The position numbers and the translations under genes are program-made. Positions 1 through 64,000 of a DNA stretch of 64,000 nucleotides are shown here, piece after piece. Below the pieces are notes generated by a model, which was not told where the DNA came from, did no database searches, and saw nothing but the letters and a program-made list of their open reading frames with translations. Source of the stretch: Polytrichum commune. Taxonomy: Eukaryota > Streptophyta > Polytrichopsida > Polytrichales > Polytrichaceae. Position 1 is the stretch's first letter. Each line of letters starts with the position of its first letter. Location of the stretch: assembly GCA_950295325.1 (NCBI GenBank), contig OX485803.1, positions 7,626,001 to 7,690,000 of the forward strand, given 5' to 3'.

Positions 1-144
1 GGAGTTGGCGTTTATACAAGCAAAGGGCACTAGCCATGGAGAATGCACAATTAGCAACAATTTCACAAGTTTTATGTGTGGGGTTAAATATCATAACCAC
101 AACCTAAGTGGAAGGTGTAGGTGAAGAACCTACACCAAAATTAA

Positions 145-366
145 CTACACCAAATATGATGTTAGTGTGACGTACTATTTGGATTTACACGTTGCTATAT
201 TTTTTCATTGTTGAAATAATAGTTTACCAAGTAAAGCTATCAATGTTTTAAAATGTCCAAACTACCAATTTAACATTTGTTAAAAAAATACAAGATGTAC
301 AGTAAATAGATATAGCATTGTGTAATTCCAAATAGAAAGTCACACTAAATACCATATTTAGTGTAG
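145..366. mobile_element. Short MITE with ~47-bp terminal inverted repeats
   Basis: The left end (145-190) and the reverse complement of the right end (320-366) both read CTACACYAAATATGRT followed by a TTAGTGTGAC-type stretch and a TATTTGGA block. The interior has no coding capacity. If the outer CTA/TAG contains the TA target, the structure fits a Stowaway-like Tc1/mariner MITE; that family call is inference. Related ends recur near 38.41, 39.6 and 56.37 kb. Confidence 0.6.
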
Positions 367-1500
367 TGAGTTAATAGCTCCTTGTACTCACACACGTCCC
401 CACGCCAAATTGTATGAAGTAAACCAAACTCTATATAGTAAATCGTAGACTATGTAGTAAACCAAATTGTATGTCGTATCCCAAACTTATCTTCCATATA
501 TACTTGTGTTCCAGCTCCAAAACGTACCTGCACATGACCATGAGTAAAGTCATAACTTGTATGAAGTATCCAAAATAGAACGGAATTAAAATATTATACT
601 CTTGATTATGCGGTGTATTATGTGCTAGATCATATCATACATGTATGACTAAATCTATTGTTGTGTTGTACCAAAGTCTTCTATAGTTGTATATTCTAAG
701 AGTACACTAGTAACATTGTGAAGTGGGCAAATGGTACATCCACTTGCCCTACTTATGTACAAGAATACCCACTTAATGCTAACGAGGATATGAGGTCATC
801 AAGTGAAAAGGGTTGTGAGTTCTTATTGACTAGAAACATTCATTGACACTTGAATGTGAGAGGGTTTAATTAGGTCCTCGTCTAGAACAACATTTACCTC
901 TCTAGTTGAGAATGCGGAAGGTAATTGCACATCAAGAAGTACTACTCCACAAATCTTCCCCAAGTGCAAATGGTAAGGAGGTGTTGATGTTAATTAAGAA
1001 GGTGGACCACATCATTTCAAAGCCTTCACATCAGTCCTTCTAGAGCACACATCTCATCACAATACTTGGACCATAGACTACACGGGTTTTATCTAATTAG
1101 TGTGAGTTTTAATTCATAGTTACACATTGCTATACATTTTCACTGAGTGTATCAATTTTCACCCAAATTATAGAAGTAGTTAGTATGCGCACCGAAGAAC
1201 ATGATACAACTTAGTTGGTAAGAAACATGAATGCCGGTAAGAGGTTATAGCAACATGTAACTCCAAATGCTAATTCATATTGATTAGACAAACCAATGTA
1301 GATCTTAAGACTACACATGTAACATGGTGAAGGGGATTCGATACATACTACTACTCACTATTGCAGAATTGTAAACACTTTTTCAAAGGTAAGTGGCATG
1401 AATACGAAAATGGTTATGACCGACTACAAATCAATGTTCTTTACTCAAAAAATGAAATTTTCACTAAGAAAAGGAAATATATCTATCATTACGAAGAAAA
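367..1500. other. Gene-free AT-rich interval with a decayed MITE
   Basis: No credible coding region is visible. About 1092-1288 has degenerate inverted ends (CTAATTAGTGTGAG at the left, its complement near 1270-1288) that resemble the MITE at 43192-43390. The rest is unassigned intergenic DNA. Confidence 0.4.
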
Positions 1501-1511
1501 ATAAATAAATT

Positions 1512-2280
1512 TTACACCTCGATTCTTTCAAGGACCCAAGCCTCTTTGAGATCCAAGATACAATGCAACTTGTCAGAGGAATTCTTCAATGCATTCTTGA
1601 ATTGGTACAGAGCGGACATCGTTGCACACCTCCTCACCAAGACCTTCGTGGCCAGATCATCGGGGTCATCATTTTCATTATGCCCAAGTAAACGTTCCAC
1701 ATCCTCTTCACCTTGGTTAAGGAGCGCATTATGCAATATTGCACATGTGGTAATGACATCGGGAAGGTACTTTACATTGAATTGGGTCATCTCAAGTAAC
1801 TCCCTCCAAGTTTTTCTTAACATTCCAAATACATTTCCAACCACCCCTCTATCCTTTCGAAACTTGTTTTTATAAAGGGTTTCTAAAACAGTAGGGTTTG
1901 GGGAGCATTGATTTACAACAAACCATGGCATGAGAGAGTATCCGAGTCACCCAATAGATTGGGGGGGGGGGGGAACCCATCCACGCCTTAGGGAGACATT
2001 GAACAAACCCTTCTTCTATGCTAAATGATAAAGGCTTGGTATATGGAGAACATAGGCATCAATTGTTAATCTGGGCATAGTCAAAACAAATCCAAGAACC
2101 TTCTACGATTGTTGACTACGGCTTAGCAATTAATTAAATAGCATTGGATCTTGAAGTAGACATAAACTTAAGGACCAACCCTTGGTTTGGCTATAGAGAT
2201 GTGGATTTTGTCAATCGACCCTACAATTGCAAGCAACCCACACAAGCGTTTGAAATCATGTTGTATTTAGACTAACCTAG
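1512..2280 (-). pseudogene. PIF/Harbinger transposase relic (DDE_Tnp_4)
   Basis: This is the decayed C-terminal two thirds of a PIF/Harbinger DDE transposase, the nuclease that cuts and pastes this DNA-transposon superfamily. An open stretch (1931 to 1512) encodes FRKDRGVVGNVFGMLRKTW and then a segment ending CAILHNALL, which is the typical closing helix region of these proteins. Further upstream on the minus strand (about 2270-1950) broken frames still read like the family: LCGLLAIVGSIDKIHI (around the first catalytic Asp), IAKPRVGP, and AVVNNRRRFLDL (the AVVD-x-x-K-x-F-L-D-L block). Several stops and a poly-G run at about 1961-1972 break the frame. The N-terminal DNA-binding part and terminal repeats were not found. 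It is non-functional. Confidence 0.75.
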
Positions 2281-3254
2281 TGACGATGGGCCAAGTGATT
2301 TTGTGTTTATGAACGACATTTATTGCATGACAAGTGCCGTGTATGACAATCAATAATGCAGAAGTCCCAATCACAAATGATTTGGAGCAAAGTTGCATGT
2401 TGGATCCTTGCGCAAGCTTTAAGAGAGTACTAGCCAACTTAATGAAGATTGAGATAGCAAATAGGTATAAACTTTGGTCGTATAGAAAAGAAACAATTGT
2501 CTATCATCATCATACTCCTCAAAATATAAAATGGGACAACCATATATTGAACCTAAGTGTAGCCCAACATCCTAAGTCGGGGTCAATAATTTGGATTGAG
2601 TTGCATAACTAGACAATTTGGAGTGCCATGAGCCTCTGAAAATCATGCAAGGGAACGGCCCATGTTAAAGGGCCCTACCCTAAAAATCCGGCCAATTTTA
2701 GGAGTTATTACATAAGCAGGCTAAAGTCAAGAGGGGTTGGGTCTTTACATTGTACCAACTATAACAATAGACAAATACATCAAATTGGAATTAGACGATT
2801 CCAACTACAAGATTGTGATTGAGCCAAAAGATAAGAAATGATCATGTGGTGAAATGATTTATGTATATATATAAGAAAGCTTTAGTTTACATTTAGTAAG
2901 ACTTGACACTTTTAGAAGTATCTCTTAGATACTATGGATAAAGATGGATAGGACTAGGAGTGGCCTTGGGCATAAGAGAAAGTTCGGGGGAGTAGAGAAA
3001 AACATCTTGTGGTTCGAGCTCATAGCAATTATAATGTCATGTTTAAGTTGTAAAGCTTTTGTAATGTACAAAGTTTGATAGTTCATAATACTATTGTCTC
3101 ATGTGCATTCTTGATTGTAATATTCTTGTGTAAAAGAGGAATGAGGTAAGGACTCTACATTGTTTGATGCAATCCTACCCCCATCGCATGATTTAGTGTC
3201 AGCTCCTAAGTGGATCCTTACCACATGATGCTTCGGTCGCTTTCAACAAAGAGC
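2281..3254. other. Gene-free interval, nothing recognised
   Basis: AT-rich sequence with no coding region I can support. The 92-codon frame at 2334-2612 has no recognisable motifs and is probably chance or transposon debris. Confidence 0.35.
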
Positions 3255-4985
3255 ATGTTAAGAAGGATGCATCATTGTTGTCTAAGTTCTTATTAGACAA
3301 CTCTTTACATTTTGGTGTTAATAAAATGAGTATTGTTCTTCCTCTTTTAGTGTAGAACGCTTGGGAAACACAAAAAATGTCCTATTATCGAGGTGTCGTC
3401 TTCTCATTAATATGACAATTGGCGTAAAATTGTCGTACTATCGAGGGAATACAAAGCCATAAGCAATATGAGCTTTAAAATATATACAACGAGTTTAAGC
3501 AATATAAATTGTATGAAATAATAACTTACAACTCCAAACAAATAAAGATATTGTCAAGAACTCTTGAAATAGGAGTTCAAAAATCTTTGGTGTTGCCTAC
3601 CCAATTTAGCAACTATCATCTTATCTAAATTCCCTACTAGCTTTTGAAAATTAATCATTTCATTAACACCAAAATGTGAGGAGTTGTCTAATAAGAAATT
3701 AAGCAACAATGATGCATGACATTTAACATCACTAAGCTTTGTTGTAGGTGGAGCACCATCATCCACATCTATTCAATGTAAGTCAACATTAAGATCAAAG
3801 CTTTGTGCATAATTGATTCCCAAAGCAACATCCAGTGCTCAATTCTAGCTCATTAACCTCTTCCCCTTCCATCTGAATGTAAGTCTTAATTGATATCTCG
3901 TCATCACCGAATCACAACTATGAGATCAGAGCACAAAGTTAATTTGATTCTTCTGGCATCCTACTCTTCTCTTTTTCATCAACTAGGGCAAAATCAACAT
4001 TCCATGTTACAGGTATATATGCGCCATCCTCCAACAATTCATGACTATTTGTGCATCCAACTCACTCCATACTTCATAATTCCACACGATAGCCTTTCTA
4101 ATGTTGGGCACCACCTTCCTTAAGTCCTTCAATGTAGCATCATCATAATGTGATAAAACACACTGCAAAAGTTTCTTCTTGTACTGAATTTTGAAAGATG
4201 TTTTTATACCTTGTAACACTGGTAGGAAGGAATACCAAAGTCATGTACACAAAGATAACAAAGAGAGCACAAAGCAAGAGAGTGCACAAAGACATTGATG
4301 ATACTATATCACTTGTGTACAAGGCAACATACGAGGCAAGAGGCCACTCTAACCCTAAGCATGTCCATTCTACACTAGTAACCCTAATTATCATTAAGTT
4401 TCCCATGATAAGTGAAGTTATCAAGTAGTTCCCAAGTAAAAATGGATGTATTTTAGATGTACATTACATAGATGAAAGGAATTTTAGCATTCGTTACCTC
4501 TTTAATATGACAAAACAGAGATTCTAAATGTCGTATTATCAAGTGTCATAGTCATATAAAAGGGGGAGTTTTGAACTAAAAAGTTTGGTTGCGCAAAAAT
4601 GCGTCGTAATATCGAGGGTGTCGTACAAACGAGTGCCATACTAACGAGGTGAGATTGCAGTTTTCAAAAGCTAGTAGGGAATTTAGACAAGGTGACAATA
4701 GTTAACTTGGGTAGGCAACACCATAGGTCTTTGAACTCCTATTTCAAGATTTCTTAAGAATATTTGTACTTTGTTTGGAGTTATAAATTATTATTTCATA
4801 CAATCTATATTGCTTAACTTGATGTATATATTTTAAAGCTCATATTGCTTTTGTTTTTGTATTCCCTCGATGGTATGACAATTTTACGCCAATTATCATA
4901 TTAACGAGAAGACAACACCTTAATAATACGACATTTTTTTGTGTTTCCCAAACGTGCCATACTAAAGAGGGAGGACGGTAGCGTA
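3255..4985 (+). mobile_element. Pogo/Tigger-like element relic, interrupted by a second copy
   Basis: Plus-strand remnants of a pogo/Tigger-like transposase C-terminus occur in two blocks. Block one (3255-3328) encodes a DASLLSKFLLDNSLHFGVN-type sequence. Block two (4656-4750) continues it with FQKLVGNLDK and LGRQH. It is followed by an untranslated 3' end (about 4750-4985) that matches, in inverted orientation, 3340-3560. The two blocks join cleanly once 3331-4655 is removed, so another family member interrupted this one. The 5' boundary was not found. The transposase is dead. Confidence 0.6.
3331..4655 (-). mobile_element. Nested pogo/Tigger-like element (minus strand)
   Basis: This ~1.3-kb element is inserted in the coding end of the relic around it. 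On the minus strand its 5' end reads CAATCTCACCTCGTTAGTAT, followed by repeated TACGAC motifs and CTCGATATTACGAC, as in pogo/Tigger terminal repeats. Two transposase pieces remain. One (4219-4007) has KKLLQCVLSHYDDA and a segment ending VMNCWR, the conserved region downstream of the DDE core of DDE_1 proteins. The other (3766-3554) encodes the C-terminal tail with LLDNSSHFGVNEMINFQK. Stops and an unrelated stretch at about 4220-4430 separate the pieces. The flanks fit a TA duplication with one copy mutated. Confidence 0.6.
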
Positions 4986-6126
4986 AGATGTTAGGGACAT
5001 TTAGATAGTTGTCAAAGCCATCCAGTATATGTTTGACTTGGATTGCGTATGATTGAATTGGATATTTTTTGGTTGGATGTGTGACGATGTTTGGATTGTT
5101 GTCCTCTACTTAGATTGCCACCATCAGTAGTCTATTGACTTGTGTGAACAGTTTTTTCTTTTCCTTAAACCATGTGCCCATACTACTAAAGTTTCTTCTT
5201 TGCCAAAGCATCCATCAACTCATTTCTAAAACGTATGTGAATATCTAAAATACAACATACATCATGTTCACTTCTTGCCAATTGCATGCATTTGTTGCAA
5301 GAATGGGATGTGGACTCTAGCATCAATACTAAATTTCCCAACCCAAACCCTCATACCATGCTTGCGGTTGTAGTTTTTTAAAGTAGAGTTGGGCATTCAT
5401 GGGGATAAGCACATCAACTCCCCATTCATATTGTTCATGTCAAAATACCACAAATACAAGCTCCTAGTTGGTGTATTTCCAAATACTTTTCCTCCCTTCC
5501 TATCACCGCTCACTAGTCACATGATAGCATTCCATGGGTCTAGACCAAAAATTGTGACCATGAGAGATCCAAAATCATTATATTCCCATTCCTTGGTCAC
5601 CAATGTAAATTGACCCTTCTTTCCAATAAAGCCTTCAATGCACTAGCTTACATCCGACCTTAGAAAATGTTTTACCCCTCAAACCTATAAATGTTGAGTT
5701 GTGCATCTCATCCATCCAACATAAACACTTGACCCCCTATAAGTTTGGACTCATTCATCTCCATTGACTTTGACTGTACTAATACAAGGTTTGTGAAAAC
5801 TATTTACGTTGTCAGATTAACTAAAGTTCTATATTATCCGAGTTTTGTACACATTTAGGTCTTTTATCTTGGATGAATGGGGAAGTAAACTTGTAAACGG
5901 CATTTCCTTCTTCCCCAATTTTTCTACCTCTCTAAGTTACACAATGCTCCCACGCTTACAAACATACACACTGCCACCGTCATAAATGAGATATCATTTC
6001 AATAACAACTGGGTACAAATCATTTTAAATACTACTTCAAATGTAATAAGTTTATTCAAATAGTTTTACTCTATTTTAGGCTGTAAGAACTTTCTCAAAG
6101 AGTTCCGTAAACTAACACCAAGGTTT
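4986..6126. other. Gene-free interval, nothing recognised
   Basis: No coding, RNA or repeat structure could be supported beyond general AT richness. Confidence 0.3.
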
Positions 6127-6272
6127 CATAACATTATTCAGATTCATAACAATGTTTTGTGGGATTGACAATATTTCATGGAATATTCTTCATATCCATA
6201 CTGAAGATGGGAATATTATGTGGAATACTATCAATTCCACATAACATTGTTTTGGATTTGAATAATGTTATG
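6127..6272. mobile_element. Palindromic 146-bp MITE, copy A
   Basis: A nearly complete foldback. It opens with CATAACATTATTCA and closes with the complement TGAATAATGTTATG, and the arms pair along most of the length around a centre near 6200. A second copy with the same ends is at 42867-43015. There is no coding capacity. Confidence 0.75.
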
Positions 6273-6734
6273 TTTTGAGATTCCTCCCAACAATGAATGG
6301 GAGATGTTGCCACTAACTAAGTTACATATGAATTGCTTGAGTTCTAGAGATGATTGCTTGAAGTTCAAGACTTTGGGAAAACTACCGATCATTTGAGAAG
6401 AATCTAGGGAATATACCTCAAACGAATAAAGAAAAACCAAAAGATGTCAACATGTATCTGGTTGGACTTGGGAACACCAGGATCTCAACCGATTATGCCC
6501 AAAAATCTCCCCGGACACTCACTACTAGGAAGGAGGGTCACTTTGACATGTGTCCATGACATAAAAAACTTTCGTGTTGGAGTTTTGAGCTCCAAATTCA
6601 TTTATAGGCTAGAAGTTGCAGTCTTCACAGTCCAAATCCAATCTTTTCTCTTGTCTTTCAACTTTGAAAAACCTCAGAGGCCCATTATGGGTCTCACCAT
6701 GTTGGATGGAGGTGTTTCTCTCTTCAAGGGCTAA

Positions 6735-7234
6735 GGGTCACTTCACACACGATACTGAGAGCCCACGACCATTACACTTCAAGGACTCTAGTTGGTGGAA
6801 AAGGCGGAGCCGGTCCAAGTTCGATTCACACTACGCTCGGGGGCCAACAGAGTATGTGAATGCAAGATGGATGTAAAGTCTACATGGATTCCTACATGGC
6901 ATCGAATGGATCATGTTTCATGGTCACTTGGATTATTTCCAATGACCACCTCTTGGAGGTAGGCCTAATACAAAACCATTGGGAGACCATTATACTCCGA
7001 ATGCTCACAACCGTTGATTTATTCTATTTTATCATGTGTGAGGACCCGCATGAATAAAAATTCATTGAAATAGCATTCGGTTGAGGACCTGGTCACATAT
7101 GACTTCACACTACGCTTGAGGATCCGTGGGCACGCTACATGATTTGGAGGTGTCTTGGGGCAGCCTTTGGACACTTCCTTTTGAGCTCTCACAGTTTCAT
7201 GGTCACGGCTCTTGACTCGTGTGCGAAGTGGCCC
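6735..7234. mobile_element. 500-bp MITE with TAA duplication (family C)
   Basis: The ends are inverted (GGGTCACTTCACACACGA at left; CGTGTGCGAAGTGGCCC at right) and flanked by TAA on both sides (6732-6734 and 7235-7237). A 3-bp TAA/TTA target duplication is typical of PIF/Harbinger. The interior matches, inverted, the element at 56718-57745, including the unit amplified there. Confidence 0.75.
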
Positions 7235-7237
7235 TAA

Positions 7238-7690
7238 GTGTTCAATATATGGCCTATATACACAATTTCTACAAGTCCTGTCAACTGTTAAATATCATGT
7301 ATTTTATATTAATGGCTTTTAAATTGTTCTTTACTATTTCCCTCAATGTAAAGGACAAAACAGAATTTCGATTGTATATGACACTGGAATCTACAATACT
7401 AAGTAGGTACTGTACCCAATGGCATCCAAGATGTGTCTTTGAAGCCAGATTTTTGACAATGCACATGTATTTAACTGATTCGAAAAGTGTACATGAAAAT
7501 TGATTTAATTTTAGATAGTGTCACTTTATTTATTTATTTATTTATTTATTAACAAAATTACATACATGTCTCGTGAATGATGATGCTCAAAAAATGGCCT
7601 CTCAGAGGCTTAGGGATGTAGGCTATTGCTTGTTATTTTTAGTAGGAAAAAGTCATATAATGGACCCCATCTACACTAATGCAAGCAGGT
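7238..7690. other. Gene-free interval with an ATTT microsatellite
   Basis: No gene seen. A TTTA/ATTT microsatellite lies at about 7524-7552. The left target-site duplication of the large LINE follows at 7691. Confidence 0.5.
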
Positions 7691-7704
7691 TGACTCTTTA
7701 TTCA
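7691..7704. repeat. Target-site duplication of the large LINE (3' side)
   Basis: TGACTCTTTATTCA here is repeated exactly at 22377-22390. It directly follows the element's short ATA/TTA-rich tail, as expected for target-primed reverse transcription. Confidence 0.85.
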
Positions 7705-7720
7705 ATAATAATAACAACTT

Positions 7721-7740
7721 CGGTCTCCGAAAGGAGACCG
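7721..7740 (-). promoter_or_regulatory. 3'-terminal hairpin of the LINE, copy 1
   Basis: CGGTCTCC-GAAA-GGAGACCG is a perfect 8-bp stem with a 4-nt loop, 16 bp from the element's 3' end. The same position in copy 2 (44986-45006) also forms a hairpin with a different sequence. In LINEs with stringent 3' recognition such stem-loops are the template signal for their RT; that role here is inference. Confidence 0.65.
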
Positions 7741-7920
7741 ACGTGAATTAAGTGTCTGTTCGATCTACCTTCAATCCCAAGCCCACAGGACAGAGGTATG
7801 AAGGAGAAGATCTACTCCCCCCTTTCGAGAGTAGACACTTTAGACACAATAAACCAATAATGTAAACTACGCCTAATATAATACCCCGTGCCCCTTACCC
7901 CTAACTTTTTAAGTTCTGAG

Positions 7921-9072
7921 TTATGGGGGGTCTGGATTTTGGGGGAGTGGTTGGTGGTTTTCAATTCTCCTCTTATGGAGGAGGATAGACATGGCATATT
8001 GTATTGCAATGGTGTTAATATTTTTGAACGTATTTTTTATGGTGGCCATGGGTATTTTGAAATTGGTCTCTAGTGCTTTCATAGATAGGATGTGGGCAAT
8101 AGCTTTAGCACCAGCTGTGATGACAATAAGTGGTTCGATTTTCCATCCTCTGGAAGCAATGCTAGCAATTAGTGGGTTGTATTTGTTATTTTTTGCTTCA
8201 ATTGCTTATGGGGAGAATATGTCATTGCAGTATGTGAATTCAATAAATTGTATGGTGAGGTTAGGGTCAATGTCGCTGGGAGGGACATTTTGATATGGTA
8301 ATTCCTTAACACAAAGGATGTCATGTCTAAATCTTGTGTTGCAGTGACATCTTTGTGTACTACATGTGCAGGGGAGTAGCCAGTTGGGGACTGTGTTTTC
8401 TTGGGGGTTGTTATTGAAGGTGCCAGCATTCATGAGAGTAAAGCATCGGGATTTTTCTGATGAGATTAGGAGTTTCCTAATTTCCCCAACTGCTTTGTTA
8501 TGTCTTTTAACTCTAAGTGAGTGTATATGTTGGTGTTTACATGTAAGTAGTACATGCAGCCATGTATCTGGTTCGTTTGAGTTGCATATGGGGCACGTAA
8601 TAGTGGGATATCTTTGGTGACCAAAGAACATTTGTTTCCTCGCATTACCCATGTAGGTTCCTGTGCGGAATTTGATGAGGCATGATTTTTGTTTGTCGGT
8701 GATAGCATGATTTGCCCAAAATTCGTTCGACAGCTCTTTGTCTATATCAACATTTTCTGTCCATTTACAAGTGTTGGGGGTTTGTGTGGCCATGATTGCT
8801 AGGTTTGTTTCCCTATCATATTTTTTAATTTGTTTTTCTAGGAATCTGACTGGGCCTTTGTCCGGAACGTCTTCCATCGAGGCCCATACGTCTTTTTGGT
8901 AGTAGTAAGGGGTGGCGTGGGCATGTTCGTATGAGTGAATGGCAATTTTGTGTTCTAATTCTAATCCTTCTTTTGCTAGTTTATCTGCTTTTTCATTGCC
9001 GTCAATGTTGACGTGTGCTCTAACTTTGTATAGTGTGATTGGTTGTGTCCGTTTTTGAAGGATTTTTACCAT
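7921..9072 (-). pseudogene. LINE ORF2 3' part: RNase H end, CCHC finger, PD-(D/E)XK-like nuclease
   Basis: The 288-codon frame (9072-8206) starts with the last RNase H motif (a KVRAH segment, then DGNEKADKLAKEG with the catalytic Asp). Next is a C-x2-C-x9-H-x4-C finger with DTWLH in the middle, RVKRHNKAV, and a Cys-rich stretch ending CHC. It then reads DILCVKELP and QFIEFTYCND before a frame break. The homologous region of the second copy reads RPDILCVKG, FIEFTYCND and NNKYKPL. That PD...E-x-T...K-x-x-KY layout is how the restriction-like endonuclease of R2-type LINEs looks. Here RPD is RHD, so the nuclease is probably damaged. The tail (8205-7921) is frameshifted. Plus-strand frames over this stretch are shadows. 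Confidence 0.7.
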
Positions 9073-9077
9073 GGAGG

Positions 9078-9842
9078 CTAGTGTGGTTTGGTCTGGGTGA
9101 CTATTATGAAGTGTGGGATGTTAATTTGTGTGTTAAGTAGGTATAATACGTTTAGACTGTCTGTGAATATGAATGCGGGTTCGTTGGGATATTGTGTATT
9201 GATAATTCTTAGTGTTTCGTGTATAGCAATCATTTCTGCTCGTAATATATTTTGGTGTCCATGTAATCGATTGGCGATGTTTAGCCCTTTGGGGCTGTAG
9301 ATACCATATCCAGCTCTTTCTCTTCTCCATTCCCCGGGGGCTATTTCTTTGGGTTTCATAAACGAGCCATCAATGTAATAGCTGAATTGGGGGTGGAATT
9401 TTAGAGGTAGATTTGTCTGGTAGTTAGGGAGTTGTGGGATGGGGATGTTATTGTATAGGAGTATATTTGGGTAATTTGATTTAGACCATTTTTTACTAGA
9501 GTTCACGGTGATGTTTGAAGGGGTGGGTGGTGCAATTTGGGTGTGGCTTTGTAGTATTTGGATATTATCGGCTATGTCCTTTAGTAATTTCATTTGTTCA
9601 TAGGTGCCTATGTTACTGTTTTGGTGGTGGATACAGAATATTTGTAGGGTAGATGATTCTTTTCTTGTAATATTGAGTTCGGGGGGTATTGTGGGTTCTT
9701 CATATGTGATCGTGTCAGCGGCAAAGTGGGCAATGACGTGTGTGTCCAGGAAAGGACCTGTGTGCGGGTTAGAGTTTTTGTACCATTCGGTATCCGGGGA
9801 TATAAGTATAGTGATTGTATATGGGTCATTTTGGGCCGCCAT
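9078..9842 (-). pseudogene. LINE ORF2: RNase H domain (copy 1)
   Basis: This open stretch of about 254 codons carries an RNase H type I domain, which degrades the RNA strand of RNA:DNA hybrids. Visible motifs in order are YYIDGSF (first catalytic Asp), ILRAEMIAIHETL (catalytic Glu) and FIFTDSLNVLYLL (third Asp). The fourth Asp lies in the next frame at 9072. N-terminal to it is the end of the unknown domain (AAQNDPYTITILISPD) and a Pro-rich linker. A frameshift at each end separates it from neighbouring ORF2 pieces. The first frame residue is internal, not a true start. The Glu kept here is Lys in copy 2. Confidence 0.75.
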
Positions 9843-9946
9843 GCGAGCCTAGTGAATGGCTTGTTGTAAGTTTGTTGCGTTGTGGGGGTGAGCGTATCCA
9901 ATTCCTTGCTATTTGTGGTCAAACGCTTTCCCTAGGGATCCAAATA

Positions 9947-10396
9947 TTATGTCACGCGAGAATGGTGAGTAGAATTGGGTAATTGTGTGGGACATGTTAC
10001 TGGGGATGAAAAGTATGAATGGTTGATATTGAATGTTGTTATTAGGAGATCTAATATTGGGGTTGGTATTGTGTATTGGGCACGTTTGAGTGGGTCATTT
10101 TTTGGAATACGGTATTTGTATATTTGATATAACCAAACAATTTCAGTTTCGAAAAATTGGGTGGGTGGTTCTAGACTATGTGTGGTGTTTTTTGCCAATT
10201 GGTATTGTTTCCATAACCACATTAGTCTGGTTTTCGGGATGGTGATGAGGTGCCGACCATTGTCTTCGTATATGTGAGCGACATCAAATTGTATTTGGAT
10301 AGTGTCAGAGTTTGTTTCGATGTCATTTTCTGGGTTACATTCGTTACTAGAGATATGGGCTAGTGGGCTTATTGTGGTTGGTGTGACGTATCTCAT
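9947..10396 (-). pseudogene. LINE ORF2: segment between RT and RNase H, unknown fold
   Basis: This 149-codon stretch is homologous to the start of the 765-codon frame at 45414-47711. It reads HIYEDNGRHLITIPKTR, ETEIVWLYQIYKYRIPKNDP and HSYFSSPVTCPTQ before a frameshift. In copy 2 it continues with FYSPFSRNIIFGSLGKAF, KWQGIGYVHL and ITILISPDTNWY. The spacing of an FGS block, KWxG, a short turn, an alanine-rich helix and a ILxxPD-W strand recalls Dam-like or PCIF1-like adenine methyltransferase folds, but no canonical NPPY/F motif is present. I treat the function as unknown. Confidence 0.55.
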
Positions 10397-11290
10397 GTCT
10401 CTTTGTTGTTCTGTGGAGAAGTAGGCATTAATAATGTTTGAAAAATGTTTGTGTTGTCTTTCCGTGTAGTAGTGGGTAAGTAGGTCGGTGTTCTAGTTAC
10501 ATGTGTTGGCGTCGCAGTAGGGGTATAAGTCTTTTGGAGTTCGCCATTTGTTGTATGTGTGATTATTTGTTGTAGCCCATTGACATAAGTATGACGTGAC
10601 TGTTCTTTTTATTCCGTTATGGTCGTTAGAATATTTTTGTTTGTGATCGAGTATTTTGTGTATGGAATATTATCGGGGGTCTTTAAGTATATTGTTGGGG
10701 GGAGGGGGTAGAGGGGGGATGGGAGGGTTTGGGGGTGTATGGGTGGAGTCGGTATGTGCGGTAGGATGTTGTGGTGTCTTATTATATATTTGTTTTTGAG
10801 GGATCTGGGTGGGTGGTATCGTGGGCATGGTAGGGGACATTCGTAGTTACAAGAAGGGTGGCAAAATAGTTGGTTAGCGATATTTAGTGCACTTTGGATG
10901 AATTTGGAGGGGGTGGAGTGGTAGATTTTGAATTATTCTTGGTTCATTAGTGTGGTGCCATTAGGCATGGTTATTTGGTCTAGTGTTGTTATATTATGTA
11001 TGAGAAATTTGTGTAATAATTTAAGTGATGTGTTGGGATTTAGACCTTGTAGCATTTGTGCTTCTTGCATCCACGCATTTCGAGTGGGGATGGGTGTAGT
11101 AGGAAGTTGTTAATTGTACTTTTTAGATGAACTCCGGCTTCATGCTTGAGCAAGAATAATGTTCTAGTGATAGGTGATCTAACACAGTGGTGGTATTTAA
11201 TACGGGAAATTTCTTTTAGAGCCCTCATATTTGGCAAGAATAAATTGCATTAGGCTACTATAGATTTTGCCGATTCGACCTTTATCATTA
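10397..11290 (-). pseudogene. LINE ORF2: degenerate region downstream of RT
   Basis: Several frameshifts break this stretch. The matching part of copy 2 (48182-47931) encodes a Cys/His-containing run with SYLCQW, WRTQRDLYPYC and HYYKERQHKHF, possibly a zinc-binding knuckle. Here the same words occur in pieces near 10440-10680, next to a G-rich tract (C-rich on the coding strand) at about 10690-10740. Confidence 0.5.
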
Positions 11291-12700
11291 AGGGCGTTTT
11301 ATAGTTGTTCACCAATACATCTTAAGTAGGCATTTTGTAGTGAAAATGCTTCAATTCCGAATAGGTTGTATGGAAGTTGTGTAGCGATGTTAGATGTGCA
11401 TTTGGGTATTCTACAAATCGTTTTATGGAGTGCTATGATTTTTTTATCAAGTTTCTTAATAGCTGGTATGAAGTATGGTACTGCATAAAAACTATATGCT
11501 ATCCCAGTACGAATGACTGTATCTGCCATGTTGATTTTTTGTTTAATAGTAGCTGGGCATGTTACGAGGGCTTGACATTGTTTGATTACTTTAGCTGTAG
11601 TGGTATTTATTTGTGTTTTCCATTTAAGTGATGGTGCGAGGTTTATTCCTAGATATGTGTATGGTTCGTGTTGGTTTAGGGCTAGTATAGGTTGGTTTCT
11701 ATAATTTATGTTGGTGGCCTGGATTAGGCCTTGAAGGTTGTGGGGTTAAGTTTGGATTTGTTTGGGCATCCAGTCACTGCACATTTGGATATTCCGAGGT
11801 CCATTCCTGCCTATTCGCAGAATTTGTCTAGTTTATTTAGTTGTGTTTGTAGTGTCTCTAGTTTGTTGGCGATCGCGGCTAGGTCATATGCTGCTGATGA
11901 GATTTTAACTTTGGATGTACCAAAGGTATATCCATTGTTCTCATGTTGTAGTCATCTGAGGAGAGGGTTCTAAAAATATGATAAATAGATATGGGCTAAG
12001 GGTATCGCCTTGTATTGTACCTCTTTAAATGAGAATTGGTAAGGTTTTTCCAAAATGTTCTCCAGTAAATATGATTGAGGATTGTGAGTATATGTTTCCT
12101 TTGAGGTTTATGGAGTCATTAGGGTATCCTAGGTCTTTCATTATGGCTAGGAGTCGGGCGTGGTCAATGGAGCCAAAGGCGTTTTTGAAGTCAATGTAGA
12201 GAATGTATATATCTTGATTTGTGAGTCTTGCGTCTTCAAGTGCTGCGATTAGTATTTGGATTTATCTGGAAGTACTTCTTTCTGCTCTGAACCCTTCTTG
12301 GCTATCGTGTAGTATTTGGTATCTTTCGTCATACGCGGATAGGATGGAGGTTAATGTACTTGTGTAAAGTTTATATATTGTGTTAGCTAGTGCGATAGGC
12401 CTGTGATTTGTTAGTTGTGATGGGTTCCCTTTTTTATATAGTAAAACTGTTAGACTAGTTTTCCATGATGCGGGAATTTGTTTCTGTTTGTAGCAGTGTT
12501 TAAAAAATAGGAAGAGTAGTTTGTCGAAACGCGGAGGCAAATTGTTTAGGATTGAGTTGGGAATTTTGTCTGGACCTGGGGCTTTGTTATTACTTAGGTT
12601 TTTAAGACAGAGGTCGTAGGTTTCTTGGTCAAAGTACGTGTGTAAGGGGATTTGGGGTTCTCCTCGTTTGTCAATTGTGTATCCTTCTAAGTCATGCCAT
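11291..12700 (-). pseudogene. LINE ORF2: reverse transcriptase (catalytic motif damaged)
   Basis: Reading the minus strand, the RT has NKAPGPDKIPNSIL (motif 0/1, about 12580), then IPASWKTSLTVLLYKKG and a segment ending RPIALANTIYKL. Next comes SQEGFRAERSTSR, followed by one in-frame stop. Motif A then reads LYIDFKNAFGSIDHARL (about 12185), motif B has QGDTLSPYLF (about 12000), and a thumb region has FYAVPYFIPAIKKLD (about 11490). At motif C (about 11880-11900) only AAYDLA remains where YxDD is expected, so this enzyme cannot polymerise DNA. The domain starts abruptly at the insertion junction near 12700. Confidence 0.75.
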
Positions 12701-14645
12701 GGATATCACAATCACTAAATCTAACTAATAATTCTAACCTATAGATTCAAAGCCCCAAGACTTGGAGACTCACCCCGGGATAAGTGTCGAAGTCGAAATT
12801 CCTAAATTAATTATCCATCTAAAAATTTAATGAGCTACCGATCTTCGGTTTCTTTTGATGTTCTTATCAAAACCCCAAGAAGGTGGCGAACGTACCTTCG
12901 CCGCACTCCTTCCTCAAAAATGAAATTGCATAATTGACAATGTAATTCATTCCAAGAAATTAATTGAAATACAACTACTCTAATAAAGTCAAATATAAAA
13001 CCCAAGATAGAAACTTACCGCACCTCGAGTGCTCCTTCCTCTCTCTCAAGTTCGTATCTCCACATTCTCCTACTTGCCTCTAAGTCTTCTAGTTGCCTCC
13101 AAGTCTTTTAACTACTACCCACTTCACTCCCGGCGGACGCACCATTTATGTGAGGCCAAATCCACCCCCCTTTAGCGTCCTAGTCCGGGTGATGACTTTG
13201 AGAATCACATGTGTCTATTACAACATTGAACCGTGTGCAAGGTAATTTTCATGTTCAAATGAACACATATTGTCTCATTCATTGTGTTTAATTAATGTTA
13301 GCCTCTTGGCTTGTGGTAGAGTTAGCTTTCTCAAGAGTCCAACCCGCAGCTTTAGCCACACATGTCCTTAAGGATATTCCCCTCACTCTTTTAATCTTCA
13401 CTTCTTTTTTTTCTGCCATTGCAAGAATCCTCCACATTCTCCATTGATTGTACACGTGAATTATGGTGACTTGAGAGTGTACAAGTGTTAAGAAACACTT
13501 TACTCCATAGTCAATGTTAAATACAATCACATGTGACTTCCACACACACATCGCCTATCCTATTGAGCTTAACACTTGTCTAGGAACTATTTTAATCTAC
13601 AAATGGTCTAAACCCCTCATGGCTAGTTTAGTGGCACCCCCTTCTTAATCTTAACCTTAGCTCGCTAAACCAGCCAACCGGCTAATTAACCTATCGGTCC
13701 AAATCTGGCCTATTTACCGGCAGTCCCTTGGTTAACCTGGAATCAACATCTAAGTTGGGTGCAGTTCGGCTGCCCAGCAGCAACTAAGTTGGGTGCAGTT
13801 CCAGCTGCCAGCAGCAACTAAGCTCGGTGTAGTCTCGGCTGCCCAGCAGCAACTAAGCTGGGTGCAGTTCCAGCTGCCAACAACAACGAAGCTCGGTGTA
13901 GTCTCGGCTGCCCAGCAGCAACTAAACTGGGTGCAGTTCCAGCTCCAAGCCGTGTTTAGGCAGATGTCTAATAAGTCCTAACAACTATTCTCAACCCCTA
14001 ATATTTAATCGAATATTCCTCTAGTCCCTTGACCAATGAATGAACACATCCCACTAATTTCACTAAACTAACCCCTAATCCTCCTAGGCAATCTCAAGCT
14101 CTAAGAGCTCACTCACTTGGGAGGCATTGAGAGAGAGAGAACTTAACTAATTAACTTTACGAAAAACTACTAACCCACACACGTGGCTCAAGCTCTTAAG
14201 AGCTTGCTCCCTTGAGAGCGCTTGATGGAGAGAGAGAAAAATAAGAGAGAAACCACCTTAAGTAGTAAAGAGGGAGAGAGGGAGAGAGAGGTAAGGATAG
14301 GGTGAGAAGATTAGCACCTCCAATGACAATCCCTTAACCTTCACCTCTAAAGTAGAGACTAATCCCCTTCCACCAAGCTTCCTTCTTCCTAAACTAACAA
14401 GGTGGATCCAAAAGTGGGCATTTAACCCGCGGAGCTCACCTTGCTTCACCTTACTCCATACTCACATTATCAAGGCATACTCTTATTGATTTCAACCGTA
14501 AAATAATCACACAAAACATTCTAATGCCTAAACTTAAATCCACACCACACTTCATTCTTTTTATGTTTTGTGAATAACATAACACCTCAAAGTCAAACAC
14601 GAATTGGGTTCGAAGTGTTAATCACCACATGTGGGCACCATTTTG
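12701..14645. mobile_element. ~1.9-kb foreign insertion inside the LINE
   Basis: LINE coding similarity stops near 12700 (after a minus-strand LEGYTIDKRGEP) and resumes near 14646. The intervening DNA differs in base composition (C-rich on the plus strand) and has no LINE-like frames. It holds a 34-35-bp minisatellite (13752-13955), a partial internal duplication (AGCTCTAAGAGCT-type blocks near 14096 and 14190) and GA-rich runs. I found no TG...CA ends with a matching duplication and no transposase, so its class (solo LTR, non-autonomous element or other) is open. Boundaries are approximate. Confidence 0.5.
13752..13955 (+). repeat. 34-35-bp minisatellite, about six units
   Basis: Units start near 13752, 13786, 13820, 13855, 13889 and 13924. 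Each is built on AAGYTSGGTGCAGTTCC and CTGCCCAGCAGCAACT, and two alternating subtypes (CTGGGTGCAG versus CTCGGTGTAG) suggest higher-order duplication. Confidence 0.8.
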
Positions 14646-15400
14646 GGTTCACAGCAGTGTAGTGGATGTGTATTTTGATGGTGGCATGTGGGGACTGTTG
14701 GGCGGTTACTGATAGATTGTTGCGCGTAAATTTCTGATGCAATGTCTTCAGGGTTAGTTAATATATAATTTTGTCTATCAATGATGGAATCAAGAGGTGA
14801 GGTTTCAGTGTTTTTGAAGACTTTACGGTTTTTTTTTTGGTTTTTTTTTCATACATTTGGCGGTATTTTGATACGGCTTTTAGAATGCAGTCTTTGGTAT
14901 ATTTTGTTGTGATTTTCTTGGCTGCTTTATTTGCAGTTTTTGCGATGGTTGCTATGGCATTAATCCATTCGGCAGAGGGTGGTATTATAGCAGGTGGATG
15001 TGGCATGTTGGTGATTTCGGATATCGTTGAGGATGGGATGTGTTAGCCAGTGTGGGTCATGTTGTGCTATGTATATGGTTTTCCTAATGAGGTGATATGT
15101 ATTGAGGTATCTTTCCCATTCTCTAGCTAGTTTGCGTGGAAGAAAACCACCTTGTTGTGATGTTCTGTTTGTAAGGCTAGGTAATGGGTCCGCTTTACAG
15201 GTTTTTTCAATTGTTTCTGAGATTTTGTTTACAATGTAATCCATTGATGTACAGGTTTCTTGTCATTGATCAGATGTTAAGTGTCGTGGGTTTTTTAGTA
15301 ATATGGTAAGTGCTTTTAATTGTGTAGAATTTTCTTCAAAGAATGTTATGTTGAATTTTTCTAGGTTTTTAAGTGGTATCGGGTTCAGTATTCTAGTTTG
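14646..15400 (-). pseudogene. LINE ORF2: endonuclease-RT linker
   Basis: Open stretches at 15244-14960 and 15006-14758 encode a helical Lys-rich linker: QQGGFLPRKLAREWERYLN, then IATIAKTANKAAKKITTKY. The two frames overlap in different phases, so at least one frameshift lies between them. This is the usual place for the linker between APE endonuclease and RT. No catalytic motif is present. Confidence 0.6.
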
Positions 15401-16610
15401 TTAGGTGTTTGTAGGGGGTGGGGGTCTCGCTATAAGTGTGTTGTGTAGGATGTGTAATATGACTGGGTAGTGGTCTGAATTTAGATTCATGTTTGTGTTT
15501 GTGGTAGAGATGAATTTGCTGTTGTCCGGGGAGTGAATGTAGAAGCCATCTATTAGGCTTGTTGATGTGTAATTATAGTGTGTATATGTGGTTAGGGTGT
15601 GTATTGATTTGGTGGTGATTTCGTTCTTAAGGTGTGGGATGAGACATGTGTCTTCTAAGTGTGTAGGCATATACATGTATATGATTAACCATGGTATTAG
15701 TGGATGGTTGTTTATTATTATTATTTGTAGATACGGGGAGATGTTTGCTGGCGTGGGAATTTTGGTGACATTTCCCGGGAATGCATATTTATTATGGATA
15801 AGTGTGAGTAGGCCACCTCTTCCGGGAGTATAAGGCATTCTTTGTTGAATGCACCTTGTGAGTGCGTGCGTGTTGTTAAAAATGAGTTTGAATTCTGGGA
15901 ATAGGTTTTGTATATATTTTATAGATTTGTTTGCAGTAAGTTTGGTTTCTTGGATATGTATGATTGCCGTGTTATTTAGATAATTATTTATTAGGCTTTG
16001 TAAATTTGGTAATGATATGTTGATTGATGATGCGTTCCATGTTATTATGTTAGTTTCGTGCTCGGTGTTGAAATAGATTCTTGCGATTGGTGTGGGAGCG
16101 GCTGGGAGTGGGGGTGGGTGTGAGTATTCGTCAATGTTTTCTAAACATCTAAGTACTTCGGTTATCAACTGGTTTGGGAGGAAAGGGAATTCTTTCTTGA
16201 GGGTGATTGATGTGGGTGTGGTTACTTGGTTGTGGATGAATTCGTATATTTTTGTATGTATTGAGTTATGAGGGAGTATTATATTTTTATTGTTTTCTAT
16301 AAATGTTGTGTAGGGGTGCGGTGTCAGTATGTGTCGCTCGGGGGGGTTTGCGAGGTTAGCTAGTCTAATGATTAATGTGTTGGTCCATATGTTATTAAAG
16401 TGGTAGTTTTGGGGTTGGGCTAGTATGTTATTGCATGTGTCTATTGAGGGATGGATGGTAATGATTAGGGCGTATAGCATATGGGTTGGTGGTGATTGAT
16501 TTTGTGTTTGGGTATATTGGTGTAGATGTGGGTATGTAGTGATTGCTTGGGGGTGTAGTGGGTGTGTGTGTTTTAGTATAGGGGCGAATGTATTTGCTAT
16601 GTGTTGGTAT
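15401..16610 (-). pseudogene. LINE ORF2: APE-type endonuclease
   Basis: The 359-codon frame from 16480 contains an exonuclease-endonuclease-phosphatase domain, which nicks target DNA to prime reverse transcription. Motifs in order: IITWNASS (metal-site Asn), HIQETKL (catalytic Glu), GRGGLLTLIHN, IYMYMPTH (the Y-x-P block), TSTSLIDGFY and NSDHYPVIL (SDH motif). The GDFN block expected between YMPTH and TSTSLIDG is missing and the interval is about 70 residues short, so an internal deletion has probably inactivated it. The frame stays open upstream of 16480 through IPNTIKLQPEYQHIANTF to the A14 tract at 16654-16667, where it meets the frame carrying the 2A motif. Confidence 0.8.
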
Positions 16611-18824
16611 TCAGGTTGTAGTTTTATAGTATTTGGAATAAAATATGTGTTGGTTTTTTTTTTTTTTTGTAGCAGGGTGTGTACGTAGGATATTAGGCAT
16701 TGGTCCAGGGTTGAGTTCGATGTCCCCGCATTTTACCAGATCTAGTTTATTAATGAAGTAGTATCCGTAAAATTGCAATGTTTTTGGTTTTCTCATATTT
16801 ATTTTAAGGTATTTTATGTAAGTGAATTTGGTTGTAGTAAAGAGGTTAGGCATAGCGGGTATGATTTTTTCTACTAATTTGTGTGGGAAGTATGACGTTG
16901 CATTATTTGTAGGTAGCGGGTTTGTTACTGAGTTAGGCTTCCATTTGTTTATGAGGTGGTATGTGTCGTTGTTTGTGTGGCGAGGCCGGTAGATCGAGGC
17001 CGTTTTGTTTAGTGGGTAGGGTTTATATTTTGAGTAAGGGTAGTTATATTTTTGGTGAGGTTCGTATTTAGGGAGTAGGTGGTGTTTTGAGTGGGGGTAA
17101 GGTGTGGGGTTTGGATGCAAATTGTTTGTAGGGTGAAGCTTGTGAGATTTTGGGTTGGATTGGGTTTCTTGTTTTGGATGAGAACTATACACTGGTTGGT
17201 ATTTGTGTTTTGAATATATTTTGGTTTTTGGATGCATTTTGTGTTTTAGATGGATTCTATAATTTGGATGAAGCTTGTCTCGTGGATGAAGATTGTGTTT
17301 TGGATAAGGGTTATATCTTGGATGAGAATTGTATTGTGGGTGGGGCCGGGGTATTTTTTGTTTTGGGTGGGTATCATGTTGTGGGGCGGGTGTTATATTT
17401 CCTACTTGGTTGGGTAAAGGGCGTGTTTTGATTGCTTTTTGGTTTTTTATGCGTACGGTTTTAGTTGTGGTGATCGGGTAGGGTAGGGTGTGTGTATTGT
17501 TGCTTGGTTGTTTAGGTGTGAGAGGAGAGTTAGGTTTTGGTTGTGTTTTTTGTTTTGGATGTAGGCTATGCTTTGGATGTGATTTGAGTTTAGAGTGAAG
17601 TCCATTTCTTGGGAAGTACCTATATTGTGAGAGAAGCCGGTGTATTTTGAGTTTTGGATGAGTGGTAAGTTTTGGATGTGTAGTGTATTTTGTTTGGGGA
17701 TTGTATTTAGGGTGGTTGTTAGTGTAGTTTGGTTCATTTATAAGTTGTATACTTGATGTATTTGAGGTAGTAGGGGGGTATCTATATAGGTTATTTGTTT
17801 TTGGTTTTGTCGTACTTGGTTTTTGGTTTTTAATGAGTGCTAGTTTTGTTGTAGAAGAAATGTGGTGTAGGGTGGGTGTTATGTTTTGTTGTTGTTTGGG
17901 TACGGGGTGTGAGTTCGCATAGTATTTAGGCATTTGATTTGTCCTTAAGGTAGGATTCCAATTGGTGAGGTGGTTTTTGCGGTTGGTTTTGTGGCAAGGC
18001 CGGTAGGCCGAGGCCATTTTGTTTGTTGGGTATTGTTTGTATTTTGAGTGGGGGTTGGGTTGTGAGTGGGGGTAAAGTATGTGTTTTGGGCGGGGTTTGT
18101 GTTTAGGATGTAATTTATTTTTTTGGTATGTCTTTGGGTTAGGATAGGTTCCTTGTTCATGGTGTGGGTTATGTTTTGGATGGGATATGTGTTTTGAGTA
18201 AGTTATGTGCTTTGGATGAGATCCGTGTCTTGGGTGAAAGTAGTTTGTTGGATGTGATATGTGTTTTGGGTATTTTACGTATTTCGGGGTGTGTGTAGTG
18301 TTACTTGATTGTTTAGATGTGAGGGGGGGATTTAGTTTTGGGTGTGGTCTTTGTTTTGGATGTAGATTATGTTTTAGATGCGGTTTGGATATAGGATGAA
18401 GTTCGTTTCTTGGGAGGTACCTATATTGTGAGTGAAGCCGGTGTATTTTGTATTTTGGATGGGAGGTATAATTTGGATGTATGGTGTATTTTGTTCGGGG
18501 AGTATGTTTTGGGTGGTTGTTGTTGTGTGGGTGGTTAGTGTAATTTGGTTTATTTATAATTTTTTTAATTATATTTGATGTACTTGAGGTAGAGGGGTAG
18601 TGTCTTTGTAGGTTAATTGTTCTTGATTTTTGATATTTAATGAGTGTGAGTTTTGTTGTAGAAGAAGTTTGATGTAGGGTGGGTATTATGTTTTCTTTTT
18701 GTTTGGTTGAGGGGTGTGCGCTCACATAGTATTTAGATATTTGATTTGTTATTGAGGTAGGTTCCCAATTAGTGGGGTGGTATTTGCGGTTAGTTTTGTG
18801 GCGAGGCCGGTAGGCCGAGGCCAT
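16611..18824 (-). CDS. LINE ORF2 N-terminal part: His/Pro/Lys repeats plus 2A motif
   Basis: This 737-codon open frame is almost entirely low-complexity H-P-K-x-x dipeptide-type repeats (for example HPKHNLHPK), basic and probably disordered. Three large units each open with (M/T)AS(A/I)YRPRHxTN, at 18824, 18017 and 17003, so the repeat is about 0.8-1.0 kb. Near the end it reads DLVKCGDIELNPGP, a 2A-like motif, and about 30 codons later it ends. The frame is lost at an A14 tract (16654-16667), beyond which the endonuclease frame continues in another phase. The true ORF2 start probably lies upstream, near 19472, in the same phase. I know of no homologue for the repeat part. Confidence 0.65.
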   Translation of the reverse strand: MASAYRPRHKTNRKYHPTNWEPTSITNQISKYYVSAHPSTKQKENIIPTLHQTSSTTKLTLIKYQKSRTINLQRHYPSTSSTSNIIKKIINKPNYTNHPHNNNHPKHTPRTKYTIHPNYTSHPKYKIHRLHSQYRYLPRNELHPISKPHLKHNLHPKQRPHPKLNPPLTSKQSSNTTHTPKYVKYPKHISHPTNYFHPRHGSHPKHITYSKHISHPKHNPHHEQGTYPNPKTYQKNKLHPKHKPRPKHILYPHSQPNPHSKYKQYPTNKMASAYRPCHKTNRKNHLTNWNPTLRTNQMPKYYANSHPVPKQQQNITPTLHHISSTTKLALIKNQKPSTTKPKTNNLYRYPPTTSNTSSIQLINEPNYTNNHPKYNPQTKYTTHPKLTTHPKLKIHRLLSQYRYFPRNGLHSKLKSHPKHSLHPKQKTQPKPNSPLTPKQPSNNTHTLPYPITTTKTVRIKNQKAIKTRPLPNQVGNITPAPQHDTHPKQKIPRPHPQYNSHPRYNPYPKHNLHPRDKLHPNYRIHLKHKMHPKTKIYSKHKYQPVYSSHPKQETQSNPKSHKLHPTNNLHPNPTPYPHSKHHLLPKYEPHQKYNYPYSKYKPYPLNKTASIYRPRHTNNDTYHLINKWKPNSVTNPLPTNNATSYFPHKLVEKIIPAMPNLFTTTKFTYIKYLKINMRKPKTLQFYGYYFINKLDLVKCGDIELNPGPMPNILRTHPATKKKKNQHIFYSKYYKTTT
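16654..16667 (-). other. A14 homopolymer at the 2A/endonuclease frame junction
   Basis: Fourteen T on the plus strand (A14 in the LINE RNA). The frame with the 2A motif enters it and the endonuclease frame leaves it in a different phase. Both frames read sensibly up to the tract. Confidence 0.75.
16701..16742 (-). other. 2A-like ribosome-skipping motif
   Basis: The minus strand encodes DLVKCGDIELNPGP, matching the 2A consensus D-(V/I)-E-x-N-P-G-P. In known 2A sequences the ribosome skips the bond between the last Gly and Pro (codons 16704-16706 and 16701-16703). That would release the His/Pro/Lys repeat protein from the downstream endonuclease-RT part. Such motifs are known near the N-terminus of some trypanosome and animal LINE proteins. 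Confidence 0.8.
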
Positions 18825-19472
18825 TTTGTTTGTTGAGTATTGTTTGTACTTTGAGTGGGGGTTGGGTTGTGAGTGGGGGTAAGGTATGGGTTTTGGATGG
18901 GGGTGGTGTTTAATTAGGATGTAATTTCTTTTGTTGGGATGTCTTTAGGTTAGGGTGGGTTTTTTGTTTATGGTGTGGGTTGTGTTTTGGACGAGGTGTG
19001 TGTTTTGAGTAAAGTGTGTATTTCGGGTGGAATCTATGTCTTGATTGAAAGTAGTTCGGTGGATGACGTATGTGTTTTGGATACTTTCCGTACTTCGTAT
19101 GAAGGTTGCTTGTTGGGTGGGGGTTGTGCTCTAGGTGGTAATTATATTTTGGGTGAAGATGGGGTACTTTGTACTTTGTATGTATACTGTATTTTATACT
19201 GATACTGTATTCTATATGATATTTTTGTATGGAAGGTATATGTATTCTGGTATATGTATTGGGTGAGTGGTTTGTTGGGGCATATCGTATTGGAGTAGAT
19301 GTGAGGTATGTTCATATTTTGTATAAGTTTTTTGACATCGTATGCTACTTTGTATGAAACTAAGGTATAGTATGTTTATTCTAGTATGTATTTGTATTCT
19401 ACTATATACTTCTACGTATTTAGGGTAGTATTGTAGTAAATACTTTTTTTTTGCTTGGCAGTTTGTGGTCAC
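18825..19472 (-). pseudogene. LINE ORF2 5' end, broken
   Basis: An 86-codon frame (19472-19212) begins at the end of ORF1 and is in the same phase as the 737-codon frame. It overlaps the ORF1 stop as GAGTGACC (ORF1 uses the TGA; the second frame reads GTG ACC). It ends at a TAG near 19212. Between 19170 and 18828 lies a fourth, partial copy of the His/Pro/Lys repeat, frameshifted near 18910. The simplest reading is one ancestral ORF2 from here to the 2A motif, later broken. Confidence 0.55.
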
Positions 19473-21358
19473 TCCACATTTGGTTGGTCTTTAAGCATGA
19501 GGTTTGGGTTTACCAATCCCGTAATTTGTTGCATCCCGGTAAGTGCCAAGGTCAAAGTGCTTTGGATGTCCAACATTTGCTTTTTTAGTTTATCGTTTAT
19601 TTCATCCGCATAGATGTGTGCCTCTCTTACTATATCATCCTTTAAGTCCTTCATGTCTTTGTGAAATTCAATTTTAAGTTTCTTGTTGCCTTCTTCAATT
19701 GCCTCCTTCATGACGGTGAAAACGTCCTCCTTTGTTGCACTAGTCTCCTCTTGGGTTTGGTTTTGGATGGCTTCGATTGTGTTTACCAAACACGTATTAG
19801 TATCTTCAAAACCAAATTTGACTAGTAATTCTTTGGTGGGTTTGTCGATACCGTCAAGGCTTCGGAGGTGTGGGGTAATTTCCACATGATAGGCTCCAAT
19901 TTTTGCTTCTTTCCCTACAAACTTCCTATACACAAAGGGGTTAAGGCATTCCACATTAGCACTACCATTGTGTCTCAAGCCATCTTGCTTGTGGAACCAA
20001 ATGGATACAACATTTTTGGTTCCTAATACTTTGCAAATTTCAAGGGAGGTATCCTCAATATTCATCAAGATGGGGAGGTTGTAGAAGGTTAGGGTAAGAG
20101 CCTCTTTCTTTGCCTTTTGCTCCAAAGTAAGAGAGGGACCCTTTGTCACTTGACCTTCTAGTATTTGGTGATGTGTAGATACTTGGAGTTTTTGGATTTT
20201 TTGGGCTTGGTGGGGGGTAGGAGCAACAATGTAAGCATGGTTGTTAGTGGTGCTCTTTTGTACCTCTACAATCTCGAAATTATGGCCTCTCCTAAAGCTA
20301 TTCTCTAGGATATCTAGAAAAAGAGCATGAGATGATATACCAATCAATGTGTCGTTTGAGATTTTGATGGAGAGGTTGTTGCTTCTAGCAATGGAGTGAT
20401 ATGACTTACATACCTTGCCAAGACTTCCAACGTTTGAGTGGGGCTCAAGGTGGAGGATAAAGGGTCTAAGACCCGTGAGTAGTGCTACTCCATCAACTTG
20501 GGGATGGAGGAGGTGGAGTTTGACTATCCCAGCCCAAACTCCCTTAATCCCACCCCTCTTGATACTCATGCAAAGAATTGAGATGGGTTCTATAAGTTTA
20601 GTGCCTAATGAGATATGCATATCATTTAGCCTTTCCTTGACAAGCTCTTTCACATGATTATGGAAGAGGGGGTTGTTGGGGAGCTGAAAATGAATGGCTA
20701 TTTGAAAATCTAGAGACATGCATGAGATAGGGTCAATTTCTATCTCAGACGGTAGTTGAGTAAGATTAAGATGTTGCCCCGGGAATCCATCACTCCTTTT
20801 ACTAGGGTACAGTATTTGTGGCACTCTAGGGTAGGAGATGCTTACACTTTCTAGCTCTTCAGCATCTTTGCGGGGGATGCCTCTTGTAACTTTGTCATTG
20901 ATGGTTTCGTCCATGTATAACTCATCTAATCCCTGGTCCATGGCAAGTTTTTCCATAACATCAAACCCAAGCCACATTTTAAGTGGTTGTTCAGAGGTGG
21001 GTACCGTGGCTTGGACCGCTTTCGGTGGTGACGGTAGGTGTGGAGAAGCTACTGCTGGGTCCCGACTTCTCTTCCCGCTCGCTGCCCCCTTGGGTGGAAT
21101 TTTGGCCTTTTCTGCCAACAGTTTTTTGAGACTCTGGGCAGGGGAGTCTATCTCCATCACATCGTCTTCTGCACCGAAAACTTTTGCCAGGGCCATGGGG
21201 ATTAGGCTCCCGCTTGCTGTACTCTCGTTTCGGTGTAAGGTTTTCGGCATTGGTGTCAAGTTTGGGTTTCGGTGTAGACTGCTACGGGATTCGGTGTAGT
21301 GGTGTCGTCGTTGTGGATCGCTGGCACTTCTGATGTTTTTGCTTTTTTTTTTTCCCAA
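19469..21358 (-). CDS. LINE ORF1 (RRM-like and coiled-coil RNA-binding protein)
   Basis: This is an intact 629-codon frame, the best preserved part of the element. It has a basic N-terminus (GKKKSKNIR, possibly a nuclear signal) and a Ser/Pro-rich region to about residue 120. After a conserved middle part, an RRM-like segment lies at about 420-520 (ALTLTFYNLP as the first strand; SANVECLNPFVYRKFVGKE; YHVEITPHLRSL). A charged coiled coil follows at about 540-610 (TVMKEAIEEGNKKLKIEFHK onward). LINE ORF1 proteins bind and chaperone the element RNA. The frame opens with TTG at 21358; the first in-frame ATG is at 21250. The A-rich run just after 21358 may have shifted an older start. The RRM call rests on pattern only. 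Confidence 0.7.
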   Translation of the reverse strand: MGKKKSKNIRSASDPQRRHHYTESRSSLHRNPNLTPMPKTLHRNESTASGSLIPMALAKVFGAEDDVMEIDSPAQSLKKLLAEKAKIPPKGAASGKRSRDPAVASPHLPSPPKAVQATVPTSEQPLKMWLGFDVMEKLAMDQGLDELYMDETINDKVTRGIPRKDAEELESVSISYPRVPQILYPSKRSDGFPGQHLNLTQLPSEIEIDPISCMSLDFQIAIHFQLPNNPLFHNHVKELVKERLNDMHISLGTKLIEPISILCMSIKRGGIKGVWAGIVKLHLLHPQVDGVALLTGLRPFILHLEPHSNVGSLGKVCKSYHSIARSNNLSIKISNDTLIGISSHALFLDILENSFRRGHNFEIVEVQKSTTNNHAYIVAPTPHQAQKIQKLQVSTHHQILEGQVTKGPSLTLEQKAKKEALTLTFYNLPILMNIEDTSLEICKVLGTKNVVSIWFHKQDGLRHNGSANVECLNPFVYRKFVGKEAKIGAYHVEITPHLRSLDGIDKPTKELLVKFGFEDTNTCLVNTIEAIQNQTQEETSATKEDVFTVMKEAIEEGNKKLKIEFHKDMKDLKDDIVREAHIYADEINDKLKKQMLDIQSTLTLALTGMQQITGLVNPNLMLKDQPNVE

Positions 21359-22376
21359 TCTCCAACTCCCGGCTCCCCTCCTTTTCGGTGTAGTCTAGTC
21401 TTGATGTAGGCTGGGGCTGGTTTCGAAAACAGGTCCTCGTCTTCGCCGAAAACAGATCCTCGCCTTCGCCGAAAACAGGTCCTTACCTTCGCCGAAAACA
21501 GGTCCTCCCCTTCATCGAAAACAGGTCCTCGCCATCTCCGAAAACAGGTCCTCGCCTTCGCCGAAAACAGGTCCTCGTCTTCACCGAAAACATGTCCTCG
21601 CCTTCGCCGTGGGCTCCGAAACCAGCTCGGTGAAGATCTGTTTCGCTACCGGCTTGGTTACTTTTCTGTCGATGCAGCTGGTTCCTTTTCTTGTTGTGGG
21701 CTCGGTCTCTGTAAACTCGATCGAGTTGGTGTAGATGTCTGTACCGGGTCGCTACAGGGGGATCGGACTTGATATGTGGCCTCCGTAGGTGTGATTTTGG
21801 ATCTGCTGTCCATATACCTATACTAGATAGAGGGAGTAGAGAGAGTGATACTGCAATGTGTATGGCAAGGAGAAGGAGCCTATGGCTCCCTCTGTATGTC
21901 ATTCTATCTATTTGTCTGGAGAGTGATCCTGGATCGGTGCCGCGACTGTGAGTAACGGTGTGTTTGTGTCCTTGGTGCTACGTTTCCTCACAAAATGTGA
22001 TGCTTCGGTTACAGATCTAAAGTCTACAAGCAGGGAGATGAAGTTTTCTAACACATTGTAACCAATCAAGGCCCCAGCTCATCAGAATGCCCTAATCTTG
22101 AGATCTCGACTCTTACTCACACATACTTCAAACTTTAGATCTAGTACCAAGCATACACATGTACCCCTTCCAACACATTCAAGCACCTTTCCAAACACAC
22201 TGACCTAACTGTTACTCTGATGTGTGCGGGGTGACTGCAAGTCCAGCTCCAGGCAGCGCACACATCCTCTACAGCGGCTAACTCCTCAGTCACTCACCTC
22301 TCCAGGAAATACGGAGCTCTCAGCAGCTCTTCATCCTTTCCGCCCCTCTTCGTTGTGAAAACTACTTAACCAAACC
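21359..22376 (-). promoter_or_regulatory. LINE 5' leader / presumptive internal promoter
   Basis: About 1 kb of GC-richer DNA between the 5' target duplication and ORF1. It includes a 24-bp minisatellite near ORF1. Full-length LINEs carry their promoter in this region. I could not identify specific promoter elements. The 139-codon minus frame at 21902-21483 is mostly minisatellite and not a credible gene. Confidence 0.5.
21425..21611 (-). repeat. 24-bp minisatellite in the LINE leader, about eight units
   Basis: Plus-strand units follow GAAAACAGGTCCTCGCCTTC plus GCCG with few substitutions (CTTACC, CTCCCC, CCATCTCC variants). The period is 24 bp, a multiple of three, which is why frames stay open across it. 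Confidence 0.85.
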
Positions 22377-22390
22377 TGACTCTTTATTCA
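22377..22390. repeat. Target-site duplication of the large LINE (5' side)
   Basis: TGACTCTTTATTCA, identical to 7691-7704; the bases just outside differ. Confidence 0.85.
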
Positions 22391-22766
22391 CAAAGATTAC
22401 CTTGGATGAAAACCATATCACAAGACTTAGAACTTAGTTTATCCAACCGTATACAAGGTGTTGCATAAACAAGGTCTTCATTTGTCTTGAACATATTCTC
22501 CAATGGGACCATGTAAGCGGTTCATGGCATGGTCATTGGGCTGACCAATCAATTCAAAGGTATAGATTGGCTCAACAAGACGACATGGTTTATACAGTCA
22601 CGTGTGTAATAGAGTAACTTACCATGTTTTGAGGTGTACTATGCTAGGTTACACTAATCATCAACACCTTTATTATTAGTGTCACCTTACAACACTTGGC
22701 ATTCATATGCGCTTACTACTATCTTGGCATGAGTATGTATAATAATTGTTATGAGGTGTATGTCCA

Positions 22767-23276
22767 TGTTACACCCCAGGGTGTGCACTATTCATTAAAA
22801 CCAAGCATCACGTGCGTGCATGCCCCTTATTAAAATACCCCTGTATACATTTTATTTTTGCTAAAATCAAGCAATATACTTACAAATCTCATTGCTTCAA
22901 AATACATTTCCATACATACACAAGGGTCCAAAAACAAATACAGAAATTGTATATAACATGTGTACAAATGTTTGGAAATGCAAAAATATGGCCCTATTAT
23001 ATGTATAATATCAAATCATGGATTTTTAGTTATAAAGTCGTTACTTAGTGGATGAAAAAACACATGATTCTTGGTCCAGGTCTAACTTGAACGCGTAAAC
23101 GCGTAATGTGTACTTTACATATATTTTTCTATAGCCTCATGTATATCTACTTCTTGCTTAATAGCAATATGTCTCTTGTACGTACATTTTGTACATGCTT
23201 GTTTTAAATAATACCCCTTTTGTGCACCCACGTGTATAAATACAGTACTTGAACAGTGCACTCCCTGGGTGTTACA
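22767..23276. mobile_element. 510-bp TIR element, no coding capacity
   Basis: The left end TGTTACACCCCAGGGTGTGC and the reverse complement of the right end TGTAACACCCAGGGAGTGCA are inverted repeats of about 26 bp. The interior is AT-rich and non-coding. I could not fix the target duplication, so the superfamily is unknown. Confidence 0.6.
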
Positions 23277-26200
23277 CAATGATTTTCAAGTTGATTCAAG
23301 TGTACACAAATGACACTTGGCAAAAATATGCTCAAGAATATCTCCCCTTGCATACTAAACAAAAAACTATCATCTCAAGTACATATTTTTCACTTCAAAA
23401 AGTTACTCATAGTATGTTGACAAATAGCAACGTATTGGCAATTAGAGGATGTGACACTTTGAGACCAGGTTGCATCTAGTTTAGCCTCTTTGCAAATAAT
23501 ATATGTGACATTAAATACCATAAATGTTGCAACAGGGTGATGAAGATTGGGTACTTAAGTCGCCTCAACTATACAATTACCTTTGGACATATAGACTTTT
23601 CCAATCATGCTAGGGTTGCCAAACATGAGTGTTACAATTGCCTTTCTAGATTGTTGAAACATGTTTTTAATTTAGGAGACTGACTTTTGAATTCGTTTTC
23701 TCTCAAATTCTCATACTCTCAAACTCTTATACCTTCAAGCTTTCAATATTTGAAAGATATTTGTTAAGCTCTCAAATGTGTATATTTGTTAGGTTTGTGT
23801 GTGTTAGAAAATTGAGAGAATGTTTTGAAAAACAACTTATTTTGAGATGGGTCTCTTTTCATATATTCAATTGAAAACAACCACAAGTGTCTACAAACGC
23901 TTTGGTATGATGTCATGAGCTCCATTCATGAGCCTCTTGAACTTCTAAAGGATCTTGGCAGGTGGGGGGGTGTCCACATAGCTTGTATTGTACCAAGTAG
24001 GTGTTTAGAAACTAAGGTATACGAGGAGACTTTGTCTCACCAAACATCCATGTATGAGGGGTATTGTTTCATATGTATAATTTGAAAGAGATATATATTA
24101 CGGGAGAGAGGTAAGTTCTCACTAAGGTCCCTAAGGCTCATTGCATGGGATTTTATTTCATCCAAACATGTATTATATCCTTGTGGTGACATTGTCATCC
24201 CCCATCATGCAAAAAGAATGGAATCCAAAATGGAATACACAACCAAGGCAATTTATTGTAGAAGTTCAAAATTGTTGTATACATAAATGAGATTATGATT
24301 TGCATGCCATTCAAATATAAGTATATTTGATCAAGATAAAAACCCAAACAAGAATGACATGTCCAACATGTCATTGGACTATGTGTTCGAATTTTGTTGA
24401 CAATCATAGTTTCGATAGTTGACACAATTTGAGGGGAGCGTGAGGGGGGGGGGGGGAGGTTGTCATTTTATGGCTCCATCACTTTGAATCATAAAGTACA
24501 ACAACAACATGGGACATCATAACTTGGAAATTTCCATATATATTTGTGCCAAAAAAGAAAAATTTCATATATTGTTGCTAGTAATTCATGTCACATTCAA
24601 CAAATTCAAGCAAAATCCTAACATGCGAATTGAATTAGGGGTTCCACATACACATGGCTCATACTCTCAAGTGAAAAATGTTCATGGGCCCTCCCCCAAG
24701 AGTTTAGTGTTTAAGAGGTTTATTTGATTGCTCATGCTCGTAACCTTGAAGAACTATCCCTTATCATGTCCTCAAACTCTTTCAAATGTATACAATGCAA
24801 TAACTCTCAAAGCAAGTTTTTGAATTCGTAGTTTTAGATCTTAATTGGACAGTTTACCTTTCACATAATTTGTTGTTTTTCAAACGTGTACATTGCATTA
24901 CTTCATTTTTCATTTTTCCTATGAAATAATATTTAAAATTAAGAGTTTCCTCAAAAAAATTCAAAGATTCTTCTTGAAACACTAAAGAACCTACACACAA
25001 TAAAAAAAAATTAGAGACATCACTCACAATACATTGGATTTGTCTAAAACACACCCACAAATACACTTTGAGATATCCAAATAATCCCTACACACAAGGT
25101 TCAAGAATGACATCAATTAGAAATCAAGTGACAACATTTATATGTCAATTGTAGTGATTGTTTATAGTTTATAGCACTAAGATAGCGAATGCAAATAGCT
25201 ATTTACTATGGTGAATATTCTTGTATACCTCTAGAAATTTCTAGAGTTTCATGTATGTTAATCTTGAAAATTGAAATTGATTGTTACAATTTTGAAGGGT
25301 AACATTATAAAAACATTGGTGTAAAATCTAAATATAAATAAGTCAACACAATACATTTGAAGTCAATGTAATTCTAAATATAGATGTCATGTTCACGAGT
25401 ATATACATTTGGTGATGCCCATGACTATGTTTTAGTTGTCCTTGTGTCTATTGGACACAACTTTGGTTTTATGAATTAAAAAATGGCCTTTAATATGTGG
25501 AGGCTATTCCTTCCATGACATGAAATGAATCATTTAAGACATCATAAACACCACATGTCTAGAACCTACATAATTCACGGGATAGAGAAAATTTTAAGTT
25601 GGACACATTATTACACGACCATTCGGACATGGAGGTGATAATTATGGCAACCATTAAGACATGAATGTCCATCAAGACAAACATTAAGACGTGAAGGTGA
25701 CCATTAGCCATCCATCACGGAGCCCACAATAATGTATACATTCATCCACAAATATAGACATTTATTTCAACTACATTGATGCCTATTTTGTATATTCATG
25801 ATTTTATGGTAATAGGTGAGCATGGGAGGTCATATGTATGCATTTACAAATGAAAATGCCGTATTCTTTTGAGTGGGCATAGCTTTGATGTTGGTGTTAT
25901 CTTGAGGTACGGATTTTATGTAACTTAGGCAATTGGTCTTGTTCTATTGTTTTATAGTTTGAGGAGTAATTCATCGATGATAAGGAGTTTGTATATGTGG
26001 TTGGTTGTGAGGTATGCGGGATTGATGTTGCATGTGAAGGTGTACTTATTGTGGAATTTGTTTTAATTACATTCAAGCGTGGTTAGTGTGGTTACAAGTC
26101 CAACTCGTAGGACGTTCATTTGCATGGGAATCGGCTCTCGTGTGGGAATTTGTTTAGTATCATTTTGAACACCACACAAGTGTACAAATATGCTTGCTCC

Positions 26201-26379
26201 AAAGTTTTAATAGATACCGACGGTGGATTGTATTGACAAGGCAACGTCTTGGACTACCTATTATTATGGATTATCTTTAAAATATGTTGGGATTCCTCAA
26301 CATGGTCTTCTTTCACTTTACACTTATTGGTTGTTTACACCATGAATCATGAAGTTGTCCCAAGTCCCTATAAAATTTG
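23277..26379. other. Gene-free interval
   Basis: Three kilobases of AT-rich DNA without a supportable coding or RNA gene. A G-run occurs near 24446-24457. Short open frames here have no family motifs. Confidence 0.4.
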
Positions 26380-26945
26380 TGATTGATTGTTGAACTCGTC
26401 CCGGGACCACTCCAGTTTACACCAAGGATAAAATGTAAGAGTGATCATGAACTTTGAGGTCCCCAAAAGACATATTTCAAGACCTACATTATCCATTAAC
26501 AAGGTCGAACGGGTTTTACGGTGGGAGAGACAAAAGAGGTGCTTTAGTAGAAAAAGGCAGGGGCCCATGGTAGAAAAATGATGTTATAATATTCTTTTAA
26601 TGAAATGTACTTTGGGGAAGAGAAGACGAGGACAAGAGAAGACAAAATAAATGATCAAACATTACTTCTTTCTTCTTCTTCTTCTTCTTCTTCTTCTTCT
26701 TCTTCAAAACTGCCCTTATTGGGCATATATTCAAAAATATCCAACACTTTCACCTTTGGTGCATGTTTGTTCCCCTTGGTCCACATACAATTTACACCTA
26801 ATGTAGGGCCTGAGGTTTTATAAATTGTCATTCTTAAAGAAATCATACCATGGATGTTAGACTGTCGATCAAGTCGGACCATAGAAAAAGGCCATCTTCC
26901 ATAGTGCGATTTCATGGTCCACGGTGTAGACCGGCCCAAGCTTGA
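26380..26945. repeat. Dispersed repeat family D, copy 1
   Basis: Matches 41560-42035 in inverted orientation: shared blocks include the CAAAAGAGGTGC region, the GGCCCATGGTAGAAAAA region and the AGGCCATCTTCCATxG region. A TTC microsatellite (about 26665-26705) lies inside and has expanded only in this copy. No coding capacity or transposase was seen. Confidence 0.5.
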
Positions 26946-27354
26946 GGGCCCATCAATTGCAAATTTGGATTTCTATTTCCCACAATACACTCATTTGCGT
27001 GACTTTCAAGGGCACTCATATTGTCATGGTCACGGCTTTTGGTCCATGTGTAAAGTGGCCCACTATCACTACAAAACATGTACCAAATAACCTCACTTCA
27101 TTTCTCAGGTGACCTAGAGAGAAGAAACGTTGACCTTAGTGGGATCAACGTAATTGAAATGCCCGTTCAACCCATCCTTGGTATTATGTTCAATGGACAT
27201 AATATTAGTGGTCCAAGACTATTAACCCCTCTCGGGGTGGGCACTATATTAACTAGGGTGACCAAAGTCACCATGGGGGCTGAGTGACTGGATTATCTTT
27301 GTATTACTGGGGTTATTGTAGTTGTGGTGATGTAGGGGTATATGATCATTTTTC
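26946..27354. other. Gene-free interval with a MITE-end remnant
   Basis: A GTCATGGTCACGGCTTTTGG block ending in AAGTGGCCC near 27055 resembles the right end of the family C MITEs. Nothing else could be identified. Confidence 0.35.
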
Positions 27355-27545
27355 TTTGTGAGGTGGCCGCCGAGTCATAAGGCTTCTCAGTGGTTCATTA
27401 TAGCATCACATGTTTAGTGGTCCGGGTTCGATCCATGATGGCCTTATATGAGCACTGTATTGTGATGTGAGTGACGTGGCATTTGTTGTGTGAGTTACTT
27501 GGCAAAAAAATTGTATCCTATAGCCACCAACCCCTATCATAAGTT
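27355..27545 (+). mobile_element. tRNA-derived SINE-like element, copy 1
   Basis: A tRNA-like head with an A-box-like TGGCCGCCGAG (27364-27374) and a B box GGTTCGATCCA (27425-27435). Then comes a non-tRNA body shared with 45185-45375 (GTGACGTGGCATTTG versus GCGTGACTTGGTGCTG, then an A-rich stretch). It is too long and unstructured for a tRNA gene. It lies next to a LINE 3' fragment. Confidence 0.55.
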
Positions 27546-27769
27546 GTGACATTTCCTTAGCCAATGTTGGCATTCATTCTTTCGTAATCCTAATTATCTA
27601 TTGGTTGGTGGATATTTGGGGTTGCTATGGTAGTTGTGTGTCTATTGGTAGTGGTTTGTGACAGTTCCTTAGCAAGTGTTGGCATTTATTCTTTCGTAAT
27701 CCTAATTATTTATTGGTTGGTGGATATTTGGGGTCGCTATGGTAGTTGTGTGTCTATTGGTAGTGGTTC
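27546..27769. repeat. 112-bp tandem duplication
   Basis: Two adjacent units (27546-27657 and 27658-27769) share long stretches, including TTCTTTCGTAATCCTAATTA and GCTATGGTAGTTGTGTGTCT, with few differences. The unit contains the last codons and stop region of the adjacent LINE fragment. Confidence 0.85.
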
Positions 27770-28028
27770 ATTGTTTTCTATCCTCCTTTTGTATAGAATT
27801 ATGGACATAGGATGTTGTATGATGATGACGTTGATTGCCTCAAATGTGTGTTTGATGCTTAACTTAGGGATTTTGAATGTTGTTTCAATACTTTCCATAG
27901 AAGGAATGTATGTGGCTGCCCTAGCACTTGTTGTGATTAGTAGTGGGTCTACCTTCCAACCTCTGTTGATAACATTGTTTATTAGTGGTTTGTATTTGTC
28001 TATTATTCGGATTATAGTTTCATCTGGT
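27757..28028 (-). pseudogene. LINE ORF2 C-terminal fragment (fourth copy)
   Basis: The minus strand translates without interruption as IDKYKPLINNVINRGWKVDP, then SARAATYIPSMESIE and YKRRIENNEPLP. This is the tail of the PD-(D/E)XK-like domain seen in the other LINE copies (KYKPLIDSIASRGWKIEPL). Only about 90 codons remain. Plus-strand frames here are shadows. Confidence 0.75.
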
Positions 28029-29279
28029 ATTCTATCATCACATGTGACCTACATATATGCATAAAGCTTACACATGTGATTCTTCTTCTTCTTCTTCTTC
28101 TTCTTCTTCTTCTTCTGTTTATGGTGTCTCTGTGCTGCCAAGCATGTTTGCGGCCGTCCAGGTCAATACAGCAATATACACACCTCATTCCAAAGGTTTT
28201 GTGAAGGGCTAAGTTAAGTGGCCCTCACCTACGAGCTATGACAGTTCAAGGGCACTTTGTGACTTAAAATTAGTTGTGGCTGCAATCAAAAAAGGAATGT
28301 GAATTAGCACACCGTGAGCATGCACTTTCATTGGTGACCTATCCTCTTATTTCAAACACTAGTTGCAATAGCCGCCGACTAATCGAGGACATGGTATGTC
28401 TAAGTTAAGTAGGTTTGTGTCACATACACTACACTAAAAAGGATATTTAGTGTTTGATACACTAAATACGAACGCATACACTAAATGTCAATAGCCCTAT
28501 GAAAGTAGGTAACATTAAATGTAAAATCAAACACTAAATATCAATTATGGTAATATGCGGAGGTTACATGTTTGAATTTAGTGTTAGTAAGGATATTAAA
28601 AAAAAAGATGAGAGATTAACAAGCAAGAAGGTGGGGCTCCATCTCATGTTCAGTGTAATCCATGCTTCACAAGAAGGGAGGTGGCAATAAGGAAGGTAGC
28701 GGCACATTCATGTCTAACACGAACTATCAAGGAATTGAAAATTAATGTTGAGTAGGGTAGGGTGGTAACAACATTGAATATAATCGAACACTCAATATCA
28801 TATTTAGTGTAGTTGCAAAGGATTACGCTAAGAGCAACACCATCACAATGGGCACCACTGCCGGAATGTGGAGCTAATTGCGGGTTGGAGTTGGGGTTGG
28901 TGAGAGTAGCCAAGGCCGACTATAATGATTACCCCAATTAGTGTGTGTGGTATTGATTCCGGAAACACACATTATTTGACTAAGTCTCAAAATTAATGAG
29001 ACCATATATAGTTTTTTACCGAGTGATATTAAATTTATAAATATGTGTTCATTTATCATCCATTTCAAAAAGAAAAAGAACAAAAAAGAAGTTCGTGTAA
29101 AACGTTTTAAGGTGTTTGTAGAGTGATGTAAACAATCATGTTTGTGAGTGAATATTGCCAGTACTTTTAGTGTATAGTGTCGGGATGAACAATGTTTTCA
29201 TAGATCTTTTGGTGGCACTAATTTTACAATTTTCAAATATTTAGAATCACCTTCATTATTAGCCCTCCCTCACTGATTG
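28029..29279. other. Gene-free interval with TTC microsatellite
   Basis: A TTC microsatellite lies at about 28080-28116. Repeated ACTAAAT/ATTTAGTG words at 28427-28570 look like broken ends of the MITE family at 145-366, and an ACCCCAATTAGTGTGTGT end occurs near 28931. No gene seen. Confidence 0.45.
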
Positions 29280-29783
29280 GAATATTCGACCTTTCACATA
29301 AGAGGCCAAAGTAAAGGTTGTCGCAATTTAAAATGCCTACATGGTAGTGCTTTTTGACCAAGGCGACATACTCTCGAAGAAAGTTTGGGTTAGACATAAA
29401 TGAAAACCCTAACTATGGTTGGGAGGTTGTTGATGTTTTTGTTGTAAAAAAAATAAAAAATAGACAAGATCTTGGCTGTTAAACTGGGAGGGGTTGTTTT
29501 AGACAAGGAATAAAGTGGGATGCTCCTTCTTCCTTTGGACTTTGGGTTTGACCTTTGGAGGCTTCACACTATGGCCGTCCAAGTCGAGAGGTTGTGGGAG
29601 TTCATGACCAAAGGTTTGGACTTTGGGCTTGGCCTTTGAAGGATTCACACTATGCCCAACCGAAAGCTCCAATTCCTATACTTTATTGGCTATTTTAAGC
29701 CAATTTATTTGGACTCTCAACAAAGTTTGGCCATTCATTCCCACGGCCTCTCGACTTGGACGGCCATAGTGTGAAGCAACCCT
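29280..29783. repeat. Dispersed repeat family E, copy 1
   Basis: Matches 51589-52118: shared blocks are AAGGTTGTCGC, CAAGGAATAAAGTGGGATGC and GGAGGCTTCACACTATGG. The right end, GACTTGGACGGCCATAGTGT, is complementary to an internal block near 29570. The left end is unclear. Non-coding. Confidence 0.55.
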
Positions 29784-32700
29784 CAATGTAGGGATTCTAT
29801 GTGGGGAGTGTGCAAGCCGATAATATTAGGTGTGGCTTGTTGGAGACCTTATATTTGGGGCTCATGTGGAAGGATTTCACACGTATATTTGCAAAACCCG
29901 TTAAAAACCCATTGCCTTGCTTATATCAACAACTTGCATTCAACGCTAGGGTGAAATGCCCCATACATTGATTCCTTGAAGGCAAGGGTTTAAGCACCCA
30001 ACACATAACGAGGGTATGGGTTGGTTTGCCCAAATTTTGCATTCAAGCAACATACAATATACTTGTTGTTGTTATTTCTCCAACGTAATGTCTTCGTCCA
30101 CGTTCCTTCACAATAGGTTTAAGGTTAATTCATAATGCTACAATACGACAAATAGTATCAATAACTTGATTTACCAAAGATTTGAGACACCCTTGCCCAA
30201 GTTGATAAGATTTAGGTTTCTTAAAGCCCGTAGGATTATCCACTTCAGGCATGATCATTTTGGGTCCAATCCTGATGGTGTAAGTTATGTGAATTGGCAC
30301 ATTCAAGGTTGCATGGTCAATTACACGTTCATCGTTAGATTGGGTATGCTTATAGCCAATGTTATCCATAGGTTGGGTTTAGACTCATCCATAGCCCTAC
30401 ATGATGCATTCGATCTCCACGTACTATCACCATTTGGTTGATCATATGAATACTTTTGGGCTATAGTTCATACATTAAGGTGATAACCTTCTTGGTTTGG
30501 AGTTATGAGTTACGTTCATGATAGTATGTGGCTCTTTTTGTTTAGCTTTCCATTGACATGTGTCAAAGGTGGAAGTGGTACAATGAACAATTTAGAGAGA
30601 ATTTAGAGAACAATGACGAGGAAGATTATAAGTTACGATTGTATGTTCAAACAAATGCAATAATTTTCAAATGACAACCACCCAAATCAAGGGAGGAGGG
30701 AATAAGCTTGGTAAAAACCCAATAAGGATAGGCTAGCACTTGAACACGATGGCTATCTTTATAAGGTTACTTATTCTCTCACCCATAGGTCTAACGATAA
30801 AGAATTCCATTCCTTTGTACTTGTGATTGCACATCTTTGGTGCAATATGTGATATTTATTTTGTTCCAAAAATCAATTGTGCAGTGGCGTTGGGATAGTC
30901 ACCGTTTATATATTTCTCAATGAGGCAACGTGCATGTTAACTTTAGGTACACCCACAAGACATGTGCATAAAGGAGCGGCATCATTGTTGTTCGTCCCTT
31001 GGACAAAAGTGTATGCCCTTGCTAGGTTCCACAATTGTGACGATGCAAACATTTGGAGACCTTGACATGGTCAAAGACATTAGGAGATGGGGTGGTGATA
31101 GCAGCAAGACCATGCTATTTACTACAAATTGTGGTGGTCGGAGACATTTTCTTTGCATGCCCCACTCACACTTATGGCGAAGGTGGGTGTTGGCGGGTGA
31201 CACTAAGAGCCACTCCCGTGCTCCTCCAAACCATGGGTAACCATGCAGACCACTCATGCAACTCTAGTATGCATGCTCTAAGAGCTACTTTACATTGGAC
31301 ATTTGAAGGCTTGAGGACCAAAGAAATGCAAATGGATGAAAACTCTACATACAATCCTAAATGGCACCAAGTGGATAATATTTCATGGTCTATTGGATAT
31401 TGCACTAGGCCCCATCTAAAGGAGGTGGGCCTAACCCAAAACTAGGGACCATGGCATTCACTAAATTGCTATTGCCCCCCATGAATATCATCTTACCATG
31501 GTGGAGATTTGAACTCAAATTTGTATTGCGGTCCCTCAACATGGTCCACTTTCGCTTTACACTAAGCTTAAGCCCCCATCAATTGCAAGACTGGGTTTAT
31601 ATTTGCCATAGTACAAATTTTAAATTTTCATGCCATGTGTAAAGCGGTCCTAAATTCTCCATAAATTTATAATGCTACGCTCACTATTTGTCAACATAAT
31701 ACTACTTGTCAATCATGTACATTTTAACATTTAGTTCAAGGAATAAGAATTTTAAAGTGAATTAGATGCAACTTATAATTTAATTACATGCAAAGGATAT
31801 GAAATTAGATTAATTCATCGATCTATAAGCTACATTAACGATTTGATTTAGTGTGGTCCACACCATCTAAAAATGACCCACATCAATTGCATTCCATCAT
31901 TGGGAGTCAATAGGAGAGAGTGTCATGTGACAATCGTTGATCCATGACAAGTCACAAGAACCTCTCAAATGAGCATGACACAATGATTTTCACGCAGGAA
32001 TAAACCAATTGTTTAGTGTAGTTTATAGTATGAATATGTTTCTTTCAATATAATAGAGATTTCTTTGCTTTTCATGATACCATAATCATATGCATTAGCG
32101 GTTCCACAAATACAATATTTGATCTCATTTGTAGTTTGCTTCTACTTTGATATTTGTTTTGTTCCTAATTGAAAACATGTAACATGTACACAAGCTTCAA
32201 ATACAAGGTAAATAACACTATTGAGAATCATCCATGCAATGCTAGGAAAATTGAATTGTTTCAAATGGCCGTTGGTCAACCATCCCAATCCCTACAAATA
32301 ACATAAATTTATGTCACTCTTACTCTTGCAATGTGGTTGATGCTTACACTTTGTACTATGGGCTGAGAGTTTGTGTAGTAGAAAATAATGTGGCTCATTG
32401 TATTTTATGTGTGCGGTGGCTTATAAATTAATAAAACATTCAAATCTAAAATCTAAAATGATGTCATGTGATAAATTTATTGCTAATATCATTAGAAAAT
32501 GTATTTTTGGATTGGTATTCTATTTTCCAACCCAATTTTTCATTCTTGTTAGAAAAACATTTGTTCCATATCCTAGTTTTGGGGATATGATCATGTGCGG
32601 TAAAAAATGATGTGGGTCAAGATAAAAAAATATTGATTGAAATTACATATTTATGACAAAATTTAGGGGCCATAGCAATAGGTGTAAAAATTATGTTTGA

Positions 32701-33827
32701 AACGTAATACACTTTGTGTTGGAATGCACCCTTTACAAGTTCAATAGAGATAGGTTTTCGTTACTTATATCATGATGTAGTACCAAGGAATCACAATCTT
32801 TCATGAAATTGGACCATCAAATTGATATTAGTATGTAATTTACACATAACTTCATCATACACATTCACAATCTTGATATACTTCTAGTTCCAAAAGGCTT
32901 TTTGGCTTCCCACATTTCGTAAGCAATTTCATTGATGGCTTGGGACTTGGAGTTATATTTAAGTTACATCAATCTTAAATGGTTACTTTTACGAACTAGT
33001 CCACTTCTCCAAGGATATGAAATATGCAATTAGTACAATGTGGTTGGCATATCTGAATCAATGCTCTATCCGCTGTCCTTGTAGACTTTGGAGTGCCTAC
33101 AAATATCCTATTCATTATGAAAGTGAAAATTCTTGTGCCCATTAGGTGGACATATAGGTCTTCCCAATTATGTTGATTGTTAACCCTAGAATGGTTATCG
33201 CATCTAGATCACGTACGCCAATCTCTTTCCAAAAACATGTGTTGATGGGATCCATTCTTGAAGCTATGACACCAAACTATGCACCACTCGATACATGCAT
33301 CCCTATAAGAAATGAACCAAATAAGGGCATGTTTACACCAAAGGCGATTAGTTCATGGCTCTTAAATGACCATGTTACCCCACTTTTCGGATGAGACCAT
33401 ATAGAAGTTCATGGACTATAGCCCAAAGTCTTTAGGAGGGCACATCAAACCCTTAGTGTAAACCCAAATCCCTGCCGCAAATTCCGTTAGGTTGACCTTC
33501 GTGAGCCGTTCTGAAAAAATACCCTCCAGACCCAACCACCATTACCCGGACTTACCACGTGGGATTCCATGTACAACTTTTTTCATTGATTGAATATGTT
33601 AAGGGTTTTGGTCAAAAAAAGACCTTGATGTAAACCTAAAGCAGAGGTCCGTGACACTCTCAACCAATGAGAATTCAAGGATTCTCAAGGGCATTACCTA
33701 ACTTAACGCCTTTCAAGAAATCTCACCCTAAGTGTCGGTGAGCATACACGCACGGGGGGGGGGGGGTGATGAATATAATAAGCAATGCTTCTTCTTTTGA
33801 GTTGAACATCTTGCGAAGCCTTGGGCT
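29784..33827. other. Gene-free interval
   Basis: Four kilobases of AT-rich DNA. About 31.44-31.65 kb shares CCCATCAATTGCAA and AAAGCGGTCC words with repeat family D. Overlapping open frames at 30.88-31.45 kb occur in three phases and show no family motifs, so I do not call a gene. A G-run is near 33754-33766. Confidence 0.4.
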
Positions 33828-34013
33828 AGATCACATCTTCATTCGGTTGGGCCCTGCCCCTGGCTCCCGCACCTCCTTCATTGAACGGTCTTCCTGCCCG
33901 CACTTGCGTGGAAACTCTTCCACTTTGAGAACTAATATCACAATACCATGCGGGCAGTGAAGGAGGCGTGGGAGGCGAGGGGCCCAGTTAAATGAAGATG
34001 TGATCTAGCCCGG
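33828..34013. repeat. GC-rich imperfect foldback
   Basis: GGGCTAGATCACATCTTCAT at the left is matched by its complement ATGAAGATGTGATCTAGCCC at the right end. The inner arms (GCACCTCCTTCA and TGAAGGAGGCG; CTGCCCGCA and TGCGGGCAG) also pair. The loop is about 60 bp. It could be a foldback MITE or an inverted duplication. Confidence 0.6.
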
Positions 34014-35567
34014 GGCCCTTGTGAAGGGCCAAAAAAAGTTTTGGCTGCATTCTTTTGTTCTTGGTGTGAATGCATATTGTAAAAAAGTGAATAGCATTGG
34101 CGGGGGGTTAAGTTCGATGCCGGGCGGGGGTTCTCGCATCGGTGGCATCAATGTAACACGAGGCCATGTCCACGTGCCTACAATACAATAAAAACCGAGG
34201 GAACCTCCGTGGCCGGGGGGCTTTATTTGGTACCTAGAACACATCATGCTTTCTTTGTCCTCCCCTTTTCAGGTGGAAGGCTTGTGAGGGGGATTAACTT
34301 TAGGCCCCGAGGAAGCCCTAAACAGACACAACTTGCAGCCGGAGGAAAACAATTAGACTTTCCGTTCAAAAATTGGCAGAGCTCCGAATATAAAAATAAG
34401 CGTCCACGAGGATTGCTTTTCCTAAGCAGGCCTCTGTGCAGAGCTGAGCCTCTTAATTAGGGCCCTCATTTGTGGGCGCTTATAGGGTCCTTTCATATTT
34501 AAAGGAACGGGAAGAAAATGACCGACGTTGTTACTTGCATATGAACCGCTTGAAGTTCAAGAGTTTGGGAAAATTACCAATCGTTTAGAGTAACCTATGG
34601 ATTACACTCTAATAAGTTAAGAAAAACAGAAAGATCGCAACATGTAACCGGTTGGATTTGGAATCAACAGGACTTTGATTGATTACTTCAAAATTCTTCT
34701 CCGACACTGAGTTCTTTCCATCTCAAGGGAGTCACGCACAATGAGCGGGGAGAATTGGGTGCAAAATTCAATGTGTTGAAGGTGGAGCATCAGATTGCTC
34801 GTAGTCATAGAAATGTAATACTATAAAGAACGAGGTTGTCATATGCCCTACAAGGTTGGTCCATAGTGCGAGAAGGGCTATCCCATATTGTTTGTGAGAA
34901 CGAAGTTGAAAATGAGCCATAAAGGACAAGGCAAGGGGTGAGGATGCCCATTTCACTCCAAGCATTGTTCATATGCTTTTGTGTATGTATTCTTGTTGGT
35001 GCAATCTCATCTCTAAAACCTATTGAATCCCAATCAAATAGGCATATTAATGTGGAACATAATAATTGTCTAGGGCCCTTGTTAATTCTCTCAATGAGAA
35101 TAAGCTTGGGCCACGTTAACTTTCAGCCCATGCTAGATATCTAGTAGAAAATTATTGCGGGCTACAATAATTGTTGTTCTAGAAAATTAGTGTGGGCGGC
35201 TATTTAATTTTGTGCTACTTTTGAAGTAAGGTGTTTATTTGAATTTATGTAAGGTGTTGGTTGAAAGTCTTCATGAAGACTCGGGGTTTTGGACCCCATG
35301 GTAATTCCACCTTGACTAGAAAATTAGCATGGGCCATACTAATTTTACCCATTCTAAAATTTACACCCACACCAGTAGGGTTGTTTATTCTACTCACAAA
35401 TGAACCAGTTGAGTTTGAGAAATAATCAGTTGAAGTTCAAGACTTCATGACAATTACGCATCATTTTAGAATAATCTATTGAATATCACTCCAATCTAAT
35501 AAAGAAAACCGAAAGATGTCAACATGTAACCAGTTGAACATAGACACCCTAGGATCTTGATCGATCA
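34014..35567. other. Gene-free interval
   Basis: Slightly GC-richer to about 34470, then AT-rich. No coding region, terminal repeats or RNA gene could be supported. Confidence 0.35.
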
Positions 35568-36229
35568 CAATCCCACCTTGATAATATGACACCTCGATTA
35601 TACGACATATTCCCATCAACCAAACTTTATAGTCTTAGTGTACCTCAATATTACGACTATGCTGCTTGTAATACGACATTTTAAGGCCCAGTTTGTCATA
35701 TAAAAGAGGTAGTTGATGTGCATGTATGATGGGACCCATACAAAGGATATACCTTGGGATTGGGAGTTGTTCCAAGCACATAATGAACTCATCGGTCAAT
35801 TAACTTAACTTGACTCAACCTATTTGTTTCAACCCTTGGTTCCAAAACAAATGTTGCACTTTTGAATTTTTGGGGTTGGGTGGAGGTCAAAGGGTTTAGA
35901 AATTGTAGTCGTCCAAGATGGGGTGAGCATTGTAATAGATCAATATTATTGTTATGTTCTTACCACCTAATGTTACATACATGGTACCAATTCGTTGGTC
36001 AAGACTAATTGCTTCATTCTAAGTTCGGTATAAAAAGAAACTTTTGGAATCAGGTCTCTCTTATTTTGATGTTCTACTACTCATCCAAGAACGAGGAAAT
36101 TATTGCCTTGTGTGAGGTATGCTATTGCATGGAGGTCTCAAGTGTGGAGAGAGATGAATCACCAAATCGCACGAAACAACTGCATGATGCCCACAATTTT
36201 ACTTGCATGTTAGAGTGACAATTTTGCCA

Positions 36230-36260
<31 letters not shown>

Positions 36261-37080
36261 AATCAAGAATGAAAGAAGCAACAAATGAATTGGCATGTAT
36301 TGTTAAATTTTTGGAAGTGAAGAAATGCCTATTAAAGAATATATATTGTTGGCATGGGAGGAGGTTGTTCACGCATAGTATGGCGTGGCTGAGTTGGTGG
36401 ATTTGGCATGGAATAGAGAAACCAATTTGCGTTTGGATTTGAATGAAGAGCCAATGGAGGGGATTGATGTGGATTACCAACCAACACCAATAGTCAAGCT
36501 CCCTCAAACCTGTGAGAATGTCCAATTATTATCAAATTTTGATGTGAAACATTCTTTGGAGTTTTCAATTGCAAATGTGATGAACATGCAATCTTTTATG
36601 AATGATGGAGCAAGGTGGTGGTTTTAAACATCAACAAATATCATCATGAGCCAATAGATTCTTATTTGTGTAGCATGTGATATGATGAAGACATCATCAT
36701 GGAATTTCATATATATTACTCCTTATTACGAATGATTGAGCAAGGTGTTGGTTTTCAACATCAACAAATATCATCACGAGCCAATAGATTCTTATTTTTT
36801 GTAGTGTGTGATAAGATGAAAACATCGTCATGGAATTATATACATAGTCCTTATTGTGTGACGTTGTGAGCATATTTCTTCAATAAAATTGCTCTTTCAT
36901 ACTTATATATCTTCATTATGTATACACAACGACACTTTACATTGAAATAGGCCATTTTCTTGGGAAACTTTGATAGTACGACAATTGTGGCCAAAATGTC
37001 ATGTTATTGAGGATACGACACACGGATCGTATGACACTTTCTTGCGTGACCAAACGTATCATATTAAAGAGGGTAAACAT
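35568..37080 (+). mobile_element. Pogo/Tigger-like element with transposase C-terminal remnant
   Basis: The left end reads CAATCCCACCTTGATAATAT and is followed by repeated TACGAC words, as in the other pogo-like elements here. The right end carries GTACGACA and TTGAGGATACGACAC, ending near AAGAGGGTAAACAT before a TA. Inside, 36385-36627 encodes an acidic transposase tail (LDLNEEPMEGIDVDYQP, then EFSIANVMNMQSFMND), similar in position and character to the end of the 40.4-kb transposase. An ATG/GAT trinucleotide run at 36227-36261 encodes an Asp tract just upstream. The catalytic core is gone. Confidence 0.6.
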
Positions 37081-38408
37081 TATGCTAAAAAATGTCTTGG
37101 ACATTGATCACGCAACACGCTATGCTATTATTTGGGATGGATGCATGCACGCAACATTGGTAAAGGATGCTATGACCAAACGGTCAAAGTGTCATGGCAA
37201 CATGGTTCAAGGACAAAAAGTAGTATAAAATAAAATTGTTACCAGCATCAATTTCATACAAAAACACTTAATGTGACCCACACTAACTTTAAACTATAGA
37301 TTTGGCATGAGCTGAGAATCAACGGGGGTTCTAGATAATCATTGTGACTCGCATTAATAGGACAATGTAGTGTAGGGGATGTGAAATTTTGAATGTTATA
37401 GATAGTCTAGGGCAAGCCTCACAAAGAACGTACATGATTGTACAATACCACAAAAGATGCATCATAGAGGACTCTATTTGGACAAGAAATGTTCATTCTT
37501 TCCCCCTCGTGTTCTACCACTTGGTATTCTTACATTGGTTAAGACCATCATGAATCCCATATGGAAACTACGTTCCAGCCCTAGTGTATGTAAATTGGTA
37601 TGCACAATTAGGTTGCCTTCACAAATAGGTTGCCTCTTTAGCCATGCGAATTACATAGGGTTGAAACCTTATCACAAATTATAACTTTATGTATTCATTT
37701 GTATAGCAACCACGGTTTTGAAAAGTTACGTATTTTGTTATCGTGATAATAAATATTCACTATAGTGTGGAATGTTAATAAATCAACATGAGCGACCTAA
37801 TAGCACACATCAAGTGTAAGCTATATGTGTCTTATTTGGTTACTTCTATTAGTTAGACACCTATGATTGAGTGGTATGTTTGTGTTTGATTCCGATAATG
37901 GACAGGTACCAACAACACATATGATTTAAAGAGATTGGATCGCGTACTAAAAATATGGTAATTAATTTGAGTTTAATAGTCAAACATATGTGGTGATGGT
38001 GGTGGGGGGGTATATGACCATTTAGTAAACACAAGAATATTGAATTTGATAATGAATAAGATATTTCTCAATGATGCAATGCCTTTTTGATTGGCCTCTT
38101 AGCAAATTATTGAACCATCCAATCAAAGTTGGTTTTTTCTCCAGGAGAATCAAATTTAGGCCTTGGATGGGCATTCTTTTTTGAGTCCCCTTGGTTTATG
38201 CGTTAGTTCTCTTGAGGTGATTTTTTCCCCCTTGCAATTGATTTTTTTTCAATTTGTACTAGAAATAAAATAAAATACCAAATAAGGCATTCACATGAGC
38301 TCCAAAAATCACAAGGGAAGTGGCTGCACCCTTAGTCCTAGTTAATTTAGACATGCTAACAAACTTATATTGTACTACTCGCATGTTTCATATACTAGGA
38401 GGAGTGAG
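37081..38408. other. Gene-free interval
   Basis: AT-rich intergenic DNA; no supportable feature. Confidence 0.35.
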
Positions 38409-39597
38409 CTACACTAACCATGTTATTTAGTGCCACGAATTCCAATGGTCTTGCTCAATTGTAAACCTTGGTATAGTGTCACCAATACTAATGGGTGACC
38501 CAACATTACTTGTCAGTCCTTGTAATTTTTGTGGAAGATTCTAGGTTTACTACATTGCAATTGCGGTCACTCACCAAATGATTTTTCATTCAACGACAGA
38601 GATACATGGCCCCACTTACTATCCACGCGTGAACACCCATACCTAAAAGGCTTAAGAATAGCTCGCCATAATAAAGCGGTACACCTCATCACCAAAACAC
38701 TACAAGCCAACAAACACACCTGATTCTACACACTAACAAATGCAGGAAATCTCAACAACATGAACCAAGAACAAACAATCCCATAATGGCTCATAAAATG
38801 TACATGCCCACAAACAATTTGCCAATGCCAAGCCAAATTAAGACTGGATATCCTAAGTATACTAGGCGCCCCAAACCACACACCAACACCTTTACTACCA
38901 TCCCACACACACATAATACAATTCATTGAATTCACATATTGCCATGACAAATTTCCCGAGCAAGCCCTCATGCACAAACACACCATATACGACCCATTAA
39001 TTAACAACATACAAAATCAAGGATGGAAAACGAACCCCCTCATCACTATCACAGCTGGCGTTCGAGGAGCTATACACGAACAATCCATTAACAAGCTAAC
39101 CAACCTTAAAATCCCAAAGTCCAACATCAAAACCCTCATGAAAAATATACACCAAAATGCCATTAAATATCTTACCTACCTCGTTCTCAACAAAAGAAAA
39201 CTTGAAAATAAACAAGCTACTATCACACCTCCCTAAAACAAAGGGACTAAAACAAAACACTAGAGCCCACCTCCCAAAGAGGCATAAACCCTCATACTAC
39301 AACATGGTCCGCCGTGTTAAGTATTTGGATAACGGGCTCATATTCATGCCAGTACCGTGTATGGGCGTTATTTTTGTCTTCTTTATATTCTTTTTCTTTT
39401 TCATTCAAATTTTAATCATCCATGTCAATATTTCATCACAAGTTGTTGACAAGAGAAGGCAGGGTTTTGGCCGATGGATGAACTCATCCATCATCCATGA
39501 GAGTATTTGTAACCTTATTCATAAGAAGTGTCCTCCAAAAAGTTAGCAAAGCGACATTAAACACCATATGACACAAAATATTGTATTTTTAGTGTAG
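38409..39597. mobile_element. MITE interrupted by a LINE copy
   Basis: The ends are CTACACTAA (38409) and TTTAGTGTAG (39597). Removing 38594-39408 leaves a sequence that aligns throughout with 56069-56374: AGTGTCACCAA, GACCCAACATTA, CATCCATCATCCATGA, CGACATTAAACACCATA versus GACATGAAACGCCATA. It is a non-coding MITE-like repeat of about 375 bp. Confidence 0.75.
38594..39396 (+). mobile_element. 5'-truncated LINE (third copy) with 12-bp target duplication
   Basis: An 803-bp insertion bracketed by TTTTTCATTCAA at 38582-38593 and 39397-39408. It encodes the ORF2 C-terminus in the plus direction: DTWPHLLS (after the CCHC finger), LRIARHNKAV, a Cys-rich CTCPQTICQCQAKLRLDIL, QFIEFTYCHDKF, YDPLINNIQNQGWKTNPLI and TITAGVRG, ending near 39235. 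In-frame stops (near 38718 and 38794) make it dead. Compared with the other copies it is a diverged subfamily. Its RPD position reads RLD. Confidence 0.85.
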
Positions 39598-40032
39598 TTG
39601 AAGAAAAAGCAACCCTTGAAGAGCCACCCACCTACCTTAAGTGAAATAAAGCGGCCTCTAGCGGTACCGCTAGTACTCTATGTACATTGGGTGATGCATG
39701 CGTGTTGTTATTGATTGATATCTACATGATCCATGCATCATGACCGATCGAGATCGAGCTTCCTTCCAATTCGGGTGAGTGATTATTTATTAGGGTTTCG
39801 TTTCGCAACTTCATTGCAAAAATGTCAACTCCGCCGTCCCAGGGGTTATTATTTAGCTTAGTTAGTGTTTGGCTTATCCTGTCTCCAAGTTTCTACCCTT
39901 CCATGCATCATCACTTCCGAGCACAACTCTTTGTCTTTGGAGAAGGAAGTTGATGCATGCATGCATGGCATGGCTGCTTGATTGGTGGTGAACACAATTG
40001 CGGCTGTTGTATTAGGAGGCACTAAATAACTA

Positions 40033-41370
40033 CACCCTAACCTTGATAATGTCACACCCTCCGTTTCACCAAAAATTGTGATATAAACAAGGTGTGACAT
40101 ACTTGATAATGTCACATTTTGTGCATAATGTGATATTATAAAAAAATATGTAGAAAATCAAAATATAATTACAATTTTTAAAAAATAACAAATACGAGAC
40201 TTCAATGTTTTTGAATGTAAAATCTAATTCAAAATTGTGAATAACAACAAGAGCACATCATAATGTGTCATTGAGATCAGGTAAAGACCTCTCACTAGAG
40301 ACAAAGAAGTTTCTAATGTCACATTGTTTTGTTGATGTTAAATGTGCAACACCAGTTCTAATGAGTTTGTCATGATTTTTTTTCCATTTCTAACAACTCA
40401 TGAGTGCTGAAAATCTGAGAACCTTGGCTAGCCATAAAATTCAAAACATCTTTAGCATTATTTTGTGCATCGCTTAGCTTCACTACTTTAGACTCATCAT
40501 CACTGCTATCAACAATCAATGGGTCCACTTCCATGGAATAAAGAACATGTTCGCCATCTTGCACTAATTGCACAAGCTCCACCTCAAAATCATCTTCACC
40601 TTCCATGTTTATGTAGTCCAAAGGACAAAGCTTTTCTACAGGCTTGCCTTCAACATCCAAACCCAAATTTAATGCGGCGATGAGTCTACCCAATTCCAAA
40701 GTTGCTTCCTCCATTTTGGACTTCATACGTTCGTCAAGATTGTTTAAATCTGCATTCCACTCTGCAGGCAATATGGCGGACTTTCTCCAACAATTTCTAA
40801 TGGTTTGATCATCTAATTCATGCCATGCCGCCACACACCATAGCATAGCTTGAAATACATGAACATTCAATTTCCCCAAATCTTCATTTGAGTTGTTATC
40901 AATTTGTTGCAAAGTCCAGGCAACAAGCTTGCGCTTATAACACATTTTGAATGCTGCAATCACTCCTTGATCCAAAGGTTGAACAACTGAAGTCACATTT
41001 GGTGGAAGGAACAAGATAGTGATATGGGAGAGTACAAAAGCATTAAACCCATCTATAACTTTCTTGACCTCACCATGAATATCATGCCGAAAGCATTGAA
41101 TGAGAGCTCATTCAATGACCCCCAATATGCTTTGCTTTAGCCCATGCTCACCCATGAACAATAATATCGAACCCATGCCCACCCATACAATCCATCCATA
41201 CTTGATATTATCACATTTACACTACGGATTTTGAAAAAAAATAGTGACATTATCAAGGGTGATAGGGATAATAACGAGGGAGTTTTACACTATGAAAATC
41301 GGTTTCAAACTTTTAGGTGACAATATCAAGGTGTTCTATTAACAAGGGTGACATTATCAAGGTTAGACTG
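40033..41370 (-). mobile_element. Pogo/Tigger-like element with TA duplication
   Basis: The ends are inverted repeats flanked by TA (40031-40032 and 41371-41372). The left inner sequence CTAACCTTGATAATGTCAC is the complement of the right GTGACATTATCAAGGTTAG. A second, subterminal set of TTGATAATGTCACA words lies near 40100 and its inverse near 41250. TA target and repeated GATAAT-type termini are typical of pogo/Tigger elements. Only the 3' third of the transposase remains. Confidence 0.8.
40370..41014 (-). pseudogene. Pogo/Tigger-like transposase, C-terminal 214 codons
   Basis: The frame opens with LPPNVTSVVQPLDQGVIAAF, the conserved block carrying the last catalytic acidic position region of DDE_1 (Tigger, jerky, CENP-B-type) transposases. 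It continues with CYKRKLVAWTL, AWHELDDQTIRNCWRKS and an acidic tail ending FSTHELLEMEKKS. The N-terminal helix-turn-helix and most of the catalytic core are absent; just upstream (41014-41200) only frame-broken relics (NAFVLSHITI-type) remain. The frame itself is uninterrupted, so decay is recent or the fragment is under weak constraint. Relatives are at 3.3-4.7 and 35.6-37.1 kb. Confidence 0.8.
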
Positions 41371-41559
41371 TACTAGGAAAAGGTGGGCCAAGGGTAAATG
41401 ACACCATTCTCACCAATCTAACACGTGTCAGATTCCAGTGGGGGTAGTTTTGGCCACAAGAAAGTGGTGTCATCCTGGATGCGGTCTGCTGCTAGGGGTA
41501 GGTTGAAGGCCTCTAGGAACCAAAAGATACCGAGCTAGACGAGGTAAACATCAACATTA

Positions 41560-42035
41560 GTGTTGGTTTACACCATGGACCTTGAAGTCGGACCATGGAA
41601 GATGGCCTTTTTCCATGGTCTGATTTCTTCAAAAATCAACTTACGAAGCCTTTGGGCCCCTCGTTAGGCGTAAACCGAATGTGGACTAAGACGAATGACC
41701 ATGCACCAAAAAGTGAATGTGTTGATTTATTTTTTAAATATGTGTCCAAAAATAATAGTTTCGGCAAGATTCAAGTTTGACCATTATTTTGTCTTCTCTT
41801 CCCCCCCCCCAAAAAAAAACAATTAATTAAAAAATTATCGTAGCAATATATTCTCTACCATGAGCCCTTGCCTTTTTCTACCATAGCACCTCTTTTGCCT
41901 CTCCCACCGCAAAACCCGTTGGATAATGTTGGTGGATAATGTAGGCCTTCAAATATGTCTTTTTGGGACCTTGAACTCCATGCTCACTCTGACATTTCTT
42001 TTCCCTAGGTGTAAAGCGGAGTAGTCCTCGGATGA
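41560..42035. repeat. Dispersed repeat family D, copy 2 (inverted)
   Basis: Inverted counterpart of 26380-26945. It has a C/A homopolymer junction at about 41803-41819 where copy 1 has its TTC microsatellite. No coding capacity. Confidence 0.5.
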
Positions 42036-42866
42036 GTTCAACAACCAATCACAAATTTTTATAGAGCCTTGGGACAACTTCATGGTCCTTTGTGTAAACA
42101 ACCTCCTTAGGCACGTGATAAGTACCATGCGAGGTGAGGTAAACCTCGTCAAGAAATAAATACATAAAGGCTAAAATTGTATGCTTAACACTAGGGGAAG
42201 GCCATCCATTCTCAACTGATAACCCACCCACACTCATTGGTACGGGCCACCAGTGAACGATTCCTACCAACAAGGGCCAATGTTCGAATCGGTTTCACCA
42301 GTGAGAGTCATTGGTTCCAATCACTGTCGATACTCACTGTTCAATGGTGACCCGCACTAGTAAGTGTGGGTGGACTATAAACGTCCCCGTGGAGAGGTAG
42401 AGAAATTGCAAGGCTTATTTACAAAGGTAGGATTCAAACATGGCAACTTGAGGGTGCTCACATGCATGAATACCTTATCCAAGACCCAACACCATGGCAA
42501 TTTGATTGCATTTGTTGTACTATCACATACATATCGAGACTACGTGCTTGGAGCTTTGTACATTGGGGGTCAAAATCCTAGTGTTTCCAAGCCCAACTAA
42601 TTATATGTTGTGAGCTCGGTTTTTCCTTAGTCACTCAAGGCATGTTCTATAGATTCCTCTAAAACAGTCTGCAATTCTCTTGAAGACTTGAACTTCAACT
42701 GGTTACTTCTCAAACTCAACCAGTTCATTGGTTAGTTGCAGTTGGTTCTCCATCTTCATTGCACTGGTGTGTGTAATTAGGTTGCCTTTGCGAATAGGCC
42801 ACCTCTTTACCCATCCACTTACCTCGGGCGGAAATTAGATTACAAAAATGTATAATTTTGATCAAT
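42036..42866. other. Gene-free interval
   Basis: No gene or defined element. Some words (CAAACTCAACCAGTTCATTG, TTCAACTGGTTACTTCTCAA) recur in inverted form near 35400 and 52330, pointing to another low-copy dispersed repeat. Confidence 0.35.
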
Positions 42867-43015
42867 CATAACATTATTCAGATCCATAAGAGTGTTATGT
42901 GGGACTAACATTATTTTGTAGAATATTCCCCACATTCGAACTGAAAAATGTGGGGATATTCTGCAAAATACTATTAGTCGCACATAACATTATCATGGAT
43001 ATGAATAATGTTATG
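42867..43015. mobile_element. Palindromic 149-bp MITE, copy B
   Basis: Same CATAACATTATTCA ends and same foldback layout as 6127-6272. The centre here is CCCCACATTCGAACTGAAAA, with a stem of CCCCACATT/AATGTGGGG. Confidence 0.75.
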
Positions 43016-43191
43016 TTGATCCATACATAAACTCCAGTATAAGTTATAATAGTTATTGTATTGTTTTATTATTTTAGTAATTGTGTAAATAGTGTGGAAT
43101 GTTGATATATTAGCGCGGGGCAACCTAATCGCACATATCAATATAGTTATAGGCTTGTGGTTCACTTCTCAAATTTTCACTACACTTATTA

Positions 43192-43390
43192 CCCCAATTA
43201 GTGTGTGTTACTATTCAGAGTTACGTAGTGTAGTAGCATCTTACTCGAGAGTTCAATTTTTACTAACGAAATTCAATAGGTTGTTCGGATATTATAGAAA
43301 ATAAATGATTTCCCTCAGTAAAGTATACATTCTCATTGAACAATTGTAGCATTGGGTAACTCCAAATAGTAACACACATTGATTTGGGGT
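43192..43390. mobile_element. 199-bp MITE with long inverted ends
   Basis: ACCCCAATTAGTGTGTGTTA at the left pairs with TAACACACATTGATTTGGGGT at the right, and inner GAGTTAC/GTAACTC blocks also pair. Related ends occur near 1092-1288 and 28931. Confidence 0.65.
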
Positions 43391-44039
43391 GTGTGTTTGG
43401 GGGGGGGGGGGGGGAGGAGGTGATAGTTGAGGTGGGGTTAAAAGTGCAACACGAGTAATTGTTTTTTTTTATTGTGCGTGCGCTCACTAGTAGGTGTGGT
43501 CACATGTCATTGTAGCTCTCGGATTAGTTAGTGACAACCACCCATCATACTTTTTTATTAAATATTTTTTTAATCAAGATTTGGTGTCATTTTCATGACA
43601 CCGTCCACAAACGCACCCTACGTAGTCATGCGTTGCGACTGTGTATGTGACATTGTCATGCACAGGTGCTCCCACTTGTGAGGGCACCAAAGCTAATACC
43701 ATGCCCACGCTAGGGCTGGTCGCTGCTCATTGGCAGTAGGAGAGTTCCTCTTGATAGGGAATGATCATGTCTTTCCAAAAAGTTTACAGTAGAATTCAAG
43801 ACCAAATAACTTCAAAATCAACGATCCTATTGACCAAGAGAAAAAATTATGAACCTAATGGATTTACACTTTGGTATGTATATAAGATATGAAAAAAATA
43901 AAGTGGCACTTATGTGGCACCGTTAAATGCCATGTGTAACCCTAGCCCTTAAGTTTAGGGTTGCTTGCCATGATATTCACTTGTTCCTTCGACTTGCTCG
44001 GAGCAAGTGTTCATTTGCGGCAACGTTTATACCTACTTA
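43391..44039. other. Gene-free interval
   Basis: A G-run at about 43398-43414 and AT-rich DNA. TTA at 44037-44039 is the left target copy of the foldback element that follows. Confidence 0.4.
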
Positions 44040-44556
44040 GGGCATCGCCAGTGGATCTAGGTAAAGCTCACTGCAAACCAAAACCTATCTTTTGACTGAC
44101 CTAAAATTAGAAACTGAAATTACCATCATTAGAAGCACACCTAAATAAACGTGAGATATTTCTCAAGAAAAAAGAATTGTAAAAATTTGACGTAGGTGAA
44201 ATCCCTCATTGAAAACACCACATTTTCAAAATTTAGAGGGAGTGCACCAAATCTTGCTTAAAAATGGACAAATCCTCCCACACTCCCTCTAAATGTCAAA
44301 AATTTGGAGGGAGTGTGGGAGGATCTTTCCATTTTAAAGCAAGATTTGGTGCACTCCCTCTAAATTTTGAAAATGTGGTGTTTTCAATGAGGGATTTCAC
44401 CTACGTCAAATTTTTACAATTCTTTTTTCTTGAGAAATATCTCACGTTTATTTAGGTGTGCTTCTAATGATGGTAATTTCAGTTTCTAATTTTAGGTCAG
44501 TCAAAAGATAGGTTTTGGTTTGCAGTGAGCTTTACCTAGATCCACTGGCGATGCCC
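44040..44556. mobile_element. 517-bp near-perfect foldback MITE, TTA duplication
   Basis: The whole element is one inverted repeat with arms of about 240-250 bp. It runs from GGGCATCGCCAGTGGATCTA at the left to the exact complement ending CCACTGGCGATGCCC at the right, with the centre near 44298. TTA flanks both ends (44037-44039 and 44557-44559). GGGC termini and a TTA duplication fit PIF/Harbinger (Tourist-type). Very few mismatches are visible, so insertion was recent. A transcript through it would form a long hairpin. Confidence 0.9.
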
Positions 44557-44958
44557 TTAGTACTAGGTTCATGTTAAAAGGATGGAATATCAGAGACTCG
44601 CTAACCTAATCTGCATCTCTAAAGCTTGTCCAATACCTAAACTCAAATTCGCTTGTACTTGAGATTTGTGGCCCTATTGCAGTACAACTCCGCATACATA
44701 CTTTTGATTGTTGGATCAGCTCGAAATTGGCTTATCAGCTAGCATTCGCAAATCATTCAAATTATTGTTTTATATTTAGAGAGTGGAGCTTGTATGCACG
44801 ATGTATTGGAGGGGAAGTGTATTTTATATTTTCATTTTAAGTAGTCACACATGCCTTCATAGGCAGGTTCCATGTTGAGCCTAGAACAACGTCTCTCTAT
44901 ATATATATCGATGTAGCACTTGTCTTTTTGGTATTTATTCTAAATGCAAGCCTTGCCT
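44557..44958. other. Gene-free interval
   Basis: AT-rich spacer between the foldback element and the second LINE copy; a short TA run lies at about 44896-44908. Confidence 0.4.
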
Positions 44959-44985
44959 TATATTACTCAAAGATAGATAGAAACT

Positions 44986-45006
44986 CCGGTCCCTTTTAGG
45001 GGCCGG
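44986..45006 (-). promoter_or_regulatory. 3'-terminal hairpin of the LINE, copy 2
   Basis: CCGGTCCC-TTTTA-GGGGCCGG occupies the same position as the hairpin at 7721-7740. It is followed on the plus strand by the shared GTGAAT...GTGTC.GTTCG block. The loop and some stem bases differ, one pair changing on both sides. In the RNA sense one C-A mismatch is present. Confidence 0.65.
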
Positions 45007-45184
45007 CGTGAATAGAGTGTCCGTTCGTAATGCCAACAACCCGATGCCCACAGGACATGGGGAAGTTGGGACAAAACTACTCTCCTCTTTTGAGGATGGA
45101 CACTATAGTAACCGAGAAACAAATAACGTGGGCCGATCATGGCCCACGGCGGTGCATGCCTTTTAGGTATAATTAGTGTTTTTG

Positions 45185-45375
45185 TTATGAGAGTGAACGC
45201 CAAGTCATGATTCCTCGGTTGGTTGTGGGAGGATGTTTGAGTTAAGACGTTCCAGGTTCGATTTCAGTTGAGTCCATATGATCGTCTAAAATGTAACGCG
45301 TGACTTGGTGCTGCAAGTGAGTAAAAGGCAGGAAATTTGTACCAACCAACCGGCACCAATCCCTCATTTTGAGCT
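45185..45375 (+). mobile_element. tRNA-derived SINE-like element, copy 2, in the LINE 3' UTR
   Basis: B box GGTTCGATTTC (45255-45265), preceded by ACGCCAAGTCATGATTCCTC, which corresponds to the CCGCCGAGTCATAAGGC head of the copy at 27355. This accounts for most of the ~220 bp by which the 3' UTR exceeds that of the large LINE. Confidence 0.55.
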
Positions 45376-45413
45376 GTAAATAGATACTAAATATTATATA
45401 AGTTTTTTGGGTT

Positions 45414-47711
45414 TTATGGAGGGTCTAAGTTTTGGGGGAGCGGTTGGTGGTTTTCAATTCTCCTCTTATGGAGGATGGACATGGCATATTGTATTGCAAT
45501 GGTATTAATGTTTTTAAAGGTATTTTTGATGGTAACCAGTGGTATTTTGAGATTTTCTTCTAGTATTTTCATAGATGGGATGTGGGCCGTAGCTCGGGCC
45601 CCAGCCGTGATGACAATAAGTGGTTCGATTTTCCATCCTCTGGAAGCGATACTATCAATCAAAGGTTTGTATTTGTTGTTTTTTGCTTCTATTGTTTCTG
45701 GGGAAAATCTGTCGTTACAATATGTGAATTCAATAAATTGTATGATGAGGTTAGGGCCAATGTCAATGGGAGGGTCATTTTGATATGGTAATCCTTTAAC
45801 GCAGAGTATATCAGGTCGAAATCTTGCGTTGCAATGACATCTTTGTGTGTTACATGTGCAGGGGAGTAGCCAATTGGGGACTGTATTTTCTTGGGGGTTA
45901 TTATTGAAGGTACCGGCATTCATGAGAGTAAAACATCGGGATTTTTCGGACGAGATTAGAAGCTTCCTAATTTCTCCGACTGCTTTGTTATGTCTTTTAA
46001 TTCGTAGTGAGTGTATATGTTGTTGGTTGCATTTCAGTAGAACATGTAGCCAAGTGTCTGGATCGTTTGAATTGCATGTAGGGCATGTGATAGAGGGGTG
46101 CCTCTGGTGACCGAAGAACATTTGTTTTCTAGCATTACCCATGTATGTTCCTGTGTGGAATTTAATAAGGCAAGATTTTTGTTTGTCTGTGATTAAGGGA
46201 TTTGTCCATAATTCGTTGGACAGTTCTTTGTCAATGTCTATATTTTCTGTCCATTTACACGTGTTGGGGGTTTGTGTGGCCATGATTGCTATATTGGTTT
46301 CCCTATCATATTTTTTAATTTGTTTTTCTAAGAATCTTACTGGGCCTTTGTCTGGGACGTCTGCCATCGAGGCCCAGACGTCCTTTTGGTAATAGTACGG
46401 GATAGCGTGGGCATGTTCGTATGGGTGGATGGCAATTATGTGTTCTAATTCTAACCCGTCTTTTGCTAGTTTATCCGCTTTTTCATTACCGTCAATGTTG
46501 ATGTGTGCTCTGACTTTGTATAGTGTGATTGGTTGTGTACGGTCTTGGAGGATTTTTATCATGGAGTTGAGTGTGGTTTGGTCGGGGTGACTATTATGGA
46601 GAGTGGGGTGTTTAATTTGTGTGTTGAGTAGGTATAATACGTTTAGACTGTCTGTGAATATGAATGCGGGTTCATTAGGGAATTTTGTATTGATGATTCT
46701 TAGTGTTTTATGTATAGCCATCATTTTTGCACGTAGTATGTTTTGATGGCCATGGAGTCTTTTGGCGATATTTAAGCCTTTGGGGCTATAGATACCGTAT
46801 CCAGCTTTTTCTCTTCTCCATACCCCAGGGGCAATTTCTTTGGGTTTTATAAAGGATCCGTCTGTGTAGTAGCTAAATTGGGGGTGGAATTTTAGCGGTA
46901 AGTTAGTTTGGTAGTTTGGAAGTTGTGGGGTAGGGGTATTATTGTGTGGGATTGTATTTGGGTAGTTTGATTTGACCCATTTTTTACTAGGGTTAACGGT
47001 GATGTTTGGTGGGGTGGGTGGTGCAATTTGTGTGTGACTTTGTAGTATTTGGAGGTTATTTGCTGTATCGTTTATTAATTTCATTTGTTCGTAGGTGCCT
47101 ATGTTATTGTTTTGGTGATGGATACAAAATATTTGCATGGCAGATGGTTCTTTTCCTGTGATATTGAGCTCAGGGGGTATTATGGGTTTCTCATACGTGA
47201 TCGTATCAACGGCGAAATGGGCAATGACGTGTGTGTCTGGGAATGGGCATGTGTATGGGTTGGAGTTTTGGTACCAATTAGTATCCGGAGATATAAGTAT
47301 AGTGATTGTATATGGATCATTTTGGGCCGCTATGCGCGCCCAGTGAATAGTTTGTTGTAGGTCTGTTGTATTATGAAGGTGTACGTAACCGATTCCTTGC
47401 CATTTATGGTCAAACGCTTTACCTAGGGATCCAAATATTATGTTTCGCGAGAATGGTGAGTAGAATTGGGTGAATTGTGTGGGACATGTAACTGGGGATG
47501 AAAAATATGAGTGGTTAATATTGAATGTTGTAATCAGAAGATCTAATATTTGGGTTGGTATTGTATATTGGGCTCGTTTAAGTGGGTCATTTTTTGGGAT
47601 ACGGTATTTGTACCTTTGGTATAACCAAACAATTTCAGTTTCAAACGATTGGGTAGATGGTTCTAGACCGTGTGTGTTGTTTTTGCCAATTGGTATTGTT
47701 TCCATAGCCAT
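45414..47711 (-). CDS. LINE ORF2 C-terminal half: unknown domain, RNase H, CCHC, PD-(D/E)XK-like nuclease
   Basis: A 765-codon uninterrupted frame. It holds an unknown domain at about residues 50-180 (YFSSPVTCPTQ, SRNIIFGSLGKAF, KWQGIGYVHL, ITILISPDTNWY). RNase H lies at about 290-420 (YYTDGSF, FTDSLNVLYLL, DGNEKADKLAKDG). Then come a CCHC finger (CPTCNSNDPDTWLHVLLKC), RIKRHNKAV, a second Cys cluster (CTCNTQRCHC) and RPDILCVKG. It ends with FIEFTYCNDRF, NNKYKPLIDSIASRGW and VITAGARA. The RNase H Glu is replaced by Lys (LRAKMMAIHKTL versus LRAEMIAIHETL in copy 1), so this RNase H is probably inactive. The first codon is internal: homology continues upstream after a frameshift near 47711. No RT is present, so it is not autonomous. 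Confidence 0.75.
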   Translation of the reverse strand: MAMETIPIGKNNTHGLEPSTQSFETEIVWLYQRYKYRIPKNDPLKRAQYTIPTQILDLLITTFNINHSYFSSPVTCPTQFTQFYSPFSRNIIFGSLGKAFDHKWQGIGYVHLHNTTDLQQTIHWARIAAQNDPYTITILISPDTNWYQNSNPYTCPFPDTHVIAHFAVDTITYEKPIIPPELNITGKEPSAMQIFCIHHQNNNIGTYEQMKLINDTANNLQILQSHTQIAPPTPPNITVNPSKKWVKSNYPNTIPHNNTPTPQLPNYQTNLPLKFHPQFSYYTDGSFIKPKEIAPGVWRREKAGYGIYSPKGLNIAKRLHGHQNILRAKMMAIHKTLRIINTKFPNEPAFIFTDSLNVLYLLNTQIKHPTLHNSHPDQTTLNSMIKILQDRTQPITLYKVRAHINIDGNEKADKLAKDGLELEHIIAIHPYEHAHAIPYYYQKDVWASMADVPDKGPVRFLEKQIKKYDRETNIAIMATQTPNTCKWTENIDIDKELSNELWTNPLITDKQKSCLIKFHTGTYMGNARKQMFFGHQRHPSITCPTCNSNDPDTWLHVLLKCNQQHIHSLRIKRHNKAVGEIRKLLISSEKSRCFTLMNAGTFNNNPQENTVPNWLLPCTCNTQRCHCNARFRPDILCVKGLPYQNDPPIDIGPNLIIQFIEFTYCNDRFSPETIEAKNNKYKPLIDSIASRGWKIEPLIVITAGARATAHIPSMKILEENLKIPLVTIKNTFKNINTIAIQYAMSILHKRRIENHQPLPQNLDPP

Positions 47712-48187
47712 GCTACTCTAGCTTTCGGGATGGTAATGAGGTGTCGGCCATTGTCTTCGTATATGTGAGCGACATCAAATTGTGTTTGGATGGTATCAGA
47801 GTTTGTTTCGATGTCGTTTTTTGGGTTGCATTCATTAATAGATATATGTGCTAGTGGAATTATTGTGGTTGGTGTGACGTATCTTGTGTCTCTATGTTGT
47901 TTCTTGTGGAGAAGTAGGCATTAATTATGTTTAAAAATGTTTGTGTTGTCTTTCTTTGTAGTAATGGATAAGTAGGTCTGTGTTGTGATTACATGTGTTG
48001 GCTTCACAGTAGGGGTATAGGTCCCTTTGAGTTCGCCATTTGTTATATGTGTTGTTATTTGTTGTAGTCCATTGACATAAGTACGACGTGACTGTTCTTT
48101 TTATTCCGTTATGGTCATTGGATTGTTTTTGTTTATGATCGATTATTTTGTGTATGGGGAATTGTCGGGGGTCTTTAAGCATGTTGA
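47712..48187 (-). pseudogene. LINE ORF2 segment after RT, second copy
   Basis: Frames 48182-47931 and the following stretch encode the Cys/His-containing segment (SYLCQW, WRTQRDLYPYC, HYYKERQHKHF) and then RYVTPTTIIPLAHI and HIYEDNGRHLITIPK. They are separated by frameshifts near 47920 and 47711. It is cut off at the 5' truncation point of the element. Confidence 0.65.
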
Positions 48188-48200
48188 TATATTATTCAAA

Positions 48201-49289
48201 TAAAGGTGTTTAATGAAGAAGAGTGATCACATGACCTCCCATACACCTTAGGTAAGCAAATGGAGGAATTGGTTGTCAGGAAACCATTTGATTGTGTAGA
48301 TTCTTAGTGCACACAAACTTGGGGTGAGAGGGAATTGTTGCATATGAGAGTACCAATCATCCATCCAACATTTAAATTTCACATAAAAACTTCACCCTCT
48401 CTAGGTTTGTGGTTGTTTCATCTCGAATAACTTTATCTAGACCAACTCGGCTATGTTGTTTTATACCATATTAGTTTGGTTTTAATTTATGGGTTTAGCT
48501 GAATTTATGCTAGATGGAATTATTTATCTATTTATGGCTCCATGAGACCAAATTGCACCAAAGATAATAAGGTGGTTTTTCTACCGCTTGAGAACCAAAA
48601 CTTGAAAAAATGGGTCAAGGAAGCCAATGAGGCAACGTGGTTTGGTGTGTCATAGCCGACTCTGTATTAATCATCATGTACGCAACCTATGCCATCACCA
48701 ACCTATCAACCATTAAATATCCCCACTTTGTGACCTTACTCCAAATTTCAGAACAAAAAAATTACATACTATCTTTAATTTTAAATGTTGGATACTACAA
48801 ACAAAAATCCAAATGGGAAATCTCATTTTGCAATGTCCAACCAACATGTAGTTACTCATTAAATCAAAGAAAGGGGGGGGGGCAAAATAAAATAAAATTG
48901 TTGGATGGATGAAAGATACATTCATATGCAATAATTCCCTCTTGCCATAAGATACCCCTGTGGCCACTTGTAGTCATATATTTCATGGCTTCTACAAACG
49001 TAATATTGTTTTGTTTGCTAATTTTGTTAAGCAATAAATGATCATTGAGGTTTGCAAAACATGAGGTATTGTAAATAAAGTAGGTTAGGTGAGATCAAGG
49101 TAGTCATAACATTAATCAACTAAAAAGTTGTGTTCAATTGCCATGAGATCATATTCAATATGAAGTAGTGGGATTCTGACATCCAAAGTCTTCATTCTCA
49201 AACATATTGTCGTGCCCATGAACACAAGTCATCAACTAAGTAATATAATGATAGCTACAATATCACTATGCCGTTTCCTTGTGGTGTAA
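48201..49289. other. Gene-free interval
   Basis: AT-rich DNA; a G-run near 48874-48881. Open frames on both strands at 48637-48967 overlap each other and lack motifs. Confidence 0.35.
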
Positions 49290-49678
49290 GGGCCAATTCA
49301 TTTCAAACCCAAGTCACTCGAGATCAATTTATGCAATCTTGGGCATTGAGAGCATGGAAGTTGGGACTTAGATTACTACTTCACATAGGCTCTCAAATCC
49401 AAAGTCCCTAAGTATGACATGGATGCCTACATGACAACACCTTTTGGAGGTGAGGCTTGGGACTTGTGTGTTGAGAATTGGGTCAAGCAAAAATCTAGGT
49501 CAAACTTTCAACCCATGTCCCAAGATTTGTGCATAAAATAATCATAATTTGACTTCAATCATGGGTATGGACCATACTACAATAGTTTTTCAAGGCTCAA
49601 AAGTTGGCACTTTGCCTTCATGTTGGGACTAGTTGACACGAGTGAGACTCAGACTTGGGACCCCTTGTGAATTGGCCC
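49290..49678. mobile_element. 389-bp MITE with TAA duplication (family F), copy 1
   Basis: The ends GGGCCAATTCA and TGAATTGGCCC are exact inverted repeats flanked by TAA (49287-49289 and 49679-49681). The interior (CCCAAGTCACTCGAGATCAA, GCTCAAAAGTTGG) matches 57749-58131. PIF/Harbinger-type by target size; non-coding. Confidence 0.8.
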
Positions 49679-49681
49679 TAA

Positions 49682-51588
49682 GTGAGGGCAATGTACTACA
49701 ATTCACGGTATTACTATACACATGGTGAAATCCCTTCACTCCATGAAGGCATTCTATGTTTGAAAGCATTCTATTATAAGGTACATGAGGTGGATGTGGA
49801 CACCTCTAACTTCGTGGAACTATCCTGCCGATGGATTTGACCATTAGAATCTTGAGCATGTTAGCAATTGCGAAGCATGACCAAGGAATTTGAAATCGTT
49901 GAAATTTGAGTTGAGGAAGGGGTTCATATAGGCTCCGTAATCAAAGATTCTCTACTTCCCAAATTGGTGCTAAAGGGGGGAACTTTTTTTTATTGTTCAA
50001 TGTTATGTAAGTGGACAACATCATCGTGGGTCATTTGCCAATGAAAACCAAGTTTAATGCCAATATTGATTATGTCATGTCTCTAAAGTGGTCACATGTA
50101 AGATAAAATGTTGCCGAATTTTTTTTTCACTATAGAATACCCACAACACAAGTTAGTTTGCACCTCATAGCCACATGCCGCCTCCTAACACTAGTAGGAA
50201 AGGTAAGTGTAGTTTGACTTTAGCAAAGGCTACCGACCCAAATATCATCAAGGTGACGGCTAATTTATCATATATTACTCACCCACCGAATCAAAGTGAC
50301 TATACCGCCAATTATGAGCCAAAATTAGATGTCCAATTAAGGAAGCTAACCAAATTATCTTCAACTACGTTAATCCCAGTGGGGTTTCTATGAACCATTG
50401 TCAAATGACTTACTTTGCTTTCATGATTCCATTATAGTAAATATAATAATCATACTCTCATGTTCTCTTTACAATATTGAAGGCTTTTTTGACAAATCAA
50501 AGTTTTTTCAAGAAATTAAAGAATTTTGAATATTTTACAACAAATGTTGAAATCGTCACGGTCATGACATTCTTTAGTTGAGGGATTAGGTTTGGCACGG
50601 TCACACCCAAGCCCCCATATACTTCCACAAGACAAGCAAAATATATCCAAATGTTGACCAATTTTTATATTGAAAAATGAAATGGGGAAGAATTATAATC
50701 AATACAAATGCAAAAGACAACAAGTGAACCATACCCGAGAACAAAGAATAATATCGTGTTAGTACTTGGATAGGTTTAGAATGTGAACAAATAAAGACAA
50801 CTCTTGAATGTTACGGTACTGCAATGTTATGCACATGACCTATGTAAGTGGGCCTAGAGTTGAGCAGCATTACAATTTTAGCATGATTCGTATGATATTT
50901 TTAAAATAAAAAATATGCATTGACAATGTCGTGAAGTAATTTGAACGAAGCGGCATATCTTAAGTTAAAGGACATGTCCCCGTAGAAACACCACCCATTT
51001 AGCTAGGCTTAGGATTCATAATTGCATGCATGTTAATTAGGAAGGTCCGGTGCAAATCTACATCTTAGAAGTGTTTGACCGAGTCATCGCACCCTTGAGT
51101 AGCTAGACTACTATAACTCGAGGTGTATATGCTAATTATGGGGGTCTAATATTCTTATATAATGGGGTTCCCAATATCTCACTCTCATGTTTAATTGTGG
51201 CCTTGTGCATCTCCATGGATGACCTAAGTTGTTGGGTGGGCTTCGAATCCCAACAACAACATACAAGCAAGTACACTGAGAATGAGAAACATGCCAAATG
51301 GCGAATTGAGAGTTGCTTGAAATCACCTAAAATTAGTGATGATCTCACTTAATGATCTTATATCTCAGTGGCAAAGACCAACTTCCAAAGGACAACAACA
51401 TAGACCATTGACTTGCACATTTGCCCATGTAAATTCATGACACAACCTGACTCGCATTTCAGAGGACCCCCCCCCCCACCCAAAAAAAAAGAAAGAAAAA
51501 GAAAAAAGAAACTGCTTATAATAAAAGCAAGATGTCGGTGGAACAGTCAATAACATGAAGTTAATGTGCAGGAATGAAATATTGTTAA
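49682..51588. other. Gene-free interval
   Basis: No supportable gene. The 72-codon frame at 50175-50393 has no recognisable domain. A C/A homopolymer junction lies near 51467-51490. Confidence 0.35.
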
Positions 51589-52118
51589 GGGGCGCTTCAC
51601 ACTATAGCTGAAGATCGAGAGGCCGTCGATTTTCACCAATCATGTTGCACGAAATCAAGATTGCAGCCTCTCGACCCTTCACACTAGAGGCCATGTCCAA
51701 AGGTTGTCGCGATTTAAAATGTTTACTTCTTGACCCAGGCGACAGACTCTCGTAGGAAGTAATTGGGCCGGACGGGAATGGAAATCTAAACTATGGTCGA
51801 GAGGCCGTTGGTTTTCTTTCAAAAAAATATCAAATGTTTCACAAGATCTTGGCCATTAGATTGGAGGGGTTGTCTTGTGCAAGGAATAAAGTGGGATGCT
51901 CCTTCTTCCTGCGGACTTTGGCTTTGGAGGCTTCACACTATGGTCGTAGGTTTGGATTATGGGTGTGGCCTTTGGAGGCTTCACACTATGCTTGGGCGAA
52001 GGCTCCAATTCCTATATTTAACTGGTTATTTTCAGCCCATTTCTTTTGGACTCTCAACAAATTTTGGCCACTCAATCCTACGGGCTCTTGACTTGGATGG
52101 CCATAGTGTGAAGTGGCC
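51589..52118. mobile_element. Repeat family E, copy 2, with inverted ends
   Basis: The left end GGGGCGCTTCACACTATAGC and the right end GGCCATAGTGTGAAGTGGCC are imperfect inverted repeats. TAA precedes the left end, but no matching copy is visible at the right. It matches 29280-29783. Open frames across it are out of phase between copies and are not genes. Confidence 0.6.
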
Positions 52119-55100
52119 ATGAGTTCCCTATGTGAAGTTTGTGTGCCACTTCACCACCAATGTTGAAGGCAACAACAACAATGTCCGAGGAGATGTTGGC
52201 CATAATAGGTCAAAATCCCAGTGTCTCCAAGTCCAATTGGTTACATGTTGGCATCTTTCAGACGAAGTTCCTTTACTAACTGGGGTTATATTCCATTGGT
52301 TCCTTTAAATGATTGGTAATGTTCCTAAAGTCTTGACCTTCAACCAAGTTAATTCTCAAATTGATCAAGCGGTTCATATGTAACTACACTAAATAGTCCT
52401 ATTAATATGGGCCACAATAAATTTTTAGAGCCCTCGCTAATTCTCATAATGATATTTTTTTTGGGTTACGTTAGTTACCAACACAAACTAAGTGTCTAGT
52501 AGATAATTAGCGCACGTGGGCCACAATAACTGGTTTCCTAGAAAATTAAAGTGGGTGATTCTTTTATCTTGTGTTACTTTTGTCTTACAAGTTGTATCCA
52601 ATGTGATGGTTGGAAGTCTTCATGAAGACGTAGGAGAAGACCCCGGGTCTTAGACCCATGTTAATTCCACCTCAACTAGAATATTAGTGAGGCCCACACT
52701 ATTTATTTTCAAGCTAATCGTCCACCGGCACTAATAGGACTATTTAGTGTAGTTGTTGGTTCTCCCCATCCATTTAACAACAAGCTTATCATCATAAGTA
52801 TGGAGGAGGTACTCACAATGGCAACAAAGTGGAATCTTGTGCGGATTTAATTATAAGGTTCAATTCAATGTTGGTCGAGCATCGTTTTTCTTCTTCCTCG
52901 TATTTCATTTTTTACTTTATTTAAGCCCATGTGGGAGTCACTGGTAGAGTTATGCGAGAACTCTCTCCAAGAGGGACAAAACTGCAAGTTTGATGAAGTT
53001 CTTCAAGATTTATTTATTCATTTATTATTACTTATTAAGAGCTCGTTAGCTTGTCATGTGTTGGAGTGGGTGAAGGCTAGGGGCACCAAATGGACATATG
53101 GTGAGCTGCACTTGGCTCCCCATATAATTCTTAAACACATCATTCTCATGGCACACAATTTTGGTTGGTGCAATTGGGTGCTTTTGCCATATTGATTTAG
53201 GTTGGTTCAATTTTTAACAAATTGTGTCCAATAATCTTCGTACCACCTCACAAGTGTATGTGGTATATTCTTTTGTGGAGAATAGATTGTGCTACAAATT
53301 ATTAATAACAACAACGTAATGTTTTTGAGGGAAAATTAGTCTTTCTATACATATTTCCACTGTTCACAATAGCAAACATTATGAGTGTAATTATGTGTTT
53401 AGAGGAGGTTCCTATCTGAAACTCAAATACGACGAACGTTTGCTTGCATTAGCACGATACCGTGAATGAAAAATTGTACACGTGGACAAGACAAAAGGGG
53501 TTTTCTACATACGAGTGTACCTCTCACCTTTTCATGTGAACATATTTACACCCTCTATGTTTGTGATTATTTCATCTCAGGTGCATCTTGCCAAGCAATT
53601 GGGATATTTGAAACACATTTTGGTGCCTATTCAAGTAATATAATAGCATCCAACGTTCTATTTTAAGACATTCGTTTGGATGAAGGAGAGGTACACTCGT
53701 ACCCGAGAATTTGGTTATCGGCCAATAACATAAACAACCAATGCTCTTCATTGATCTCTTTATGTTTGTCCTCTTTCTATCGTCCTTTGCCAACGAGGGA
53801 ATGCATGTGAGCCTTATAAAAGTGTTCATGCTGTTAATAGTCATTAGATAGTTGTTGGGGTGCGTGCCATATACTAGGACGAGCCAAAAAACGTGCTTTA
53901 TAACAATTTCCAACTCCATAGATTGGTCCAACATTTCAGAATTCATGTGGAACCACTAATACAAATGTATATCTTGGTCATAGTTATGATCGTATTGAGA
54001 TTATTATTGTGCTCGCAAATTTAAAAGTATTTTATGATACCGACTATTTTCATCACATTCATCATGAAAGAAAAACATGTGATTTCACACACAAGCTGAA
54101 GGTGTGACCGTGTACTTGTGAGGGCCCCTTCATTCTCATCAAAGGTCGTACTATTGACATGATTTGTCATGTAGAAATCCATGTAGACTTTTCAACCACA
54201 AATTTTTTTTTGAGCTCTTAAACCTCACAACTCTAGCGTGAATTGAACTTGGCATTTTCAACGAATGAGGGATCTTAGAATGCAATGATGACTAGACTAT
54301 TAGTCTCGTGTGTGAAGTGACCCTTATAACCATCCTCTTCATTGCTATTATAAAAATGCCACATCATCAAGGTTCCTCCTCACACCGGTTAAGGCATTGC
54401 GGCCGTATTTCCAACTCCAAGTATAAATTTGGCGTTGTTGTCCAAAGTTAGTTCATTAGCACTAAGGTGCCCAATTTGAGGGTACTTTCAACTCCCACTA
54501 GAGATTGCACGCCCTGTATCATAATTTGGGTTCATTAGCACTGAGGCATGACATTGTGGCCCTTATTTGTGATCACTTCCAACTCCAAAGGAATTTTTGG
54601 TTGTGGATCCAATTGGGGATTGTCTTGTTTGGGTAGCAATTGTGGACAATGAAGATTGTCAAATACAATTTCCATAAGTAAAGTTGATGCACAAAAGTTG
54701 TAAGAGGTCACTCTAGTGAAGATTCTCTTCCTCAAAAAGATACCTTATAAGACCTCCCAACTTTGTTAACTATTGAACCTAGAGTGGTTAACACATTTGA
54801 GCACATATGTGAATCTTTGTGTAGGATGTGTTTGTTTGGTATCCATTTGGAACTACAAGCCTTGCCATACATAGACTCAATTATAAAGTCGAAAAGAGCA
54901 ACCAACACAAGGCCTACGTAGAATGCCATAAATACTTAGAAGAAGGGAAAGTCAAATACAAGGGATCCATTTTGCAACAAAAGCAAAGTATTAATCCAAT
55001 CACATGGCTTTGTGAAAAATTGTGGCCGCATTTGTGCAAAGGATACGTCTTCGTGAAGTAGGTTGCTCTCTATACATGTGCATGCAACCACCAAGCCATT

Positions 55101-56068
55101 TCTCAAGCATCTAAGTGTTGTGGTGACTAACCCTTTTATTTCCAAGCATCCAAACCTTTTGGTGACCAACCTGCTCCATATGGTGGGATGGGGATTCTTC
55201 ATATGTGGGTTGTATATGCAGAGGGAAAGAAAAGAACATTAATGTCTTAATTATTGGTCATTGATTTGTGTGAGTGTGTGGACCGCGTGGAAGAAGAGCT
55301 TGTAGGTCTTGAGGGGGGGGGGGGGTGGACTCTTCATTGTAAATCCAAATGGAATGTGTGGGTCGCTATGAAATTAAACACCCTATAGACGAGAAGTTTA
55401 AGAGAGGAAAACAAATGTATACGTACTAACAACATGCTAGAAAATGGACTCATGTATTTATACTAAGCTTTTCAATGTAATGTAATAAATGCCTTCACTA
55501 CATATACAAAATGTAAATCTTGACTTAAATAAGCATTTATAGCATATGAAACCCACTTTCACTTTCCAATAAGAAAGTCATTAAACATTTTGCCATAGCA
55601 TGTAACTTAACGCTTGCATCAAGAAAAACAAAGACAATAGCACAATAACTTAGCCACAATCCCAAGAGCAGAACTCAAGGGAGCCCACGAGGCTTCAATT
55701 TATAGAAACCTAGAACCCACATGCAAATCCCAACAAGAATGGACAAGATGGCCATTGAGGACTTTTATCATATGACAACAATGGATGAAAATGTGAATTG
55801 GATGGAACTAGCACGTTTATTGTCAATATTCCTCTAAACCCTAAGGGCCCCCTTTCGTACATCAACCTTTGCTTCAACATTCTTAATAGCCTATTTACAT
55901 GTACACAACTAGAGAAAAAAAAACCTCTTCTTTATGTATACTATGTACACTAAATTCTTAAAAGAATACCCCTGCTTACACTCACCTTAAGTTCATACGT
56001 GGTATGAAGAGTCCACCCTTGGGTTGTAGGTGAACTGCAACCCACATTTGGATAGGAGCCCCGTAGTT
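52119..56068. other. Gene-free interval
   Basis: Four kilobases of AT-rich DNA. A short element with ends GGGCCCCTTCATTC and GTGTGAAGTGACCC at about 54118-54325 looks like an internally deleted family C/F MITE. A G-run lies at 55313-55326. The other open frames carry no family motifs. Confidence 0.4.
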
Positions 56069-56374
56069 TAGTGTCACCAACACTAAATGTTGACCCAACA
56101 TTATTTGTCATTCCGTGTAATTTTTTTTGGGATTATAGATTTACAGTGTTGCGATTATTGTGACTTACCAAGTGATTTTCTATCCAAATTCCAATCATCC
56201 ATGACAATATTGCATCCCAAGTTGCTGGCAAGAGAAGGTAGGGTTTTGGCCAATGGTTGAACTCATCCATCATCCATGACAATATTTGCTCAATTACTCA
56301 AAAGAAGTGTCTTCTGTAAAGTTACCCTAGTGACATGAAACGCCATACGACACTAAATATCATATTGAGTGTAG
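56069..56374. mobile_element. Uninterrupted relative of the 38.4-kb MITE
   Basis: Aligns with the two halves of 38409-39597 without the LINE. At the junction it reads GATTTTCTATCCAAATTCC where the other copy has the duplicated TTTTTCATTCAA, so it is a paralogous empty site. Confidence 0.75.
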
Positions 56375-56717
56375 ATGCCTAGTTTAGTAATGGGTGCTAA
56401 TGAATCGAGTGTTGACCTAAAATCTATCACAAGACAACAACAAAAAAGAAAAAAAGAAAAGAAAACGTTTGGATGGTAGGGGACCCAAAAGGAGATGACT
56501 GCATAGTAATAGGGAGGGACCCTCTACTGGGATTGGGTGCAAAATTAACAAGGGGATAGAAAGGAGGGCGAGGCGCAGGAGACACGGACGCAACTGGAGC
56601 GCAAAAGCGGGAAAAGGAGCGAGAAAGCGGAGGCAAAAGAACAGTTTCGGCAGGAGTTCGGTTTGCAATACATGGGTTAACTTAGTGGAATCTGAGAGGC
56701 GAGAGAGCTAGAGACTA
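56375..56717. other. Gene-free interval
   Basis: A-rich tract (about 56439-56466), then a moderately GC-rich segment. Minus-strand frames at 56417-56668 in two phases are Leu/Pro/Ser-rich without motifs and are not called. Confidence 0.35.
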
Positions 56718-57745
56718 GGGCCACTTGACACACAAGCCAAGAGCCGTGACCATGGGATTGTGAGAGTCCGAAAGAAAGTGCCCAAAGGCTGTCCCATGAC
56801 ACTTCCAATATCATGTACTGTGGACACGGGCTCTCAAGTGTGGCGTGAAAGTCATATGTAACCGGACCCTCAATCATACGCTATTTCAATGAATTTCTAT
56901 TCATGCGGAGGTCTTCATACATGATAAAACATATAAAAATAAACGGTTGTGAGATTTTGCAGTGCGATGTCTTCTTGGTTTTGTCTTAGACCTAGCTTCA
57001 AGAGACGGTTTTTGAAATTATTCCAAGCGATCACGAAACATGATCCATTTGATGCCATGTAGACTTTACATCCATCTTGCATTCACTTACTATGTTGGTC
57101 CCTCAAGTGTAGTGTGAAATGAACTTGGACTGGCTCCGGCCTTTCCACCAACGAGAGTGCTTGAAGTGCAACAGTCACAGGCCCTCGGTCTTGTTGCCCT
57201 TAAAAAAAGGAATGTTTGATGCCACGTAGAAATCCATGTGGGCTTTACATCCATCTTGCGTTCACTTACTCTGTTGGACCCCCAAATGTAGTGTGAAACG
57301 AACTTGGACCAACTCTGCCTTTTCCACCAATGAGAGTGCTTGAAGTGCAACGGTCACATGCCCTTGGTCTCATTGCCCTTAGAGAAAGGAATGTTTGATG
57401 CCACGTAGAAATCCATGTGGGCTTTACATCCATCTTGCGTTCACTTACTCTGTTGGACCCCCAAATGTAGTGTGAAACGAACTTGGACCAACTCTGCCTT
57501 TTCCACCAATGAGAGTGCTTGAAGTGCAACGGTCACATGCCCTTGGTCTCATTGCCCTTAGAGAAAGGAATGTTTGATGCCACGTAGAAATCCATGTGGG
57601 CTTTACATCCATCTTGCGCTCATTTACTCTGTTGGACCCCCAAGTGCAGTGTGAAGCGAACTTGGACCAACTCCGCCTTTTCCACCAATGAGAGTGCTTG
57701 AAGTGCAATGGTCATGGGCTGTCAGGCTCATGTGGGAAGTGACCC
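56718..57745. mobile_element. Family C MITE with internal tandem amplification
   Basis: The left end GGGCCACTTGACACACAAGC and the right end GTGGGAAGTGACCC match the ends of the 500-bp element at 6735-7234, in inverted orientation. The extra length is due to a 179-bp internal unit present once there and about four times here. Short identical open frames repeated in each unit (MHFKHSHWWKR) are a by-product of the tandem repeat. Confidence 0.75.
57049..57725. repeat. 179-bp tandem repeat, four units
   Basis: Units begin near 57049 (about 169 bp, diverged), 57218, 57397 and 57576. The second and third look identical by eye over essentially the whole unit, and the last is truncated. Each contains TTTACATCCATCTTGCGTTC and TTTTCCACCAATGAGAGTGC. 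Confidence 0.9.
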
Positions 57746-57748
57746 TTT

Positions 57749-58131
57749 GGGCTGGTTCCCACGGGGTGCCAAGTCCCAAGTCACTTGAGGTCAATCCGTA
57801 CAATCTTAGCCATTGAGAGCATGAAAGTTGGGACTTACCACTTCACAGAGGGTCTCAAGTCCTAAGTCATGAGTACGACATGAATGCCTACATGGCAACA
57901 CTTTTTGGAGGCTCGGCTCGGGATTTGTGCTGAGAGTTGGGTCATGCAAGAAACTCGATCCGACTCTCAACACAAGTCCCTGTGAACATATTCTCATGAC
58001 ATAATCAAGCTCCGACTTCAACGATAGTTCACCATGTTTCAATGGTTTGTTGAGGCTCAAAAGTTGGGACTTTGCCTCCATGTTGGGACTTGCTAAGCTG
58101 AGTGGGACTGGGAGCCCATGTGAAGCGGCCC
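57749..58131. mobile_element. Family F MITE, copy 2
   Basis: Starts GGGCTGGTTCCCACGGGG and ends GTGAAGCGGCCC. The interior matches 49290-49678. It abuts the family C element with only three bases between. No clean target duplication is visible, so one or both flanks have mutated. Confidence 0.65.
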
Positions 58132-59936
58132 TCAGCGAGAGAGGAGCGAGAGGCAGTCAGTTGATGAGGAAAGGAAAGGACAGGAAAGGAAAGGAAAGGC
58201 AAGGCAAAGGAGCGGGAGCGCCGAGTGTCTGACGGCAGCGGCGATGGCGGTGGTCACCACACCCGACATGCCTCCCTCCTCCAACCCTCCGCCTGACCCT
58301 TCTTTCCTTCCTTCCTTCCCGCGCTCCCACCCATGATCCGGCCGCGACCTCTTCCACTGGCCGCCCCGCCCCCTCCTGATGATGCCAATGCATGACTCGC
58401 AAGATCTTTATGGCCCTCTGCTCCCTGCCGCACCAGTTTGAGCTCACTGACTGTCTCGTGAGTCAGTCACAGTCAGTCAGTGTGTGGATCCGCCGTTATT
58501 CAGTCAACCCATCTGAGCTCCCGAGCGGCCTTGGGTACCGTACCCGGAGTGGCTGGGTTGATTGGATCCGGATTCAGTTTGAACAAAAATTACAAACATT
58601 GTAGCAGATTCATGTGCAAGTTGTAACAGTTTGTCGGCCGAATTGCCCAGGAAGGTGGGGAGTGAAGAGATCATCAGTGTGATCTTATTAGTTTCGTGGC
58701 ATTGCATTCGCGGCGGTTTGGGGAGAGTGAGATATTGGGGGAAGCGAATATCAGTGCGCCGATATGCATTGAATGTGAGATCATTCCAGTGCTGATGGTG
58801 CAACACGGGTGAAATGGATCAGTAGCTCTGCATTCGTATCTGGTGGTTTGTGTACGAGGCTTTGAATCTACTTTCGGATCTGGTGGGGCTTGCAGGAGTG
58901 GTCGTTGCCAATGCCAGACGAGACAATGCCGGTGGATTCATAGGCTTCCGCATTGGGAGGTTCAGGTAGTTGCATTTCTTCTTTCGAACTGGCGATATGA
59001 ATCTACTTCTTGAAAGAGTAGTCTGGCGAGAACAGGAACTAGTTAACCTCCCCTCGTATGAATGATGTGTGTCTTAAACACGAAATTGGAGTGTCATGTT
59101 GGGGGATGTTTTTAGAAATATGATGCTAAGCGTGGAAGTCGCTTCTGCGATTTCCCAGAGAGTGCATTGCTTCTCCTGATTACTGTGGATCTGGATGAAG
59201 TCACATTTCTTTGCGACTTGATGTCTGATGGAGCAAGTAACTCGCTCTGATCAAGTGATTTTAAAGACTATCCTTGTTCAAGCTTGATGTGAATCGGTTT
59301 TCCTTGGATCTAGCAGAATTTGTCGAAGGGATTCGCTGCAGCTGCTTTGGCATGGTACATTACAAGGCCTGGTAAAGAGGGGAGCTTCACACAAGTGTGA
59401 GGTTTATAAAAGGTTTAACGTCGAACCGTCAGGGTTTATCCAGGAGTTGAATCTCGCATAGTTATCAGTCAGTTTGGCCGACTGAAAGATATTTAGGTGC
59501 CATGGATCTGCCACCTCGCTCATCGAGGTTTGTCACGAGGCGTATTCCCAAATCTCTGTATAATGTTTTCTTCGACACGCAGTTCGTCCGTTACTAACCC
59601 TCTCTCCATGTCGAAATCAACCAAGGCCGAATTCAAGCTCCGGGAAGGAAGAAAGGGAGTGAACATTAAAAGACGGGCCAGTTGTTGAGAATGCTCACGA
59701 ATATGAGGTCATATGCCTCGAAGTGATCTAAGAGCGTATGAACATCATGCGAGATAGCTTCCCCACGAGCTCCACCTTCGAGCTGCTGGAAGTTCGTCAC
59801 CTGCTTCCATAAATTTCCAAACGACAAGTTTGTCACACTGGGCTGCAAGTTGAGAGCGCTGGAGTCCTCATCGCCTGAGAATAATTCTTCGGAGGTCTGC
59901 TCCAAGGTTTGCAAGGGGTTGCGAACTTTGGCCAGG
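58132..59936 (+). promoter_or_regulatory. Upstream region and probable 5' UTR of the DUF688-like gene
   Basis: The sequence turns GC-richer here, with GGAAA-type purine runs (58165-58210), CTTCC runs (58296-58320) and C-rich DNA, as in plant core promoter/leader regions. Short upstream frames start at ATG 59502 (31 codons) and 59563 (about 41 codons). Either could be uORFs or part of an unrecognised first exon. The reading frame of exon 1 stays open upstream of the first ATG back to a TGA near 59750. I could not place a TATA box or transcription start. Confidence 0.4.
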
Positions 59937-62900
59937 ATGATCGTGACCGGGTCCGATCCGGCCCGGGACTCGGAATCATCCGAGTTTTCCGACTCCTCCG
60001 ACATTGTGGGCACCCCTGGCGTGGTCCCCTTCACATGGGAGGAGCAGCCGGGTCGCCCCAAGGGCCCAGGTGAAGCAATCTTCGAATCGGTGCTCACGAC
60101 GACATCAAACTCATCGATGTCATCGGTGCGGGAGCCCACGGTGATTTCTTCAAGGGATCATCAGCCTGGACCACCTGGAGGCATTGTTCACCAGGTGGCT
60201 CTCGAAACATCTTCCGCAAGCAGTGATGATGATGGCCCATCCGCAAGGATCATGAGCCTAAATCTCCGTGCAAGCCTGATGGGAGTGCACATCCTGGACG
60301 ACGAAACTGAGATGTTCTTCAGCCGGCAGGTTAGCAATGCGAGCAACAACACGAACACAAACACTAACCCTAACGGCACACCGTTTCGGTCTTCCACCAC
60401 GGGCGCGACGCCATTCAAGTGGGAGATGGAGCCTGGGAAGCCGTTTGATCCGGCGCCGAGGGCTGAGCCTTTGCGAGTGGGGCCTTTGATTCCACCTCCA
60501 GGGAGCCGACCGACGAGTGGGATTCTTTATCCTGGCCAATTCAATCTGGGGCCAGAGTCTGCGACGCAGCAGTACGCAAGTGCGGGGACACCGATGTCGG
60601 AGAAGATTTTCAAGAAACTCGCGGGGCAGTCGAGAATGGGGGGTAACACTACCACCACATTGCAAGTTGACGGTGTGAAGATCATGCGGAAGCGTGGGAG
60701 TAGTTCAACTGAGACTCTGGATAGGCATTTTGGTCACTATGGGTATGATCTCAAGTACGAAACGGAGTCTGTGTCACCGACAAGCACTTTAGATCACAAT
60801 GAATCGGAGTCTTCGCCTTCTTCATCCGAGAGGTACTACCCTTCGAGACACCATCGGAACTTCAAAGTTGGAGTGGGTGCCTGTAACACACCGGTGACAA
60901 CAACCCGTCCTTCTTCGCAGCTTGCGCAATGCTTGCTGTCGCTCACGGCTATGGCGGATGACACCACTGATGAAGATGACATCATTTTCGAACAGCCCAG
61001 TACGACTGCTCCAATCATGTGGCAGCCTCAAGAGAATCCTGGTGAACCATTGCATGGAGATTGGCCTATTGTGCAATACGCAAAACCGACTAAACCCACA
61101 CACCGGAGGGCCAAGAATACCAACTCCCCTACCCGAACTCACGAAAGGTGGTCGTCGAATAGCAGCTCCTGGAACCTTTCTCTGCTTCAGAAGCCCGGGA
61201 AAGTTGCAGTTACCAATGTCGTCGCTCGATCCGCCACGAAGCAACCTAAGGGTCAGTCTTCGAGGCATCACATCTACCATGGTACCATCCTTCGGGAGGT
61301 GCCGAGCACTTCTGGTGCTGCTGTCCTTACATATGATCGCAGCGGTGATGTGTATGGTCGGCACCGGTGGGAGAGGGATTCCTCCGGTTCGTTGCCGAGT
61401 GTAGATGAGCTCGGCTTCGAGGCTTATGATCGACCCGAAGAGGTATTTCTTTACATCTTCAACATCTTGCACGTCGTGTAGCACATTCGAGTGTGCAATT
61501 AGGAAACTTGGTAGTTTTTGTATTTCTGAATTGCATTGTTGACTTTCGAAAACTTCTCGTTGCTGTTCTAGTAGAGGTTATTTATGGGGTTTTACATCTT
61601 CCACCTTTTGATCCTTGTACCATATTCTTCATCTGCAATGAAGATGTGGGTAGTTTTTGAGGTGATTCTGGTTTGGATTTTGGAGGGTTTTGGAAACCCC
61701 CTGCTGCTGTTCTAATAGAGATTATTCATGCGCTTCTACTCTAGCAGGTGGTCCACACAGTGGACGAAGAAGATTTTCCATTCTCTCCAATTGCTTCCTC
61801 CTTTGTCTTCGGTGAACGTAACAACTCTGTCGAATTCTCTCAACGAGGTGCGAAGGGGATTCCGAAAGCCGTCGGACCCATCGTCCAAGAGTTTAACTCG
61901 CCGCTGCACTACGAAATGCACGAGTTCCGGGACTCCATGTCCAAAACGAGTGATGATTCTCTCACTTACTCTCTTGAAGGAGGCCTCCTGCAGCCCGACC
62001 AACAATGGGTCCCGGCCAGGAGTTTCCATTACATCAAAACTGGCAATGGCGTCGAAATCGTAGAGTTGGGATGCTCCAGCCGCGTCTTCAATGGCTACCT
62101 CGAGGTCAACCATTCGGGAAGGTTCAGCATCGACCTTCAAAGGGGGCCGAGGCTGGAGCGCCACCGGAATGCGAGAAACACCGGTGACAAGACCCCCGAA
62201 GTCTTGCTGAGGATCGTCAAAGAGGCCAATGACATGAACCACAAGAAGCGTACTAACGCCAAATATGGATGTTTCTCTCAATGCAAATGCCTGGTATACA
62301 TCTCGTATACCAGTCAACTCCTCAATATAATTTCCGTCTTAGTTCTCTTGCTCTCAGTCACATTCATTTACCTTTCTATCTTCGCCATTTAGCTCGTCTC
62401 TACATACCTCTCAAGTTCTAGCCCAACAAGTTAAACCATGCATAATGTTGATACATGGCCTTCAGGATTTTTCGTTGCTAACGCAACATTAATTAGCTAA
62501 TGATTCGTTTGATGTTATTTCAGTTCAAAATATTAGCGTATTATGTCTTGCAAGTAGAAAATCTACGAAATGAAAGATTGAAATTGCAACCTCTTTATTA
62601 ATTCAGTGTTGTAGTTTGATGTGATTGAATGAGTACTAATTTATCAGTGTTGGTGTATTGAAGTTAGAGGTTTTTGATAAGTTCACTGTTCCTGTGTATC
62701 TGGATAAGCAATTCTTGTCGGAGATCCGCATATGGCTCGTGTGCACATTAATGCAACAGTTGTACTCTGCTTCTTGCAATTTTCAGAGGGCATCTCTTGC
62801 CATGAATTCACCACAAATTCTGGTCTTCGAGTTTTACTGACACCCGAAACGTATTTGCGTGGTGTTTTGCAGCCGGTTCCTAAGAAGGGATTTCTAGGCA

Positions 62901-63025
62901 GATGCTTGACGTCAAACCAGAGGCCAAGGCTTGCTGTCGCCAACAGCTTCGAGGCGCGGTTGGGATCCCGTTCTCTGGGGTCAGTCGGCGACAAACACCC
63001 CAGAGGTCCGTTTCAGTTCTTCTGA
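59937..63025 (+). CDS. DUF688-like plant protein, probable three-exon gene
   Basis: Exon 1 runs to 61442. It encodes a Ser-rich, mostly disordered protein with the diagnostic DUF688 motif repeated: GVVPFTWEEQPGRPKGP, ATPFKWEMEPGKPFDP and a weaker APIMWQPQENPGEP. It ends at GAG before a GTATTT donor. A CTAGCAG acceptor opens exon 2 at 61748 in phase 0 (VVHTVDEEDFPFSPIASSF; later SYSLEGG-like and GNGVEIVELGCSSRVF stretches). A donor at 62294 and a TTTTGCAG acceptor give exon 3 at 62873 (PVPKKGFLGRCL onward), stopping at 63023-63025, all in phase 0. Without that last splice, exon 2 would end at 62392 with a hydrophobic tail. The function of the family is unknown. The first in-frame ATG is at 59937, but an earlier exon or non-ATG extension is possible. 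Minus-strand frames here are shadows. Confidence 0.65.
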
Positions 63026-64000
63026 CTAGAATGGCTCCATCTCAACTTTGTGTATAGGTAACATATTACTTCCATCATATTATGTTTCCTCTTCTCACTT
63101 CATAGTGGTCCTAGAACTACATCATGGACACATACGGACAACTCTCCACACTTGAACCGACATGCGGTTACTTATCTGTAGGGAAAATGACTCTAAAGTA
63201 GATCAGTCACGGTAACACTTGATATTTAGATGCTTGACCCGGTTAGAAGGCTATTAACCGCGTGAACACAAACGGATCCCATATATTAGTTCCGCCTATA
63301 GGATAGCAGAAAGGAGAGTTTCTCCTTTGCACTGCCTAGGGCAATCACACATTCGCTCTTGAGCGATGTGGCCAGGGAAAACTCTTTTGTGCTAAACCTT
63401 TATGGCATTGGAGAGGCGTACTAGTGCTAATTATCGAGTTTCAATAGATAACCCAAATTTTTTTTTTACGGAGTCATTAATAACCAGCTTTTCAGATGTA
63501 GTGTGCTGACAGTCTGCGCTTTTGTTTTGGCAGATAAGGGAGTTGCGGTGGAGGTAGGACAGTGGCAGCGCATGGTTGTTAGAACCGCGGTTTAGGGTGT
63601 CAAGTGTAATTTTGTAGAACCACTGGACTTAGGATCCCGATTGTTCTTGCAAAAGCGTAGCATTGATGTGGGCAGCAATAATTTGCCCATGACAATTTTT
63701 TGGCCGATGCAAAGAGACCTGCCAAGCAGCGCACATCGCAATTAGATGAAGAACCACCCGATCGGAACGCCTATTCCACTTACATAAATTTAGCAGGTGA
63801 GGGAGTTAGGAACTCTTTGTATTTTTAAAGCCCTGTTTGGGTATTCACTTCCAGGTTTCGCAAACATTCTCATCACCACACACGACTTTTTGAAGAGTCA
63901 CACAATTTCCATTATACCATTGTAGTTTGCTCATTCCTCTAGTTTTGGAGCCGTTTAATCCCGTCCCTTGAGCCTACAAGTGGTTTGTTCATCTGTTAAT
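63026..64000. other. 3' flank of the DUF688-like gene
   Basis: Probably 3' UTR at first, then intergenic. No further coding region, RNA gene or repeat could be supported in this last kilobase. Confidence 0.4.

Follow-up and report, generated by a model that had tools for sequence, protein, structure and literature searches.

Structure of the element

A LINE occupies positions 7705..22376 of the window (the whole stretch of DNA analysed, 64,000 nucleotides) on the minus strand, with its 5' end at 22376 and its 3' end at 7705. Its boundaries follow from homolog coverage and from a target site duplication, TGACTCTTTATTCA, which stands on the 3' side at 7691..7704 and on the 5' side at 22377..22390. 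The duplication is 14 bp long and exact, as the first-pass annotation of this DNA had claimed, and is present nowhere else in the window. The order of domains is ORF1, 2A/StopGo motif, APE endonuclease, reverse transcriptase (RT), PCIF1-derived domain, RNase H, CCHC finger and RLE motifs. The copy is decayed by stops, frameshifts and one later insertion within ORF2 (12706..14614), recognized from a gap in homolog coverage and from its 34/69-bp tandem repeats; a search for repeats flanking this insertion gave nothing beyond an 8-bp match. Without these 1.9 kb the element is 12.8 kb long, and the length of about 12.7 kb given previously is correct after this subtraction. An array of about eight 23-bp units (21424..21609, minus strand) precedes ORF1 and may serve as a promoter. 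The 3' terminus (7705..7762, minus strand) consists of a hairpin (fold z -3.95), with a conserved 21-nt block that is also present in the second copy in the window, and of a (TTA)n tail.

ORF1 is a 641-aa open frame (19469..21394, minus strand) with 63 homologs, for which Pfam and PDB searches gave no usable family. It aligns over 544 aa, at 38.6% identity, with the frame that precedes ORF2 in copy A, one of the intact copies described below. Two tandem repeats of ~805 bp (17486..19097, minus strand) lie between ORF1 and the 2A motif in a 777-aa open frame. That this frame might encode a long leader protein was rejected because dN/dS for the repeats is 0.76 in frame and 0.80 and 0.66 in the other frames, i.e. 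there is no frame-specific selection, and for the same reason only the last part of the frame, adjoining the 2A motif, is treated as coding. The 2A/StopGo motif itself, LDLVKCGDIELNPGP (16701..16745, minus strand), has the core GDIELNPGP, which fits the motif (D/G/C/N)(V/I)ExNPGP as defined in the available text of a recent paper (PMC12846837). It is kept in relatives: D(V/I)ExNPGP occurs in 30 among the 120 matches listed for the 2A-APE-RT part (37 if Q or H is accepted for E), and among 26 APE homologs that extend far enough to contain it, 24 possess the motif, 23 of them 207-218 aa ahead of the APE. The 2A motif and the PCIF1-type domain are features absent from the first-pass annotation.

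APE endonuclease and reverse transcriptase

The N-terminal part of ORF2 (15404..16732, minus strand) carries the APE motifs that had been noticed upstream of the RT, and all were found again: ITWNASS (16025-16045), QETKL, YMPTH and NSDHYPV (15461-15481). The GDFN segment is absent from this copy, and its broken APE gave no Pfam match. PF14529 and/or PF03372 match relatives, scoring above cut-off in four of the seven scanned (P0068, P0093, P0071 and P0128), and the ORF2 of 2,372 aa of an intact copy reaches 30.7 bits for Exo_endo_phos_2 (PF14529) against a cut-off of 27.4. At E 0.01 Pfam detected no APE in the 2,625-aa ORF2 of copy A or in P0067, and a structure search with the APE gave no match at E 0.001. 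Among 32 homologs spanning the region QETK is present in 31 and [GS]DFN in 30. By Pfam in relatives and by conserved motifs, an APE is thus situated upstream of the RT, as in Dualen/RandI LINEs.

The RT (11302..12705, minus strand) is broken by stops and a frameshift, so that PF00078 is weak in the pieces; it is strong in relatives, with RVT_1 at E 1e-32 in the 2,372-aa ORF2 and 2.6e-29 in copy A. The 2A-APE-RT part has 144 matches, and the weakest among the 120 listed are other LINEs. In a tree built without plant L1, plant RTE or named Dualen/RandI sequences, the RT joins the other members of its family and P0175 (99/99), a sequence algal-like by composition only; the L1 row forms a pair with P0186 (99/98). 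The element's RT falls outside the L1, R2 and Utopia-like groups, the Utopia-like RTs forming a separate group.

RNase H, finger and R2-type nuclease motifs

RNase H (8971..9383, minus strand; PF00075) is split by a frameshift in the window and is found at E 2.2e-15 in the 2,372-aa ORF2 and 4.6e-13 in copy A, between RT and RLE as in Dualen/RandI. It is followed by a CCHC finger and the motifs of an RLE nuclease of the PD-(D/E)XK type (8170..8595, minus strand), namely the finger at 8539-8595, IEFTYCND at 8221-8253 and KNNKY at 8170-8193. The string PD...EFT...KYKPL reported here earlier needs amendment: EFT stands, PD reads HD (RHDILC, 8311-8328) and KYKPL reads KYNPL. The exact strings are those of the second copy in the window (RPDILC, 45801-45818; KNNKYKPL, 45660-45683). 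The CCHC/RHNK finger is conserved and its profile matches structure 8gh6 at E 8e-4, which we take to be the R2Bm structure; the finger alone makes this match, and the RLE part proper matched no nuclease structure. When profiles were compared, the probability of a match to a Utopia-like RLE was 36%. All three PD-(D/E)XK residues (D, E and K) are present in 17/17 homologs chosen by the finger alone, and by pattern the triad was recovered in 13 of 15 genome loci extending that far. By motif, therefore, the element that has the APE also has an RLE with a CCHC finger, which is the combination known from Dualen/RandI. Of the two outcomes named beforehand as contrary to such an assignment neither was seen: the C-terminal region has its finger match and its triad, and in the tree, which had no plant L1 or RTE, the RT does not join the L1 row.

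PCIF1-derived domain

Between RT and RNase H, at approximately 9590..10250 (minus strand), lies a domain derived from PCIF1 (PCIF1_WW, PF12237). The match has E 0.008 in the broken window piece, 3.8e-9 in the second window copy and 3e-10 in copy A, where it exceeds its cut-off, as RVT_1 and RNase_H do; in the 2,372-aa ORF2, scanned in two pieces, it has E 2.2e-6 and 27.8 bits, below the cut-off of 31.1. By precomputed Pfam it is found in 40 of 66 homologs, and the best PDB matches are 6irx and 6irv. Family and structures are those of PCIF1/CAPAM, the cap m6Am methyltransferase, from which the element's domain differs in its place inside a LINE polyprotein and in the replacement of the catalytic NPPF, which reads AHPH in the window.

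It could be supposed that the domain has kept adenine methyltransferase activity and marks the RNA or DNA of the element. PCIF1_WW was significant in 6/6 members scanned, dN/dS of the segment is 0.135, and such enzymes have entered other retrotransposons: the accessible part of one report describes SymbioLINE-Dnmt, a LINE with a cytosine methyltransferase in its upstream ORF (PMC5890265), where here a PCIF1 relative is found within ORF2. Against this, NPPF was found in none of the 30 homologs with a recognisable motif (from 66) and in none of 18 genome loci, the position reading AHPH in most and a variant in the rest, and in copy A the profile match stops near position 104 of 176. We therefore consider methylation by this domain unlikely. 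NPPY, present in four homologs, was rejected as the catalytic motif since it lies outside the motif IV position. No earlier report of a PCIF1-derived domain in a retrotransposon was found in the openly licensed literature searched.

Copies and selection

Three further copies are present in the window. The second (44972..48188, minus strand) is 5'-truncated, 86.6% identical, flanked by a 12-bp duplication with one mismatch (44960-44971 / 48189-48200), and retains a 767-aa open frame (45414-47717); the third (38583..39230, plus strand) is a diverged RLE fragment and the fourth (27740..28042, minus strand) an RLE fragment, both recognized by homology. The 767-aa frame has 59 scored matches; apart from the query itself they number 58 and lie at 92-96%. 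From the same 408-Mb genome four copies with a single uninterrupted ORF2 were fetched, one of 2,372 aa and three of 2,625 aa, and in all four ORF2 holds 2A, APE, RT, PCIF1-like domain, RNase H and RLE in this order. The three longer ones are 99.3-99.6% identical over 10.2-11.9 kb, which indicates recent activity. Flanking duplications of 12-14 bp occur, and a 3' hairpin with a short simple-repeat tail is shared between copies, the tail being (TTA)n in the first window copy and (TATC)n in the second and in the three open copies. The 5' ends of these three mismatch each other just inside the supposed duplications, and for copy B two target duplications come into question. No relatives were found in prokaryote and viral contigs or in phage records, and Rfam gave nothing at gathering scores.

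The 3' half, from the PCIF1-like domain to the RLE, to which the selection test applies, has 66 homologs and evolved under purifying selection, with dN/dS 0.112 (bootstrap 0.083-0.149), 0.068-0.139 in five segments and 0.111 in the finger-RLE segment. The homologs of the 3' half, those of the 2A-APE-RT part and of ORF1, and the open copies together indicate that the combination of domains is not due to chance.

Identity of the element

The proposal of a LINE with both an APE and an R2-type nuclease is borne out by the open copies, where both sets of motifs lie within one ORF. The best reading is a Dualen/RandI-type LINE of a new lineage, and we put at about 0.84 the probability that the element in the window is an old copy, no longer active, of a family of this kind that is high in copy number and was active recently. 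The lineage is probably one of plants, to judge from the sequence of one DUF688 gene. No report of Dualen/RandI in land plants was found in the openly licensed literature searched.

Membership in Utopia or a different RLE clade, with an APE gained independently of Dualen, is an improbable alternative. In the PDB the RT profile matches R2 proteins best, although 8gh6 scores below L1, and at the finger and K-KY the Utopia-like RLE can be aligned. Against it, Utopia-like RTs group on their own, and P0066, a distant relative of algal-like composition, aligns with 92% of the PCIF1-RNase H-RLE query (20% identity, E 1.5e-8; no Pfam match in P0066 at E 0.5). That the element is simply a plant L1 of the usual kind, equipped with RNase H and with RLE-like motifs that arose by chance, we regard as very unlikely, even if L1 and RTE are the sole LINE superfamilies listed for plants in the available text of a 2022 review (PMC9033089): the tail is no poly-A, the RT is apart from the L1 row in a tree without plant L1 or RTE, and both the triad in all 17 finger-selected homologs and the constraint on the finger-RLE segment speak against chance. 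That an APE LINE and an R2-like LINE were inserted side by side, as the many pieces of the window copy and its one insertion might suggest, is refuted by the single-ORF copies, and homologous proteins also overlap across the joint (P0076 from APE to beyond RT, P0004 from after RT to RLE).

Comparison with known elements

Dualen/RandI LINEs of green algae were reportedly described by Kojima and Fujiwara in 2005. The Dualen of Chlamydomonas carries a cysteine protease domain; none was found in the 2,625-aa ORF2, where RVT_1, RNase_H and PCIF1_WW were the only matches at E 0.01. In the available parts of three papers (PMC3636483, PMC4640811, PMC3747384) these algal LINEs have the APE before the RT, the RLE after it and an RNase H, and a PCIF1-derived domain is not mentioned. 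The Dualen/RandI-type element described here shares this order and the RNase H, and differs in its plant-like host and its 2A motif. The tail of algal RandI is printed as (ATT)n (PMC3747384, in part), which only the first window copy resembles because the others examined end in (TATC)n. R2 and Utopia are described as RLE-encoding, with APE beside RLE only in Dualen, in the part of PMC4640811 consulted. The element has the same CCHC/RHNK finger and PD-E-K motifs after the RT as R2 and Utopia, whereas its RT groups apart.

APE-type LINEs with 2A peptides are said to have been described by Odon in 2013. Trypanosome and sea-urchin LINEs have 2A-like sequences in common with the present element; the accessible text on them describes APE-type LINEs only and mentions no plant case (PMC4981915). 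The combination of two nucleases, a ribosome-skipping signal and a cap-enzyme domain, as predicted from sequence, is unmentioned in those parts of the literature that were consulted.

Possible mechanism and significance

ORF1 would supply the protein of an RNA particle, and ribosome skipping at the 2A motif would free the ORF2 enzyme from its leader. By target-primed reverse transcription the RT would start at a nick, on the 3' hairpin and tail, and the two nucleases may share the nicking, one cutting first and its partner afterwards. Having lost its catalytic motif, the PCIF1-like domain might bind capped RNA or position the template, with no methylation. Tentatively, then, and with more doubt than confidence, we propose a recently active lineage of plant dual-nuclease LINEs in which skipping frees the ORF2 enzyme and a captured cap-methyltransferase fold, its catalytic motif gone, serves to bind cap or template and aids the selection of full-length element RNA.

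Ever since the description of Dualen it has, to our knowledge, been an open question why a LINE should have two target-cutting nucleases. In this family the division of labour between the nucleases becomes testable, given recent open copies, an RLE segment under purifying selection, conserved APE motifs and many old copies. It would also extend the LINE lineages of plants past the L1 and RTE listed in the review text seen (PMC9033089), be a natural user of StopGo in a plant, where plant viruses seem to be without it as far as the available text states (PMC12846837), and add a PCIF1-derived domain to the domains borne by retrotransposons.

Structure and decay of the window copies

The first-pass annotation had claimed a dual-nuclease LINE of the Dualen/RandI type, and both this kind of element and the claimed size of about 12.7 kb proved right: APE endonuclease motifs and frame precede the reverse transcriptase (RT), R2-type nuclease (RLE) motifs follow RNase H, and open copies have one ORF2. 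A 2A (StopGo) motif and a PCIF1-derived domain between RT and RNase H had been missed. The element is an apparently undescribed variant of the known dual-nuclease kind of LINE. The following would bear on it if its host is a land plant: plant LINEs are listed as L1 and RTE only in the available part of PMC9033089, Dualen/RandI is listed for green algae only in that of PMC4438587, and LINE/Dualen is reported in cryptophytes in that of PMC12747079; no Dualen-type LINE of land plants was found in open-licence literature, screened mostly as listings.

Copy 1 occupies the minus strand from 22376 to 7705, and TGACTCTTTATTCA flanks it on both sides as an exact duplication. It has a 641-aa ORF1 frame (21394-19472) and an APE frame (16732-15404), both read from stop to stop, and the 2A motif LDLVKCGDIELNPGP (16745-16701) in the end part of a repeat-rich open frame; pieces of RT, PCIF1-like domain, RNase H, finger and RLE follow the APE frame in three frames with many stops, all on the minus strand. 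Positions 17486-19097 and relatives have a leader in tandem copies starting with ASAYRPRH (RPRH in 16 of the 120 matches listed). The stretch 12706-14614 is taken as a later insertion because it matched none of 240 proteins (of 249, nine other LINEs being excluded). Copy 1 is dead, given its stops, an APE without the GDFN part, an RT catalytic region partly gone in comparison with relatives, and HD in place of PD in the RLE.

Copy 2 (44972-48188, minus strand) is 5'-truncated and 86.6% identical to copy 1. It has a 767-aa open frame, and its 12-bp duplication differs at one position. Diverged 3' fragments are found at two further places, 38583-39230 and 27740-28042. Over the extent of copy 2, which is without APE and RT, dN/dS between the two copies is 0.112 in the ORF2 frame, whereas the remaining two frames give 1.43 and 1.24. 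By segment it is 0.135 for the PCIF1-like domain, 0.139 and 0.068 for linkers, 0.097 for RNase H and 0.111 for finger and RLE; the source elements therefore needed these domains.

Both copies share a 21-nt block near the 3' end, and no third match was found at up to 3 mismatches with a pattern derived from these two. Directly before the tail both have a hairpin (z -3.95, 0 shuffles as good; z -1.81, 11 of 200 as good). Open copies A, B and C of the same genome end in almost the sequence of copy 2, followed by a (TATC)n tail of variable length. The shared end, hairpin and tail fit target-primed reverse transcription, which would start from the 3' structure.

Open copies in the same genome

The assembly (408 Mb, 64 contigs) has one locus with a 2,372-aa ORF2 in which 2A, APE, RT, PCIF1-like, RNase H and RLE motifs follow in that order. 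An ORF1 frame of 1,302 aa precedes it and shares 28% identity with the window ORF1 over 482 aa. At this copy (L009/L010/L013; C5:33403230 and 33415160) a 12-bp repeat, TGGTGCAATGAT, stands directly before ORF1 and past a (CTTTT)-like 3' end; it is a plausible candidate target duplication, from a search wide enough for a chance match. Copies A, B and C have a 2,625-aa ORF2, each preceded by a 747-aa frame (in A 38.6% identical to the window ORF1). They are not a random sample, since they were chosen for the longest frames among 59 scored matches (6,760 initial candidates). Because they are 99.3-99.6% identical to each other we take the family to have been recently active. In each, 12 bp that overlap the (TATC)n tail by its final base or two are repeated upstream. 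The repeats of A (TGGCCCCATAGG, spacing about 12.7 kb) and C (TCCATTCTTAAC, about 12.0 kb) are in all likelihood target duplications; B has two candidates, TTTGAATTAGGA (about 12.5 kb) and an overlapping 12 bp farther away. Just inside the 5' repeats the three copies do not match one another, apart from a weak similarity between A and B (74% over 113 nt), so their 5' ends are putative.

Relatives and domains

The 767-aa frame of copy 2 has 66 homologs, 40 with PCIF1_WW and 19 with PCIF1_WW and RNase H (precomputed Pfam), and ORF1 has 63. The 2A-APE-RT part has 144 matches, 120 of them listed; the last nine of these (P0178-P0186) are other LINEs. Coinciding contig sizes suggest, without proof, that proteins P0067 and P0001 (13,377) and P0070 and P0189 (17,285) are neighbours. 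The homolog P0021 has an archaeal MAG (Candidatus Nitrosocosmicus) as its recorded source, which is probably due to eukaryotic contamination.

The 2A pattern D(V/I)ExNPGP occurs in 30 of the 120 matches listed, or 37 with Q or H permitted for E, many of the remainder being too short to cover its position. The APE-start pattern is preceded by 260 residues or more in 26 homologs; 24 of these have 2A, 207-218 residues upstream of the APE start in 23 and past the pattern match in P0167; it is absent from P0095 (NPDP instead) and P0172. Damaged forms are NLGP (P0148, P0160) and NPGS (P0165). Two motifs in one frame, about 145-270 residues apart, occur at two loci (L011, L012) and in homologs P0121 and P0128, where a third peptide might be released. 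Odon is said to have described APE-type LINEs with 2A in 2013. The form LDLVKCGDIELNPGP agrees with the motif published in PMC12846837, the available part of which reports no natural 2A use by plant viruses.

In 32 spanning homologs the APE has QETK in 31 and [GS]DFN in 30. An RT profile of 13 relatives matched R2 proteins best in the PDB (E 1e-41, 1.5e-34, 2.1e-34), next L1-type entries (4.8e-23 and weaker; 8c8j assigned to L1 from sequence), then 8gh6 (1.4e-21) and 8ibw (3.2e-20), filed as 'Reverse transcriptase-like protein', which we take to be Bombyx R2; R2 proteins therefore stand on either side of L1 in this ranking. A tree of 20 rows joins the window RT to six family members (100/99) and then P0175 (99/99). 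R2 (100/100) and the Utopia-like proteins (100/100) form groups of their own, as L1 does together with P0186 (99/98); how these groups branch from one another is left open at 85/89. 'Utopia-like' is our own label, from the RNase H-RT-RLE order and the oomycete source name of P0181, as is 'algal-like', from composition alone. P0180 has an unusual order (APE-like motifs, RNase H, RT) and a long-branched RT.

The RLE finger matched 8gh6 at E 0.095, second-ranked, with the first RLE alignment, P0066 already included, and at 8e-4, top-ranked, after a Utopia-like row was added. An RLE profile without P0066 recovers it (E 2.9e-8) and, at 0.026-0.032, Utopia-like proteins, all ahead of the best reversed control (0.14). 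All 17 homologs selected by the finger have PD, E and K, as do, by pattern, 13 of 15 genome loci extending to the RLE.

PCIF1_WW was found in all six members of the PCIF1-like domain alignment (best E 1.9e-13), restricted to the first part of the profile, and the best PDB match is PCIF1 (E 0.0033 and 0.017). At the position of the catalytic NPPF, 22 of 30 homologs with a recognisable motif have AHPH, eight have variants and none has NPPF (36 of the 66 failed the pattern); the genome loci agree (18/18 without NPPF). Since NPPF is replaced wherever the motif is recognisable, we do not call the domain an active methyltransferase.

Other features of the window

The sole host-gene clue is a gene with a DUF688 domain (59742-61481, plus strand, E 5.2e-10) in a GC-richer stretch; it points to a plant, as this family is not known outside plants. 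Transposase remnants of DDE_1 (40370-41107, E 1.8e-17) and DDE_Tnp_4 (1512-1946, E 2.7e-6) lie on the minus strand, and a MITE-like inverted repeat at 6127-6272 has 62-nt arms, 82% complementary, with 22-nt spacing.
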